From: Asparagopsis taxiformis
Lineage: Eukaryota > Rhodophyta > Florideophyceae > Bonnemaisoniales > Bonnemaisoniaceae
Length of the DNA stretch: 64,000 bases
NCBI GenBank assembly: GCA_030407315.1
Contig: JALQPE010000010.1
Span: forward strand, 24,143 to 88,142
Direction: 5' to 3'
Position numbers and translations under genes: made by a program. This document shows, in pieces, positions 1 through 64,000 of this stretch. Under the pieces are notes generated by a model. The model was not told the DNA's origin. It saw only the letters and a list, made by a program, of their open reading frames with translations, and did not search any database. How positions within the stretch are numbered: the stretch's first letter is position 1; each line of letters begins with the position of its first letter.

Positions 1-460
1 TATTGAACACATCCTTTCGCTCATTGCTCTGCCTGGCGAACATCAGCGTATTGATTAGCTGGCATCCGTTGAAATGCCTATCCCTCTTATCCACCATTGC
101 TTTCGTGTACGTTGGAACAACAGCACACAGCACAGCACAGACCATTTCGAACGTGAACGATTTCTCCGCATCCTGCGCAATGCGGAGACGTTCCCTGTCC
201 TTCTCGGAGGCGATCTTCTTCGGATGTCCTTGTCCCTGGCTCAGAAGCCCATCGACGATGCTCTTGACCTCCTGCATATCGGTGTTTAGCATGGAGACAG
301 TCTTGGCGACATTTCCGAGAGTCTCGCGTAATTGAATGGTGCTCTTCTCGACGGCATCTATTTTATCACTCAGGGCTTTCAACTCTGCAGTGATGTTCGA
401 AAAGCCCTCACGCGTTATTTCGGAAAATGCGGCGATGCTTACGGAGGTTTCGGGATTCAT
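1..460 (-). CDS. Partial coiled-coil protein, runs off left edge
   Basis: The frame opens with an ATG at 458-460 and stays open for 153 codons to the window edge, so the gene is cut by the window and not by a mutation. No earlier in-frame ATG precedes it before the next upstream stop. Residues 15-75 show coiled-coil-like spacing of A/L/I/V with charged residues between (KALSDKIDAVEK, QEVKSIVDGLL), followed by a basic stretch (GHPKKIASEKDRERLR). I do not recognise the family. The gene lies on the outer side of the transposon terminus at 1354-1366, so it is more likely cargo of that element than a neighbour of the genes to its right. No intron, signal peptide or membrane segment is visible. Confidence 0.55.
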   Translation of the reverse strand, partial: MNPETSVSIAAFSEITREGFSNITAELKALSDKIDAVEKSTIQLRETLGNVAKTVSMLNTDMQEVKSIVDGLLSQGQGHPKKIASEKDRERLRIAQDAEKSFTFEMVCAVLCAVVPTYTKAMVDKRDRHFNGCQLINTLMFARQSNERKDVFN

Positions 461-779
461 CTTGACCTTGCAATTGGAGTTTGCTAAAAGGAGAATTGCT
501 TTGAAGGAAGGATGTCACGCTTAGTACAGCAGTGTTGTAGCAAATATCATTTCAGTGGATGCATCCATCCTGGTCTACTCTACATAATAATAATGCTTCT
601 CAGTGCTCCGTAACGGTTATTTTTCATAATTTAGTGGTGGATGGTGCGTATTCTTTCCTTTGCCACCACCCACGTCCTGTGCATACCACACCTCGCTACC
701 AGACTGACGTCTCCTACTAGACACTTTCAATGCAAAGATAGATAGGTATAATTTAAAATGCTAAACTCAACATATTATA
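461..779. other. Non-coding stretch, nothing recognised
   Basis: AT-rich sequence between the partial coiled-coil gene and the subterminal region of the transposon end. I see no frame, repeat or RNA gene that I can support. Confidence 0.4.
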
Positions 780-1366
780 GCTACTCTGTACATTCTCTCC
801 TTACGGTGAGACAAACCAGATATGTTCTGTTCTCCCAATCTTCCTTTCTACAACGTCCTATTCAGCATCTAGCTTCCCCGCACCCAACTATCTGTAAAGC
901 ACCATCACAATTAATATAGTCGTATACCACACACCATTCCAATATTTACCTTCACACCAACACTATGCTCCATATTTCCTCTAAGTCCACTCCACCAGAC
1001 AGTGTTGTCAAACAATGCACGGTACTACCCGCAGACAATACAATTTGCTATCTACACTACTGTCTACAGATTTCCCCAGACAGTGCAGTAATACAGTACA
1101 ATGTATTGTCTCAGACAGTAAAATGTACTGTCTGCACATACTGTCTGGCGGCAACACTTCCGGACAGTAAAATTTACTGTTCTGGACAGTAAATTTTACT
1201 GTTTTTGGTACTGTCCAGATTTCGTGCCAGTTTACTGCTGCAGCAGTATTCTGAAATTTCCAGACAGTAAATTTTACTGTCTCCGCGCACTGTCTTGGCC
1301 AGACAGTAATTTTTACTGTCTCAGACAGTAAATTTACTGTCTTTTTCCATTCCCAACACCGTAGTG
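780..1366 (-). mobile_element. CACTA-like transposon end with palindromic subterminal array
   Basis: The sequence ends at 1354-1366 with CAACACCGTAGTG, the reverse complement of CACTACGGTGTTG. Inward from it (to about 965) lie about ten palindromic copies of an ACAGTAAATTTACTGT-type motif, many written as CAGACAGTAAATTTACTG. An inverted copy of the whole block lies at 39675-40260, with clear similarity to about position 850 on this side and weaker similarity to about 780. CACTA-superfamily elements are known for a CACTA start and arrays of short subterminal repeats that bind the transposase. The gene to the right is cut exactly at base 1366, which suggests that the element lies to the left and was inserted into it. 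Confidence 0.65.
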
Positions 1367-2461
1367 GAGATTCCTTCCTGATCAATACAGTTCGATTAGA
1401 CGAGGACCTTGTTCTCGCCCTCACCGGGGTGGCTTTTAAATCTCTTTCCATTTGTAGCATTGCCATGAGAAATATTATCTTCTCGAAAGCGGAAGAAACT
1501 CTTGGAGTAGCCCAGTTTCCATGGTCCGCAGTTCGTAGCTGGATATGCCCAAAAAAGAATTGGCAAGCCAGAGTCTGCCGCACGAATGATTCACGAACAA
1601 TTGAAGACCGAGACGCCGTGTGCACTGAGTGGAAATATTGTGCAACGGGAAGAGGTTCCGAACCTTGGCTGTGGAGGCTCTGGCTGGATGGTAACTTGGT
1701 GGTTGTTTTGTGCTCTTCTGCAACGAACACTGGCGTGAAGAAAGACATTGATAAGTCTTGTAAGGAACAACTGGTCAGGAACATATCCCAAACCCTCGTG
1801 TCTACGTCGGTAGACCCCTCATCGCATTCCGAAGACGAGAAAGTGTGGAGGGACTGGACGATATTGAAGGTATGCCGATAGTAGGCCTTCCCAAACCAAT
1901 CTTCCATGACAGCGACTGCCGCAGGCGGAAGCTTTGATTGGAACATGGCCTTGACAGCAGCTCGAAATCCTGGGAGGGTGTGATCTGCAAGGGGAACGTT
2001 ATCCTCATTCCTCTCCCGATCATGCCAGTAGTCACGAAGGTATGCAAGTATGGAAACTGATTCAGTGAAGGGAACCCGTCTTTCTATCCTGAGGATGTGA
2101 TAAACAATAGAGATCAGTGTGTGTGGCTCTGTAGAGATAGACTCGTAGCTCATGCGTACTAAAACCGTGAATTTTTCGTGCGGGGGCGCGACCAGATCTC
2201 CTCACAGACGTCCATGCCTCCGACAAGGGTGACATCACCATTTTCAGTGATTGATCCGTAAAGATGGAGTGCATAAAAGTCCAGAGACACTCGGGAAGAA
2301 ATGTCTGAAGTTGCAGTACCAGACCCTTTAATTGCTGGTACAGAAACAACACGAGCTGGATCTACCCATATGATAGTTCCGTCTCCATACAAGTCTCCTG
2401 GATTGGTGGGGCCACGCTCGCTTGCAGAGATAACAGCCCCATGTTTCATTGTATCAACCAT
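1367..2461 (-). pseudogene. Unrecognised gene truncated by the transposon end
   Basis: Coding character starts at ATG 2461 (or 2449) and runs about 100 codons to a stop at 2159. A shift of frame near 2160 then leads into a second open stretch, beginning around the ATG at 2153, that continues to 1367. There it meets the terminal motif, and the frame reads on into palindromes, which is not real coding. The N-terminal part (GDLYGDGTIIWVDPARVV, SLDFYALHLYGS) looks beta-rich. The second part is helical and carries a W-H-D-R-E-R-N-rich segment. A weak resemblance between the N-terminal part and the small domain shared by the proteins at 23144 and 30823 is possible, but I would not rely on it. Function unknown. 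Confidence 0.4.
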
Positions 2462-2977
2462 CGCGCCTTGAATATAGCAATAGAAGAGGAAAAGAAGGCA
2501 GAATCCGAAATGAGGTCGATGCGTCGGTGGCAGCGGAGGTGCTGGTAAGAAAAGGACCGTAAATTTGAAATCGTAATTCACAAATTGCACATGTGCATTC
2601 CTCGGAACAATCTGTAAAGTGCTATAGAGAGGTCGCCAGGACATGCATGTCAGCACCCGACATTACAAGGGTTGTCCATGAAACTATGAGAATCCGAACT
2701 GAACGGTTGGAAGTATCGTATTAGTGAAATCGGGTCTACTGCGGGGGACTTCAAGCTGGCTAATACGCTGCTTCCACCCGTTCACACCTCATTTACTGTC
2801 TATGGAAAATGCAATTTTTGTGGAAGACATCCCGCACCCCTTCTAGAACGATTCTCATGAAAACATTACCGGAGTGGATCGATGGAGTTGAGCGTGAAGG
2901 GGTGCACGTCTCGAATTATAGCGCAATTTCGCACAAGTGGCAATGGGTGGGAGAGCAGCGAACGAACGCGAACATGT

Positions 2978-3100
2978 GATTTGGGAGATGATAGAATTTG
3001 GTAATTTTTGGAGCCCAAAAAATTACCAAATTTTATCATCCGCGGAAAAGCAGCTGTAGAGGTGTTCTGGTCGTTGGTAGCAGTGCCAAGGCACACCTCA
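2978..3100 (+). repeat. Left terminal inverted repeat of the 4.9 kb unit
   Basis: Starts with a GATTTGGGAGATGATA-like sequence and includes an internal hairpin around the words GGTAATTTTT and AAAAATTACC. It pairs with 7759-7882. Confidence 0.7.
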
Positions 3101-3410
3101 GGAGTATTATGGGAGCTCCCAAACCTTTGTTCTAGCTTACATCGGCTCTGCTTTAAAAGATGATAGAACTGTAACTAAATGCTAGACAAATATCTACGAG
3201 AAGGGAGGTGTGCATGGAGGAAGGGACATGAAAGGTATATTCCAGTATCACGCTCTCTTTGTTCAGCTTAGGTGGGCTGGGAGAGTTGATGTATAGAATG
3301 AAAAAAGAGACGGTTTATGAAGACATATCCTAAAGTTATGGAATAGTCAACTGGTTGCAGCAAGCAACAGAATAGTTGAAATACGAGAGATCAACTAATG
3401 TCTACGGTAT

Positions 3411-5588
3411 CTAACAGATTCTAAACTTCCATTTAGTCCTCCCCAGAACTGCCAGCTGAAGAAGAGCTGGTATCACTCTCGACGTCGTGGGGTAACTCGT
3501 ACATTCTGGCCTTGCGACCGGACGCGGGTCCTTCAACGGTGCATAGACTAGATCGTTGACGAAGACCGATGTTTCCCGAATTGCCATGGTGTGGGACCTA
3601 ATATGATGAGGATAAACCATCTTGTATTTCTTCCCAAGCTTAGTTTTCATCAGCTCGTGATCTTTCCATCCCGGGCCGCTGTGCTCGAGGTCCCCACGGG
3701 TCCCCACGACATACTATAACAGAATACGGTGGGATCCATACCAATTCTGGCTTGAGTAGGGGAAATATGGCCGCTGCAGATTGATGGGGAGCGTTGAGGA
3801 ATGTATGGCTTCGCGGCCGTACGGCCGTTGTACGTACAAGAAGCGGAGAGCCCATTGCACCAGTAGCGATGAATGAATAATCCGGAAATGGAATAGGAGT
3901 CCCGCTGAAGCGGTTTTCGTCTTCTAACGGAGGACCAGGGTAGACGAAGTCGAGATGTGGGACTTGGCGCTCGCAACGAAATCCAGTTAGAAGCAACCTG
4001 AGCCCTGTCTTCCCAAACTGGACCTTTGGGCCTTTTTCAAATCCGTCCAGAGACGGAGTTGAATCCTCTAGATGCAACTTTTCTGCTATGATAGCAAAGA
4101 AAACATCCAAGGCCGCCTTGTCTCTCGCGAGAGTAGAAGTAGAATCATTTTCCAGATCTTCCACTACAGCCTTGCATGGGGTCATGAACCTTTGTTCATC
4201 CGGGCCACCACGCGCATCCTGGTCGGAAGAACCCAAATTCAGAATGGGCTCCCAAGCACCATCCTGCCCATCTACGAACATGTTACAAAACGAGTCGAGG
4301 AGTTTGTGGATAGTAGAGCTGAGCTCGGATGGTTGTAGGATGCCGTCAAGGAGGACATAACCAAGAGAGTCCAATCGGGCCCTGGAACGCTCGAAGTAAA
4401 CCAATCTTGAAGAACTTGTATCCCCTGCCACGGACTCGATATCCTGTCGAAACTCTTCCTCCTCACCGTCCGTTACATGAAACCCCGAGCGGTGTTCCGG
4501 ATGCAGTAAACTGGAAATGGAACGGACCAATGAAGCAGCTTCCACTACAGAAGTATGGCTGGTGAGAAATGGTGGGGGCTCAGGTTGCTGATCCTCGTAC
4601 CGATGTACTTTGAAACCTTTGGATTGCAACTTCGTAGGAGTGATTTGATCCTCGTCTTCTTTTTCTTCTCCTGAGTCTTCACTTCCGTCCATGCTTCCTC
4701 CCTCATCATTACCTTGCTTGACTTCCTTTGTTTTCTTCGTCTTCTTTGTTCTAGAGACAGACTGAGGAGTAACCGAAGGAGTAGATGGGGAATCAAGAGA
4801 CGCGATGTGCTCAGTAATAGCAGCAGATCTAGTCTTTGAACGAGTAAGACGGGAAGGGAATGAGAGAGATTGGGGGATGATATAGCTCGCCGCTTCGCGG
4901 GTGGAGCTTCCGAGGAAGAAGGATATTTCCTCTTCGCCCCCGTCTTTTCAGGACCGGGTTCAGAGGGCTTGTCAGGTTTTCCCACGGAATCAGTACTGGA
5001 GCTGGCCTTCGAATATAGATTGAATCCATCCCCTTCCCAGGCTTCCTGTTCCGTTTCTCCCGGTGGCGGCTTCCAAGATGGTGGGTCACCATCTTTCCCA
5101 CCATCGTAACATTTCCAGGAACAAACGAAGACCATATCACGCTCCCCTGTGGCGAGGTACTTCCTTGGGATGAGATGGTGCACTCGCGCATAGTCACATA
5201 GATTGTGAACCGGATTAATTCTGCAAGCCGTGAATTTATGAACAGCGGCACTTCCAGGAAAAGCGCAGTAATCTCCAAAAGAGCATGGAAACGGACGTGG
5301 AGTAGTACTGTCACGTGGTATGCGGCTGACTGTGATATTAGACACAGTCTTACTTGCTCCCTTCGACGCAGAATCCGGAGCTTTCTGAGCTTCTGTGCCA
5401 TCGTCCGCACCATCCGCACCAATTTCATTCCGTGAAGAGGGAGTGGAATGCGCGTCGGGTGGTTCAGAACGGTTCTCGTCCTCGGAGCCCAATTGCTCGG
5501 GATGTGGAGAATCTGCATCCTTTTCAGGTGCATCCGTCTGAGGTGCATCGTTAAGGATTGGGTTGGATGAGAAGATGTAGATTGCCAA
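3411..5588 (-). pseudogene. 2OG-Fe(II) dioxygenase-like protein, copy A, frameshifted
   Basis: Read right to left. The first part (5588 to about 4870) is acidic and disordered, then has a Cys/His cluster (C102, C108, H117, C122, H128, C131, H137, C156, C160 counted from 5588) that could bind zinc. The frame shifts near 4870 and continues into the frame with ATG at 4692. There the fold of PhyH-type dioxygenases is seen: LDSLGYVLLDGIL at residues 108-120, KTGLRLLLTGF, then the iron motif H246-L-D248. A second break comes from a 10-bp direct repeat at 3690-3708 (GTCCCCACG twice). Removing one copy would restore the register so that CRGD is followed by LEHSG, which contains the distal iron histidine. 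The 3' end carries YPHHIRSH near the expected 2-oxoglutarate-binding site. With two frameshifts it is probably inactive. It sits downstream of ParB copy A inside the 4.9 kb unit. Confidence 0.65.
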
Positions 5589-5617
5589 TTGGCAATCTAC
5601 ATCTTCTCATCCGACCC
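5560..5617. repeat. Inverted duplication (hairpin) inside the ParB-dioxygenase gene
   Basis: Near-perfect palindrome centred between 5588 and 5589, with 29-bp arms and one mismatch (5564/5613). It places a stop codon in the frame that reads from the ParB side, and both strands start ATGGCAATCTACATC. Reading frames on both sides look coding, so the hairpin seems to be a later insertion or inverted duplication. Confidence 0.8.
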
Positions 5618-7089
5618 GGCGCTGGTTTCGGGTATCACCTGTTTTGATGGGGGAGTGGACGGTAGTTCCTCAACGGTCTCGTTGATAACGACGTCATCAG
5701 AAGAGATGGGGATTGGGAAAGGTTCCATGATAATGTCTTCGAACTGGGTTAAACAACGTTCATGTGTCGAAGCACCCGTAGACTTCGTCGCTGGTTGAGC
5801 AGCACCAGTCGACTGCGAAGCTTGCATAATAGCTTGAGTAACTGGTTCGCCACCTTCGCGCTTGTCTTGAACCCCCTTGTTTCCTCCAGTGCCGTCTTTT
5901 TCTTAATCCGGGCCGTGTGATTCGGATGAAACCTGGCGAGTGGACTGAATTCCAAAGCGGTCTCGAAGAACGGATCGAAAACTCTCCAGCCGTGCCTCCT
6001 GGTTTTTGGGTTTCCTCGTCACGGGATCTTCCTCGTATTGAATCATACGTACGTGGAAATACGTCTACAAACGTTTGTAGACGGATTTCCACGTTGGTAT
6101 CATATCTGTTCCATCTGATTCCAGGTCTTCGAGGTCAGCGATGTCTTCGGTCGACAGGTTACTGGCACGTGCCATCTCACGAATGACTTCGTAATACTGT
6201 TGAATGTAGGTCAAGTACGTCCGAAGGTCGAAAGACGGGACACGACCGAAGGCGGGAAGCAGTTGGACATTGCGGTAGTGAATGAACTTGACCATTAGCT
6301 CACTGGCACGATCCTCCGCCCTTGTAAAAGCAGTGTCCTTGAGAATTAAAAGACTGATTCCAACTTCGTTTTCCTTCGTTCCTGAGGAAGCCTTGTACGC
6401 AGCGTATGTGCGGGGTGAACGCCTCATGTTCATCGCCACATCCACTATAGAAGATACCGTTCTCTTCTTCAGAATACCGCTGAAGTGGCGCTGGAAGAAC
6501 CAGTTCGCAACCTGAGATGCAGGCATATCAGCGACAGTTCTTTCACCGGGTCGGGCATATTTAACATTGCAATTATAAATGCTAATGATCACGTGGATAC
6601 GATCTCGAACTGTGGTCGGTAACACCGTGTGGACGAGTTCGTTCAAATGCTGACTGAGGTACAGCATGTCCTCCATTGTCATCTTTTCTCCGTCAGTTCT
6701 TTGGCTTCTTGTACTGGGACATTGTCAACCACAGACGCCAAACGTTCCACCCCTTCTTCTTTGGCACGTAAAAGAGCACGGCGACGATGGAGTCTGTACA
6801 CGATGTAATAGCGGCTTCCACTGGATTGGTAAGGTAAGGAAACAACAGTGATACATCCCATCGCAGTGGTCTAGAAGCCTTTCATAACCATCTTGCGGAA
6901 CAACAAGTCAACATGAGAGTCGTCAACTTTCTGGGATGTTTCATCGGGGACGTATATGTCCAGAATAGGCAACTTGATCATCTTGAAAACGTAATTCGAC
7001 AACGAAGAAGCAACGGAGCGTGACATCGCAGGAATGTCTAATTGACTTGCGCTGGAAGAAGCTTCCCCTCTGCGGGGACGTAGGCTCAT
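5597..7089 (-). pseudogene. ParB-like gene, copy A, decayed
   Basis: The likely start is ATG at 7089 (MSLRPRRGEASS). The first block ends ILDIYVPDETSQKVDDSHVD then LLFRKMVMKGF, which has the shape of the ParB N-terminal strand-helix. An in-frame TAG at 6871-6873 follows, and the same frame resumes with a degraded ParB core YIVYRLHRRRALLRA (compare VIDGLHRL in copy B). At 6679-6682 the frame slips within AAAAGATGACA into MTMEDMLYLSQHL, the helical C-terminal part, which runs to a stop at 6065 created inside a hairpin (6051-6094). Coding-like sequence resumes (MIQYEEDPVTRKPKN) and goes on in pieces to 5597. The protein presumably joined the dioxygenase of copy A, as copy C shows for its relatives. 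Non-functional. Confidence 0.6.
6051..6094. repeat. Inverted duplication (hairpin) inside ParB copy A
   Basis: Palindrome centred at 6072/6073 with 22-bp arms and one mismatch. It contains the stop that ends the helical ParB block, and coding-like sequence continues beyond it. Confidence 0.75.
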
Positions 7090-7758
7090 GGTTGGGATCG
7101 CAAGGAGGGTCGAATAGCTGACGATTGAAACGGTACCAGAGTAATGTGCTTTGGAGCGTAGAGATGAAAGTTTCGCGTAGAGAACACACCGAAAATGGTG
7201 CAAAACGTTTCTGTTGAGGTAACCGCGTTGAACAGCAATAGGTAGACAGTATCCACGTGCGCGGTATGCCTTTCAAGTAGCAGGGGAGTACTAATCTGCT
7301 AGCCAGCGAGGGACGATGTATTAACAAGAAATTTGTTCGACTGGAAGGACACCAAAACTGTGCGTAAAAATTCAGACCGCGCGAGCGGTTTCTATTGGCG
7401 CATGAACCAACCTGGATCGATTAAAAGGTCATAGCGCCACTTCAAATAAAAATGTTAATTTCGGTAATTTTGCAATCTCGAAAAGTTACCGAACTACATA
7501 CACCTTTCATGACTCGGATATTATCAATAAGAAAAGAAGAAATGGAAACGGACTCTGTCTCAGCAAGTATTAATACAACGAAAGTAGTCCTGAACCATTC
7601 ATGACTTGTTCCAGGTAGTCAATGTTCCTCAAACATGTGCCGGATGGAGCTACACGAACCGTTCATTGAGCCTCACAACATTTTATTCCTCCTAACTACC
7701 TTTTCCGCGCAGTGCTGAACTGTCAGTAGCTTTTTGTTCTCTTTAGATATAACGGTAC

Positions 7759-7882
7759 TCAGGTGTGTCTTGGCACTGCTGCCAACGACCAGAACACCTC
7801 CACACCTGCTTTTCCGTGGATGATAAAATTTGGTAATTTTTTGGGCTCCAGAAATTACCAAATTTTATCATCTCCCAAATCG
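7759..7882 (-). repeat. Right terminal inverted repeat of the 4.9 kb unit
   Basis: Inverted copy of 2978-3100, including the internal GGTAATTTTTTGGG ... AAATTACC hairpin. Confidence 0.7.
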
Positions 7883-8573
7883 TCTGTTCTGACCACCATG
7901 GCAGTCTTTCTGCTTGCCACCGAACCCACTGCACCACTCTCTACATCTTCATTTTTCACGGTATGCACCAAACAGCGCCTTTCCGGCCAAGAACAATATC
8001 CTGTGATCAATGTTGGTTACAATACATACTGCTAAGCCGCCTACCAACGCCGCATAGCGCTGTAATTTCTCTCCTATCCCAATCTAATCTGCTATCCTCC
8101 TTCTACATCCCTGTCCCAATATTATGGGTATTTATAAATACCTGAGTTGACATGAGGAAAACTAGTATATGTCGATAGCACTACATGTGAGTTGTGACGC
8201 TCACGTCGGGAATGGTGTGCTCTACACAGGTGGTGAAGCTAGTTCAGTTATTATTCCAGTAATTTTCACACCTCAAAAGTTACGAAATTTCAGCATCTCG
8301 CAACATGTCTTTCTCACCGTTCAGCGAATGTCGAATAGAGTACCATTAATGGTACTCTATTCGACATTAAAATTTTAATGCTCGCTTCAGGTATTACGGA
8401 ACCGTATTACGTAATATGAAAAACTCCTGTAACGGTATTATGTGAGTGACTACTCAGTACCAGACTGCCCTCAACTTATGGTTGACCAAACGATTTCGTT
8501 CTAATAGAAATAATCTACTGTCTCTGAATCCATTTCCATCCTAGAACACCTTCAGATTCCCAGTTGTCACTTC
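7883..8573. other. Non-coding spacer with hairpins
   Basis: No gene seen. It holds a weak TACGAAATTT/GTAATTTTC hairpin near 8250-8295 and a perfect 42-bp palindrome at 8327-8368 (21-bp arms, no loop). It also has AT-rich sequence upstream of the transposase start. Confidence 0.5.
8327..8368. repeat. Perfect 42-bp palindrome
   Basis: Centre at 8347/8348 (CCATTAATGG), 21-bp arms without a single mismatch. Confidence 0.9.
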
Positions 8574-11500
8574 ATGGGAAGACCAAGGATGCCCCGTTCC
8601 GGTCTGCGCCTTCGTTACAACACTGTTCCGCATCCCCATAACCGATCTAGACGGTCGACGTCCAGAACCGTATCTGATCCTTTTGAACTTCGGCGACATG
8701 ACTCGAGACTCTTTCAAGTCGATCGAGTTGCCTCATCCCTTGACTCACTCGCTACTGCACCAGGATCCGAGCCTAGTCTGCGATTACCCCAAGAAAGCCC
8801 CTCCGAAGTAGTTCCTACCTCGATGTCTCCCGAAGGCCTACTTCCGCAGGAAGGTAGCATTGCCTTCGCAGACAGCGATGGTATCCAATATATCGTTCCC
8901 CCTGCTTTGGAAGTTCATCAAGTTTTAAGTATTGTTGAAGATGAAGTCGTTTCCGTACCATGCAGCGAGAACGCGACCAGGGGGCCTACTCATGGCATCG
9001 AAACTGATAGAAGAGGAGGTTCCGAACATTATCCTGGTCATATTGATGAAGATGAAACACATCCAGAATTTAATGATGTGTGTGCTGAAGATGAAGACCT
9101 TCTTCTACAAGAAATGACACAATCGAAGGTTCTCCTCTTGTCCCCTTTCATCGAGGACACCTCAAATCCGCTCAAGGCCCGCCAATATATGACGCAATGG
9201 ACAACTCTGTATGCAGTAGCGAAGTTGACCGGATCCACGAAATGCACTGCCGCAGATCTGAATGAAGATCGCGTTTTGTTCGATTTCGCAAGGAAGGGTT
9301 CAACTGAAAAGCACGTTCAGAAAGGGCTTCCTCATTATTCTACGATCACCCGAAAAGTTAGACCATGGTTATTCTTCAACGCCTGGTTGCGTTCGGAAAC
9401 GGTGTATTTCCCCGTGAATGTAGACCGCAGTGCAGCACGTATGGCATCTCAGACCATTTTGCGAAGAAGCAAGATCGAACAGAACAGCGCTGGCCAAACT
9501 GCACCAGTACTAATCGTTCCACCAAGTGAATACGCCGGAGAAGACATCTCTACTCCAGAACAGCTCGATCTTGCCTGGCGCCATAACGTAGCCTCCAAGT
9601 CATTCGAATCTGATGGGGTACCAACTATACATGGAAACATATATACGTCTAATCTGGGGAAATTCAGAGAGCGCTTCGTGAAAGGACAAAACCACTCTCT
9701 CAGTGCTGAGGAGATGGATGGTACACCCATCACTGCTTTCGGGGGTAGTACTGTCCAGGTCCGAGTTACCACTGGTCAATAAGCCAACCATCTGGACCCT
9801 AGAGCCGCCTCCTAATTTCAGAAGAAATCAATTTCCTCCAACTCAGATTCTTTCATGGCTTTCACGTCCTCTTCATGGGTGAACAACGGTAAGGCCTCTG
9901 ATCAGCAGCAGTCCGTTTCTCCCCACTCCTTCGGACCTGATTTGGTACTCCGCAAAAAGTACTTTCAGCAATTCGCTCGACCTGGAGATCATCTCACACT
10001 TTTATCTCCTGCTTCAGGATGTAACTTCACGTATACTACTGGGCAGCCTTTCATCTTCGGTCTTATAGTCAGCTCTCCGGGTCCCCCATCTCCATTTCGA
10101 AAAATCATGTTCTTCATCAATTCTGAAGGACTTTACAATAATATCGGTGGCAGTCGTGCGATTAACAATGTCATTTTATTGAGTCAGGGCACGAACACCC
10201 TTCCCTGCCATCCGACAAGTATCCGTGGTGTTCTCAGCTGCGGCACCACATACTATGTCTACCCTTTTCTTTTGTACTGCGATGACTTCAATGAGGCCTC
10301 TGGTAAGAGTGGTAGTGCTGGATGATGTTATATGATCCCCATGGGGCTGCCCCTGGACTGTCGCCGGAATAGTTCTGCAGTGCGTAATATCGGTGTCACT
10401 GGTCCCGGTGTAAGTACAAACCATATTCTTCGACATATCTCTCGCGACATAATCCAGGGATGTACGACTGGTTTCCATGACGTAGATCCAGAGGGTAACG
10501 ATTGCATCATTTTCCTGGACTTTGTCGGTTTTGTATCAGACTATCCCGCATGTTCCCATGTTCTCGATGTCATGGGACACAATGCAGATTGTCCATGCCA
10601 CTTGTGTTTCTTCGTCAGAGGAGGTAAACACGGGAAACATTCACAGTTCGGGTACGACACCAGTCTTCATTCTAGTTCGGATTCTCTATTCCGTACTTCA
10701 GAGAGAACTCAGGCAGTTCAGTCATCACAAAGTACGGTGAGCATCATGAAGTACCTGGGAATGAGGAAAGTGCAAAGCGCTACTGAAACTCCAATGCTTC
10801 TTATAGAGCAACTGTTTGATGAAACTAGGTCTAAAGGCCTCGTTCCATCTGGCACACCCCTTGGTATGGATTCTGTGAGCATCCCTGTTGTTCCCGCTAT
10901 TATTGATTCGTACCGTTCCACATTTATTGGGATCGACCACCTCCTCCAAGAGCTTGCTAAGGATGCCCTGGACAATGCTTTTTCATGCCTGCCTAGTGAT
11001 GGTAGTAGAAGGATGGCAGAAAGTTTTATGGTAGATGCCCTCCACGTCCTAGGTCTCACTAACCGGAAGAGGATATATAACTTCACCTCGGGTGAAACAA
11101 ATACAATGGGAATCTCGGACAGATTTGCTTTACTTCTAGTCGCAGATCACTGTTTTGGGTTGGCTCTGAGCTTCCAGTCCGGGGAGTCTTCAGAAGGCTC
11201 TGGAGCAAGGTCTATCCGAGCTTCCGAGAAGCAAAGAGAACTTTCCCTAGAACTTGTTCGATTGCTATCCTCAATCGCCGCAGCTACTTATTTTCTACCT
11301 CGTGTCGATATTGATGGTATAGCGTCAGTACAGAGCGCGACTGGACTACCGGCAGCTAAGCGTTTTCGAAAATTGCAACAGCTTTCGAAAGATTATGCAA
11401 AACGTGTAGATGACCTGCTCGTAACCGTTCCTCCGAGAAAAAGGAGTACGGTACCATCTAAGAAAAGAAAACTGAAAGGAGACAGCTCTGTGGTAATTGA

Positions 11501-12596
11501 CGCCGACCAAAATGAAGTTGAACAGAAGACCACGGGATTCAGGGCAAGGAAGCTTTTGGACAATAAGCCAAACTTGCATAGACTCATTGAAGCTTTCGAA
11601 CACACGGTTCCTCTACTCAACCATGCTCGTCAGATGGCTGAACTTTCCTTCGAAGCAACCTACCAACAGATGAAAAGAGGACTTGAACGTTCGGGAGGTG
11701 CTGACAGGCAGTTGGATGCAATGATGGCTGCACTTGGAAACCACTGGAAGGGAAGGCTCAACCTGGCTCTTAACAATTTTTCAAATACGCCACCAACTTC
11801 TGTTCAGCGAGATATCTCGAAACGATTCCTTCTCTGGGTCTTGTTCAGACGCGACCATTGTAAATCGATGGAGGATATCCCAGCAAGCACTCTGCATGAT
11901 CTTCGGCAGGACCCACTTCTCGAACATCTCAGGAAGTCTTCTCTCCCATGCTTCTCATCTCCTTTTTCATATTACTTTTGGTCTCCTGTGCGTTCCATAT
12001 CAACCCAACAGGACTTCACGTGTGGGCACAATTCAGATACTTTACACATTTCTGGAATACTTTGCAAAGGTGCTCGACTTATTTCTATGCACCCTGCTTG
12101 CTCCACACCATTCTCTGGTACATCTAGAGAGTTTTTCAAGTGTCATGAAATAGCTTCCGGGTGTGTTGTACAAGCTTGCTACTCGAATTTGCTAAATTCT
12201 AAGATCTTACAGAAGACTTCTTCACCCTCCTTCTGGGCTATAGATAATGTCTTCAAACCGACTTCGGGACAAGAACACGTCCTACCTCATCTCTCTACGA
12301 AGGACAGATCTTCCGGCGGAATTAATCCTCTATCGTATGCAATTGTGCATTGTGTTTCGAAGAATAACTTCGATAATTCTAGTTTTACTGTGAATAGGGA
12401 TTCAGTTTCCTGGTTCCTCCCTCTTACATTCGGGGTTCGAAAGGTTGGCCTGCTGCACAACTGCACTCCGTCACTTTGCAAAGTGGAAAACAGGAGTGGA
12501 AGAGGAGGGATAACGCACGGTGGTCCTTCTTTCACAGAAGGAGGTTCGTTCTCTTTCATTACCAGAGCGGATGGTTATCCGCCAAGGACAGCGTAG
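8574..12596 (+). CDS. TNP2/Plavaka-like transposase, with short introns
   Basis: Three open segments in the same frame (8574-9782, 9855-10325, 10332-12596) read as one gene. The start is ATG 8574 with a basic N-terminus, followed by an acidic region to about residue 190. A canonical intron (donor GTAAGAGT at 10303, acceptor TTCTGCAG ending 10380, 78 nt) removes the second stop and keeps the frame. The first gap probably also holds an intron ending CTAATTTCAG at 9821, with an uncertain donor near 9753-9759. Codons at 10512-10616 encode FLDFVGFVSD then YPACSHVLDVMGHN and CPCHLC, the D-x-PA...GHN...CxxC pattern of TNP2/Plavaka/KDZ-type transposases. The last 500 bases are doubtful: a different frame at 12476-12660 (KRRDNARWSFFHRRRFV) looks more like coding, so a further intron or frameshift is likely. 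I found no convincing terminal repeats around the gene. Confidence 0.5.
10303..10380 (+). other. Predicted 78-nt GT-AG intron in the transposase gene
   Basis: Donor G|GTAAGAGT and acceptor TTCTGCAG|. The length is a multiple of three and the intron contains the only in-frame TGA (10323-10325) between two strongly coding blocks. Confidence 0.6.
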
Positions 12597-15260
12597 AAAT
12601 CTATGAAATTGTGTATTCGGTTTGGTTTGTCCTGTCAGAATGCTTTTTCTTGGATTCACCCATTCCTGTTCTACAGATACTAATTTTTGTACTTCTCCAG
12701 CCGAATATATTACTTTATTCCTTTCCGCACTCGTAAACTTGCACCTGATTGTCGCTAGACTAGTTCCTTATCCTTTTCCGACGTATTTCTTCCCCAGTCT
12801 ACCTTCAGCTTCCTTACCCATTCGTTGAACTACCGTCAACCTGAACCAGCTTCATCAGGGCGGAACATACCACGATAGAAGTAACGGAAAAATAGTTTTT
12901 TTTACGGCAGTAAAAAGTGATCTACCAAATGCATCTTCCTAGATCACTTTTTACTGCAGTAACTGATCATATGAAAAAATATTTTTTCTTAAATTTTTCT
13001 TGCTCGGCTGCTCAGCTTGCAATATACGTTTCTACTCACAAGCGACGCTTGTATGCCGTGCAGTGTGTCAGTCCATGAAGTGTCGATGAATCATCGATGA
13101 CTTGTCTATGATTTGTCAGTACCAAAAGAGCGCGCTTTCTCTGTTTCTGCAAGCGAAAACCCCGCCTCGTTGAACCTACTGTGCACCAGTATTTAGAGAT
13201 TGCGTCACGCTAAGCACCATCGTCATCGCCTGTCGCATGGAGCACATCACATACGCAGGATGGGGTCGTGGTGTGCAACCGCATCCCTACGGATGCGGTT
13301 CCGCTCCACGGCCTCATCCTACAATAAGGTTTTCCAGCCCATTTATTCTTTTATCCATTCCTCCCATTTTCTTTTTCTGTGGTTCTTCGTTGTTCTTCTG
13401 CTAACATAAGTTTCTGCCTTTCCTACTTTCTGTTTCGTCTTTCTCCAGGGCTACTGTCATTACTACGTGTTCTCCTAATCGAGCTTTTGTCATACTGTTT
13501 CTAGCACTAACCACTGTGTCATCCACTTCTTTCCATCTATGTGCTAACAGATGTTTCTGGGTTCTCTACAATCCGCTTACCCAAACTCTGGCCCCAATAT
13601 CAACGGTATGTTCTCTCGCTTCTAATCATGCTTCAAGCATTACTGAAATTACATTCCTAGCACTAACCATTGATTCGTCTATTCTTCTCCTTCCGGGTGC
13701 TGACCGAAATTTCTGGCCTCCCTCCTCTCGTTTCATGCCCATATGTATTCGTAGTTACTTTATTTAGAGCTAGTGTTTTGCCGTTTAGTATCTAACATGG
13801 TAGAATAGCGTTTGGTTCGTCCGTCCAGTGCACAGATAAATTGCATGCCATTAGACTTTTGGCCATAACCGACTATTTACCTATTCCATATCCACTACAC
13901 CATATCTAAAATCTCTCGTTCCTGCTACTGACTGCAACCTAATCTAATTTATTGTCCCTATGCATATTCGCATTGCTCCGAGATATCGTTTCAGTCAGAC
14001 CTATCCATCCTGCGGTTTCTCCGCAAAAGGGCGATGTGACGTTCATTCCATATCTTCGTTTCCACCTAGAGCGCCCACCGGTACAACCACTACATCCAGT
14101 GGAATTGAACTGTATCCATTTCAGTACTCTTAGGTGGAATCATTCCAACGTCCCCAGCAGGTGTGACAATAGAATATATTCTGTCTTTCCATAGTACTGT
14201 ACTCTGGAAACCAACCGCCCTTCGCCTTGGGCAGTACATGTCCAGTCAATGGTCCCTTTCCAAATTATGATTTGGCCAGTTCCGCCTGTCGACCTGGTCA
14301 CGCCCCATGAACAAGAAACCCACCTACTGTGGAATTATTCCAATGTATAAAATAATCATACTGTGGTAACCGTCCATTCAGCGAGTTCTGTTTCCGTCTG
14401 GTTCCAGACAACCCGCCGTCACGGTGTGCCCATTCCATTTTATAGTTTATTTCTAGGAAGAGCTGTGCCCCTTACACCACATATCGCAGTCACGGTGCAC
14501 CCCATATCTAATAATACCCATATACAGTACTGGTTCCACTCCAACCATCCGTGCCTGCGTGACTTGGCTTGTTCCAGTCTACCTACCGTCCCGCTCAAAT
14601 ATGGTCCTGGTTCTTTTCCATTCCTACGTGTCCTTCCGTATATGGTTTGGCCATCGCTTCACGGCCGCACCACATCTCCACTTGGTTCCTCCATACAGTA
14701 CAAAACAATCGCCGTGCTGGTTTCAGCCCATAATTTTTTACATTTTTTCGATGGGCCTTATCCAAACGTTGGGGACGGGGGTTCCGCTAAAATATGATGA
14801 CAAGTTCTACTGTACGATACGGTATTTTTCGTGGAAAATTCTCTATTTTTGCTTATGCTGTGGAGAGACGGTGGCTTTGTTGGTGAAAATGCTATTCACG
14901 ACCTGACAAGCAATGTGCATGTCGCTGTCAGGATCCCCAGCGCTTCGTGCCGTGACTGTGTTGGTGCCCTCTACAATGGAAGCGAGATAGCGCAAAGCGG
15001 CCAATTAATCATGGATAGGAGCGAGAAACCGTTGAAGAAGTGAGGAGTACCTCTCTTCTATTTCGCAGAGCAGGTCGTTTTCGTTAGGAGGAGGCATGAG
15101 GGAATTGCATTGTATGGAGAGGGAGAAAGAGCATAGGTGCCGTCTCCAAACCGGGTGAAGCTGGAGAACTAGTAGAAATGTTGTGGATGGTTATGGTTGG
15201 ACGTTACAGACCAAAGTCAACTAGTTTAGCAATACTCTATCCGGCATTGCTTGATTTCCA

Positions 15261-15576
15261 GATTGAGTTTTGCTCGACCAATTCCGGTATGACAAATTTT
15301 TTGACCCCCCCTGTAGATTTCACTGTAGTCTACGAATATGGTGTTAATTAAAATGTGATTGAAGTAATTGCAATTACATTTTTTTGGAGCACACTAGAAT
15401 CTCAAGATGGACTCGCAGGCGAAATAATTACTTTCCGTAATTAGTAGTTGAGATTGACCGCTCAATTTCAATTTATTCAAGTACAATGTAATTACTACCA
15501 TATTCAGAAACCAGAGCAAATTCCATGGGGGGTCAAAAAATTTGTCACACCGGAGTTGGTCGAGCAAAACTCAATC
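15261..15576. mobile_element. MITE-like element with 50-bp terminal inverted repeats
   Basis: Positions 15261-15310 and 15527-15576 are inverted copies with two mismatches over 50 bp (GATTGAGTTTTGCTCGACCA outermost, CCCCCC innermost). The 216-bp interior is AT-rich and non-coding. No clear target duplication is visible. A third, partial copy of the GAATTTTGCTCGACTAA end lies at about 15600. Confidence 0.7.
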
Positions 15577-15747
15577 CGGCCTAGTTCGTTTCCCGGGTTG
15601 AATTTTGCTCGACTAAGTCGAATACGGAAAAGTGGCCTCAGGAGGTTCAGAACGGGGAATAGCCCCTCTCAAAGTCCTCCTGGATAAGCGTGTGTCTCAA
15701 GTAAACTAGTAAGCAGTATGCTATGTTGATTTTCTACACCAAAAAGT

Positions 15748-15829
15748 AGTTCTCACTTGCAAGTGAGAACTGGTTTCTAGTGAAGTGGGTCAAAGAAAGT
15801 GCACCAGGGTGCACTATCGTTGACCCACT
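15748..15829. repeat. Two adjacent hairpins
   Basis: First, a perfect 24-bp palindrome (AGTTCTCACTTG and its complement) at 15748-15771. Then a 47-bp hairpin at 15783-15829 with outer arms AAGTGGGTCAA/TTGACCCACTT and inner arms AGTGCACC/GGTGCACT. No gene or terminator context is seen. Confidence 0.8.
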
Positions 15830-16259
15830 TGTCAATCATGTTCGAGTCTGACATTGTCATTGTCTCTGATTTGAAAAGTGACGGCTTTCGGTGCGAAGGA
15901 TTGACAAGGGTGGCAACTTTTTGTAATATCTTCGATAAGCGATCTTGTATCGGTTGTCATTTGTTCTGCAGAATCATGGAGATACCTTGTTTAGAAACTC
16001 ATATAGCTTCTTGCTGCTGGGGTGGGACATGTGTCTATGAATTCATGTCAAGTGGGCTTTGGAGAAAAAGTTCTTGAACTGTATTTTTCAAGTCATGTAT
16101 ATATGTCCGAGTTCACGCGAGAGAGGTATATTCCAACGTTCAGGGACGGATTCAAAGGATTTCTCGACGGTAACAACGTTCCATTTGTTTTTTCCCGGTG
16201 AGTCGAGGCCTATTAGAAGTGTTTTATCTTGAGGGATGATGTCAGTTTTAATGGTACTC

Positions 16260-16560
16260 GTCTGTGTTCTCGGAAATGGACGCGGACGTCCACAACCTCT
16301 AGTACACCTAGTATTACTAGGCGGACGTCCATGTTCTCCAGTATTTTCGGATGTCCGCCTAGAACCGGACGTCCATGCGGTCTAGTACGTCTAGTATTAC
16401 TAGGACGACATTCATTGTTTCTAGTACCACGGATGTCCCCCACGGGATGGACTTCCGCCATGTCTATGTCCACCTAGGACGGGCGCCGGTTCAGAAATTC
16501 AAAAATTTCGACCCCAGAAATTTCTGCCGCCGTGCTCGACATGGATGTCCGCATCCATCA
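16260..16560. repeat. Cluster of GGACGTCC and CTAGTATTACTAG palindromes
   Basis: The words GGACGTCCA or GGATGTCC occur repeatedly, separated by CTAGTATTACTAG and related words. The same CGGACGTCCAT word recurs in the satellite copies at 17.9-25.5 kb, so this block may be related to them. Confidence 0.45.
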
Positions 16561-16839
16561 CGGCGACCACTCTATTTTTCCTTGTCGGTCGACTCCAATT
16601 TCGTCTTTAATTTTTTCATCCTCTCGCTCACACCCCCTTCCTGTTGGTGCTCACCTCCCCCGTACTGTACCTCAAACACCCCCAATACCACTCTAGCACC
16701 CATTTTCAGCTACCTATCCCCCCTTCCACGGTGCACACCTCCATTCCATACCTACTTTTCTGCTCTACCGTACAGATTTCGTATAACCAGTCCTCATACT
16801 ACCTCAGAATAGGGCAAAACACCCCCTATCTCCTCGACC

Positions 16840-17590
16840 ATGCTCTCCCCCATCACCTTTGAAACGTATTGTTCTTCAATACCCTCTCTCCTCTACCTTC
16901 AACCCCTCTCCTTCGCCCTCTCCACAAACTTCCCCTGCAGCTTACTCTTCCAAAACCTCTCACTCCCCATCCCGTACCCGACCTGCTCCACCCCTCCATC
17001 CCTCAGCTGCTCCATGCCCCCACGCCATCCGCATCTTCGATACCGTATACACCACCACCACCGGCCCATGCTCCCGCTCCCCCGCCGTCTCCCCAGAAAC
17101 CTCCCCGCTCTGAAACACATATCAACCCCCCACTTCGCACCCTTCCTCCCACTCCCCTCCCTCCCCAAATACAATAACCCCCTTCTTCTCCATCACATCC
17201 CCACTCACCACAGCCAGAACAGACGCCACCCCCTCCCCCTCTTTCTCCTCACTTTCCTAAAAACCCCTCCTCTCGGCGCCTTCAACCGCACCCTCCTACG
17301 GTCCCACCTAAACACCTCCTCCGCCCTCACTACCCCAACACCCCGCAGCGTCTCCCCAATCCCCATAATATGCTTGTCGGCACTCCTCTCCGAATCACAC
17401 TCCATTCTAAACCCGCACTCCGTACATTTCCACCTCCCCCTGTACCATCCCAAGATTCCATCCCCCCACAGAACACATCTTCATACCACAGAAGAATTTT
17501 CTTCCTCTCATACCTCATCCTTAAAACCTCCATCAGCTCCATGTAAATTTCGATGAAAATATTTTCTCTACTATGCAATCTCAAACATGT
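16840..17590 (-). other. Strand-skewed block with a possible minus-strand gene
   Basis: The plus strand is almost free of G. The minus strand has frames at 17584-17330 and 17453-17205 that could be one small gene with a frameshift near 17455: MEVLRMRYERKKILLWYEDV followed by KCTECGFRMECDSERSADKH, where the Cys and His residues resemble a C2H2 finger. Beyond 17205 the frame is interrupted. Skewed composition alone can keep frames open, so I treat this as a hypothesis. Confidence 0.25.
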
Positions 17591-17839
17591 ACGAGCCTAT
17601 GACTTTCCGCTTTGTCACCCTTGAATATTGGTACTCATGTATTCATAAAATAGGGCCCCCCACATCCCTATCCCGTTCTGCAAGCTTTACAAACCACTAG
17701 ACGCATACTCCACAACTATACAACAAACACTACTCGCTATTTCAGACGACGCGGTACACAAGTAGCGTAGTCTCAACCTTCCGTGACGCCTTCCCTGATG
17801 CGTACAAGTGGGAAACACGTCTAGACGTATATCAGAAGT

Positions 17840-18890
17840 GAGTGCGGGAATTTTCGGCACAGGAGATGCTGGGCCACCAAATTGATTTTTCGGAAATTTT
17901 AGAATTTCTGGGCTGGCCAGCAATGCAATCGAGCTGGACATCCACCGGACGTCCATTTCAGGTTGGTCGTGAGAGAGTGGGGCGGGACCATGATGAAACA
18001 AGGACCAAGACCTTTCCCTGACGTGTTGAGCCTGAAATCGACCCTTCGTGAGACGCCATTTTGGCTTACAGTTGGTGCTAATAGAAGCCAGTGATAGCCC
18101 CGATCGGGGCGGTAGCCGGCTCCGGCTTACAGTTGGTGCTTACAGACGCCAGTGACAACCCCACTCGGGGCGGCGGCCGGTTCCTGGGGCCGTTGTGGCC
18201 AAATTAGACACCCTGATTTGAATTAAAATTTGGGCTATTCTCAAAAACATGCACATGTGAACATGTTTTTGAGATGGGGGTGTGCCGTACGGCACAATCG
18301 ACCGCCCAAATCGATGTTTTTTGCAAGATTTTTTGTGCCCGAAATTTTAGAATTTCTGGGCTGGCCAGCAGTGCATCTGAGCTGGACATCCACCGGACGT
18401 CCATTTCAGGTTGGTCGTGTGCTGCCTACATCCACGCATTGCAGCAACTAAGAGGCGGGACTACTAATATAAAGTGCACGGAATATGAGTAACGTGAAGT
18501 AGTAGGGAGTAAGACCATTATGAAGAAGATGCCTACCTAGCATAACTTAGAAGCCTGGAATCGACCCATCTTTCGGCGCCATTTAGCCTCACAGTTAGTG
18601 CTTACAGAAGCCAGTGATGACCCCACTCGGGGCGGCGGCTCGGTTCCTGGGGCCGTTGTGGCCAAATTAGACACCTGATTTGAATTAAAATTTGGGCTAT
18701 TCTCAAAAACATGCACATGTGAACATGTTTTTGAGATGGGGGTGTGCCGTACGGCACAATCGACCCGCCCAAATCGATGTTTTTTGCAATATTTTTTCTG
18801 CCCTGAATTGTAGAATTTCTGGGCTGGCCAGCAGTGCATCTGAGCTGGACATCCACCGGACGTCCATTTCAGGTTGATCGTGTATCGTGC
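17840..18890 (+). repeat. Satellite-like direct repeat, left block
   Basis: Unit of about 470 bp found here about 2.3 times, and again in the same orientation at 23480-24545 and 25290-25480. Each unit contains the hairpin CTCAAAAACATG ... CATGTTTTTGAG, the palindrome GTGCCGTACGGCAC, and the end CATCCACCGGACGTCCAT. The stretch 18420-18600 is repeated at 23700-23930 with small indels. Frames inside are repeat translations, not genes. Confidence 0.8.
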
Positions 18891-19150
18891 ACGTCCACAC
18901 ATTACCGGAAGCAAGTAGGCGATGAAGCACGTACAAACCCAATTGTTCTGCTATTTCTACCATAGACCATCGAGTCTAGAGATGTGAGGGAATCGTCCTG
19001 GAAATCATGCTCCAACCCACGAGGGAATGGACAATCTAGTTTGAAAGCATGGAACGGAAGTACATTATACTAGGTTCATAGATTGGAAGTGATAAAGGAG
19101 ATGATTATATTCTCGATAATTGTTTACCAAAGTAGTAGTTGTTAAGCTAT

Positions 19151-21442
19151 CTAGCCGTCGGAAAATTCTTCTTCGTCTTCGTCCTCACTATATTCAGGAT
19201 CTCCCGGCAGAATAGGCGTTATCGGCAACTGTGGAGTTGATCTGCTCAAGATGAATTTTTGACCCGGTGTGAGGGTTCTCTTCTTGGGAGCTTCTGTCGT
19301 CTTCATCCGCATGATTCCGAGTTGCCCTGTCTTCGGCCTACGATCTTTCTTGACCGGGATGGGAACAACTGTCTTGTGGCGAACATTGACAGGTGCCGGT
19401 TGACTTTGCCTGGCAGACCGGCGCGGAGCATTGGGGATTACTTCTTCTTCGAATCCCAACCGCCTGATGAAACCAAACGAAACATTGTCGGGAATCGGAT
19501 ACGACGCATTCCTGAAATACGTGTGATACCTCGTTGTCGTGTGTGACACAACTCTGTCGACATGCCCTGCCCCGGCATGTTGTACATGGCCGTGACCGAT
19601 GAAGACTGAACGTGGCGGAACGATTACCTTCTTCAGCTTCATCGTCTTGGCGTACATATCTAATTCCAGCGCTTTGGAAAAGACGTACTTGTGGGACCCT
19701 GGACACACCCAGATAGGGAATGGGTCATCTCCGTTGGCAATAACAAAGTAACCCGGAAGTTGATCTTTGCGGTCGCGAGGAGGAACAGGGAAATCATTGT
19801 GTGGGACCTGCCGAGGACACCCCTTTCCCGTTATCAAAAACCGTCCCCCAGATGCCGGCATGACAAGTTTTTCTCCCGGTAAACCGCACTCCTCCAGCCC
19901 TATCAGCCGGACAAGGATTCCCAACCACACATCCAGCAGGGCTCGCCGCGTCACAAACTTGAACCGGTCGATATGTGTCTCATCGTTCTCGGCATAGTCA
20001 ACCAGGCAGTGGCGCGTAGACGTGAAGCGAGCCCTCCCCTCATTCCGGTTCTTCTCATCTGTTTCATCGTCCCCAGTATTGACAATGGGACTCCACAGCT
20101 GCCGGTTCCCAGGGTCCTTGTGCACCTCCTCCCCCTCCCATGTTCCCAAGAAGTACCGAAACAATTCCTGGTTAGGAATTTCTTCCATGAGACCCAAGTC
20201 AAATGGGAAGTTGTCCGACGCATCGAGGTAGCTTGCATCCGCGAAATTGTGCATCACCGTATACCCTCGCTCGTTGATTTCCGTTCGGCAATTGTGGAAG
20301 TACGCCATACCAGTTCCGGCCTCATACGAATCCTTCCAGCTTGTAGACATTCGCGCAACCTGGGCGAAGTCCAGCCTCGAGGGTAGAAAAGTCGATGTAG
20401 GCTCACACATCGCCTTGGCAGCCATCTTCCACGCTGCGAAAAACATCGGATAGATGGTGTCGATCTCGAAAACAAGATGACGAGCCCGATGTTGTTCCGG
20501 AATATGCAGCCCCTCAAACACAGGGTCCATCGCCACTTGCTTCAAATACCTCACCTCTCTGCCCTCCTCATCGATTTCCACACTCTCCAATAACAACCTG
20601 AGCTCAATCGGGGGCAGACAGCCAACCCTCACCGATGCGATGACGTCCGCGGGACGCTGCGCCAGATGATGCCCTTCGGCTCGGTCTTTGACTTCGAAAT
20701 CGTCAGGAAGAGATGGCATACGGTCGTCGAACAGGAGGTCGTGTTCAGAAGGAGAGTCACGAACGATGTAACCGTCTTCATCGACTTCCACTCCTCCCGG
20801 AACAGTGAATGTAATTGTCACTTCGCGGACCCCCTTGCTTTCGACTTGGCCCTCGTCTGCACTGTTGTTTTCTTCCTCGTCCGAAACGTTATGGACAGAT
20901 TCTTGGTTGGAGGGAGTCGCACCAGCACGTTGGTTATCTTGGGGGACAATCTCAACGGCAGAATCGGGGGAACGGGCGGAGTCTTCGTCACCCTCATCAC
21001 CGGAAACAGTGGCTTGTTGTTGATCGGTGGGTTTATCAACAACGGCCTGCTCTTCTTCCCCGGCGGATTGTTGTACCACAACCGGCTCTTCTTCCTCGAG
21101 GCGTGTGCTCCCCGTCGAGCGAAGTCGCTGTGAACGGCGGCGGATGCCATGCGAAGCAGGCTCAAGTTCGACATTCCGCTGCTTCTTGTGAGTGAGTCTC
21201 ACATTGGCAGCAGAAGGGCGGCGTTTGCGTCGAGCCTTAGTCTTCTTCAACGTCGGATTGAAAAACTCTTTCAAGTTCGTTTCCAAATCCTGTAAACGCG
21301 TGGTTCTCCGTCGCATTCGAACCTCACTGCTCCGGTCGTCCCCTCTATACATTGCAATGGCATTGGTGAGATGCCATTGCAACTCCTTCGGCTGCTTAAC
21401 CGACCCAATTGCCATCTCTGTGCTCAGAAATGACTTGCGCAT
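19151..21442 (-). CDS. 2OG-Fe(II) dioxygenase-like protein, copy B, longest intact frame
   Basis: A 763-residue frame from ATG 21442. Residues 66-110 are basic (RRKRRPSAAN, RRRSQRLR), fitting nuclear or DNA targeting. Residues 115-245 are acidic and disordered. The catalytic fold occupies about 390-655: INERGYTVMHNF, GGRFLITGKG, iron motif H548-N-D550, distal histidine H622 in HVQHAGAGH, and R638 in TTTRYHTYF, sited as expected for 2-oxoglutarate binding. This order and spacing match the PhyH/AlkB/TET-JBP class of double-stranded beta-helix oxygenases; the subfamily is not certain. The C-terminus is basic, then ends in an acidic tail. The start overlaps the end of the ParB gene by 19 bases in another frame, and relatives show one continuous ParB-dioxygenase frame (copy C). 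The real product may therefore be a fusion with one frameshift here. All predicted catalytic residues are present. Confidence 0.65.
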   Translation of the reverse strand: MRKSFLSTEMAIGSVKQPKELQWHLTNAIAMYRGDDRSSEVRMRRRTTRLQDLETNLKEFFNPTLKKTKARRKRRPSAANVRLTHKKQRNVELEPASHGIRRRSQRLRSTGSTRLEEEEPVVVQQSAGEEEQAVVDKPTDQQQATVSGDEGDEDSARSPDSAVEIVPQDNQRAGATPSNQESVHNVSDEEENNSADEGQVESKGVREVTITFTVPGGVEVDEDGYIVRDSPSEHDLLFDDRMPSLPDDFEVKDRAEGHHLAQRPADVIASVRVGCLPPIELRLLLESVEIDEEGREVRYLKQVAMDPVFEGLHIPEQHRARHLVFEIDTIYPMFFAAWKMAAKAMCEPTSTFLPSRLDFAQVARMSTSWKDSYEAGTGMAYFHNCRTEINERGYTVMHNFADASYLDASDNFPFDLGLMEEIPNQELFRYFLGTWEGEEVHKDPGNRQLWSPIVNTGDDETDEKNRNEGRARFTSTRHCLVDYAENDETHIDRFKFVTRRALLDVWLGILVRLIGLEECGLPGEKLVMPASGGRFLITGKGCPRQVPHNDFPVPPRDRKDQLPGYFVIANGDDPFPIWVCPGSHKYVFSKALELDMYAKTMKLKKVIVPPRSVFIGHGHVQHAGAGHVDRVVSHTTTRYHTYFRNASYPIPDNVSFGFIRRLGFEEEVIPNAPRRSARQSQPAPVNVRHKTVVPIPVKKDRRPKTGQLGIMRMKTTEAPKKRTLTPGQKFILSRSTPQLPITPILPGDPEYSEDEDEEEFSDG

Positions 21443-23144
21443 AATACTCTTTGGGCGCCCAACGCAGCGTACAGAGAATTTGCTATTGCAGTCACGCGAC
21501 GGACGTATGTATAGAAGTCGTTCACGTCAAAGCGTCCATCCGGACGTCCACCATGAGCAGGGTTCAAGTACTCCGAAAGACCACGCAAGACGAAGACAAA
21601 GTTTTCTTCCAGCAACTCGCGCACTATCTTGTGGTCCAGGTGCGTTATCCCAATCTCGTTGCGGCGCTCGGAATTGTTCAGCTCACGCAACACGTCGTCG
21701 ATAACAGGATGCTTCAGCGTTGCTATAGCCAAACGCGTCCACCGCCGGGCCGTGTTCGTTGAATTCATCATCCCCATGAACTGCGCCTCGAACAATGTTC
21801 GGATGACATCAGACTCACGCAAGTCGCCAGCGTTTTCCACTTTATTTGCAACAGCAATCGTACGGATGAACTGCTGGATGGACGACAAGATTCGAACCAG
21901 GGAGCGCTCCGTCAGTTGCGTCCCAGTCGTATGGTTCGACTCTGCACTCTTGTGGATGATCTCATGAGGCTGAAGATCACTGTCGTCCTTGCGGCGAAGG
22001 TAGTACACATCCAGAGGCTGAGTAACCCAGCGCAAGCGGTTTGCGTCCTGTGGCAGCTTGGTTCTGTGCATACGGGTGAGGCGCGTGAAGTCATCGGCAA
22101 TGCTATGCATAGCATTGAGACGATGCAGTCCGTCGATCACGGTCACGTTCGCATTGGCATGGAATTTGCCATTCTGGAACAGACGCGTGTCGGCAGGCAG
22201 ATGCGTGTTCTGCGACCTCAGCACCGTCACAGTGATACGCGAAGAGCTCACATACCCCACAGCCAACATATTGTTGCGCAGGTCCTCCACGTGGTCTTCT
22301 TTCACATCCCGAAGGGTCACGGCCGGTTCCACTAGCTGCCTCACCAACACAGTCGCTCCTTCTCCGACGTAATCCGACGTCACAAACTTGGGCACCGTAA
22401 TTTGCGTCCCCTGCTGCTCACGAATGCTTTCCGCCACCTCCGGTTCGTCGTCCACCTCGGTTACATCCTGCGTAGTAGCCTCGGTGACGTTGGAGCGAGC
22501 AGGTGCTTCGTGCCTCCACTGGAGGCTCTAGCAGAGCGAGCAGGGTGCTTCGTACCTCCACTGGAGGGTCTTGCAGAGCGAGCAGGGCGCTTCGTGCCTC
22601 CCGAAACCGGAATGGAGCGTGCTGGATGCTTCGTACCCCCCGAACCAGTGATTTCGCCTGCTGGACCGGTACTGGGCATCCGTCCCGAGCTGGCCTGGTT
22701 CGTCGCTTCGTTGAAGTTTGACGCTGCAGCAGGGGTACGAATGTCGCTAGGGCCATCCTCCGCAGCGGGGCGCATCATCCGAGTATCCCAAGGGTAAAAC
22801 GCCGTGGCGTATGCTCCACCCATCGTCTCCGGCGGTCCCTCGGCGCCATCAAACATGTACGGGAACGGGAGGTCCTTGAACTTGTCCTTAGTCGCAATGT
22901 TTCGCACGACGATATAGTCGGCCTCGTCGGTTTCCGGCAGCTTGTGGTTGTGCAGCGTGCGCGGAAGGCCAACATCGCCACCAGCAGTGCTCACCGAAGC
23001 CGTCCCAATACGCACAGCCGCACCGTCCACGTCCGCAAACAAATTGACATCTACGCCGCGCTTGAATCCGCGCGACTCCGCTGACGCGCTCACTTGATCG
23101 CCGCAAACCGTTGAAAACAAACTGCTGAAATGCGTATCCGCCAT
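21424..23144 (-). CDS. ParB-like protein with N-terminal PY-G-EPP domain, copy B (one frameshift)
   Basis: Starts at ATG 23144 (MADTHFSSLF). Residues 30-125 form a domain (VDVNLFADVDG ... LPFPYMFDGAEGPP ... FYPWDTRMMR) that matches the C-terminus of the ParB-methyltransferase at 30823. A linker of about 39-bp repeats follows (SGGTKHPARSAR). In the last unit GGG is GG at about 22500, a 1-bp loss that moves the rest into another frame. That frame holds the ParB core: VTLRDVKEDHVEDLRNN, then VTVIDGLHRLNAMHS at nt 22145-22100, then the helical region (LTERSLVRILSSIQQF). The DGxHR motif is the ParB/sulfiredoxin-fold phosphate-binding signature. Apart from the 1-bp loss the gene looks intact. The frame ends 19 bases inside the dioxygenase gene. 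Confidence 0.65.
22500..22645 (-). repeat. About 39-bp tandem repeats in the ParB copy B linker
   Basis: Three to four imperfect copies encoding SGGTKHPARSA-like units. The copy nearest the ParB core lacks one C, which causes the frameshift. Confidence 0.7.
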
Positions 23145-23479
23145 GGTTGTCGAGTTGGAAAGGAAGAGCGATGGTTGACGTTGACGTATTGGAGTGATGT
23201 GGATGGTAGGTTTCACGTTGCTTGAAGAATGGTCGTGAACGCCAATCGCTGGAAATAATAACACAATACAACCGAAATTTTGTTAGGTACACACCTATCG
23301 TGACCGCTGGAATGCAAGAGAGGCAATCGAGATGTGAGTGTCCGTTCGGAACGGGCCCGAGTCGGGCTCTCGAAACCTGACGAGGTGGCGTGAAGCAGGC
23401 AGTGTCCTTGATGTGTAATGTGTTAAAATTACAGCTGTCAAGCTAGGCGGCTTTTGGGGCGGCTGCGAGCACCCCTTTA

Positions 23480-24545
23480 TCCGGGGAACACCCTGATTTG
23501 AGTTAAAATTTGGGCTATTCTCAAAAACATGCACATGTGAACATGTTTTTGAGATGGGGGTGTGCCGTACGGCACAATCGACCCGCCCAAATCGTTGATT
23601 TTTGCAAGATTTTTTTGTGCCCGAAATTTTAGAATTTCTGGGCTGGCCAGCAGTGCATCTGAGCTGGACATCCACCGGACGTCCATTTCAGGTTGGTCGT
23701 GTGCTGCCTACATCCACGCATTGCAGCAACTAAGCAGGCGGGTTCACTACTAATATAAAGTGCACGGAATATGAGTAACGTGATGGGTGAGTAGTGTTTG
23801 TGTTGAGGGAGTAAGGCGGGACCATTATGAAACACGGAAGAAGATGCCTACCTAGCATAACTTAGGCTTGAAGCCTGGAATCGACCCATCTTTCGGCGCC
23901 ATTTAGCCTCACAGTTAGTGCTTACAGAAGCCAGTGATGACCCCGCTCGGGGCGGCGGCTCCGGTTCCTGGGGCCGTTGTGGCCAAATTAGACACCCTGA
24001 TTTGAATTAAAATTTGGGCTATTCTCAAAAACATGCACATGTGCACATGTTTTTGAGAAGGGGGTGTGCCGTACGGCACAATCGACCGCCCAAATCGATG
24101 ATTTTTTTACAATTTTTTTTGTGCCCGAAATTTTAGAATTTCTGGGCTGGCCAGCAGTGCAATCGAGCTGGACATCCACCGGACGTCCATTTCAGGTTGG
24201 TCGTGAGAGAGTGGGGTGGGACCATGATGGAACAAGGACCAAGACCTGTCCCTGGCGTATTGAGCCTGAAATCGACCCTTCGTCAGACGCCATTTAGCCT
24301 TACAGTTAGTGCCTACAGAAGCCAGTGACAACCCCACTCGGGGCGGCGGCCGGTGCCTGGGGCCGTTCTGGCCAAATTAGACACCTTGATTTGAATTAAA
24401 ATTTGGGCTATTCTCAAAAACATGCACATCTGAACATGTTTTTGAGATGGGGGTGTGCCGTACGGCACTTTCGACCGCCCAAATCGAAAATTTTGCAATT
24501 TTTTTTGCTGCCCGAAATTCTACAAGTTCTGGGCTGGCCAGTAAT
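23480..24545 (+). repeat. Satellite-like direct repeat, right block
   Basis: Two full units and one diverged unit of the same family as 17840-18890, in the same orientation. The genes at 19.15-23.14 kb are thus bracketed by direct repeats. Confidence 0.8.
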
Positions 24546-24857
24546 GCATTAGCTATCTCCTCTAAACCGATTCTAACAAGCAGAAAGAATCCTCTCCTTC
24601 ATGACGATGCTCTCGAATTGAGTGCAATGCAACGGACTCCCTCCAGAGAACGATAAAGCATCGTCTTTTCCAAGGCATTTCCGTACGAAAAATAATCGAA
24701 AAACATATTTGACTTTAACCTAACAGCTATCGCGAGCACCGTACTCAGCTATATTTCCTCTGTAATTTCCTTCCTCCACCAATCAATAGCCGCTTGGTCC
24801 AGGCTTAAAAGCCTTCCACTATCTGTCCTATCCATCGAAGACCCTCGGAGGGTCCAT

Positions 24858-25034
24858 CAACGGAGGTGGAGGAGGCTATAGTGGAAGCCTGGAGAACATG
24901 TGAGATGTCAGTACCCATGGATCACAAGAACATGTTCAGGTGCGGTTCGGATATTCTTCCATTAACGGAGGTGGAGGAGGCTATGGTGGAAGCCTGGAGA
25001 AGAATAGAGTAGTCCTATACCCATGGATCACAAG
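24858..25034 (+). repeat. Two-copy tandem duplication
   Basis: The segment containing CAACGGAGGTGGAGGAGGCT and ending CCCATGGATCACAAG occurs twice with a few differences. Confidence 0.75.
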
Positions 25035-25289
25035 TAGACGTTGTTGGGCTCCTTTCGAAGCCCATTCGTCTCTTGAATAAATTTAGCACCCAATCATATA
25101 CGATTGCCGAGTTGACACCCCGTATGTCTCGTTGGTAGAAATAGCAGGGGTTCCACCACTCAGCTGGCGGGAAGTAGTTACTGATTATATGAGATATGGC
25201 TTAGCTCCCGCCAAAACCGATAGCTCTGGGCTCAGGTTCTCCAAAGTGGTTATACGAATGTGTTCTGACAATGCTAGAAGACGAATATC

Positions 25290-25480
25290 TGCATCCTGAT
25301 TTGAATTAAAATTTGGGCCATTCTCAAAAACATGCACATGTGAACATGTTTTTGAGATGGGGATGTGCCGTACGGCACAATCGACCGCCCAAATCGATGA
25401 TTTTTTGCAATTTTTTTGTGCCCGAAATTTTAGAATTTCTGGTCTGGCCAGCAATGCATCTGAGCTGGACATCCCCATGT
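25290..25480 (+). repeat. Satellite fragment
   Basis: Same unit as the 17.8 and 23.5 kb blocks, starting CCTGATTTGAATTAAAATTT and ending near CTGAGCTGGACATCC, where it breaks into different sequence. Confidence 0.75.
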
Positions 25481-25824
25481 CCAGTGGCCGTCCGGATGTC
25501 GCTCACCTGGTAAGCGTGATGCACCTGTGACAACCTATGTGACTGCAGTCACAGCCGCCATGGCGGCCGTGCAGTACAACACTCAAAGACAGGGAATCAC
25601 AATCTTTTTAAAAATTTTCTCTACCACGTATCCGTCACAACTTATTACCTACACCGGTTACGGGTTTCAAGACCTTTCCAGTGCTGTGTACCCGTATACT
25701 CTGTTCCGTTCGATATCAACCAGTGTTCCTCACGAAAGAGTGCAAACGTCACGAGATACGTCGTCAAATTTGACTGTCTCGCCGAGCGGTCGCCATCCTG
25801 TACCGAATTCCCACTCATTCCATT

Positions 25825-27240
25825 ATGACGAATAAGCGCAGGCGCAACAGCAATCCGATCGTTGACGACGCAACCGTGCCAATTCTGCGCGAACCCGCTA
25901 GCCATTGGGAGGATTCTAGTGACATGGGTACACGTCGAAACGTAGGTCGCGCCGCCCGCGAAACTACTCTCGCTGGCAAAGACTTCCTCCGCCTCCTGCT
26001 GGATTTATTCGCCCACTCAAGTTCCGCAGACTTGACGGACAAGCCGGGAGGTTTCACATACGCGGACCTTGGCGCTTGGGTTGCGCAGGGCACGGAAGAA
26101 CAATTTCTGGCGCTGCAAGGTCGACTCAGCATGGCCTTCAGCGGTCGTTCGAAGAATGCTGGAGTCGAGGCGGATGTTGCCGAAATCGTCATGGCAGAGA
26201 TGAACGTTGAGCGAGCCAAGCAGATTGTTCGTCTGGCATTACCGATTGCCGAGTTTTCAAGACAGGATGAGCGTATCGGGCAATGGGTTGAGCACTGCAT
26301 CCTTTCTGGGATCGTGCCGCAGACCTTCCTTATTGGATGTAACATGCTTCCTTCGCCACTACAGGCGCCGCAGCGCGGGGAACCAAGCGCCTTCGTTCTT
26401 GCTCCACCGGAAACGTTCGAGGTATTGATGTATTTCCAAGCGTTGTCTATCATCCGAAATCACAACAAGAACCTGCCGCGTCGCCGAATAGGCGACGCGG
26501 CCGAAGAGGGGAACGAAGCCGCACGCGTCCCAGCCCATCGGAAAAGCACTAATCGAGCTTGTTACGTGGTTCAAGTTTTATACCATGCTTGGACCGATGT
26601 GGCCTTCGCCGCAAAGTTTTCCAGCTTCGAAGAGTTGATGGCGCCGTACATCATTTTCGACAGCAGTGAGCATTGGTTTGACGTGCTCGATGAAGGTCTA
26701 TTCGCACCGATGGAGCAGAAGCTAGATCTCTACCACGACAAAGCTCCCCTATCTCATCCTGATGGATATGGTGGAAAAGTAGAGACAAGAACCAGTGCGC
26801 AGCACAGTGAATTTAGGGACCTTGTGAGGAAGTTCTTCGACCGGTTGCAGTTTCTTATCGTCAACCCGGACCTGTACACCTGGCCGGAGTCCGACCGCTG
26901 GGGGGCGCTGGAAATATACTTGTCAAGCGGAAATCCGGACAAGCTGCCAGCGTACTTTGACACCCTCGACGAAGACGTTATGGCTGTCCTCCGCCCGGCA
27001 CCACAAGCCGCGGACGCAGAAAAGGTCCCCAAGCCGGTTGATGACACTCCCACTCGTCGCAACACAGGAGGGAGAGGTTTGGTTCCGTCGACAAGACACA
27101 CAACCAGGCTTCAACTTGGACCTGGGAGGACCAGTCTTACTGCCCAAAGGCCGTCGTCTCCCCCGTCACCGTCACCCCATGCGACAGAAGAGCAGGAAAG
27201 TGAAGGGCAGGCTCTCGCAAAGGACTTTCTTCGAAAATGA
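25825..27240 (+). CDS. Unknown 471-residue protein overlapping the methyltransferase start
   Basis: An intact frame from ATG 25825 with a basic N-terminus (MTNKRRRNSN). Residues 45-440 are predicted mostly helical by eye (FLRLLLDLFAHSS, VRKFFDRLQFLIV), and the tail is proline/serine-rich. I do not recognise a family. The stop overlaps the next start as ATGA (27237-27240). The next gene is a DNA methyltransferase, and in the large fusion protein at 30823 the methyltransferase is preceded by ParB and helical regions. This gene may therefore be the matching non-catalytic part of a related modification protein. No ParB motif is visible in it. Confidence 0.5.
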   Translation: MTNKRRRNSNPIVDDATVPILREPASHWEDSSDMGTRRNVGRAARETTLAGKDFLRLLLDLFAHSSSADLTDKPGGFTYADLGAWVAQGTEEQFLALQGRLSMAFSGRSKNAGVEADVAEIVMAEMNVERAKQIVRLALPIAEFSRQDERIGQWVEHCILSGIVPQTFLIGCNMLPSPLQAPQRGEPSAFVLAPPETFEVLMYFQALSIIRNHNKNLPRRRIGDAAEEGNEAARVPAHRKSTNRACYVVQVLYHAWTDVAFAAKFSSFEELMAPYIIFDSSEHWFDVLDEGLFAPMEQKLDLYHDKAPLSHPDGYGGKVETRTSAQHSEFRDLVRKFFDRLQFLIVNPDLYTWPESDRWGALEIYLSSGNPDKLPAYFDTLDEDVMAVLRPAPQAADAEKVPKPVDDTPTRRNTGGRGLVPSTRHTTRLQLGPGRTSLTAQRPSSPPSPSPHATEEQESEGQALAKDFLRK

Positions 27241-27960
27241 GTCAGTATTGCCGGGTGTACGACGTCCCTTTCGAAGATTTGGTCAGTGCCGACGAGAGCC
27301 GAGAACACGTGCCCATCACGGGCAACGTTCAGCTCATTCTGACTGATCCGCCCTACAATGTTCGTCGTAAGAGGAACGATTCCAACTCTTCGTATGACAG
27401 GCTAACTGCAGAAGATATGCAGGCTAGCATCGAAGTGTTTGACGAGCTGTTGCGCCCCGGTGGCCACGGCATCGTGTTCTGCTCCGTTTTGCAGTTCTAC
27501 GAATGGTTCCATTACTTGGAAACGTACAAAGGACCGCAGTCAGAAGGCCCAACCGATGCTGCTGCCAGTGATGACGGGTCGGATGAAGAAGAGGTTAGTC
27601 CATGAATTCGGACTCCGAAGCATCGCAGCACAGTGGCGAAGAAAGTGCGGATGAGGAGGATGAAGCAGGACGAGGAGGAGGAGGCACGTCGTTCGGAATT
27701 CAGTTTTCTCTCGTTGACGAGGTACCTCTGTGTTGTCCTCCTACCTGGGCACCTCTATCAATGCCGGGGGCTGAAGAGGTACCAGAACGCATGAACATGG
27801 CAGGGTCGCTATCCACTTCCTGAATCGAGGTGTTCCGTTCAAGCTGGTAAGCGAGATGGTGGCCTATAGGAACCACGGGGGGATACATGGACGGCACGTA
27901 CCCAACACTGATTTCGCTATGAACAGAACGTACTTTCCAAACCAGAATCCAACTTTCTGA
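27237..27960 (+). pseudogene. DNA methyltransferase fragment with intact DPPY motif
   Basis: The N-terminal 122 residues (27237-27605) are clearly a methyltransferase: LILTDPPYNVRR with D37-P-P-Y40, the target-base motif IV of N6-adenine/N4-cytosine enzymes, then LLRPGGHGIVFCS and FYEWFHYLE. An ATGA overlap leads to an acidic block at 27602. After another frame change, coding-like sequence (VAIHFLNRGVPFKLVSEMVA, then YRNHGGIHGRHVPNTDF) runs to a stop at 27960. In permuted beta-class enzymes the AdoMet-binding motif I comes after this region, and it is missing here, so the copy is truncated. It is related to the methyltransferase part of the protein at 30823. Confidence 0.6.
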
Positions 27961-28120
27961 AGTTGATTGAACATGAGAGATGTTTTTTCATATTGATTGA
28001 ATAGGATAACAAAGTTGATTGAACTACTCGTGTCGTCGAAGACGAGGCGTTTTTACTTCGGAATAGACGCCAGGCCTGACCTGATCTCTTTCTCTACCCC
28101 AGCTCTTATCATCTTGTTTG

Positions 28121-30425
28121 TTAGTGAAGGGAACTCTGCAATGACGGTGTCAACCGAAATATGTCCCTTCCAAGCCACTGTTGTTCTCCCTTGCGAAGCA
28201 TGGCAGGCCTATACTTACCTGACCATGCGTCTCTTCCATCGTAGACCTCGTACCACCGAACACACAGCTGACAAATAACCCCTTCGTTGTTTTTTCTTAC
28301 AACTCATAATTTGTCCTAGCCAGAACGGCATCTCAGTAGTACAGTCTTCTCCATTTACAGCCACGAAGCGATTCACCGAGTAGGGCAAGTCTGATAGTGG
28401 TATGCAATCTGCAGTCGACATGAGTTCCTCCTCCATCGGGACGACGTTCCGATTCCCTTTTCGATACATGCCATTCATCTCGAAACATTCGGTGAGGTTC
28501 CAATGAAAAGAATCTTCCCTTTCCTCATAAACCTGTCGTAGAAGCTCATGTAGCTGATCCATTTTAGAATTGTTATTGACCCTGCTCTCTTCCGAACGAA
28601 AACGGAGCAGGACCTCATGTCGATCTGGAGGAGAACGTATGATATTACTCGGTGTTCGTTTCAGTTCAGGAGGCTTAACCAGGAAACCATTCAGCCCCGG
28701 TGAGAACTGGGAGAGGCTTCCAGTTGTCTTCACAAAATATCTTAACATCGCATGCAGTTCTGTAGAAGTCATAACTTTTTCCTGTATCTTGGGATCGGTG
28801 AAACCTGAAGTATCTGAATTTTGAAAAGCATGCACTTTTCCAACCGAATTCTCACTCCGGCAGAGACCGGAGAAGTTTGCCACGTGCAACATACGAGAGA
28901 CAGAGGGTTCCGGAGTATAGGACACTCTGAGTTGTTCAACTAAATCTTCCATAGTGACGGCGTTGTGGGAACGTAGCCTGCGAGAGGTACAGCTAAAGGC
29001 CTGGTCGATGTCTGCATGGGTGTGGCCGATGGGTAGGAAAGAAGCGTGTACTTCTTCAAACACACCCCAAGCAACGAGACATTCTAGATAGCAAAACAGA
29101 AACGTGTTCTTGTTCTCTCTTGTGCAATTGTCTACCTGCAAGTACAGTGTTCCCTGAAGACTCGAACCCATAGCCTTTTTGGTAAGAGTCCTGTGAATTG
29201 CCTCGATGATATGATTTGCCCCAGTTTCGAATTCAGCAGTAAGTGTGTACAACGAAAGATGCTTTCGGACACCATGTTCGAGAACACCTATGAGTCTCAC
29301 CTTCAAACTATGACCAACAGTCGCTTTTGTACATACCGTGAAATGGGGAAGACCGTATCCTGATTGATCAGCCCCGTCTACGATCAGAGACGTGAACCTG
29401 GAGGGATATAGTGACGCTTCTTCACACTTCTTTTGATACTCCCTGCGTTCCCGTGCCACCATCTCGATATGACGCTGGCGACGTTCCAGAAGCGGAGCAG
29501 TGCGTTGAATATCTGTCCCGATGGCTTCCAGTTTATCACGTATGTAATCACATTCCGAACATTTCGTGAACCTCTGGACACGCCGAACCTTGATATTCGC
29601 ACAAAACGTGTTCCAGGTGTTGTAGAAGTAGCTCAAAGTTGGTGGGTTCCGGTTCGAGTATAATAACGTAAATTGGTCGCAGAACATCTCGTACACAGCC
29701 TTCTTCTCGAAAAGAGGCAGATGCTTCTCTCCACTGTCTGGCATCATATCAGCAGTCGAGGCAGACAAGCGTTCAAGGAAGAAGATCACTGCATCTCTAT
29801 GTGGAGAGCCAGAAATTCGTTTCGGAGAAGCCATAAATGGAAGACTCCCATTCTGGCAAGCTTTCTCTACCGAGGTCTGCATATGTCGTGAAAACTTGAA
29901 GCTGAACTCGAGGAATTCGCAACACACAGGCTTCTCAGAGAAGTAGAACCGGTTACTGTTTGGTTCCAGTAGAGCGTGCAGATACCTGCGGCGATCGTCC
30001 CTGTTGTACAACAAAACTCGTTCTGCTTCATTCCGAAGGAAAACATGGTCGGTTTTTCTGAAGCATCCCTTATTGCAGCATGGTATTCTTCTTATATCTG
30101 TTTTGGGCAGTGACAAACTGAACTTCACCCGCCTCTCTAGCATGCTGCTCTTTCGACGAACTGAACTGGACCTCGTCACACTTTCATAATTCTTCCTGTG
30201 TTGTAGGCGTGAAAATGGTTTATACATCGAAGCCGTGGATCGGAAAGAGTCGGAAGAAGTACCCACTATTCCATGCATCACTTCATCGTGGCTACGCGGC
30301 ATAGATATGGTTTCAACAGAAGGAGCGTGTTCTGATTCGGAGTCCCTAGAAAGAGATTTCATGTATGATTCGGCTTTCTCCAGTGCGTCATTCCTAGCTT
30401 CGGCGAGATGAAAACGCGGAGCCAT
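28121..30425 (-). CDS. DUF7869-like putative DDE transposase, one frameshift near the 3' end
   Basis: Starts at ATG 30425. Residues 110-180 form a Cys-rich N-terminal domain (IPCCNKGCFRKTDHVFL ... VCCEFLEFSFKFSRHMQ). C289 and C292 (CSECD) follow, then an RNase-H-like core: D350 in SLIVDGADQS, D432 in LQVDNCTRENKN, and HTHADIDQAF at 468-477. This is the pattern of DUF7869 proteins found in eukaryotic mobile elements. The present frame ends at 28215, but the sequence after PFWLGQIMS contains a run of six T (A on the coding strand) at 28290-28296. With one fewer A the reading continues as CVRWYEVYDGRDAW to a stop at 28121, and this tail matches the separate fragment at 36882-37181. A 1-bp slip there probably broke the gene. 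It is followed upstream by the ParB-methyltransferase gene on the same strand, 400 bp apart. Confidence 0.6.
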
Positions 30426-30822
30426 CTGCAGTGGGAGCAGAACGAATTATCTCTGAACGGTAGTTAGATTTGCAGGTAGCGTGGAAAAGAGATGGCTGCA
30501 AGACGAGTATATCGGTTGATCAAGATGCATGGTGAGTAGGAATGACACCGGTGAGACGTTCATCTAATATGGATGCAGAGTGGCCTCCTCGACGGCGATA
30601 GTTGGCCCAGGATACAGCGCCAAATACCTATGCCAAATCAATCTCTGTTGTGAATGGAGTACGGCTGATTGGTTGATTTGTGCTCTTCATGCGCCCATGA
30701 TTACGGGGAAAAACGACAACAATCTTTCCTCTCTGAAGGTTTACAAATGGTACGAAACAGAGCTAAAGGTTTATTGCAGTGGTTTTGTTCAAATCTGCCG
30801 AGCGAAACTATACGTAATAAGA

Positions 30823-33800
30823 CTAAGACAACGTCCTCATCTTGTTCAAGTCCCATGCGAATATCCCGTTCAGTCCTTTCAAAGTTCCAGGAGGAGGTTC
30901 AATACCACCGTATTTGTACGGGTAAGGACAATCCAAACAACATTCGTTCGGTTCGAACATATAACAAGATACAAGTTTCTGATCCTCACCTTGAAAGTTC
31001 GCTAGAGGTACATTGTGTATTGTAGTTTGGAACCTCTCATCACTAGTTCCTGCACAAAGGAGAGACGCTTTTCCGACGACCTGATCCAAAATGTATAGTT
31101 CAACAGAATCTCCTCCTTTCAGTACTCTCTCTATTCCTTCGATAGTGGATTTACCGGCATTTGTATTATCATCTTTTCCCCTTTTCTGTAGCGAACAGAT
31201 TTTCGGTTGGCTTAGCAGAACGCCATCCTCTGCATGATTCCCTGTTCTCCTCTTCTTCGATCCGATACGTGCTCTCAGATCATTATGATACAAAGCATCG
31301 GCAATAGAACGAAGTCTTTCATGAGCGAGACGGAAAATCTTGGTACTAGCTTCCACAACCACACATGAACGGGCTGTCTTCATCGCTGCGATCGCAGTAG
31401 TAAGTGTTCCTCCGTAAACATCAATAACTGAACCCCTCTCAGGACAAAACGTGTTGATTATCTCGGATAACATTCCAATATGTTTCTCTTCTGTTAGAAC
31501 AGGAGATTTTGTTCCTGGAGTGAGAAGTTTGTCTTTCGAAACGGGAATTCTGGACATTGCAGCGAATTTCCGTTTCGTTTCTGTTGGGACGAGGTGATAT
31601 TGGCTTCGAAGGTCTGGCTTGAAACCGTCCTTACGATGTCCGGGAGCCCTGGCAACAACTGCAAACTCGCACGCGTTTTGTGGGAACATATCTCCGCGAT
31701 GTGCTTGTACAGTGTTCGTGTCTTTCATGAATACGAAAGGGTATTCCGGACCGTCGAAACCGACGTTTCTCAGCTCATGCAGGAATGCTGGAAAGTTTCG
31801 GAATGATACAAAACAGAAAAACCAGCCACCTGGCTTCAAGGTTCTCCTTGCAAGCTGGCATAATGCATTGATTTCCTTATCACTTATGAAATTGTTATAT
31901 GCGGTATTACGAAGGGATTTAGAATTCGGAGTTCTATACAGAGCGTCGGTAAGAACTAAATCCTGAAGAGGGTACTCATCTGTCCATATTTCCTTGTCGA
32001 AGTCCTGCCATTTCATCTGATAGCATGTAATTCCCATTTCAAGAACGTAGTCTTTTCTTTCTGGCTCATTCGTACCAGATGAACCGCGTTTAGAATGAAG
32101 GTTGAGGCGGTCTGAGTTGATACTAGGTGAAGCAGAGACATCTGAGTTGATACTAGGTGAAGCAGAGACATCGTTCTCTGTTATCATTCGGTCGACTGGA
32201 ATAGAAGTTTTCGGTCCGGTGATAACCTTTTCAGAAGCGTCGACTTCATCTTGTACAGATTCTTGCGTTATCTGGCTCATCTTCGGTACCGAGACTATAT
32301 CCTCATCACATATTTCGGAGCCTAGTTGAGGAACACTATCTTCCTTCGAGACATCTTTTTGTTTCTCTTCTTTCGCGTCCCTTGTATCTGCATTTTCGTT
32401 ATCGGCTGCCGTCTTGCCAATTTCCTGACAGAAAGAATCGGGATCTGGGTCTTTTCGATGGCTTTCCCGATACTTCTTTTCCTTCATGGGAGCAATTTGA
32501 GGGCAAACTTTCCGGTACTGCTTCAAAAGAGCATCCAGAATATTATAATCGTTTCCCATGTTCTCCATAACATCAGTATCGAACTTTGATGAGCGAAGTA
32601 CATTCTGCTTGATTGATTCCATGCCCTTTGGCCATACCTGTCCTTCATGAAGAACCTCGAACTTACGCGCTTCTTTCATCGCTGCGCATGCGTATTCGTA
32701 TTGCTGGAGGGTATCTTTGTATGATACTGGTTTGAATTTATTCAATCTGGAGATTCCCCGAAGCCTGTAAAGAGTATGAACTTGAACTTCTTCAGCATCA
32801 GTACCCGAAGCATTCATGAACTTGGTTGCAGATTTCAAAGATGTTATATTCACAAATTTGCGATACACGCGACAGTCAACGCTTTTCATTGGGGTATTAG
32901 TACCCTTTCTCCGAGTTTTCAATGCCATACTGTTGCTAGAAGGAGGTTCTGCCAAGTCTGGATGCTCCGAATTCATAATTGTTCCAATCTCTTCGATCAC
33001 TCGCGCAGGAAGGCGCAATGCCGTCGCAGCAGTCTGTCTGACGGTGTTATCCTTGAGGTGGGAGCAACCATCATATGCGGCAGCAACTTGTTTGGCTCTA
33101 GGTGGCTTTGAGGTCATGCTCTGCATCCGGTGGGCTTCTTTCATTCCGCTCAGGATATCATAGAACGTGGTTTCGACATATAATGTTGCATCATGCTTAC
33201 GGTTCTGATGTCTGCCTAGTTGTTTCAGAACTTGGATAGAATGACCTCCTTTCAGTATCGTGACAGGCCACATAAAAGAGTCCCACCTCTCCGGGTTCTC
33301 ATCCATTAACTCCTGGATTGCAGTCAGTCTGTGCATACCGTCAACAACTCCGTACCAAACGGAACGGCATTCGGACTTCTCTTTCGCCTCACTGTCAGAA
33401 AGAAAATCACCCTGAGGACCGCGTATCGTTTTGAAAAAGTCAATAATGTGGCGCTGGAACGACCCGGTCAACTCGACTACGATCGCATTGTCGGAGCCCG
33501 AAATGAATCCATCAATTTCGTTTGTTTCATCTTGTTCTTGACATTGTGCTGACTTCATGTTTCCAGAAAATATCGATTTCAATCGCAACACACCAGAGCG
33601 CACTACTTGTCGAACAGCAGTGAGTGGGATGCATGCCCGCGGATCAACACGTGTGTTCGTAGACCCTTCCATGACGCCTGCAAATAAGGCGGTATTAGTG
33701 TGCTCCATGGTGGAAGTACCCGGTTCCTCTTCTGGAGGACCTGATTTGGAACTGAGTCTGGACCCACTCCTCTTGAAGAATCTCGTCATGTCATCCAGTT

Positions 33801-33882
33801 CTGAAATAATGAAGTGCCGGGTAAGAAATGAAGGGGAAACAGAAGCTATAAAACTCTGTATCAATTTCTCGCACTTTCGCAT
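30823..33882 (-). CDS. ParB-DNA methyltransferase fusion protein
   Basis: A continuous 1019-residue frame from ATG 33882. Residues 85-300 are ParB-like: PLTAVRQVVRSGVL, then VVDGMHRLTAIQELM with D181-G-M-H-R185, then helices. Residues 480-600 are disordered, with SDVSASPSIN duplicated by a 30-bp repeat at about 32113-32172. Residues 610-860 are a permuted (beta-class) methyltransferase: DLVLTDALYRTP at motif IV, LKPGGWFFCFVS, then motif I-like VIDVYGGTLTTAIAAM (820-834). The DPPY motif is DALY and the usual GSGTT is GGTLTT, so catalysis may be lost or altered. Residues 915-1019 form the PY-G-EPP domain (CPYPYKYGGIEPPPGT ... FAWDLNKMR), shared with the N-terminus of ParB copy B. The expected role is a nuclear DNA-binding modification or reader protein. 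A eukaryotic gene with a ParB-type domain is unusual. Confidence 0.7.
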   Translation of the reverse strand: MRKCEKLIQSFIASVSPSFLTRHFIISELDDMTRFFKRSGSRLSSKSGPPEEEPGTSTMEHTNTALFAGVMEGSTNTRVDPRACIPLTAVRQVVRSGVLRLKSIFSGNMKSAQCQEQDETNEIDGFISGSDNAIVVELTGSFQRHIIDFFKTIRGPQGDFLSDSEAKEKSECRSVWYGVVDGMHRLTAIQELMDENPERWDSFMWPVTILKGGHSIQVLKQLGRHQNRKHDATLYVETTFYDILSGMKEAHRMQSMTSKPPRAKQVAAAYDGCSHLKDNTVRQTAATALRLPARVIEEIGTIMNSEHPDLAEPPSSNSMALKTRRKGTNTPMKSVDCRVYRKFVNITSLKSATKFMNASGTDAEEVQVHTLYRLRGISRLNKFKPVSYKDTLQQYEYACAAMKEARKFEVLHEGQVWPKGMESIKQNVLRSSKFDTDVMENMGNDYNILDALLKQYRKVCPQIAPMKEKKYRESHRKDPDPDSFCQEIGKTAADNENADTRDAKEEKQKDVSKEDSVPQLGSEICDEDIVSVPKMSQITQESVQDEVDASEKVITGPKTSIPVDRMITENDVSASPSINSDVSASPSINSDRLNLHSKRGSSGTNEPERKDYVLEMGITCYQMKWQDFDKEIWTDEYPLQDLVLTDALYRTPNSKSLRNTAYNNFISDKEINALCQLARRTLKPGGWFFCFVSFRNFPAFLHELRNVGFDGPEYPFVFMKDTNTVQAHRGDMFPQNACEFAVVARAPGHRKDGFKPDLRSQYHLVPTETKRKFAAMSRIPVSKDKLLTPGTKSPVLTEEKHIGMLSEIINTFCPERGSVIDVYGGTLTTAIAAMKTARSCVVVEASTKIFRLAHERLRSIADALYHNDLRARIGSKKRRTGNHAEDGVLLSQPKICSLQKRGKDDNTNAGKSTIEGIERVLKGGDSVELYILDQVVGKASLLCAGTSDERFQTTIHNVPLANFQGEDQKLVSCYMFEPNECCLDCPYPYKYGGIEPPPGTLKGLNGIFAWDLNKMRTLS

Positions 33883-33899
33883 GAAGGACTTGAAATGAT

Positions 33900-35106
33900 T
33901 GTCATGAACGCCATACTCAAGTACAGTGTACTATGCATGGTGAAGCATCTTGGCCATGCAGGGCACGACACGGCTCAAACCGGATTACGACGGCGGTGGT
34001 GGCCCGTGTATCGTGGTTCCCATTACTAGGGAGACAATTGAAGTGGATAGGAGACGCAAGCACTCTCCCAATGATTGTCAATCAGAAATATCAGTAGCGG
34101 GGTATTCTAAAAATGATATTGCGCCGGGCCGTGTCTATCCAGATGATGGAATGATTTGGCAATCTGATTTGCTATATTGCTCACAACACTTGGCATATTT
34201 TTTTTCATATTTCCTAGGAATGGCCCATCTCACCAGGACTATTTCCTATACAGCAAATGGGCCGTACACATCATCTTTTCGCTGCTAATAGCAGGAATTT
34301 CTGAACAGGTTTCGCCACCTTCCCCTCCGATACCAATATTACCGAACAGGTCTGAGTATCTTTCACACCGAAAAACCATTCTCATTTCCCCATTGCAATG
34401 CCATTTTTCAGTAAACAGCGCAGCTACCAGGTTTCTTTCATCCCTTAATACATTCCATATCCTACATTACACCTTAGAGTACATTCCTACCCACTGCAAC
34501 TTAGACGATAAACAATGCATATTAGAAATAGAAACTCACACGGAAAGAACATTATTATTGCTTGAACGGTGCACAAAGCAGGCCTGCCGAAAAGTAGTAC
34601 GTCGTACTGTTCTCAAACTACAGAAGCTTGATTCGATTTTTGTACAACTAAAATGGTGTTTACAAGGTTCAGGTGCAATAGCATGCAACTTGATACATAT
34701 AAATGGTAGAACATTTACATTATGACTCCATTCAATGAACAGAATATTGTTCTACGAACATGTGGAATAATAACGGGAGCAGATAATGAATCGTTCCCAC
34801 CAAGAGTATTCGGATTAGAGATCAGACAGATAACATGTCTTTCCACAGTCATTGCTGGTTGAACTACGACTGGCACGCTGGAATCCTTCAATTCAAGAGA
34901 GTTCGGGGCGTCCAATGAGATCGATGGATTCAAGGCTCATAATTCAAGAATACATCTCGTTCCGAAAAGTACAGAAAGCGCTCATTTGTGACATATTTAC
35001 ATCCTGAACGTTTATAACTGATTAGAAGCTGGTTCCCGTTCTGGTATAAAGCAGGACATGTGCTGCAAGTCCCCGACACTTTCGCCCCATACCACCTCCA
35101 TCAACA
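33900..35106. other. Spacer with small unassigned frames
   Basis: No gene I can name. A plus-strand frame from ATG 33956 (MQGTTRLKPDYDGGGG, about 110 codons) and a short plus-strand frame at 34722-34862 are possible but unsupported. Confidence 0.35.
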
Positions 35107-35845
35107 ATGACCGAATCATCAGGATCTAAAATAGACCGACTGTCTTTCGCGATGAAAGGACAGGTGTCCTCTATCAGGAAGAGAAATCTGAACAGGGCAA
35201 AAATCATAGCGAAAAAGTTCGAAGATGGAGAATTGCACAAGGTACAATGCTGTTCCCGGCGCTGCTTCGAAATTGCAGCCAGCGAAGATCTAGTAAGGGA
35301 CTCATTTCGAGTCGTTGAGTGTGATCGTACGAGACGACAGCGCTACTTAGTATCGTTATATGAGCCGGTGTCGGAAATGTACGCATATCGCGGGAGTGCC
35401 GTCTGCTATCAATTCTTAACGCAGGTATTCGGCTTCTCCCGCGAGATGCAGTGGTCAAACAAAAAACCACTGAAAAAAGCTGCGCAACTGGCGATCGAGA
35501 AAGAAAAGGGGGGAGAGTGTGAACGTTGTGAGCGCTGTCTGCGACTCCGCTCTCCATCTCCTCACCATCGAGTACGCTTGCCGGCAGACAAAGCGCATCA
35601 ATCCGCGCCGAAAAATTCGCACATTGACACGTTCAGTGCACAGAAATCTGAAATCTGATATGGACAAACATCTAGCGACGCAAACACAGCCGCAATCTCC
35701 TACGGACAAAAATGAAGTGTCGCGTGCTGAGCCTACGGACAAAAATGAAGTATCGCGTGCTGAGCAGCAGTTTCAACCCTCCAAAGCTACTGAAAAGCCC
35801 ATCGTGCAACAGTCCGAAAATTCGGAGACGCTTTCGATTCACTAA
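35107..35845 (+). pseudogene. N-terminal remnant of a second DUF7869-like protein
   Basis: From ATG 35107 the protein aligns by eye with residues 90-190 of the gene at 28121: VQCCSRRCFEIA / IPCCNKGCFRKT, DRTRRQRYLVSLYEP / DRRRYLHALLEP, VCYQFLTQVFGFSREMQ / VCCEFLEFSFKFSRHMQ. After about residue 135 the frame seems to shift into the one that starts near 35519 (VCDSALHLLTIEYACRQ), ending in two copies of TDKNEVSRAE and a stop at 35845. The DDE-like core is absent. Together with 36882-37181 it looks like one gene that lost its middle. Confidence 0.55.
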
Positions 35846-36029
35846 GAAACGGCGCCGCCGAGTCTTCTGAGTGCTACACAATCGGGAAAGAAGTTATTTC
35901 TGGTGGTCAAAGGGGATCAGTGTAAGGGATCAGTCCTCTAGACCTCATTGTAAACACTAGATTCCTGTTCTTACAACACCATAACCCGACCAACCAATAA
36001 GATAGTAACATTCCACAGAGACCAAAGCT

Positions 36030-36390
36030 CCCAACTACAAGGGAAGCTTACAGTAACCACTCCTACGAGGCTACTTACAGCTTTCCATATACCTTACACC
36101 ACCTAGGAGACACTTGAGCAGGCTACTTACATGTTATGATACACTTACAACACCTGTCATGTGACTGACACGGTTACTTACAAGATTACATGGCTTTTTC
36201 AGCCACTTTCGCCCCACTTACAGTGTTACTTACTCACACACGCCCGTGTGAAAGGTAACTTACAACTGTAACTGACGGAAACCTCGTTTTTTCAATGAAA
36301 TTTCAAATGTAAGCTTACACTGTAAGCCGCCCTGCGGGGCCCGGTCGCGCCCGGCTCCAGGTTTCCACGTGTCAGGGGTTCCTGCCGGCT
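36030..36390 (+). repeat. CTTACA-rich region
   Basis: The word CTTACA (or TTACAG) occurs more than ten times in about 320 bp at irregular spacing, leading straight into the regular 25-bp minisatellite that carries the same word. This is the look of a subterminal repeat region. No matching second end was found. Confidence 0.45.
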
Positions 36391-36651
36391 TCTTACACGT
36401 GTGACATTGCTGGACTCTTACACGTGTGACATTGCTGGACTCTTACACGTGTGACATTGCTGGACTCTTACACGTGTGACATTGCTGGACTCTTACACGT
36501 GTGACATTGCTGGACTCTTACACGTGTGACATTGCTGGACTCTTACACGTGTGACATTGCTGGACTCTTACACGTGTGACATTGCTGGACTCTTACACGT
36601 GTGACATTGCTGGACTCTTACACGTGTGACATTGCTGGACTCTTACACGTG
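36391..36651 (+). repeat. 25-bp minisatellite, 10 identical copies plus a partial one
   Basis: The unit begins TCTTACACGTGTGAC and repeats every 25 bases from 36391 to 36640 without visible differences; the eleventh copy stops after TCTTACACGTG. Perfect identity suggests recent expansion. The unit contains the palindrome ACACGTGT. Confidence 0.95.
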
Positions 36652-36881
36652 GCCCTCCGTGTCACACTCTCCTTATGACCGTTTCCAGATCCGCCACCAC
36701 CAACAATATCTCCCATTCTCCTCTCCTATTGGTTGATTTCCGGATGCCTACTCCTCGTAGCTCCTCGTAGTTACCCTTCATTTTACCCCTCCTAGAGCTA
36801 CCTCCTAGTCTATATAAACTACCCTCCGCTCCCCACCTCGGGGATTCGGAGGCACCTTCGACCGGAACACCTTCTCCCAAG

Positions 36882-37181
36882 TTGTGCCTTAACCCCCACA
36901 ATCAGTGTACGGATGAGGAGCCGTTCTGGGTGGCGAGAACACATAGAATTACGCGCAAGGGAAACCGTATCGCAAAATTGATGGTTCATTGGTACACCAA
37001 AACGGACGCTGACTCCTACCGGAGTAGGTACAAACCGTGCTTTGTGCTCGGCACTCCTACACCCTGGATTGACACAATTGCGCTTACTTCGGTGATTACA
37101 ACGTTTGACTCGCTAGTGGACGGAAAGTTATACGGTGCAACCTGTGATCGAGTACGAGAGCAGTTGCCATCGTTTAAATAA
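36882..37181 (+). pseudogene. C-terminal remnant of a DUF7869-like protein
   Basis: A 99-codon frame: EEPFWVARTHRITRKGNRIA, then KLMVHWYTKTDADSYRSRY and LTSVITTFDSLVD. It matches the restored C-terminus of the gene at 28121 (EMPFWLGQI ... VRWYEVYDGRDAWSGKY), a small BAH/SH3-like beta domain by appearance. A TATATAAAC word lies at about 36815. The Cys-rich N-terminal remnant lies 1 kb upstream on the same strand, with the minisatellite between them. Confidence 0.5.
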
Positions 37182-38676
37182 GTTGGTAAGACCGTTCACA
37201 TAAATGTATGTCGTTCAGAATATCTTTAATGCCACTCACTCATTCATAATAATTCATATTGCAAAGTGCTGTGACGTGCATACACTGTTGCACTGATTGC
37301 TTCACTGCCGCCACACAGACATGCACACTTATTTGTACACCCTTCCGTGCCATCCATGCACGCCACAGACTCATGCACACTTCTTTGTACACCCATCTTT
37401 GCCATCCATGCACGCCCCAGACTCATGCAAACTTATGTGTAAATCCATCCGTGCTATGCATGCTCCACGCTCCTATACCCCTGTACAATCATACACGCCT
37501 TATTGCAAAGTGCCGACGTCCACACACTGCTCCACTGATTGCTTCTAGCACGCCACACACTTATGTGTACAACCATCCGTGTCATACATGCTCCACACTC
37601 CTATACCCCTTTACAGTCATATGCTCCAGGCATGGACTGCAATAAGATCCTATTTGCACGTTGAGTGTGTGATGCAGTCCATGCATGGACGTATCACATG
37701 CTCCGTCGTGTGTTGATGTCCGCGTCGGCATGCACGCACTGTTGTGCGTGAATTACAATGAGCACCGCCAAGACATCCACGCCATGGCGTCTCGAGTACA
37801 CACATGTACACAATCATTGTGCACATTGTGCACATTATGCTCAAAGTATGCAAAAGAAACACTGCTACTTGTTGGCGGGAGGTACAACATGTCACAGAGG
37901 GGTGTGCTTGAAATTGAAGCACAACAGGCCGGTACAAAATTTTGAGTCACAATTTTGAACTGTGACATGTGATCAAATTTGTACCCGCGGCCGGCGGCTT
38001 TCTACTGGAAGCACACCGGCTATTTCATTGCCAGATATGCATTTTCTGTAAGCCGTGCATGCATGACCCACCAAGGCCATGAAAGTATTCCCTCTCCCTT
38101 CCGCATCGCACATCCTCTCTCTGCAATGTGTTCCCTTTCCCTTCCCAACGTCTGTTTGCCATGAGTGATCGTCACAAATTTCTCAGCGTGTCGCGCATCG
38201 CAAGTATCCTCTGCATCTTTCTTGCCGTCTTTCCCGCTTGTCAGCCGCACGTTTCCGTCGCCAACTTGGGCGAAATCAATTCTACTCAAGCGGAAACAAT
38301 TGTTCTGGCGAATGTTTTTAAAATGGCATCACCAGGAACGACCACCTATTCATACTGAAACAGAGAGCATTGATCCTTCACGCTCTCAGCGCATCGCCAA
38401 TGCTGTCCGAATCATCTTCACCATTCTTGTCACAGACATTGCAACCGCACATGCTGCCACTGAAATTGCGGGCGCACTCTCGGGCGTTAACAGTGCTCTT
38501 TCGGCCTGTGCAGTGGACAACGTCCTTTCAAGCTGCCAATCTCATCGGCGCACCTGTCAGTGAACAGCAAAATTCGCAGCTATCACTTGATCGCGCGCGC
38601 TCCTCCATGATTATCAAAGCACTTTCCGACACTTCCTACGCTCTTAACTTCCCCTCTGGAACCCTTCTAGCCTGCC
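37182..38676. other. Spacer with 52-bp repeats and unassigned frames
   Basis: About three copies of a 52-bp unit (TGCACACTTATTTGTACACC at its start) at 37322-37480, with another partial copy near 37565. A hydrophobic frame from ATG 38161 (SVSRIASILCIFLAVFPAC) looks like a signal peptide but stops after 65 codons. Coding-like pieces continue in other frames towards the hAT relic. Confidence 0.4.
37322..37480 (+). repeat. 52-bp tandem repeat, about three copies
   Basis: The starts TGCACACTT or TGCAAACTT recur at 37322, 37374 and about 37426, each followed by a CCATCCATGCACGCC-like word. Confidence 0.7.
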
Positions 38677-39674
38677 ATGGCGTTTTTCACCCCCTTGTTC
38701 ACCTGTTCACCCACTCTGTCGTTTGTCCGCAGTACAATTTGTACCCTTCATCCTATTTCCCCGTCCACTGCTACGAGTATCCGGAAAGAATTAATCGGCG
38801 AAGGGGAACAAGGCAAGGCGGCCAAAATTTTTCGCATACGGGGCTTTGTGGCGAGGAATAGGGAAACGGCTTCTGGTGGTACAAGCGCGTTGTTCAACCA
38901 TGCGCAGCGAAATCATCCACGTCTACAACTACTGAACAAATTCAAGAAGGGTCTGAGCATCATCGTGCAAAGCGACGCCGGAAGGGACATGTGCCTCACT
39001 TTGAATGTGACGTAGCAATTGCGATATGCAAGTCTCTGATTCCGCCGGAGATGTTGCAGAATTGGGCTATGGTTCGAATATTGATATCGACACCGCCTTC
39101 GAAAGAGCAGCTTACTTGTGATATTCTTCCACAGCTGCAGGCGGAAGTGACGACAAAAGTGCGATCGCTGATATCGTCTGCATCTGCATTTTCGCTGACG
39201 CTGGACGTCTGGTGGTACAAAAAGTCGTCATCGCACTCCATGCGCACTTCATCGATAGTGAGTGGACGTGGCGTCATGCTATCCTTGGCATCATCCGATC
39301 ATCTAACGAGCTTCTTGGAATTATCGATGAGTTTCATCTATCGGATCGCGACTTTGCCATCGTTCATGCGTCGCATAATCTCACCGACGACGCTATCTCT
39401 GAGACTCCATGGGTGCTGTCATGTATAGCGCGTGCTGGGGCGCGGATATGTGGCATGCAATCACCTGATGATTTGACATTTCATGGCAAGCGTGACGCAA
39501 CGGTGCAGAGTACCATAGCTATAGTAGCACGTGTCGTACGGAATCTGGATGATCGCGAGTATCGTGCGGAGTTTGCAAGACTTGCAGCAGTCACAGATCC
39601 ACATACACCTCTACCTGGGCCTCGGGTGAGAGGATGCTCTATGTCGCTCCTGCAAACATGGGAGAGAATGACAG
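38677..39674 (+). pseudogene. hAT-superfamily transposase relic
   Basis: Three shifted frames give a recognisable order. GGTSALFNHAQRNHP (about 38880) resembles the end of a BED zinc finger. FSLTLDVWWYKKSSSHS (about 39190) matches the hAT 'LTLDxW' region carrying the first catalytic Asp. AHFIDSEWTWRHAILGI (about 39245) and HASHNLTDDAI with LSCIARAGARICG (39365-39450) match the following hAT core. At least two frameshifts are needed and the C-terminal dimerisation region is absent. The coding sequence is cut at 39675 by the CACTACGGTGTTG terminus. Confidence 0.6.
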
Positions 39675-40260
39675 CACTACGGTGTTGAGAATGAAAAAAG
39701 ACAGTAAATTTACTGTCTGAGACAGTAAAAATTACTGTCTGGCCAAGACAGTGCGCGGAGACAGTGAATTTCACTGTCTGGAAATTTCCGAGTACTGCTG
39801 CAGCAGTAAAATGGCACTAATTCTGGACAATATCAAAAACAGTAAAATCTACTGTCCAGAACAGTAAATTTTACTGTCTGGAAGTGTTGCCGCCAGACAG
39901 TATGTGCAGACAGTACATTTTACTGTCTGAGGCAGTGCATTTTATTGTATTACTGCACTGTCTGGGGAAATCTGTAGACAGTAGTGTAGATAGCAAATTG
40001 TATTGTCTGCGGGTAGTACCGTGCATTGGTTGACAACACTGTCTGGTGGAGTGGACTTGAGAGGAAATATGGAGCATAGTGTTAGTGTGAAAGAAAATAT
40101 TGGAATGGTGTGTGGTATACGACTATAGTAATTTTGATGGAGCTTTACAGATAGAAGGATGCTGTGAAGTTAGTATGAGGGAGGATAAGTTCTAGAGGAG
40201 AGCAGATAGAACGTACTCCGATGGGAGCAAAGTATATGAAATGTGCGAAGAAGGCCTGTA
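39675..40260 (+). mobile_element. CACTA-like transposon end, inverted copy of 780-1366
   Basis: Starts exactly with CACTACGGTGTTG (39675-39687) and continues with the same order of ACAGTAAATTTACTGT-type palindromes as the left copy. Unique flanking sequence then matches (GTGTGGTATACGACTATA) out to about 40200-40260. The element should extend to the right from here and contain the captured gene fragments at 41.1-44.8 kb. Confidence 0.65.
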
Positions 40261-41100
40261 AGTCACTTCGATGCTTCTTATGGACTCAGTGTTACAAATG
40301 CTCTGTGAGCAAACCTTAGCCTGTTCTTCTACCAATAGGATATCGTGCGATATCCTGTTGGTAGAAGAACGCAACAAGTCTTGCGCGAGCATTAGTATCT
40401 GCGATGATCCAAACAGCCCTCATAGCCTCGAGGCTATTCGATCGAATTTTGGAACGCCTATTTCAAAAACTGTCTTTGTGCTGCAATAGTTGTACAACTA
40501 ATCACGTGAATACACGAAGAAGACGGATTATGAACGTTCCGCCACATCAACGACACGTCGCTGTTTAAAGGAGTTGCGCAATTCGGCCTTCTACGTATTC
40601 GGAAAGCAAGAGGCTGCCTAGTGCTTAATTTATTTGCAAATGGAGATATTCATGGCTGGAAGACGAAGTTACATGTTTCCCAGTTGATTTCCCATTGCCA
40701 CTGCCAATCGCTCATGATCGCATAGTAGCCATGTCGAGAAATGGCATCCATACGTACGTATATCCACATGGATATCCACGTATTCATTTGAATGCAAGCG
40801 GGAGGAGGACGGTACATCATCTTGAGAATATCGTGGTGGGAGATGTTGAAGAGTGTGCACCGACGTTACGAAGCATTGGGAGTGACGCTCGATAGAGAAA
40901 AGACTTGTAAATATAGAAAGTGCGATGTGTAGCACGTGGCGCCATATGCAATGATTTAGCAATAATGAGCGTTTATCTCTCGCTTCACTACCCCAACTGG
41001 CCTTGTCCTCAGACTGTAAGCCTGCTTACAGACAGCCCGAACCACTGGTTACCCTTCTCCTCGACCCCGGCCCATCTGCTTTGCCCTCCACATTCTCACC
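40261..41100. other. Interior of the element, no gene recognised
   Basis: It holds a hairpin at 40323-40370 (two-base loop, 23-bp arms, one mismatch) and a short plus-strand frame at 40695-40895 with no family resemblance. Confidence 0.45.
40323..40370. repeat. 48-bp hairpin
   Basis: Arms GTTCTTCTACCA ... TGGTAGAAGAAC, one mismatch (40336/40357), two-base loop. Confidence 0.85.
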
Positions 41101-41314
41101 TTTGAAGCTCTCCTCTACGAGAATGCACAAGAGTCTCTGGCGCGACAACTTGAAGTGACTGTACGTGAGGCGGGGAGGAGCTCAACGGCGAGAGCAGGGC
41201 CGATTTCTGAAGGCAGAGCGAGTGAGTCGGCAATACAGTTGGTTGCTCCGGCTGTATGCAAAGATTTCAGCTTTGTGACGGAGTGTTTCTGACTTTCGAT
41301 GCGGTCCATCCATT

Positions 41315-41364
41315 TGGGATTCATTGCAGTAGAGAACATATGTTCTCAACTGCAATGAATCCCA
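41315..41364. repeat. Inverted duplication inside the E4 relic
   Basis: Palindrome centred at 41339/41340 with 25-bp arms and one mismatch. The left arm reads as E4 coding sequence (LGFIAVEN) and the right arm is its inverted copy. Confidence 0.8.
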
Positions 41365-41829
41365 CGTACATATGTACGAAGAACGCTGCGACGGTCGTTA
41401 CATCGGTTGAAGGAAATGATTTCGGACACGGAACGTGCGCAACAGCAGAATGCGTTACCCGATTACCAAGAGGCTCAATTGGTGATGTTTAAGAGGCAGT
41501 TTGACAACTTGGTGCAGGCGGAACTGTGCTATGATGTATATTTACAGAACAATGAAATGTTGACAGCTCTTGTGAGGTTTGTGACAGCTGATGCGGAGTG
41601 GCTAATGAAGAAGATAGGGCGGAACCGAAGCGAGAGTCGCTACTTCCATTGCCATTACCACCTTCACCCGCGGGTGTAGGAGGTAATGGTAACAGCGAAG
41701 CCATGGCTTCGCTGCCTGAACATGCAGTGGAAACTATCACAACGGTACTACTGTCGGCGATGCGTTATGCACCACAGATTGTTGATGGTAGCAGTGCTCT
41801 ACTTGAAGACATTGTGAGTTTTTGCATTA

Positions 41830-41859
41830 ATGCAGCTCCAGCAATTGCTGGAGCTGCAT
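41830..41859. repeat. Perfect 30-bp palindrome inside the E4 relic
   Basis: Centre GCAATTGC at 41841-41848. It adds NAAPAIAGA-type residues between two conserved E4 blocks. Confidence 0.8.
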
Positions 41860-42905
41860 CACCGCTGCATGTGAATAATCCGTATCTACGTTCGAAATTA
41901 GTGGAATTCCTGTCCACAATATTCCCAAAGGGCAGTGGGTTTGATGATGACGAGGACGATGGGCGGATGGTCAACCCGGTGATGGAGGGATTGTTTGCAA
42001 GTCACGAGTTGTCAAGAAGATTTCTACCGGAGGCGCTGTTTCGCCTGTACGTATATGTCTAGCATACGGGATCACATACGCATGGAGGACTATCGCAAGT
42101 CTGTGCGAGCGGAGGCGAGGGATGAGACACGATTCCTGAGGTTTGTAATTATAGTGTTGAACGATGTCAACCATTTGCCGGACTCTGTGCTGGATGACTT
42201 AGAGGAGATGCATATGATGCAAATGCTGATGCGCGGAGGGTTGGCTGAGAGGGAGGCGCTGACGGATGAGGAGAAAGTGGAAAAACAAGAGCGGTTGCAG
42301 CGATTGGATGGCTTGGCGAAGAGCTACAATCAACTGGTGAATAACAATGTGAAATTGCTGTGGATAACAACAGAGGACAAGGTTGTGCGGCGAATATTCC
42401 TACGCGATGGAATGGTGTCACGCATTGCGGAAATGCTCAACTATAGTTGAGATATATCTGCTGGACGGACTGTGCGGGCAGCGGTGTCGGGATCTGGCGG
42501 TGTCGGAACCGGAGAAAGTGTTTTGGAAACCACAGCAGTTACTGACACGGATTATGCAAACGTATCTGCACTTTGACGGGGAGCGTTTGTTCGCGGAGGC
42601 GGTTGGACGCGACGGACGATCATACAAGAAGGAATTGTGTGAGCGTGTGTTGAAAATTGGACTCAATCGCAAGCTATTGAATCGGGGGAATTGGAGGCGT
42701 TGCAGCGGGTGAGTGAGGATGCGGCTCGTGCATTTCAGGAGGACCAAGATGCTGAAGTGGAGCTCGGGGAGATTCCAGACGAGTTTCTGGACCCGATTAT
42801 GAGCAGTTTGATGCGGAGTCCGGTGCGACTACCGACGTCTGGTAGTATAATGGACCGGGCGGTAATCTCGCGCATCCTATTGAGCGATAAGGTGGATCCG
42901 TTCAA

Positions 42906-43218
42906 TTGCAAGCTAGCATGCTCGGTGGCCAGAGCTACGACACCAGTATAGATTTATGGGCGTTTGGGATACTTTCGTACGAGATACTGTCCCGGTCACA
43001 CACCGTTCTATTCAAAGGACAGGAACTACATTTACCGGCATATAGAAAAGGCGCCCATCTACTATCCATGAAGTTTGTCTCAGCAAGTGAGACATCTAAT
43101 CACACAGCTTCTTCGCCGTGATGTGTCGGAACGTCTTGGAACTGGTGAGGATGGCTGGAATGCAGTGAAGGAACACCCATGGTTCAAAAGCGTGGATTGT
43201 ATCGCGCTTGGTAACTAG
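42906..43218 (+). pseudogene. Protein kinase C-lobe fragment, AGC-like
   Basis: After the break in the E4 U-box the sequence reads [20 protein letters not shown] (the D-x-W-x-x-G motif of kinase subdomain IX, position 42925 on). After a frame change it continues QLLRRDVSERLGTGEDGW and VKEHPWFKSVDCIALGN to a stop at about 43216-43218. The RLG...G...HPWF pattern is typical of AGC kinases such as PKA. The N-lobe and catalytic loop are missing, so it is a captured fragment fused to the E4 relic. Confidence 0.6.
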
Positions 43219-43275
43219 TCGTCAAGAAATAACACACTGAAAAAGCACGTCGAAGATCTGAACAGTTAGGCTACA

Positions 43276-43787
43276 ATTAGTTCAAGGTCGAGTGGGAACC
43301 GCACGAAAAAGGAGATTAAGCAGGCGAAAGCGTTGGCAATCCTGTTGGCTGATGTTGAAGAAGACATACAGTACGTGTCGTCGCTGAGCGATAGCAACGT
43401 CAGCAAGCACATGGCGTTGAGTTCGCCGCTGATGAAGCGTCCACGAACACCACTGTCAAAACACGGTGACGGTATTCTTGCGGGGTATTCGTTCTGCAGC
43501 GCGGTTTACAGGACGCCGCAGGGCGAGGGGTGGTTCGATGGACGTTCTATTGGATCAGGCGGTGATTCGGAGTGCGAGGAGGATGGAGGTACGACGACAT
43601 GTGAAAGTGTGGGTGATATTCGAAAATTACATGTAGAGAGAATCACATCGTGCAACAAGGTGGAAGTTAGTAGAGCTGTTAGAGCGCATGGTTCGTTTTG
43701 CGACAACGGGCGAAGAGAACAGGTGAGTTGGTATGCATGTGAGTGCTGTAGATTTGAGGTATGTATTGCTGTTGTAGGCTTTAGATA
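43276..43787 (+). pseudogene. Unidentified gene fragment
   Basis: A plus-strand frame reads EIKQAKALAILLADVEEDIQ, then SPLMKRPRTPLSKHGDG and YRTPQGEGWFDGRS. It looks like coding DNA with a phospho-site-rich segment, but I do not recognise the family. It lies between the kinase and actin-like fragments. Confidence 0.3.
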
Positions 43788-44142
43788 GTTTAATGGTATG
43801 CTACATGAATTAGATCGACTCGGATATGTCATAGCAGCATCATGTAAAACTTGAGGTGCGTTGCGCCACGTTGGCGATGAGACGTTTGGGAGTGGCGAGC
43901 GGCCAGAGCTTACGGGTTGGGACATATTTTGGAGTTGCGGAACGGCAATTTAGTTGGACTGGTGTATTCTCAATGTTGATGTGCAGAATTGTACATGGCG
44001 TGCAAGTTGTAGACACGCGTGTCACACAGATGGCGCGGCGCGTATCGTTCTATCCTGGTGGGTGTGCAGCGTACGTTCAACGACTGGAAGCATCAATATT
44101 TCACGGAGCGTAACTTGGTAACTTGTACGCGCTCGACCACTA

Positions 44143-44747
44143 ATGCAAGCTGCATCTCTTGACATAACATACACTTGTACACTCATACTACAACTGACCG
44201 GCACTCGAATCCTCATGCCGACGCGATCTGGCCTTCCCCCGCAGATAGCTCCAGACCAACTCGGCTGGGCGTCTGTCACCAAAGGCGTGCTCATATTCGC
44301 TGTCCTGCTGCAATTATGTCTCGTTCTGCAACTGCAACCGGTCCAACAACAACGTCTCCGCAATAATCCATTCTTCTCGACGCCGGACACGCGCATCCGC
44401 GACATAGCAGCGTATGTACGGCGCATATCGTCGGCTGACAATCAGCCAGGTTTCACGCTGCTCGTGTCGCGCGACGACCAAGTTCTGTACACTGGAAATA
44501 TCTCGATGGCGATTATATCCTCACGTCGCCCGACGCCTGTCACGACGTGCGAAACGTCTACGCCTTTGACGAAAGAACCGGCGCTGCCACCGTGCAGAAT
44601 TGGGACGCCATACAGGCGGTGTGGCAATCGGCCTTTTCGACACTGCGTATCTCCCCGACTGAATCGCCGTTACTGATCATGGAGCCTTCACGTCCGTGGA
44701 AAGATGCCGACAGAGCTAAAGCATTGAAGAGTGTAGGTTCGGAATGA
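44143..44747 (+). pseudogene. Membrane-protein-like and actin-like gene fragments
   Basis: The first frame (ATG 44143) has one hydrophobic segment, GVLIFAVLLQLCLVLQL, followed by PGFTLLVSRDDQVLYTGN. A frame change near 44500 leads to DGDYILTSPDACHDVRNVY and then QNWDAIQAVWQSAF with SPTESPLLIMEPSRPW. The last part resembles the actin-fold segment in which a conserved WD and W are followed by a P..P.L..E motif. Whether this is one gene or two joined fragments is unclear. It stops at 44745-44747. Confidence 0.4.
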
Positions 44748-45059
44748 TTGACGATCATATCGGGGAAGAGTCATCTAATTTCTTTAGTAAGTATACTCAA
44801 GTTGGGCGATTAGGGGAGTAGTGATTAATGTTATCGTGTGTATTCCGCCCGCAATATCACTCCGTCGTCCAGCGTCTTCGCCGAGACAGAAACGATGCTT
44901 TCCAGCAGCGATTATTTTAATATCTTTGGCAGCACAAGTATAGTACATAAGTGATCAAGCAGTACGATACCTCGGACTGGGAACGTTTCTAGGATAGGTA
45001 ACAGACTATAACTGGAGCGGGAGGAAGGGTTTTCTGGACAGGCTGTCAGAACTGTAATT

Positions 45060-45360
45060 ACTCTGTTTTCTTACAGCAAAGTCATCGTTAAGGCGGATTT
45101 TTTTCTTCAGGACAAGCTGTCAGAACTGTAAGTTCTCTGTTTTCTTACAGCAAAGTCATCGTTAAGGCGGATTTGCTTTCTCAGGACAAGCTGTCGGAAC
45201 TGCTATTCAGTTTTCTTACAGCATGGCAGTTTACCCCGGTTGTTTACAGCAAAGTCATCGTAACGATGACTTTGCTGTAAGAAAACAAAACATTACAGCA
45301 AAGTCATCGTAACGATGACTTTGCTGTAAGAAACCATGGTAAACCAACTTCTCTGTAAGC
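45060..45360. repeat. Palindrome cluster 1
   Basis: Two half-sites and two full copies of the palindrome TTACAGCAAAGTCATCG plus its complement, separated by CTGTCAGAACTGTAA-type words. Confidence 0.85.
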
Positions 45361-45429
45361 ATATGAGAGGGACTGATGTTTCTCACTCGGGAAGAAGAAG
45401 GAGGCGATTTCGGACCCCGCGAAAAAGGC

Positions 45430-46110
45430 TGCAAAGTGGTCTGAAAGGGTTGGGGTGGTTCTAGGGAGCACTAAAACGTGTTGTAATTGTACTAGGAGCT
45501 TCTGGCTTGCGTGGAAGGGCTGGTAGAATTCATCGATTTTTGGCCATCAGATTCTCACAACTGGAGATGTGATGGCCAAAATTGAACTTTGTCCGAATGA
45601 TGTGGAAGTGGTCTGTAAGGGTTGGAGTGGCTCTAGGGAGTACGGAAAAGTATTCTATGCGTTCGTAAAGCTGCTGGATGCATCGATTTCTGGCCATCAG
45701 ACTCTCACAACTGGAGATATGATGGCCAAAATTGAACTTTGTGGGAACGATGTGGAATTGGTCTGGAAGGGATGGAGTGGCTCTGGCGAGTGCGGAAAAG
45801 TGTTCTATGCGTTCGCAATGCTTCCGGCTTGCGCGTTAGGGCTGACAGAATGCATCGATTTTTGGCAACCAGATTCCCACAACTGGAGATGTGATGGCCA
45901 AAATTGAACTTTTTCGGAACGATGTGGAAGTGGTCTAGAAGGGATGGAGTGGCTCTAGGGAGCACTGAGACATGGTCTAATTGTACTCAAAGCTTCTGGC
46001 TTGCGTGGTAGGGATGCCAGAATGTATCAATTTTGGGTCATCAGATTCTCACAACTGGAGATGTGATGGCCAAAATTGAAATTTGTCGGAACGATGTGCA
46101 AGTGGTCTGG
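45430..46110 (+). repeat. About 160-bp tandem repeat, four copies
   Basis: Each copy contains GGAGTGGCTCTAGGGAG, a GCATCGATTTTTGGC-like word and ACAACTGGAGATGTGATGGC. A further piece is at 48425-48600. Confidence 0.8.
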
Positions 46111-46964
46111 ATGCCTTCAAGTAGCCTGGAAGCGTACTCTGGACAAGTTTTCGGACCTTGAAGAGGCTCAACTGCACAATTCTGATATTGAAATGAAACA
46201 TTCGTATAGTCCATTTTTTCTTGGACTGCTGGAGTCGATTGCCGTGGCCTATAGAGGAGCAATGTAGTTATGTACTGGAGCTAGAATCATTCCTCAACAA
46301 CCCATCTCTCAAGTCTCTACTCCTCCTTCATCATCCCAATCTCCCTTCCTGTGACACACCGTGCCTCTGGTGTCACTTCAAACGCCCCTCTTGTGAATTA
46401 AATACCTGTCTTCCACTGCCATAGTCTACTCATACCACTGCCTTCATTTCACTCCATGCCTACCCTCCTATCCTAGCCTAACCTGCTTCATAATCATCGA
46501 TGTAAAGTGAATATCTAGATTCCTACCTACTTGAAAGTAGGGTGTATTATAACGGTAAACGGACAGTTTTGTATAGTCAATGTGCTACACAGTACCAGGA
46601 GTAGATTTTGCGCATCGATAATCTATGCTTGATATTGGAGAGAACAGCCTCTTGTAGCCTCGGAAAATGTGCAGGCAGTACCTTTCCAGAGGTCCTAGAG
46701 GTGTTCACACCAACTCTAGTCCATTTCAACGAGTTTGAATTTCGACCGCCAGAATCTCTGTCATGAGAAAATCGTGGTTGAAATTTTGCGTGCTCCTCTG
46801 GCAATACTGAACTTTTTAGTTACCTCAGACCGGGTGAACAAGACACAGATTGCTCTTGAAAGCCGCCCGAAGCCGTCGAAACCATCCTTCCACAATGTTC
46901 CCGACTTCACAATTCCTATCTCACCCTTCCCAAGGTGAGGGAGGGACAAAGCTCCCAGCCGCTT

Positions 46965-47340
46965 ACAGCTGAGACAATTCACTAGGGATGCTTACAGCAA
47001 AGTCATCGTTACGATGACTTTGCTGTAAGAAAAGAAAACATTACAGTGGGCGAAGGATTTTACCGGGTAAAAAATCACCAAGAATTTTTTTAACGGGTAA
47101 AAATCGTGGATACTGTAATGAAACGTTTACTTACAGCAAAGTCATCGTTACGATGACTTTGCTGTAAGAAAAGGAAACATTACAGTGGGCGAAGAATTTT
47201 TACCGGGTAAAAAATCACCAAGAATTTTTTTACCGGGTAAAAAATCGTGCCGGCTGTAATGTTTCCTTTCTTACAGCAAATTCATCGTAACCATGACTTT
47301 GCTGTCAGCAACCGCGGTAAACTGCCTCAGCTGTAAGCGG
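46965..47340. repeat. Palindrome cluster 2
   Basis: Three copies of the 34-bp palindrome (the last degenerate) separated by TTTTACCGGGTAAAAAATC blocks, bounded by inverted CAGCTGAGACAATTCAC / GTAAACTGCCTCAGCTG ends. Confidence 0.85.
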
Positions 47341-48019
47341 TCTGGCCTCACCCTCTCTCTCATGTCTCTTGTCCTCCTTCATCCCAGCCTATCCCAACCT
47401 TCCTTCCTGTGTCGACTCTGGTGTCACTCCAGCCGACCCTTCGGTGAGTGCAATCCTTGTCTACCACCGCCATTATCTACTCATACTACCCCCTTCATGT
47501 TGCTGCATACCTACCCTCCCTTCCTTCCTGATTTTCCTACAATCCTAGGCTAGCCTACTTACCAACTATGTTGGTATTGAAGGCAGCTAGATTCCTAGTA
47601 ACTCAAATCTATAGTCTGCTAAAAAGGGCGATTTGGTGTGGTCACTGTGCCACACGGCACCAGGAATAGAATCTGGCCACGGATACTCTATGCTTGATCT
47701 CAGAGAGAACAGCTGCGCCAATGCTCCGAAAACGTACTGTCAGTACCTTTCCAGACGTCGTGGAGGTGCTCATGCCAGCTCTAGTTCATTTTAGGGAGGT
47801 TGAGTTTCGAGAATCAGAATTTCACTCTTGAGGAAATTGTGTTTGAAATTTTGTGCACTCCTCCCGCCGTACCAGGCAGGGCACCCAGCCCAGACCGGGT
47901 TAGCACGACGCAGAGTGCTCCTCAACACCGCTAACAGCCGTCCAAACCATCCCTCTGCCATGTTTTACGGCTTCACAATTCCTTGCTCACCCTTCCCAAG
48001 GTGAGGGAGGGACCAAGCT

Positions 48020-48130
48020 CCCAGCCGCTTACAGCTGAGGCAGTTTACCAGGGATGCTTACAGCAAAGTCATCGTAACGATGACTTTGCTGTAAACATCC
48101 CTGGTAAACTGCTCCGTCTGTAAGCCGTTG
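48020..48130. repeat. Palindrome cluster 3, one nested palindrome
   Basis: Minimal form of the family: GAGGCAGTTTACCAGGGATG, one 34-bp palindrome, then CATCCCTGGTAAACTGCTCC, so the whole 100 bp is one near-perfect inverted repeat. Confidence 0.9.
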
Positions 48131-48360
48131 GTCTCAACCCTCGATCTCATGTCTGTTGTCCTCCTTCATTATCTCCACCTCCCTTCCTGCTAAGCACCAC
48201 TTCTCTAGTGTCACTCTACCAGTCCTTTTCGTGCATGAAATACTTTTCTACCACTGCCATAGTCTACACATACTATTGCCTCTATACTTCTGCATGCCTA
48301 CGCTCCCATCTTTCTCTCCCGTGCTAGGCTTAGAGAATATCCTACTTCCTGAAGATCATT

Positions 48361-48427
48361 GTACAGTGAGGCAGTAAAAATCACTGTCTCACCGTACTGT
48401 CTGAGGCCTCCTTTTCAACACCGTAGT
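48361..48427 (-). mobile_element. Solo transposon terminus
   Basis: About 67 bp matching the last bases of the end at 54746: CACTGTCTCACCGTACTGTC, TGAGGCCTCCTTTT and the terminal CAACACCGTAGTG (48415-48427). No longer subterminal array is attached. Confidence 0.7.
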
Positions 48428-48639
48428 GTATAAGGGCTGGAGTGGCTCTGGGGAGTACAGAAAGGTGTTTTATCTGTCCGTAAAGCTTCTGGCTTGCGCA
48501 TTAGGGCTGGCAGAATGCATCGATTTTCGGTCATCAGATTCTCACAACTGCAGATGTGATGAATTTCGGCCATTGGCAAAATTCAACTTTGTCGGAACGA
48601 CGTAGATTTGGACTGGATGCCTCCAAGTGCATGCACTTG

Positions 48640-48725
48640 AAAGTGCACTTAGTCCAAAAAATTGTCCAGAGTACGCTCCCAGGCGATGGCCTGGAAGTGT
48701 ACTCTGGACAAGTTTTTGGACCTGG
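48640..48725. repeat. Inverted duplication absent from a related copy
   Basis: Arms GTCCAAAAAATTGTCCAGAG and CTCTGGACAAGTTTTTGGAC around a short spacer. The related copy at about 46108-46165 has only the right arm. Confidence 0.8.
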
Positions 48726-49254
48726 AAGAGGTTGAATTGCACAATGCTTGTGTTGAAATGAAACATTTATATGGCCCATTCTTTACTTGGACTGCTGAAA
48801 TCCTATCTACTCGAGAGTAAAGTATATAAAAACTGGAAACAGACGGTTTTGTATAGTCAATGTGCCACACGGCACCAAGAGTAGATTTTGCCCTCCGATA
48901 ATCTATGGTTGATTTCAGAGAGGATAACCGCGTGCAGTCACAGGACATGTGCTACCAGATCCTTCCCAGAGGTCCTGGAGGTGTTCACACCAACTCCAGT
49001 CCACTTTAACGAGTTTGAATTTCGAAAGTCAGAATCTCTGTCGTGAGAAAATTGAACCATTTCCGACCACGTGGTCGAAATTTCGTGCACTCCTCCAACC
49101 ATACTAGACACAACACCCAGCTCAAACCGGGTGTAAACAACACAATGTGTTACCTAATGCCGCCTACAGCCGTCCAAACCATTCCTATACCCTGTTTCCT
49201 GACTTCATAATTCCTTCCTCACCCTTCCCTAGGTCGGAAAAGGACGGAAGTCCC

Positions 49255-49735
49255 TGCCGCTTACAGCGGAAGCAATTTACCGGGGATGCTTACAGCAAAG
49301 TCATCGTTACGATGACTTTGCTGTAAGAAAATAAATCATTACAGCAGCCATGATTTTCTACCCGGTAAAAAAATTCTTGGCCACTGTAATTGAAACGCTT
49401 TCTTACAGCAAAGTCATCATAACGATGAATTTGCTGTAAGAAAATAAATCATTACAGCAGCCACGATTTTTCACCCGGTAAAAATTCTTGCTGATTTTTT
49501 AAACGGTAAAATTTTTTTGGCCACTGCAATGGAAACGTTTCCTTACAGCAAAGTCATCGTTACGATGACTTTGCTGTAAGAAAATAAATCATTACAGCTG
49601 CCATGATTTTTTTACCCCGTAAAAAAATTCTTGGCCACTGTAATTGAAACGCTTTCTTACAGCAAAGTCATCGTAACGATGATTTTGCTGTAAGAATCCC
49701 CGGTAAACGGCTTCCGCTGTAAGGGGCTGAGAGTT
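49255..49735. repeat. Palindrome cluster 4
   Basis: Four copies of the 34-bp palindrome spaced by ATTACAGC ... TTTTACCCGGTAAAAA ... CACTGTAAT blocks, bounded by inverted GCGGAAGCAATTTACCGGGG / CCCCGGTAAACGGCTTCCGC ends. Confidence 0.9.
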
Positions 49736-50143
49736 CCGTCCCCCTCGCACCTAGCGAAGGGTGAGGAAGGAATTGGGAAGTCAGGAACATGGCTCAGCAA
49801 AACGTTTGTACGGCTGTGAGTGGCTTCCAGGAGCATTCTGTGTCATGTGTTATCTCAGCAACGTCTCTTATAGTCGAATCTCACGGGTTGTCAAGGTCTA
49901 AAACTGGTCTCCCCCTACGGTCTAGCTAGTGAAATCATGTAAAGTTGTAGACTAATACAAAAAAGTAGCAATCAATAGGCTTACTAGCACTAAACTATGA
50001 CATGAAGGTCAGATGTATAGATGAAAATAGAAAGGTGGGCTAAGCGAATAATGTTGAGATGAGAAAGACAGAACTTCATAGCAGGGAACAATAGCATAGG
50101 TTTTAATACTTCTCGTATGCTATCTATTGCTCCTGTCATACTT

Positions 50144-52262
50144 TTAATATTCGACGGTGTGGATGTGGTTCGTGAGGACGTCCTTCTTCGTCTTCAAGTA
50201 GATGTGGCCGCGCGTGGGCAGACCATAGACTAAATTCTGCTCCCACAGGAAGATCTCCTCACCTGAAGCCGACCCCGTAATGGTAAAGGTCACCGCGATC
50301 AACTAAGACGGAATAGGGTGGCACATAGAAGTGGTTAACGGGAACCTTCCACATGTCGGCGTCCGTATGGACCAGGCATACATGACTATAAGGTGCAGCT
50401 ACTATAAAGAACCCATCGGCTCCGCTCGACATCATGAAATAGGATGGGGATTGGGTAGGTCCGACTCCTCAAAATTGGGATACTCAGAAGTCCGTGTGCC
50501 CATCCTGGTCCGCAGCCCCATCTGTTTTAAGAAGCAGCCGTAATCCTGTCTTCGGGAAAAAGACAGGATCCTCACCCTCCATTCCCAACTTCAAGAAATC
50601 CGCACAAACACCAAGAGCAAGCTCTGCCACCAACTTGTTCCTGTACATATCCAAATTCCCCTCCTCCAGCTTTTCGCACAATTCACACCGCGGCAGGGGG
50701 AGTCGCCCACGACCACCATCTATGCGGTCCTTCGCAGCACCCACGTTGTGGATGAAATGCCACGGCGAAGGATCAAAACCGGGCTTGGCGAAATCTGGCG
50801 GCTCGTCCTGTGGTTTCCTGTCTTCATCATCAGAATCAGACTGCTGGGAGGATTTCTGTGGCTTTTCAACCTCCTCAACCAGTGGGAACTGCCGAGAAAA
50901 GTGACTGAAGAGGTCATGCGTCGCACTACCAGCCGTGGACGACTGCAAGAGGACTTCCACAACAACCACCCCCATGTTGTCCAGCAACGACGCTTCACCA
51001 CAAAGTACTATTCCACCACCGAGTCCTCAGCACCTGGCGATGCAGCTGCCAGGAATGCTGCCGCCTTTATTTCCGCCCGCACCGTCTCTACCGTCGTAAT
51101 TTCCATATAGTACTTCATCGGGCTACCAGACGCAATTGCACTGGGGAGAACGGCGGCCACATTCTCATCGACGATACTGTCGGGAATAGGATTTTCATGG
51201 GCGTCGTCGAACTGGAGAATCGGCTCCCGAGAACGTCCTCTGGAAGCCGACTTGGATATCTTTGACAACGACTTTGATGAAGTCTCACTGAGCTTCCTCT
51301 TTTTGGTAGAGGGCTCGGGCGTCGCAGAAGCGGTTTCCCAGTTGCGCTTCCCGAGGATGGAGCTTTTACCCGCATCCTTGGGTGCGCTCTCCAGTTCGAA
51401 GACCTGAACAGGGCTCGCACCACCCGCCGTCGCTGTTCCACCACAACCGGAACGACTCTCTTTCAGGCAGGTACTCCTTCTGGGTATCACTTTCCCAGAA
51501 GTTTCCACTCCGGACGATGCAGACACGACAGGGGTAGTGGCAGAAACAGAGGCAGCCTCGGAATAGCTGGAAGAATCTAATTGAGGTGGTACTACCTCAA
51601 TTGGATTCTTCAAAGGCAAAGGAATGGAGGATGAAGGGATGGTCAGGGAAATGGAAATGGAAGGGATGGCGGAATCATGACCACATGTGACTGGGAGCGC
51701 AGCATGTGGGATGTGTGGGTCCACCGCGTAAAATTGTTTCCGCATTTACATGTCGCGGTAGCCAGTTACGCGCAGGAGCATTTTCCTCGCGTCCTTTCAA
51801 AACACAGACTTCCGTTTGGGAAAGATGTTCTCAAACTTGGCGCCATTGGGAGGGCCTTCCTTGGGATGTAAGTCCGCTCAGAACCCCTTCTTGGGCACCA
51901 TCGGCGCAAAAACTTCGACAACGCGTGAGTGAATGTCGAAGCTCTTGCTCGGGTCACCCACGCTGGGAATGGAGCCATCCAGCATCCTCAACACATCCGA
52001 AACGTTCCAATACTCGGTCACCTCCTTCACGTACCCGAAGATTTCCAACAAACCAGCAATCCATTCCTGCCCAATGGTACCAACCGAGTTCGGTTTCAGC
52101 CCGGCCCACCAACGGCTACAAGTGTAATACGCCGTCATCTCGAGGTTGACATTTTGGACGTCCGGAGCACCCCTAAACGATCCGTTGAACAACAATTTCA
52201 CCGTACACCCAGCCAGATTCTCCGTCGAAGAGAACTGCACGAACTCTGGCCTGTTCGGAATA
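50144..52262 (-). pseudogene. ParB-dioxygenase fusion, copy C, 5'-truncated
   Basis: Near-identical to copy D where they overlap. The 5' part (52262-51878, IPNRPEFVQFSSTENLAGCT) is the C-terminal region of the ParB half. After frame breaks, a frame from about 51745 to 51008 is the key stretch: it starts in the ParB half (DPHIPHAALPVTCGHD) and runs without interruption through an S/T/K-rich linker with a probable nuclear signal (STKKRKLSETSSKSL) into the dioxygenase start (PMKYYMEITTVETV). The rest reads PVFFPKTGLRLLLK and GHTDF (iron motif), then an in-frame TGA at about 50484-50486. Beyond it come YVPPYSVLVDRGDLYHYGVG with the distal His, and VLTNHIHTVEY before the stop at 50144-50146. Sequence upstream of 52262 is replaced by unrelated DNA. 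Confidence 0.65.
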
Positions 52263-54746
52263 GTTTTCTGCAACCAAATCCGTTTTCAAGAATTACTCCA
52301 TCGTTGCAGACTTCTTCAACCACTAGAGAACGACCTCTGATATTCACTTTGCGAGGTTCAACTTGCACTTCAGACGAACTATACTGGGCAATATTGATGC
52401 ATGTCTCGCTTGCTGAAGGAGATTTACTCTTTTCCGCTACTTCTTCGCTATAGTGCAGAAGTATATTTCTCCGCCACTAAATTCAACCATTACGAAACCT
52501 TTCCTGGCTTTCATTCGATCCAATGAACTGGTTCACCACAATGATTTGTCCTATGCTCATTACTTTATGCACAATGATTGCTATTTCATCCGGACTCGAC
52601 CTACTCAATATCGTTTTGCTATCTTGTATCGCATTCCCTAAACACCAGCCTGGCCAAGACGTATCCACTTCCGTTTGTTACGCAGTGATGCTCTAAGCAC
52701 TAATACTGAATCTGATTTTCTCATGCACGTAGTTCCTACTCGTATACTCTACCATATTCTCGGCCCTATTCACAAGGTGAAAACACGATGTCTCGTTGAA
52801 TCGTACTCGGTTTGATATCTTAAATTAGCATACATTTATATATTGCAATGCAGACTCACTGCTCGCTTGCAACATGAAAATTAAAAAAATTCTTCGACAC
52901 TGCTGTTTCCTAACCGCCACTATCCACGTGGCCCGCTTTGACTGCCTGCCAAGTGTACTCGGAGCATACGATGACGTTATCGATATATACCATCCACATC
53001 ATCACTGGAAGCGCGGACTCCTCGTCCAGAAAAGTGCGCCATTTTTCTTACTCTTCACCTCCCCTGTCCTGTAGGCCCCATATGCTAGTGTTTTTCCTAT
53101 ATTTCTGTAGTGATGACGTCATCCTAGACCATAAAAGGCGGTAGAAGATACGATAATGTGCGCCTTCTTTGCCAGATCATGTGCTTCCAAGCGTAATTCG
53201 CAGCCTAGGCATCGTTTTTCTGGGCCTCCCATCGCACCGCTCTGTTTCAAAATTATCCCTCTATTGTTCTCCTACACGTCTTTTCCGCCCGCAGAGTGCT
53301 ACTTAAACGACAGATTCTGGAAATCCCTGTTTCCATCTCCATATCCGTCGGAAACAAAGCATCAGTAATTACGCTTCCGGAGCAGTGTACATGGTACGTC
53401 ACCACATTTCACGCCACTAACCCAGTATTCTATTCGTTTTCTCAAGTTTCCAGTCGGTGAGTTTTCCAATTCTCCTTTCGTTCATCTTTCTCTCTCACTC
53501 CTCCATTTTTGTTGCTCTGCCTGTGAGTACAGATTTCGATTTGGGATGCAATGGTATTCGTTAAGGTACGTTAGTCTCCTGGTAACCATCAATTTCCCTC
53601 TCCAATTCAACGTTACTAACTTGTTTCCTTTCACTACATCATTTTTTTCTTCTTCTTTTCTTCATTTCCTATCTTATTCATGCAGCTCAATCAGTTGATA
53701 GATTTGTAGACTTTCTGGTACTTTTAGTTTTACTCTTCAGAATAGTCTTGGTTGTAGTAGTAGTTCTAACATAGGGATATTTTACTCTCAATGTAGCCTG
53801 CGCAAATAAACAAATCCAGAGTGAAGCTTCCCATATCGCACCCTCTTAGATTGCTACCGATCCTACCGCTTGTACTTCTCTCTAGCTCATAGTCACTACG
53901 AAATAAAAATTCCTAGCCGTACAATTGTGACCATTCCCACGTAGATACCATCCAATACCCATCCTCGTAGCACTAGAACTGCCTCCCTCTACCCCAAAAA
54001 GATGCCCACGACAGCATGACGCTCCATCTCATCCACCACTCCCAGACACTGAATTTTACTATATCAGGACACTACTTTTACTGTCTCCAGGTGCTGCCCA
54101 GGGCAGCACGAAACACTGTCTCCAGGTACTGCCCAGGGCAGCACGAAACACTGTCTCCAGGTGCTGCCCAGGGCAGCACGAAACACTGTCTCCAGGTACT
54201 GCCCAGGGCAGCACAAAGTACTGTCTCCAGGTACTGCCCAGGGCAGCACAAAATACTGTCTACAGGTGCTGCCCAGGACAGTGAAAATCACTGTGTCCAG
54301 GTACTGCCCAGGACAGTGAAAATCACTGTCTCCAGGTACTGCCCAGGACAATGAAAATCACTGTCTCCAGGTACTGCCCAGGACAGTGCACCGTGTTGGT
54401 TCCATCTATTGTCCCAGGCAGCGTATTTCACTATCCGGCCATGTTGCCTTGGCCAATACAAAACACTATCCGCCAACACTGCCCAGTACAGTAGATTACA
54501 TCATATCCAACTATTGACTAAATCATTAATTTTTACTGTCTCCATTCACTGCCTCAGACAGTACGGTGAGACAGTGTTTTTTACTGTCTGCAGACAGTGT
54601 TCCGTACTGTCTACCAGACAGTGCAAATCACTGTCTCCAAGTGTGGCATTAATTTTCATTTGCCGCATAGTGATTTTTACTGTCTCAGAGAGTAAAAATC
54701 ACTGTCTCACCGTACTGTCTGAGGCCCCCTTTTCAACACCGTAGTG
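52263..54746 (-). mobile_element. CACTA-like element, family 2, right-hand end segment
   Basis: Ends with CAACACCGTAGTG at 54734-54746. From about 52480 to the end it is an inverted copy of 61392-64000. The last 690 bp are subterminal repeats: 36-bp units with CTGTCTCCAGGTGCTGCCCA at 54070-54400, then ACAGTGATTTTTACTGTC-type palindromes. The interior is non-coding. The dioxygenase gene to the right is cut exactly at the terminus. The 220 bp at 52263-52480 are unassigned. Confidence 0.6.
54070..54400 (+). repeat. 36-bp subterminal repeat array
   Basis: About nine units, each with a GTACTGCCCAGGGCAGCAC-type palindrome. The inverted counterpart is at 61750-62270. Confidence 0.9.
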
Positions 54747-57700
54747 TGGCACATACAGCCTATGAATGGGAACCTTCCACATATCGGCGTCCGGATTGGC
54801 CAGGCATACATGACTATAAGGGGCAGCTACTATAGAGAATCCATCTGCTCCGCTCGACATCATGAAATATGATGGAGACTCGGTAGGTCCTGCAACACGA
54901 CTCGTTGATACCTTGAAGTCCGTGTGCTCATCCTGGTCCGCAGCCCCCTCTGCTGTAAGAAGCAGCCGCAATCCTGTCTTCGGGAAGAAGACAGGATCAT
55001 CACCCTCCATTCCCAGCTTGAGAAACTCCGCACAAACACCAAGAGCAAGCTCTGCCACCAACTTGTTCTTATACATATCCAAATTTTCCTCCTCCAACTT
55101 GTCGCACAACTCACGCCGCGGCAGAGTGAGGCGCCCACGACCACCATCTATGCGGTCCTTCGCATCACCCACGTTGTGGATGAACTGCCACGGCGAAGGA
55201 TCGAAGCCGGGCTTTGCGAAAGCTGGCGGCTCGTCCTGTGGCTCCCTGTCGTCATCGTTAGAATCAGACTGCTGGGAGGTTTTTTCAACCTCCTCAACCA
55301 GCGGGAACTGCCCAGCGAAGTGACCGAACAGCTCATGCGTCGCACTCCCAGCCGTGGACGATTCCAACAAGCGTTCCAAAACAATAACCCCCAAGTTCTC
55401 CAGCAACGCCCGCTTCACCGCAAAGTACTGTTCCACCACCGTTTCCTCGGCTCCCGGCGATGCAGCTACCTGGAATGCTGCCGCCCTCATTTCCGCCCGA
55501 ACCTTCTCCACCGTCGTACTTTCCATATAGTACTTCATCCGGCTGCCAGACGCAATTGCGTTGGGGAGAACGGCGGCCACATTCTCATCGACGATGCTGT
55601 CGGGAATGGGATTCTCCTGGGCGTCGTCGAACTGGAGAACCGGCTCCCGAGAGCGACCTCGGGAAGCCGACTTGGATTTCTTTGACGACGACTTTGATGA
55701 AGTCTCACCGAGCCTTCTCTTTTTGGTAGAAGGCTCGGGCGTCGCAGAAGTGGCTTCCAAGTTACGCTTCCCGAGGATGGAGTTTTCACCCGCATCCTCG
55801 GGGGCGCTCTCCAGCTCGACGACCTCCACAGCACCACCCGCCGTTCCACCACGACCGGAACGACTCGCTTGCAGGCGGGTACTCCTTCTGGGCATCACTT
55901 TCCTCCCAGAAGTTTCCACTCCGGGCGGTGCAGAATCACTGACTTCAATGATATCTTCGTCAGGATCTGCACCGCCCTTCGCACTGCTGCCCTCGACCAC
56001 ATTCTCGGGAGTAGGGCCCTCCGTCGAAATCCTCGCAACCGTCTTCTGTCCAACCCCACCGGATGGTGAAGGGACGAAACTGTCATCGCTGGAGCTTCCC
56101 GAACTGCTAGCAGATGCAGAACGGGAAGCTTCGACAGCGGGGGCCGGAGCAGCAGGGTGCTGCTCGGCAGCCGGAGTCGCAGCTCAGGCTGCGAAGCCGG
56201 TGAGACCTGCTCCTGCGCGGCTTGGACAGGACGGTTGGGGGTACCAGTCCCGGCGTGGGAAACTGGACCAGAGCGTTCGCTGCCATCCTGGGGACCACGC
56301 GCAGTCGGCTTGACCGGGGTCACCGCAGGGGAGGATGCCGACACGGCAGGGGTAGAGACAGGAACAGGGGCAACCTCGGAATCGCTGGAAGATTCCAGTT
56401 GAGGTAGTGGGGGCAAAGGAATAGAGGATGAAGGGATGGGCAAGGAATTGGAAGAGGAAGGGATGGGGGCATCATCACCACATGTGGCTGGGAGCGCAGC
56501 ATGTGGGATGTCTGGGTACATCGCGTGAAAGCGTTTCCGCATAATCATGTCGCGGTACCCAGTGACGCGCAGGAGCATTTTCCTGGCGTCCTTCCCGAAG
56601 ACAGACTTCTTACGGGGAAAAATGTTCTCCGACTTGTAACCATCGGGGGGGGGGGCTTCCTTGGGACGGAAGTCTGCCCAACACCCCTTCTTGGGGACCA
56701 TCTGAGCAAGAACTTCGACAACGCGCGAGCGAATGTCGAAGCTCTTGCTCGGGTCACCCACGCTGGGAATTGAGCCATCCAGCATCCTCATCACATCCGA
56801 CACGTTCCAGTACTCGGCCACCTCCTTCACGTACCCGAAGATTTCCAACAAACCAGCAATCCATTCCTGCCCAATGGTACCAACCGAGTTCGGTTTCAGC
56901 CCGGCCGACCGACGGCTACAAGTGTAATACGCCGTCATCTCGAGGTTGACATTTTGGACGTCCGGAGCACCCCTAAACGATCCGTTGAACAACAATTTCA
57001 CCGTACACCCAGCCAGATCCTCCGTCGAAGAGAACTGCACGAACTCCGGCCTGTTCGGAATACTCGACCAGTACTTGAAAGCAGGGCTTTCAATGGTCTT
57101 GAAACCTTGGGCGATGGAGACGTAGCGCATGAGGACATGAGCTGTCTCGGACGAATCCAGCTCAGCGCTTTCCGTTCTTTTATGTATTGAACGGTCGGCT
57201 CGATCTTCTTCTTTCCCAGGCGGTGGATATTGATGAACTCCATCACAGAGCACACATTGTCAGCAACTGTTACCTCGCTGACATTGTGGGTGTGGAAGTT
57301 CATCAGCCGTGAAAGCGGGAGTACTTCTTCGGAGCAGAAGACATCCCGGCCAAGCCGAGTCGGTGGGAGGAGAAAGTCGACTGGAATGGTTCCAAATCGA
57401 CGGTAAATGTCTGAACTGACAAAACTCCTCCCATTCTGGACTGTCCTTCGCAGGAGCAGGTCCAGCCGACTCGAGAATGGCCTTCAACGCGGTCACTCGG
57501 TGAGATCCATCGACATATTCAGTCGGACTTTGCATTGGAATCAATCACCTCGCAGACGGACACGCGTGAAGCAATCACGGAAAATCCCTGAGTGAGAAAC
57601 GTTTTCTTCAACTCATCAACGCGATGCGGCCTGACCACCCTGGACACGACTGCCGGAGGAGAAACATCCAGAGGGGAAATGAAGACTGGAATGTTTCGGC

Positions 57701-58202
57701 AGCTCTCCGGACTTATGTCGTAGTCCACATCCACCGGGATGGGCACTGTGCCAGGGTAGGCCAGCCTGGTGCTGCGGAGAGGCTTGTTCGGTACGATGTC
57801 ACGAGCGTTGTGATCATCGACCTTCTCCGCATCCTCTGCCAAGTCGCTGCCGGACGCGATGATCATGTCCGGAGCAGGCGAGCTAGGCAGAGGGAGCACC
57901 AGATCCCTCGACGGCTGGCGCCGCTTCGGCAGATTGAGCCGGAAGCGGAGTTGCGGGAACGCCAGCGTCGATTGTCGGGACAACCGCGGGATCGGAAGCG
58001 GAAGGGGGGGGAGGGGACGGGCTTAGGTGCTGGGCTGAGCTGGGTCAGCGCTGCAGCAGCTTCGCAAACGTCCATGGGGACAGGGGGGCCAGAGAAGGAG
58101 AAGGAGAGGAGAAGGAGAGGGAGAAGGAGTGGGAGAATCGTTGTCACGGCGGCTGGCAGAGCGCACCTGGCGGTCGAAAGCGTTGGGGGATTGTTGAGCC
58201 AT
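54747..58202 (-). pseudogene. ParB-dioxygenase fusion, copy D, decayed
   Basis: Starts at ATG 58202 (MAQQSPNAFDRQVRS). Proline-rich sequence with frame changes leads to ISPLDVSPPAVVSRVVRPHR and the ParB core YVDGSHRVTALKAI (about 57515-57475), then GKKKIEPTVQYIKERKA, then a long frame (57190-56180) carrying the rest of the ParB half. Near 56180 the frame moves into the dioxygenase frame (from about 56170): SGSSSDDSFVPSPSGG, PSTKKRRLGETSSKSSSKKS, MKYYMESTTVEKV, KTGLRLLLTAEG, the iron motif HTDF, and ADMWKVPIHRLYVP. It then stops short at 54746 because a transposon end follows, so the distal His and Arg are lost. At least four frameshifts are present. About 95 percent identical to copy C over the shared part by eye. 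Confidence 0.65.
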
Positions 58203-58404
58203 TGTTTTGATGAGTGATTGACAAACGAAGAGTGAAAGATTGAGAAAGAGAGAAGAAGATCTGAACGACAAGCTGTTTTGCTGCGTAAGCTGAGTAAGAT
58301 AGGCGAAACTCAGAGAAACTGACATATTCCTATTAGTATACACCCTGGTAATGATTCAGCGGTTGACCAATCCGAACCTTCCACATTACTTTTCGTTGTA
58401 CGAC

Positions 58405-58620
58405 AATTACAGCTCAGGCAGTTTACCAAGGATCCTTACAGCAAAGCCATCGTTGTGATGACTTTGCTGTAAGAAAACGTTTTCATTACAGCGGCCAGGA
58501 ATTTTTTTACCGGGTAAAGAAATCATGGCCACTGTAATGAAACCTTTCCTTACAGCAAAGTCATCGTAACGATGACTTTTCTGTAAGCATCCCTGGTAAA
58601 CTGCTCCATCTGTAAGCCGT
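58405..58620. repeat. Palindrome cluster 5
   Basis: Two slightly degenerate copies of the 34-bp palindrome with one TTTTTTACCGGGTAAAGAAA block between, bounded by CAGGCAGTTTACCAAGGATC and its inverted partner. Confidence 0.85.
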
Positions 58621-59154
58621 TGGTCTCAACCCTCGCTCTCATTCTGTTGTCCTCCTTCATCATCTCCACCTACCTTCCCCCTACACATCACGTCTCTAAT
58701 GTCACTCTGCCCACCCTTTGGTGCATGAAATATTTTCTTACCACTGCCTAGTACACATACTGCTGCCTTCATACTTCTGCATGCCTACCCTTCAATCTTT
58801 CTTCCATCTTTCTCTACCGTGCTAGGCTTAGACCATGCTCTGTGCACATCTGACTTACTTAATATCATTGTATAGTTAGAAACTAGAATAATAATTACAT
58901 CACTAGAGTACACTGCAAATGTTAGTAACTATGGTTGGTGTGGTACACAACACCCTACCTCCTTCATGAGTAAACTTTGCGCACAGAACCGTTCAATACC
59001 AGGTAGTGCAGCCAGCGCAAACCAGGCTTGCACGACGCAGAGTGCTCCCCAGAGCCGTCAACAGCCGTCCAAACCATCGTTGTACGATGTTCCCGGCTCC
59101 ACACTTCCCTTCTCACCCTCCCAGGGTGGGAGACGGACGAAACTCCTAACCGCT

Positions 59155-59470
59155 TACACCGAAGCCGTTTACCCGGGATGCTTACAGCAAAGTCATCGTT
59201 ACGATGACTTTGCTGTAAGGAAAGGTTTGATTACAGTGGTGAGAAAAATTTTACCGGGTAAAAATCAGCAAGAATTTTTTACCCGTTAAAAAATTGTGGC
59301 CGCTGTAATGATTTGATTTCTTACAGCAAAGTCATCGTTAGGATGACTTTGCTGTAATGATTTGATTTCTTACGTCAAATCAAATCAATGATTTGATTTC
59401 TTACAGCAAAGTCATCGTAACGATGACTTTGCTGTCAGCACCCCAGCGGAACTGCATCATCTGTAAGCCT
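59155..59470. repeat. Palindrome cluster 6
   Basis: Three copies of the 34-bp palindrome, the last two separated by a duplicated ATGATTTGATTTCTTAC word. Confidence 0.85.
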
Positions 59471-59686
59471 CCTCACCTCAATGTTGCAGCTGAAGACGAC
59501 TGCGATATTACCTTGTTCTTTGTAGTAGTGCCCGCCATAGTTTCCTCCCCTTCTCATATCAAATTGAGTATTGTATATCTCCTGACCCGTCTACATACGC
59601 AAACGTCATGTACTAGCCTAACTTTCATCGTTTACTTGAAGGCGGCCTTCATGCCTGCCATAGAATGCTATTAAGAACTAATTTCA

Positions 59687-60565
59687 TCAGATATCTAAAC
59701 GCTCCCAGTAGTTGACATTGAAGGGAGGCTGTAGCAACTTCTCCCTGGAAGTTCGCAGTGATAGATGGGACCGGATAGGATGCTGGTACCTCACCGAAGA
59801 ACGACCCTCCGCGAATCTCATTCCTCCGTGGTACACGTCCGTTCGGCATACAAGCAGGGAATACGGTGGGATGCGCACGTTCGTCACTGGCACGCGGTAC
59901 TTGTCTTTCGCTGGATGACTTAGGCACACATGGCTGAACTTGGCGATACGAATGATGAACCCATCTGCACCAGCAGCCATCATGAAATATGATGGCGAGT
60001 TGAGAGGACCAGTTCCAGTTCCCTCACGGACGGGAACATCGGTATGCATAAGTTGCTCCTGACTACCTTCTGCGGTCAAAATCAGACGAAGACCCGTTTC
60101 TGGAAAGACCACCGCTTCTTCTCTTCCAAACCCTAGCTTCAGGTTCTCCGCACAAATCGCCTTACCTAGCTCCAGAATCAGCTTGTTCCTGTATTGTCGC
60201 GCGCTTTCTTGCTCAAGGTCATCGCAGATGCTTTTCCGGTCCGTCTTGAATACACCAGTGCTGTCTTTCGGTCGAAGTGGTTTCCACGGGTTCTTCTGAC
60301 TTGCACTTGAGCCACTTGTAGTACCTTGGAATGTGCTGGCCATCTGTGTGAATAACTCGTGCGTAGCTGCTCCCACTGTAGTAGAAGAGAAAATGTCTTG
60401 CAACACCACGTAACCAAGCTCGTCGATCATTCTTCTCTGGTAGCTGAAGTATTGTTGGCTTTCACAAGAACCGAGGGGACATACCAAAGTAGAGTAGCCT
60501 GCAGCTGCTTCCATTATCTCCGTCCGGATTGTATCAATGTCTTCTTCTGTGATATAATACTTCAT
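59687..60565 (-). CDS. 2OG-Fe(II) dioxygenase domain, copy E, intact catalytic half
   Basis: A 292-residue uninterrupted frame from MKYYITEEDID, the same junction word as in copies C and D. Residues 48-58 are DELGYVVLQDI, typical of PhyH-type enzymes. KTGLR appears as ETGLRLILTAEG. The iron ligands are H174-T-D176 and H246 (VYHGG), with R259 (VRYQH) or R265 (IRSH) placed to hold 2-oxoglutarate. The domain ends YWERLDI. The frame stays open upstream of 60565 to about 60690 (FTDEQENSLPDRTF), and a different frame then carries a basic segment (EKKSRVNARKR). The native protein was therefore the longer ParB fusion, and the visible ATG may not be the natural start. The upstream half is missing past 61391. 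Best candidate for a complete catalytic domain of this type besides copy B. Confidence 0.65.
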   Translation of the reverse strand: MKYYITEEDIDTIRTEIMEAAAGYSTLVCPLGSCESQQYFSYQRRMIDELGYVVLQDIFSSTTVGAATHELFTQMASTFQGTTSGSSASQKNPWKPLRPKDSTGVFKTDRKSICDDLEQESARQYRNKLILELGKAICAENLKLGFGREEAVVFPETGLRLILTAEGSQEQLMHTDVPVREGTGTGPLNSPSYFMMAAGADGFIIRIAKFSHVCLSHPAKDKYRVPVTNVRIPPYSLLVCRTDVYHGGMRFAEGRSSVRYQHPIRSHLSLRTSREKLLQPPFNVNYWERLDI

Positions 60566-61391
60566 TCTCGAGTTGGAAGGAACGCATAAAGGCAGCTTCT
60601 CAGGTATCTCCTCTGCGAATGTGCGGTCTGGAAGGGAGTTTTCTTGCTCATCAGTGAAGAGTGGTGCTTCTTTCCAGTCGTTCGTTTTCTTGCATTGACT
60701 CTACTCTTCTTTTCCCGGGGAGGCCCAATCTCAATGTTGTCATCCGGCGTATTGGGCTCAGAAAACTTCGCGCTAGTATCTTCCCTTCTTCGCTTCTTAT
60801 GCAACCTGGACTCGTTTTCATCGCCGCTTCCACCAGAACTCCTGCTCTTCCCGAATTCTCCTTGTCCACTTCGGCCGGGCTAGTGCTGTAAGTTTCTGGT
60901 TCCTGATTCGAAGTTTCAATATCACAGAGCGGTTCTGCGCATCTCCAGCTTGTTGTCCAGGCGTGTCTATGTCCATGCGACCACTATTGTCCAAGTTGAT
61001 ATCCAGACTTTGCGTATCGCCGCTTTGTTTCCTTCCCTGAGGAACATCTTCTCTGACAATCCTTCCCGGCGAATTATCCCTGGCACGACTTTCCGCTCTG
61101 CCCTTGAAGCTGAAAGAAGTTCCTGTTCTTTTTGGAGAACAGCAAGACGTTCTGCTTCCCTCTTCTCAGCTGCTGCAAGACGCGTGGCAGGACGTTCCTG
61201 TCCTCCCTCTTTTGCTGCGGCAGGACGGTCTTCTGCTTCTTCGGGGTGCTCAGAGGTGCCTCTTCTATTGCTTTCGTCGCGACAGCAGGAATCACTTCTT
61301 CAGCCACCACATTGGAGTAATTTCCTGTTCTTCCTCCACAACAGCAGAAACTTCCTGCTCTACTTGGGCTTTCGGCAGAACTCCTTCTTCT
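60566..61391 (-). pseudogene. Linker of copy E, cut by a transposon end
   Basis: Three frames hold coding-like pieces: KKRRREDTSAKFSEPNTPDD, a coiled-coil-like LAAAEKREAERLAVLQKEQE, and MDIDTPGQQAGDAQNRSVIL. They fit the charged linker between ParB and dioxygenase halves. The sequence stops at the CACTACGGTGTTG terminus (61392), so the ParB half is gone. Confidence 0.45.
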
Positions 61392-64000
61392 CACTACGGT
61401 GTTGAAAAGGGGGCCTCAGACAGTACTGCGAGACAGTGATTTTTACTGTCTGAGACAGTAAAAACACTATGCGGCAAATGAAAATTAATGCCACACTTGG
61501 AGACAGTGATTTGCACTGTCTGGCAGACAGTACGGAACACTGTCTGCAGACAGTAAAAACACTGTCTCACAGTACTGTCTGAGGCAGTGAATGGAGACAG
61601 TAAAAAATTAATGATTTATTCAATAGTTGGATATGATGTAATTTACTGTACTGGGCAGTGTTGGCGGATAGTGTTTTGTATTGGCCAAGGCAACATGGCC
61701 GGATAGTGAAATACGCTGCCTGGGACAATAGATGGAACCAACACGGTGCACTGTCCTGGGCAGTACCTGGAGACAGTGATTTTCACTGTCCTGGGCAGTA
61801 CCTGGAGACAGTGATTTTCACTGTCCTGGGCAGTACCTGGAGACAGTGATTTTCACTGTCCTGGGCAGTACCTGGAGACAGTGATTTTCACTGTCCTGGG
61901 CAGACCTGTAGACAGTACTTTGTGCTGCCCTGGGCAGTACCTGTAGACAGTACTTTGTGCTGCCCTGGGCAGCACCTGTAGACAGTACTTTGTGCTGCCT
62001 GGGCAGCACCTGTAGACAGTACTTTGTGCTGCCTGGGCAGCACCTGTAGACAGTATTCGTGCTGCCCTGGGCAGCACCTGTAGACAGTACTTTGTGCTGC
62101 CCTGGGCAGCACCTGTAGACAGTATTTTCGTGCTGCCCTGGGCAGCACCTGGAGACAGTATTTCGTGCTGCCCTGGGCAGCACTGGAGACAGTATTTCGT
62201 GCTGCCCTGGGCAGCACCTGGAGACAGTATTTCGTGCTGCCCTGGGCAGCACCTGGAGACAGTAAAAGTAGTGTCCTGATATAGTAAAATTCGGTGTCTG
62301 GGAGTGGTGGATGAGATGGAGCGTCACGCTGTCGTGGGTATCTTTCTGGGGTAGAGGAAGGCAGTTCTAGCGCTATGAGGATGGGGCATGGACGGTATTC
62401 ATATGGGAATGGACAGAATAGTACGGCTAGGAATTTTATTTCGTAGTGACTATGAGCTAGCGAGAGGTATACGCGGTAGGATAGGTAGCAATCTAAGAGG
62501 GTGCGATATGGGGAAGCTTCACTCTGGATTTGTTTATTGCGCAGGCTACATTGAGAATAAACAATCCCTATGTTAAAATGCTACTACAACTAACACTATT
62601 CCGACGAGTAAAACTAAAACTACTAGAAAAGTCTAGAAAATCTATCAACTGATTGAGCTGCATGAATAAGCTAGGAAATGAAGAGAAGAAGAAAAATGAT
62701 GTAGAGAAAGGAAACAAGTTAGTGACGTTGAATTGGAGAGGGAAATTGATGGTGATTAGGAGACTAAGTACCTTTAACAAATACCATTGCATCCCAAATT
62801 GAGATATGTACTCACAGGCAGAAAAGAAAATTAGTGGAGAAGTGGTAAGAGAGAAAGATAAATGAAAGTAGAATTGGAACACTCACCGACTGGAAACCTG
62901 AGAAAAGAGAAAACGAATAGAAAACTGGGTAGTGGCGTGAGTTGTGGAAAACGTACCATCATGGTCATATCCGTCGGAGACAAAGCAACAACTTTGGCCT
63001 TGGGAGCCGTATTGATGATCTAAAACTTACGCTTTGGAAGCAGTTTAGATGATCTATACGGCTTCCACGGCCAGGGTTGTTGCTTTGCTTCCGACGGATA
63101 TGAAGATGGAAACAGGGATCTCCAGAATCTGTTGTTTAAGTAGCACTCTGCGGGCGGAAATGACGTGTACTCTAACAATAGAGGGATGAATTTGAAACGG
63201 AGCGGTGCGATGGGAGGCCCAGAAAAACGATACCTAGGGTGCGAATTACGCTTTGAAGCACATGACCTGGCAGAACAGGCGCAAAATTATTGTATCTTCT
63301 ACCGCCTTCTCTAGTCTATAATGACGTCATCACTACAGAAATATAGGAAAAAACACTAGCATATCGGGCCTACTGGAAAGGGGGAGGCGAGGAGTAGGAA
63401 AAATGGCGCACTTTCCTGGACGAGGAGTCCGCGCTTCCAGTGATGATTTGGACGGTATATATCGATGACGTCATTGCATGCTCTGAGCACACTTGGCAGG
63501 CAGTCAAAGCGGGCCACGTGGATGTGGGCGGCTAGGAAACAGCAGTGTGGGAGAAATTTTATAATTTTCATGTTGCAAGCGAGCAGTGAATCTGCATTGC
63601 AATATATAAATTTATGCTAATTTAAGATATCACACCGAGTACGATTCAACGAGAGATTGTGCTTTCAACTTGTAAATAGGGCCGAAAATGGTAGAGTATA
63701 CGAGTAGGAAGTACGTGTATGAGAAATCAGATTCAGTATTAGTGCCTAGAGCATCACTGCGAAATAAACGGCCGTTTTCCGGAAAATGGATACATCTTGG
63801 CTGGGTTGTGGTTAGGGGATGCGATTAAAGATAGCAAAACGATGTGAGTCCGGATGAAATAGCAATCAATGTGCATAAAGCAATGAGCATAGGGCAAAGC
63901 ATTGTGGTGAACCAGTTCATTGGATCGAATGAAAGCCTGGAAAAGGTTGTAACGGTTCAAAGAGTAGTACTGTATTGAGATAGTAGTCATGTCATAGAAG
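61392..64000 (+). mobile_element. CACTA-like element, family 2, left-hand end segment, runs off window
   Basis: Starts CACTACGGTGTTG (61392-61404), then ACAGTGATTTTTACTGTC-type palindromes, then about 14 of the 36-bp units (61750-62270), then non-coding sequence inverted relative to 52480-54000. The copy differs from its partner by an inverted duplication at 62966-63102. No gene is seen inside, and it continues past the window edge. Confidence 0.6.
62966..63102. repeat. Imperfect inverted duplication within the element
   Basis: Arms of about 55-60 bp beginning CATATCCGTCGGAGACAAAG and ending CTTTGCTTCCGACGGATATG. The partner copy at about 53340 has only one arm. Confidence 0.8.

What the first reader, a model, noticed from the sequence alone, without database searches (positions are those of the whole stretch)
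50144..61391. ParB-like domain fused to a 2OG-Fe(II) dioxygenase: a repeated mobile gene type
Copy C has one uninterrupted frame (about 51745-51008) that starts in the ParB half and ends in the dioxygenase half. Copies A, B, D and E have the same two modules in the same order and strand, separated only by frameshifts or truncation. Copies B and E keep the full HxD...H...R set. A ParB DNA-binding or CTP-switch-type domain joined to a nucleic-acid-type oxygenase would be a targeted base-oxidation or demethylation enzyme. I know of TET/JBP genes linked to KDZ transposons in fungi, but not of this fusion.
Basis: partly seen in the sequence, partly recalled or inferred. Interest (0 to 1): 0.9.

Follow-up and report, generated by a model that had tools for sequence, protein, structure and literature searches.

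The report
Red-algal transposon carrying DNA-mark enzymes
A 25-kilobase mobile DNA element, whose end sequence occurs more than nine hundred times in what is likely a red alga's genome, carries genes that join a likely DNA-addressing module (ParB-like) to a likely oxygenase and, in another gene, to a DNA-methylase plus SET domain, which would let the element rewrite the chemical marks on its own DNA and escape silencing.

Summary
The fusion is real, but not in the window copies: those are broken or cut. Elsewhere in the same genome the E-type gene is one open frame of 1077-1095 aa holding both the ParB-like motif and the oxygenase-like motif (14 of 14 long-frame loci fetched). A second, diverged family (copy A) has a 1430-aa single-frame relative. 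The E-type gene sits in a 25.3-25.6 kb element that starts and ends with CACTACGGTGTTGA; its left end occurs 938 times exactly, control 0. The same element encodes a long transposase-like protein, a second ParB-oxygenase gene (broken in the two copies read), and a ParB-like + N6/N4 DNA methylase + SET protein of 1186 aa. Thirteen palindromes, confined to intergenic spacers of the copy examined, are candidate ParB addresses. The oxygenase assignment rests on HxD...H...R across five diverged families; no profile library recognises it and AlphaFold2 failed. Phycobiliprotein genes suggest a red alga. ParB-methylase, SET and TET/JBP genes in transposons are published separately; I found no report of ParB-oxygenase or ParB-methylase-SET. 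Best reading: an anti-silencing, self-marking toolkit.

The parts
59687..61391 (-). copy E: linker and oxygenase-like domain (HTD ... VYHGG ... PIRSH) of gene 1; ParB half missing, cut by the element end at 61392; frame broken upstream of 60700
   Evidence: 59690-60700 is 97% identical to the C-part of P0001 in alignment A4
54747..58441 (-). copy B: gene-2 type ParB-like part (57519-57719, 57260-57544), linker, oxygenase start (HTDF); broken by frameshifts and cut at 54746
   Evidence: 96-98% identical to the C2637 copy
49850..52285 (-). copies C/D: diverged (about 84-92%) gene-2 fragment; C = linker plus oxygenase start, D = oxygenase with HTDF in 50484-51026 and LYHYG in 50259-50468
19151..23264 (-). 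copy A: N-part 22461-23264, ParB-like part 21424-22455 (IDGLHR), oxygenase-like part 19151-21442 (HNDF ... VQHAG ... TTRYH); frames broken here, single-frame relative L027:1269-5561 (1430 aa)
3411..4947 (-). copy F (not in the finding): third diverged oxygenase-like family (HLDF; EHSG and IRSH in another frame), related to both E (29%, 2e-19) and A (26%, 7e-14)
58433..59433 (.). spacer between gene 2 and gene 1 with palindromes AGCAAAGTCATC-N5-GATGACTTTGCT (candidate ParB address sites)
45075..49672 (.). stretch with further palindrome arms, next to copies C/D
61392..64000 (+). 5' end of another copy of the 25-kb element (CACTACGGTGTTGAAAAGG, ACTGTCT terminal repeats); runs to the contig end
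52476..54746 (-). 5' end region of a minus-strand element; end at 54746; a 3' end in the matching direction lies at 39675
39675..48428 (-). piece bounded by a 3' end (39675) and a 5' end (48428); the same flanks occur on C183, and C212 has the same spacing of ends
1..1366 (+). 3' end of a further 25-kb element (99% to L034), end at 1366
25825..27903 (+). start of the methylase(-SET) gene beside copy A; relative L062:1402-4655 (two overlapping frames) reaches the SET end; no ParB motif seen in the part read
30823..33882 (-). ParB-like (VVDGMHR) + N6_N4_Mtase protein, 1019 aa, no SET domain found by Pfam
8574..12596 (+). transposase-like genes (label recalled, no Pfam match); 10332-12593 is a 25-28% homologue of the transposase-like frame in the 25-kb element

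Best explanation
A 25-kb CACTA-ended transposon, in what is likely a red alga, encodes two kinds of fusion protein, a ParB-like module joined to a likely 2-oxoglutarate/iron oxygenase and a ParB-like module joined to an N6/N4 DNA-methylase domain and a SET domain, and these are predicted to be steered by their ParB-like modules to palindromes between the element's own genes, where they would rewrite DNA and histone marks so that the transposon escapes silencing. Shown by sequence: both architectures in single frames, their co-residence in one bounded element with a long transposase-like gene, high copy number with near identity, and palindromes confined to the spacers of the copy examined. Inferred: the fold and activity of the oxygenase, DNA binding by the ParB-like module, the palindromes as its sites, and the anti-silencing purpose. 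The most likely division of labour is that the methylase-SET protein writes an activating or self-marking state (N6A/N4C methylation with histone methylation), while the oxygenase removes or oxidises opposing methyl marks on the same DNA.
For: Single frames: L009 1087 aa; 14 of 14 fetched loci keep GSHRIAAL and HTDVPV in one frame of 1077-1095 aa (these 14 were picked for long frames); 69 of the 134 scored matches lie in frames of 1000 aa or more (my count). Copy-A relative of 1430 aa. Element bounds: CACTACGGTGTTGA at both ends; 938 exact left ends and 347 exact right ends, controls 0; lengths from C2637:5075-30722 and C1830:75535-100826. Methylase-SET protein over Pfam cut-offs (N6_N4_Mtase 2.4e-16, SET 4.3e-6), with relatives of 43%, 38% and 31% identity from other records; the first two keep the DGAHR motif, methylase and SET. 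ParB-like: phrog_1033 (ParB-like partition protein) 0.003 and 0.013, GmrSD_N 0.074, DndB 0.13, sulfiredoxin 1, all overlapping the motif stretch. Oxygenase: H-x-D, then a distal H, then R-x-H kept in E, gene 2, A, F and the L024 gene. Constraint: pN/pS 0.20 in the N-part, 0.10 in the oxygenase part, 2.14 in the linker over 14 copies; 6 of 16 domain variants nonsynonymous against 12.4 expected, P=7e-4. Palindromes: 26 arms (13 pairs) in the 25,648 bases of the C2637 copy, all in three spacers, 0.003 arms expected.
Against: No Pfam, PHROG or NCBIfam family matches the oxygenase pieces tested even at E<=10 and there is no PDB profile match. Both AlphaFold2 models failed (mean pLDDT 33.5 and 35.0). 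ParB hits are sub-threshold, and comparable or better scores go to other families: phrog_4272 (unknown function) 1.7e-5 on P0010's ParB stretch, phrog_30083 (unknown) 0.0032 on the E-type piece, a dehydrogenase 0.021, a growth factor 0.66 in the PDB search. Pfam finds nothing for copy A's ParB part. The 14 copies were chosen for open frames, so the selection test is biased towards constraint, and it rests on 41 variants. The second ParB-oxygenase gene of the element is broken in the two copies read. Two-base flanks agree in only half of the end pairs. Nothing shows expression, methylation or binding. Palindromes may equally be promoter or terminator elements.
Confidence: 0.45

Rival explanations
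1. The ParB-like modules are transposition or replication factors: they bind the palindromes to regulate transcription and copy number of the element, and the oxygenase acts on proteins or transposase (hydroxylation), not on DNA marks.
For: In the C2637 copy the palindromes sit in the spacers between genes, where promoters and terminators lie. Fold-search neighbours, though non-significant, are small-molecule hydroxylases, not nucleic-acid oxygenases. No TET/JBP or other family match was found.
Against: The partner gene carries an N6/N4 DNA methylase, so a DNA substrate is the simpler common theme. The published brown-algal parallel is read by its authors as self-modification of the transposon (PMC12477816, passage).
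Confidence: 0.25
2. The C-part is a degenerate or non-oxygenase fold, kept as a structural or DNA-compaction module; the H, D and R residues are conserved for another metal site.
For: No profile or model support for the fold.
Against: The full HxD...H...R order recurs in five families of about 24-42% identity. Ranks 1-34 of a fold search are 2-oxoglutarate oxygenases, although E is above 1 and TM-scores are about 0.1. pN/pS is 0.10 on 4 variants.
Confidence: 0.15
3. The genes are passive passengers, captured host or viral genes hitch-hiking in a large transposon without benefit to it.
For: Gene 2 is broken in both element copies read, and the window's ParB-oxygenase copies are broken or cut.
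Against: Both repeat types carry a ParB-oxygenase gene and a methylase-SET gene. Just over half of the 134 scored gene-1 copies (69) lie in long frames, and the domains look constrained.
Confidence: 0.15

Closest known systems
ParB-like + N4C/N6A methyltransferase accessory protein of the brown-algal Sola1-1_Ec32 transposon (PMC12477816, passages read)
   Different: No SET domain and no ParB-oxygenase partner are mentioned in the passage I read; another transposon superfamily
Giant EnSpm elements with several accessory genes in red algae (Petroll et al. 2025, seen only as cited in PMC12477816; paper not held)
   Same: Likely the same broad class of element and host group
   Different: I could not read whether an oxygenase or SET fusion is described there
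TET/JBP-carrying DNA transposons of fungi (Kojima 2025, PMC12730594; abstract and passages read)
   Same: Transposon-borne DNA-type dioxygenase, including CACTA/EnSpm carriers, proposed to counter methylation-based silencing
   Different: Here the oxygenase has no detectable TET/JBP profile match, is fused to a ParB-like module and travels with a methylase-SET gene; fungi against likely red alga
[quoted passage not shown] title only, in the reference list of PMC12730594)
   Same: SET domain encoded by a DNA transposon
   Different: By title a Harbinger element; no methylase or ParB fusion mentioned in what I saw
PhyH-type 2-oxoglutarate oxygenases (EctD, KanJ, HygX; PhyH label recalled)
   Same: HxD...H...R motif; best though non-significant fold-search neighbours
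   Different: No significant sequence or fold match; small-molecule enzymes
ParB/sulfiredoxin superfamily (ParB, DndB, GmrSD N-domain, Srx; grouping recalled)
   Same: DG-x-HR motif, sub-threshold profile hits
   Different: No CTP-switch evidence; eukaryotic fusion architectures

Membership tests
CACTA/EnSpm-type DNA transposon | terminal inverted repeats beginning CACTA | tested here: met
   CACTACGGTGTTGA at both ends; 938 and 347 exact ends, controls 0
CACTA/EnSpm-type DNA transposon | 2-3 bp target-site duplication | tested here: inconclusive
   identical 2-bp flanks in 5 of 10 end pairs (0.6 expected), pairs chosen by position only; the window's own end 39675 matches neither 48428 nor 54746
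CACTA/EnSpm-type DNA transposon | subterminal short repeats | tested here: met
   ACTGTCT/AGACAGT 34 times in the first 2 kb, 12 in the last 425 bases, 0-1 per kb between, in the C2637 copy
CACTA/EnSpm-type DNA transposon | TNP2-type transposase | tested here: inconclusive
   open frame of at least 1041 aa upstream of gene 1, homologous to window 10332-12593, but no Pfam match at E<=10; TNP2 likeness is recalled
2-oxoglutarate/Fe(II) oxygenase | HxD...H...R residue set | tested here: met
   present in E, gene 2, A, F (across a frame break) and the L024 gene
2-oxoglutarate/Fe(II) oxygenase | double-stranded beta-helix fold | tested here: inconclusive
   AlphaFold2 pLDDT 33.5 and 35.0; fold matches E>1; no profile match
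2-oxoglutarate/Fe(II) oxygenase | enzymatic activity | not testable with these tools
   no assay
TET/JBP dioxygenase | match to the TET/JBP family profile | tested here: not met
   no Pfam family at E<=10 for four oxygenase pieces
ParB/sulfiredoxin superfamily | DG-x-HR motif and profile match | tested here: inconclusive
   motif in 6 of 6 aligned pieces; hits phrog_1033 0.003/0.013, GmrSD_N 0.074, DndB 0.13, Srx 1; none of these for copy A
ParB/sulfiredoxin superfamily | CTP-dependent clamp loading at palindromic sites | not testable with these tools
   candidate palindromes only
ParB-methylase transposon accessory protein | ParB-like module plus N6/N4 methylase in a DNA transposon | tested here: met
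   L023/L031 gene, Pfam N6_N4_Mtase 2.4e-16 over cut-off, DGAHR motif and phrog_1033 0.003 (sub-threshold), inside element bounds

The most novel reading that the evidence does not exclude
The transposon carries its own complete, address-guided epigenetic kit: a DNA methylase joined to a histone methylase as writer and an oxygenase as eraser, each with its own ParB-like loader reading the element's palindromes. It would be the first eukaryotic mobile element with a self-encoded write-and-erase system targeted by ParB clamps that spread along DNA.
Probability: 0.28. Interest if true: 0.92.

Novelty: new variant of a known kind. Interest (0 to 1): 0.75.

Why it matters
Transposons that carry single chromatin or DNA-mark genes are known. 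One that carries targeted fusions for both writing and probably erasing marks would make the arms race between transposons and silencing directly testable. It would also offer a natural model for site-directed DNA methylation or oxidation in a eukaryote. The near-identical copies (mean gene-1 divergence 0.32% over 14 copies) suggest recent activity.

Tried and rejected
TET/JBP membership: rejected, no profile match. Phage origin of the oxygenase: no match of the copy-A piece among phages, and none of 228 pattern hits of alignment A5 confirmed in viral contigs. The methylase-SET protein had no confirmed relative in viral contigs (2 pattern hits) and 24.6-25.3% matches to the methylase part in 4 phage records. 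Relatives of the ParB-oxygenase protein in a set of 5.8 billion: only itself, in two searches that reach close relatives. Fold prediction of E-type and A-type oxygenase parts: failed. I ran a fold search on the A-type model although the tool calls matches of low-confidence models meaningless, and use it only as a hint. The region upstream of gene 1 first looked like an independent repeat; it proved to be the element's own 5' end. The ends of the copy-A element were not found. The genome-wide count of the methylase-SET gene was asked for twice and not answered. Literature: the ten searches listed no paper that I recognised as joining ParB and a dioxygenase, or ParB, methylase and SET, in a transposon; they cover the open library only, and most hits were seen as listings.
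Full report
What was checked. The window is contig C10, 24143-88142, of an unnamed 141.5-Mb assembly of 3156 contigs. The ParB-oxygenase copies in the window are broken or cut. Copy C's single frame (51008-51745) spans the linker and the start of the oxygenase part only. Copy B ends at 54746, where a CACTA end begins, so it has lost the distal H and R; copy E is cut at 61391 in the same way.

The fusion is real elsewhere in the genome. E's oxygenase part has 134 scored matches in the genome, at 99-100% identity, out of 3685 first-look candidates. By my count 69 of the 134 lie in frames of 1000 aa or more. I fetched 14 loci chosen for long frames. In 14 of 14, one frame of 1077-1095 aa holds both the ParB-like GSHRIAAL and the oxygenase-like HTDVPV. 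In a set of 5.8 billion proteins two searches found one cluster, the same protein, and nothing else at E<=0.01. Copy A is a second family: 118 scored matches of its ParB part, with a single-frame relative of 1430 aa holding both IDGLHR and HNDF. A third family, F, at 3411-4947 and broken there, links E and A (29%, 2e-19 and 26%, 7e-14), and a fourth type lies at L024:4496-8000.

The carrier. Comparing copies fixed both ends of the E-type element. It starts CACTACGGTGTTGAAAAGG and ends with the inverted CACTACGGTGTTGAGAATGAAA. It is 25,648 bases in C2637 and 25,292 in C1830. The left end occurs 938 times exactly and the right end 347 times, with 0 in both controls. Two-base flanks agree in 5 of 10 position-paired ends; the window's own right end at 39675 agrees with neither candidate left end. 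In gene order it carries a long transposase-like frame (at least 1041 aa in L021; its start is seen in another copy, L030), homologous to window 10332-12593; gene 1 (ParB-oxygenase); gene 2 (a ParB-oxygenase paralogue, broken in the two copies read); and, on the other strand, a 1186-aa ParB-like + N6_N4_Mtase + SET protein and a 526-537-aa protein without a significant family. Pfam does not recognise the transposase-like frame, so the CACTA/EnSpm label rests on the ends, the subterminal repeats and recalled motif likeness. Beside copy A, too, lies a methylase-SET gene (L062, two overlapping frames, no ParB motif seen in the part read).

The modules. The SET and methylase domains pass Pfam's own cut-offs in the element's protein and in the two relatives tested, P0011 and P0012. 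Relatives from other records are 43%, 38% and 31% identical; P0011 and P0012 also keep the DGAHR motif, while P0013 has no ParB-like motif in its aligned N-part. The ParB-like part is weaker: motif DG-x-HR, sub-threshold hits to a phage ParB family (0.003 and 0.013), GmrSD_N and DndB (0.074, 0.13) and sulfiredoxin (1). These overlap the motif stretch and belong, as I recall, to one superfamily. Against this, families of unknown function scored better on the same stretches (phrog_4272, 1.7e-5, and phrog_30083, 0.0032), and clearly unrelated families scored at similar levels (a dehydrogenase 0.021; a growth factor 0.66, ahead of sulfiredoxin). For the oxygenase part no library matched; the single-sequence PDB search of the copy-A piece gave two antibody chains at E above 1. 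The evidence is the H-x-D ... H ... R-x-H order kept in E, gene 2, A, F and the L024 gene. Two AlphaFold2 jobs failed. A fold search on the poor A-type model gave 84 matches at E<=10, none at E<=0.001, of which 50 were shown. Ranks 1-34 are 2-oxoglutarate oxygenases, many chains of three enzymes (HygX, KanJ, EctD), with E 1.2-4.2, probability at most 0.05 and TM-scores about 0.1; unrelated proteins begin at rank 35. I treat this as a hint only.

Constraint and sites. Over the 14 gene-1 copies mean divergence is 0.32%. pN/pS is 0.20 in the N-part (7 synonymous, 5 nonsynonymous), 2.14 in the linker (3, 22) and 0.10 in the oxygenase part (3, 1). Six of 16 domain variants are nonsynonymous against 12.4 expected, P=7e-4. 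The sample was chosen for open frames. The C2637 copy has two repeat systems: ACTGTCT repeats in its ends (34 in the first 2 kb, 12 in the last 425 bases), and AGCAAAGTCATC palindromes, 26 arms, found only before gene 1 (4 pairs), between genes 1 and 2 (5 pairs) and between gene 2 and the methylase gene (4 pairs), against 0.003 arms expected. Around copy A in the window another palindrome, GTGCCGTACGGCAC, occurs six times. ParB proteins typically load at palindromes (general knowledge), so these are the natural candidate addresses; that is inference.

Host. Contig C469 carries nine full-length phycobiliprotein matches, two of them with identical scores and perhaps one gene at both ends of a circular map, plus two partial ones. 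There are ten chlorophyll-binding hits and actin hits. From general knowledge such a phycobiliprotein set marks a red-algal plastid. The species was not identified, and that C469 and C10 belong to one organism is assumed from the assembly.

Known or new. In print, from what I read: a ParB-like N4C/N6A methylase protein in a brown-algal transposon, with similar proteins cited for green and red algae, and giant EnSpm elements with accessory genes in red algae (PMC12477816, passages); TET/JBP dioxygenases in many fungal DNA transposons, including EnSpm, proposed to counter silencing (PMC12730594, abstract and passages); and, by title only, Harbinger elements with a SET domain (reference). The red-algal paper itself is not held, so part of this element may be described there. 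I saw no report of a ParB-oxygenase fusion or a ParB-methylase-SET protein in ten searches of the open library. I therefore call it a new variant of a known kind: the principle of transposon-borne mark enzymes is known; the pairing of an addressed writer with an addressed likely eraser I did not find.

Noticed in passing
28215-30425 (-): 736-aa protein with DUF7869 (3.5e-46), beside the ParB-methylase gene 30823-33882; possibly the transposase of another element type.
   Followed up: partly
22461-23264 and 30826-33882: The N-part of copy A (FPYMFDGAEGPPETMGG...FYPWDTRMM) resembles the C-end of the ParB-methylase protein (YPYKYGGIEPPPGTLKG...FAWDLNKM): perhaps a shared small domain.
   Followed up: no
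39675-54746: A minus-strand 3' end at 39675 with two 5' ends, 48428 and 54746; contig C212 has nearly the same spacing (98276/107107/113339) with TA flanks.
   Followed up: partly
L034:493-2106, L035:5927-7507: 526-537-aa protein near the 3' end of the 25-kb element, no significant family.
   Followed up: partly
L024:4496-8000: A further ParB-oxygenase gene type (IDGGHR; HTDY) directly next to the element's 5' end in contig C2637, in more than one frame.
   Followed up: partly
L043:486-2500: A 59-69% relative of the window's ParB-methylase protein in contig C1620.
   Followed up: no
6871-7272 (-): Possible ParB-like start of copy F (VDDSHVDLLFRKMVMKGF), not tested.
   Followed up: no
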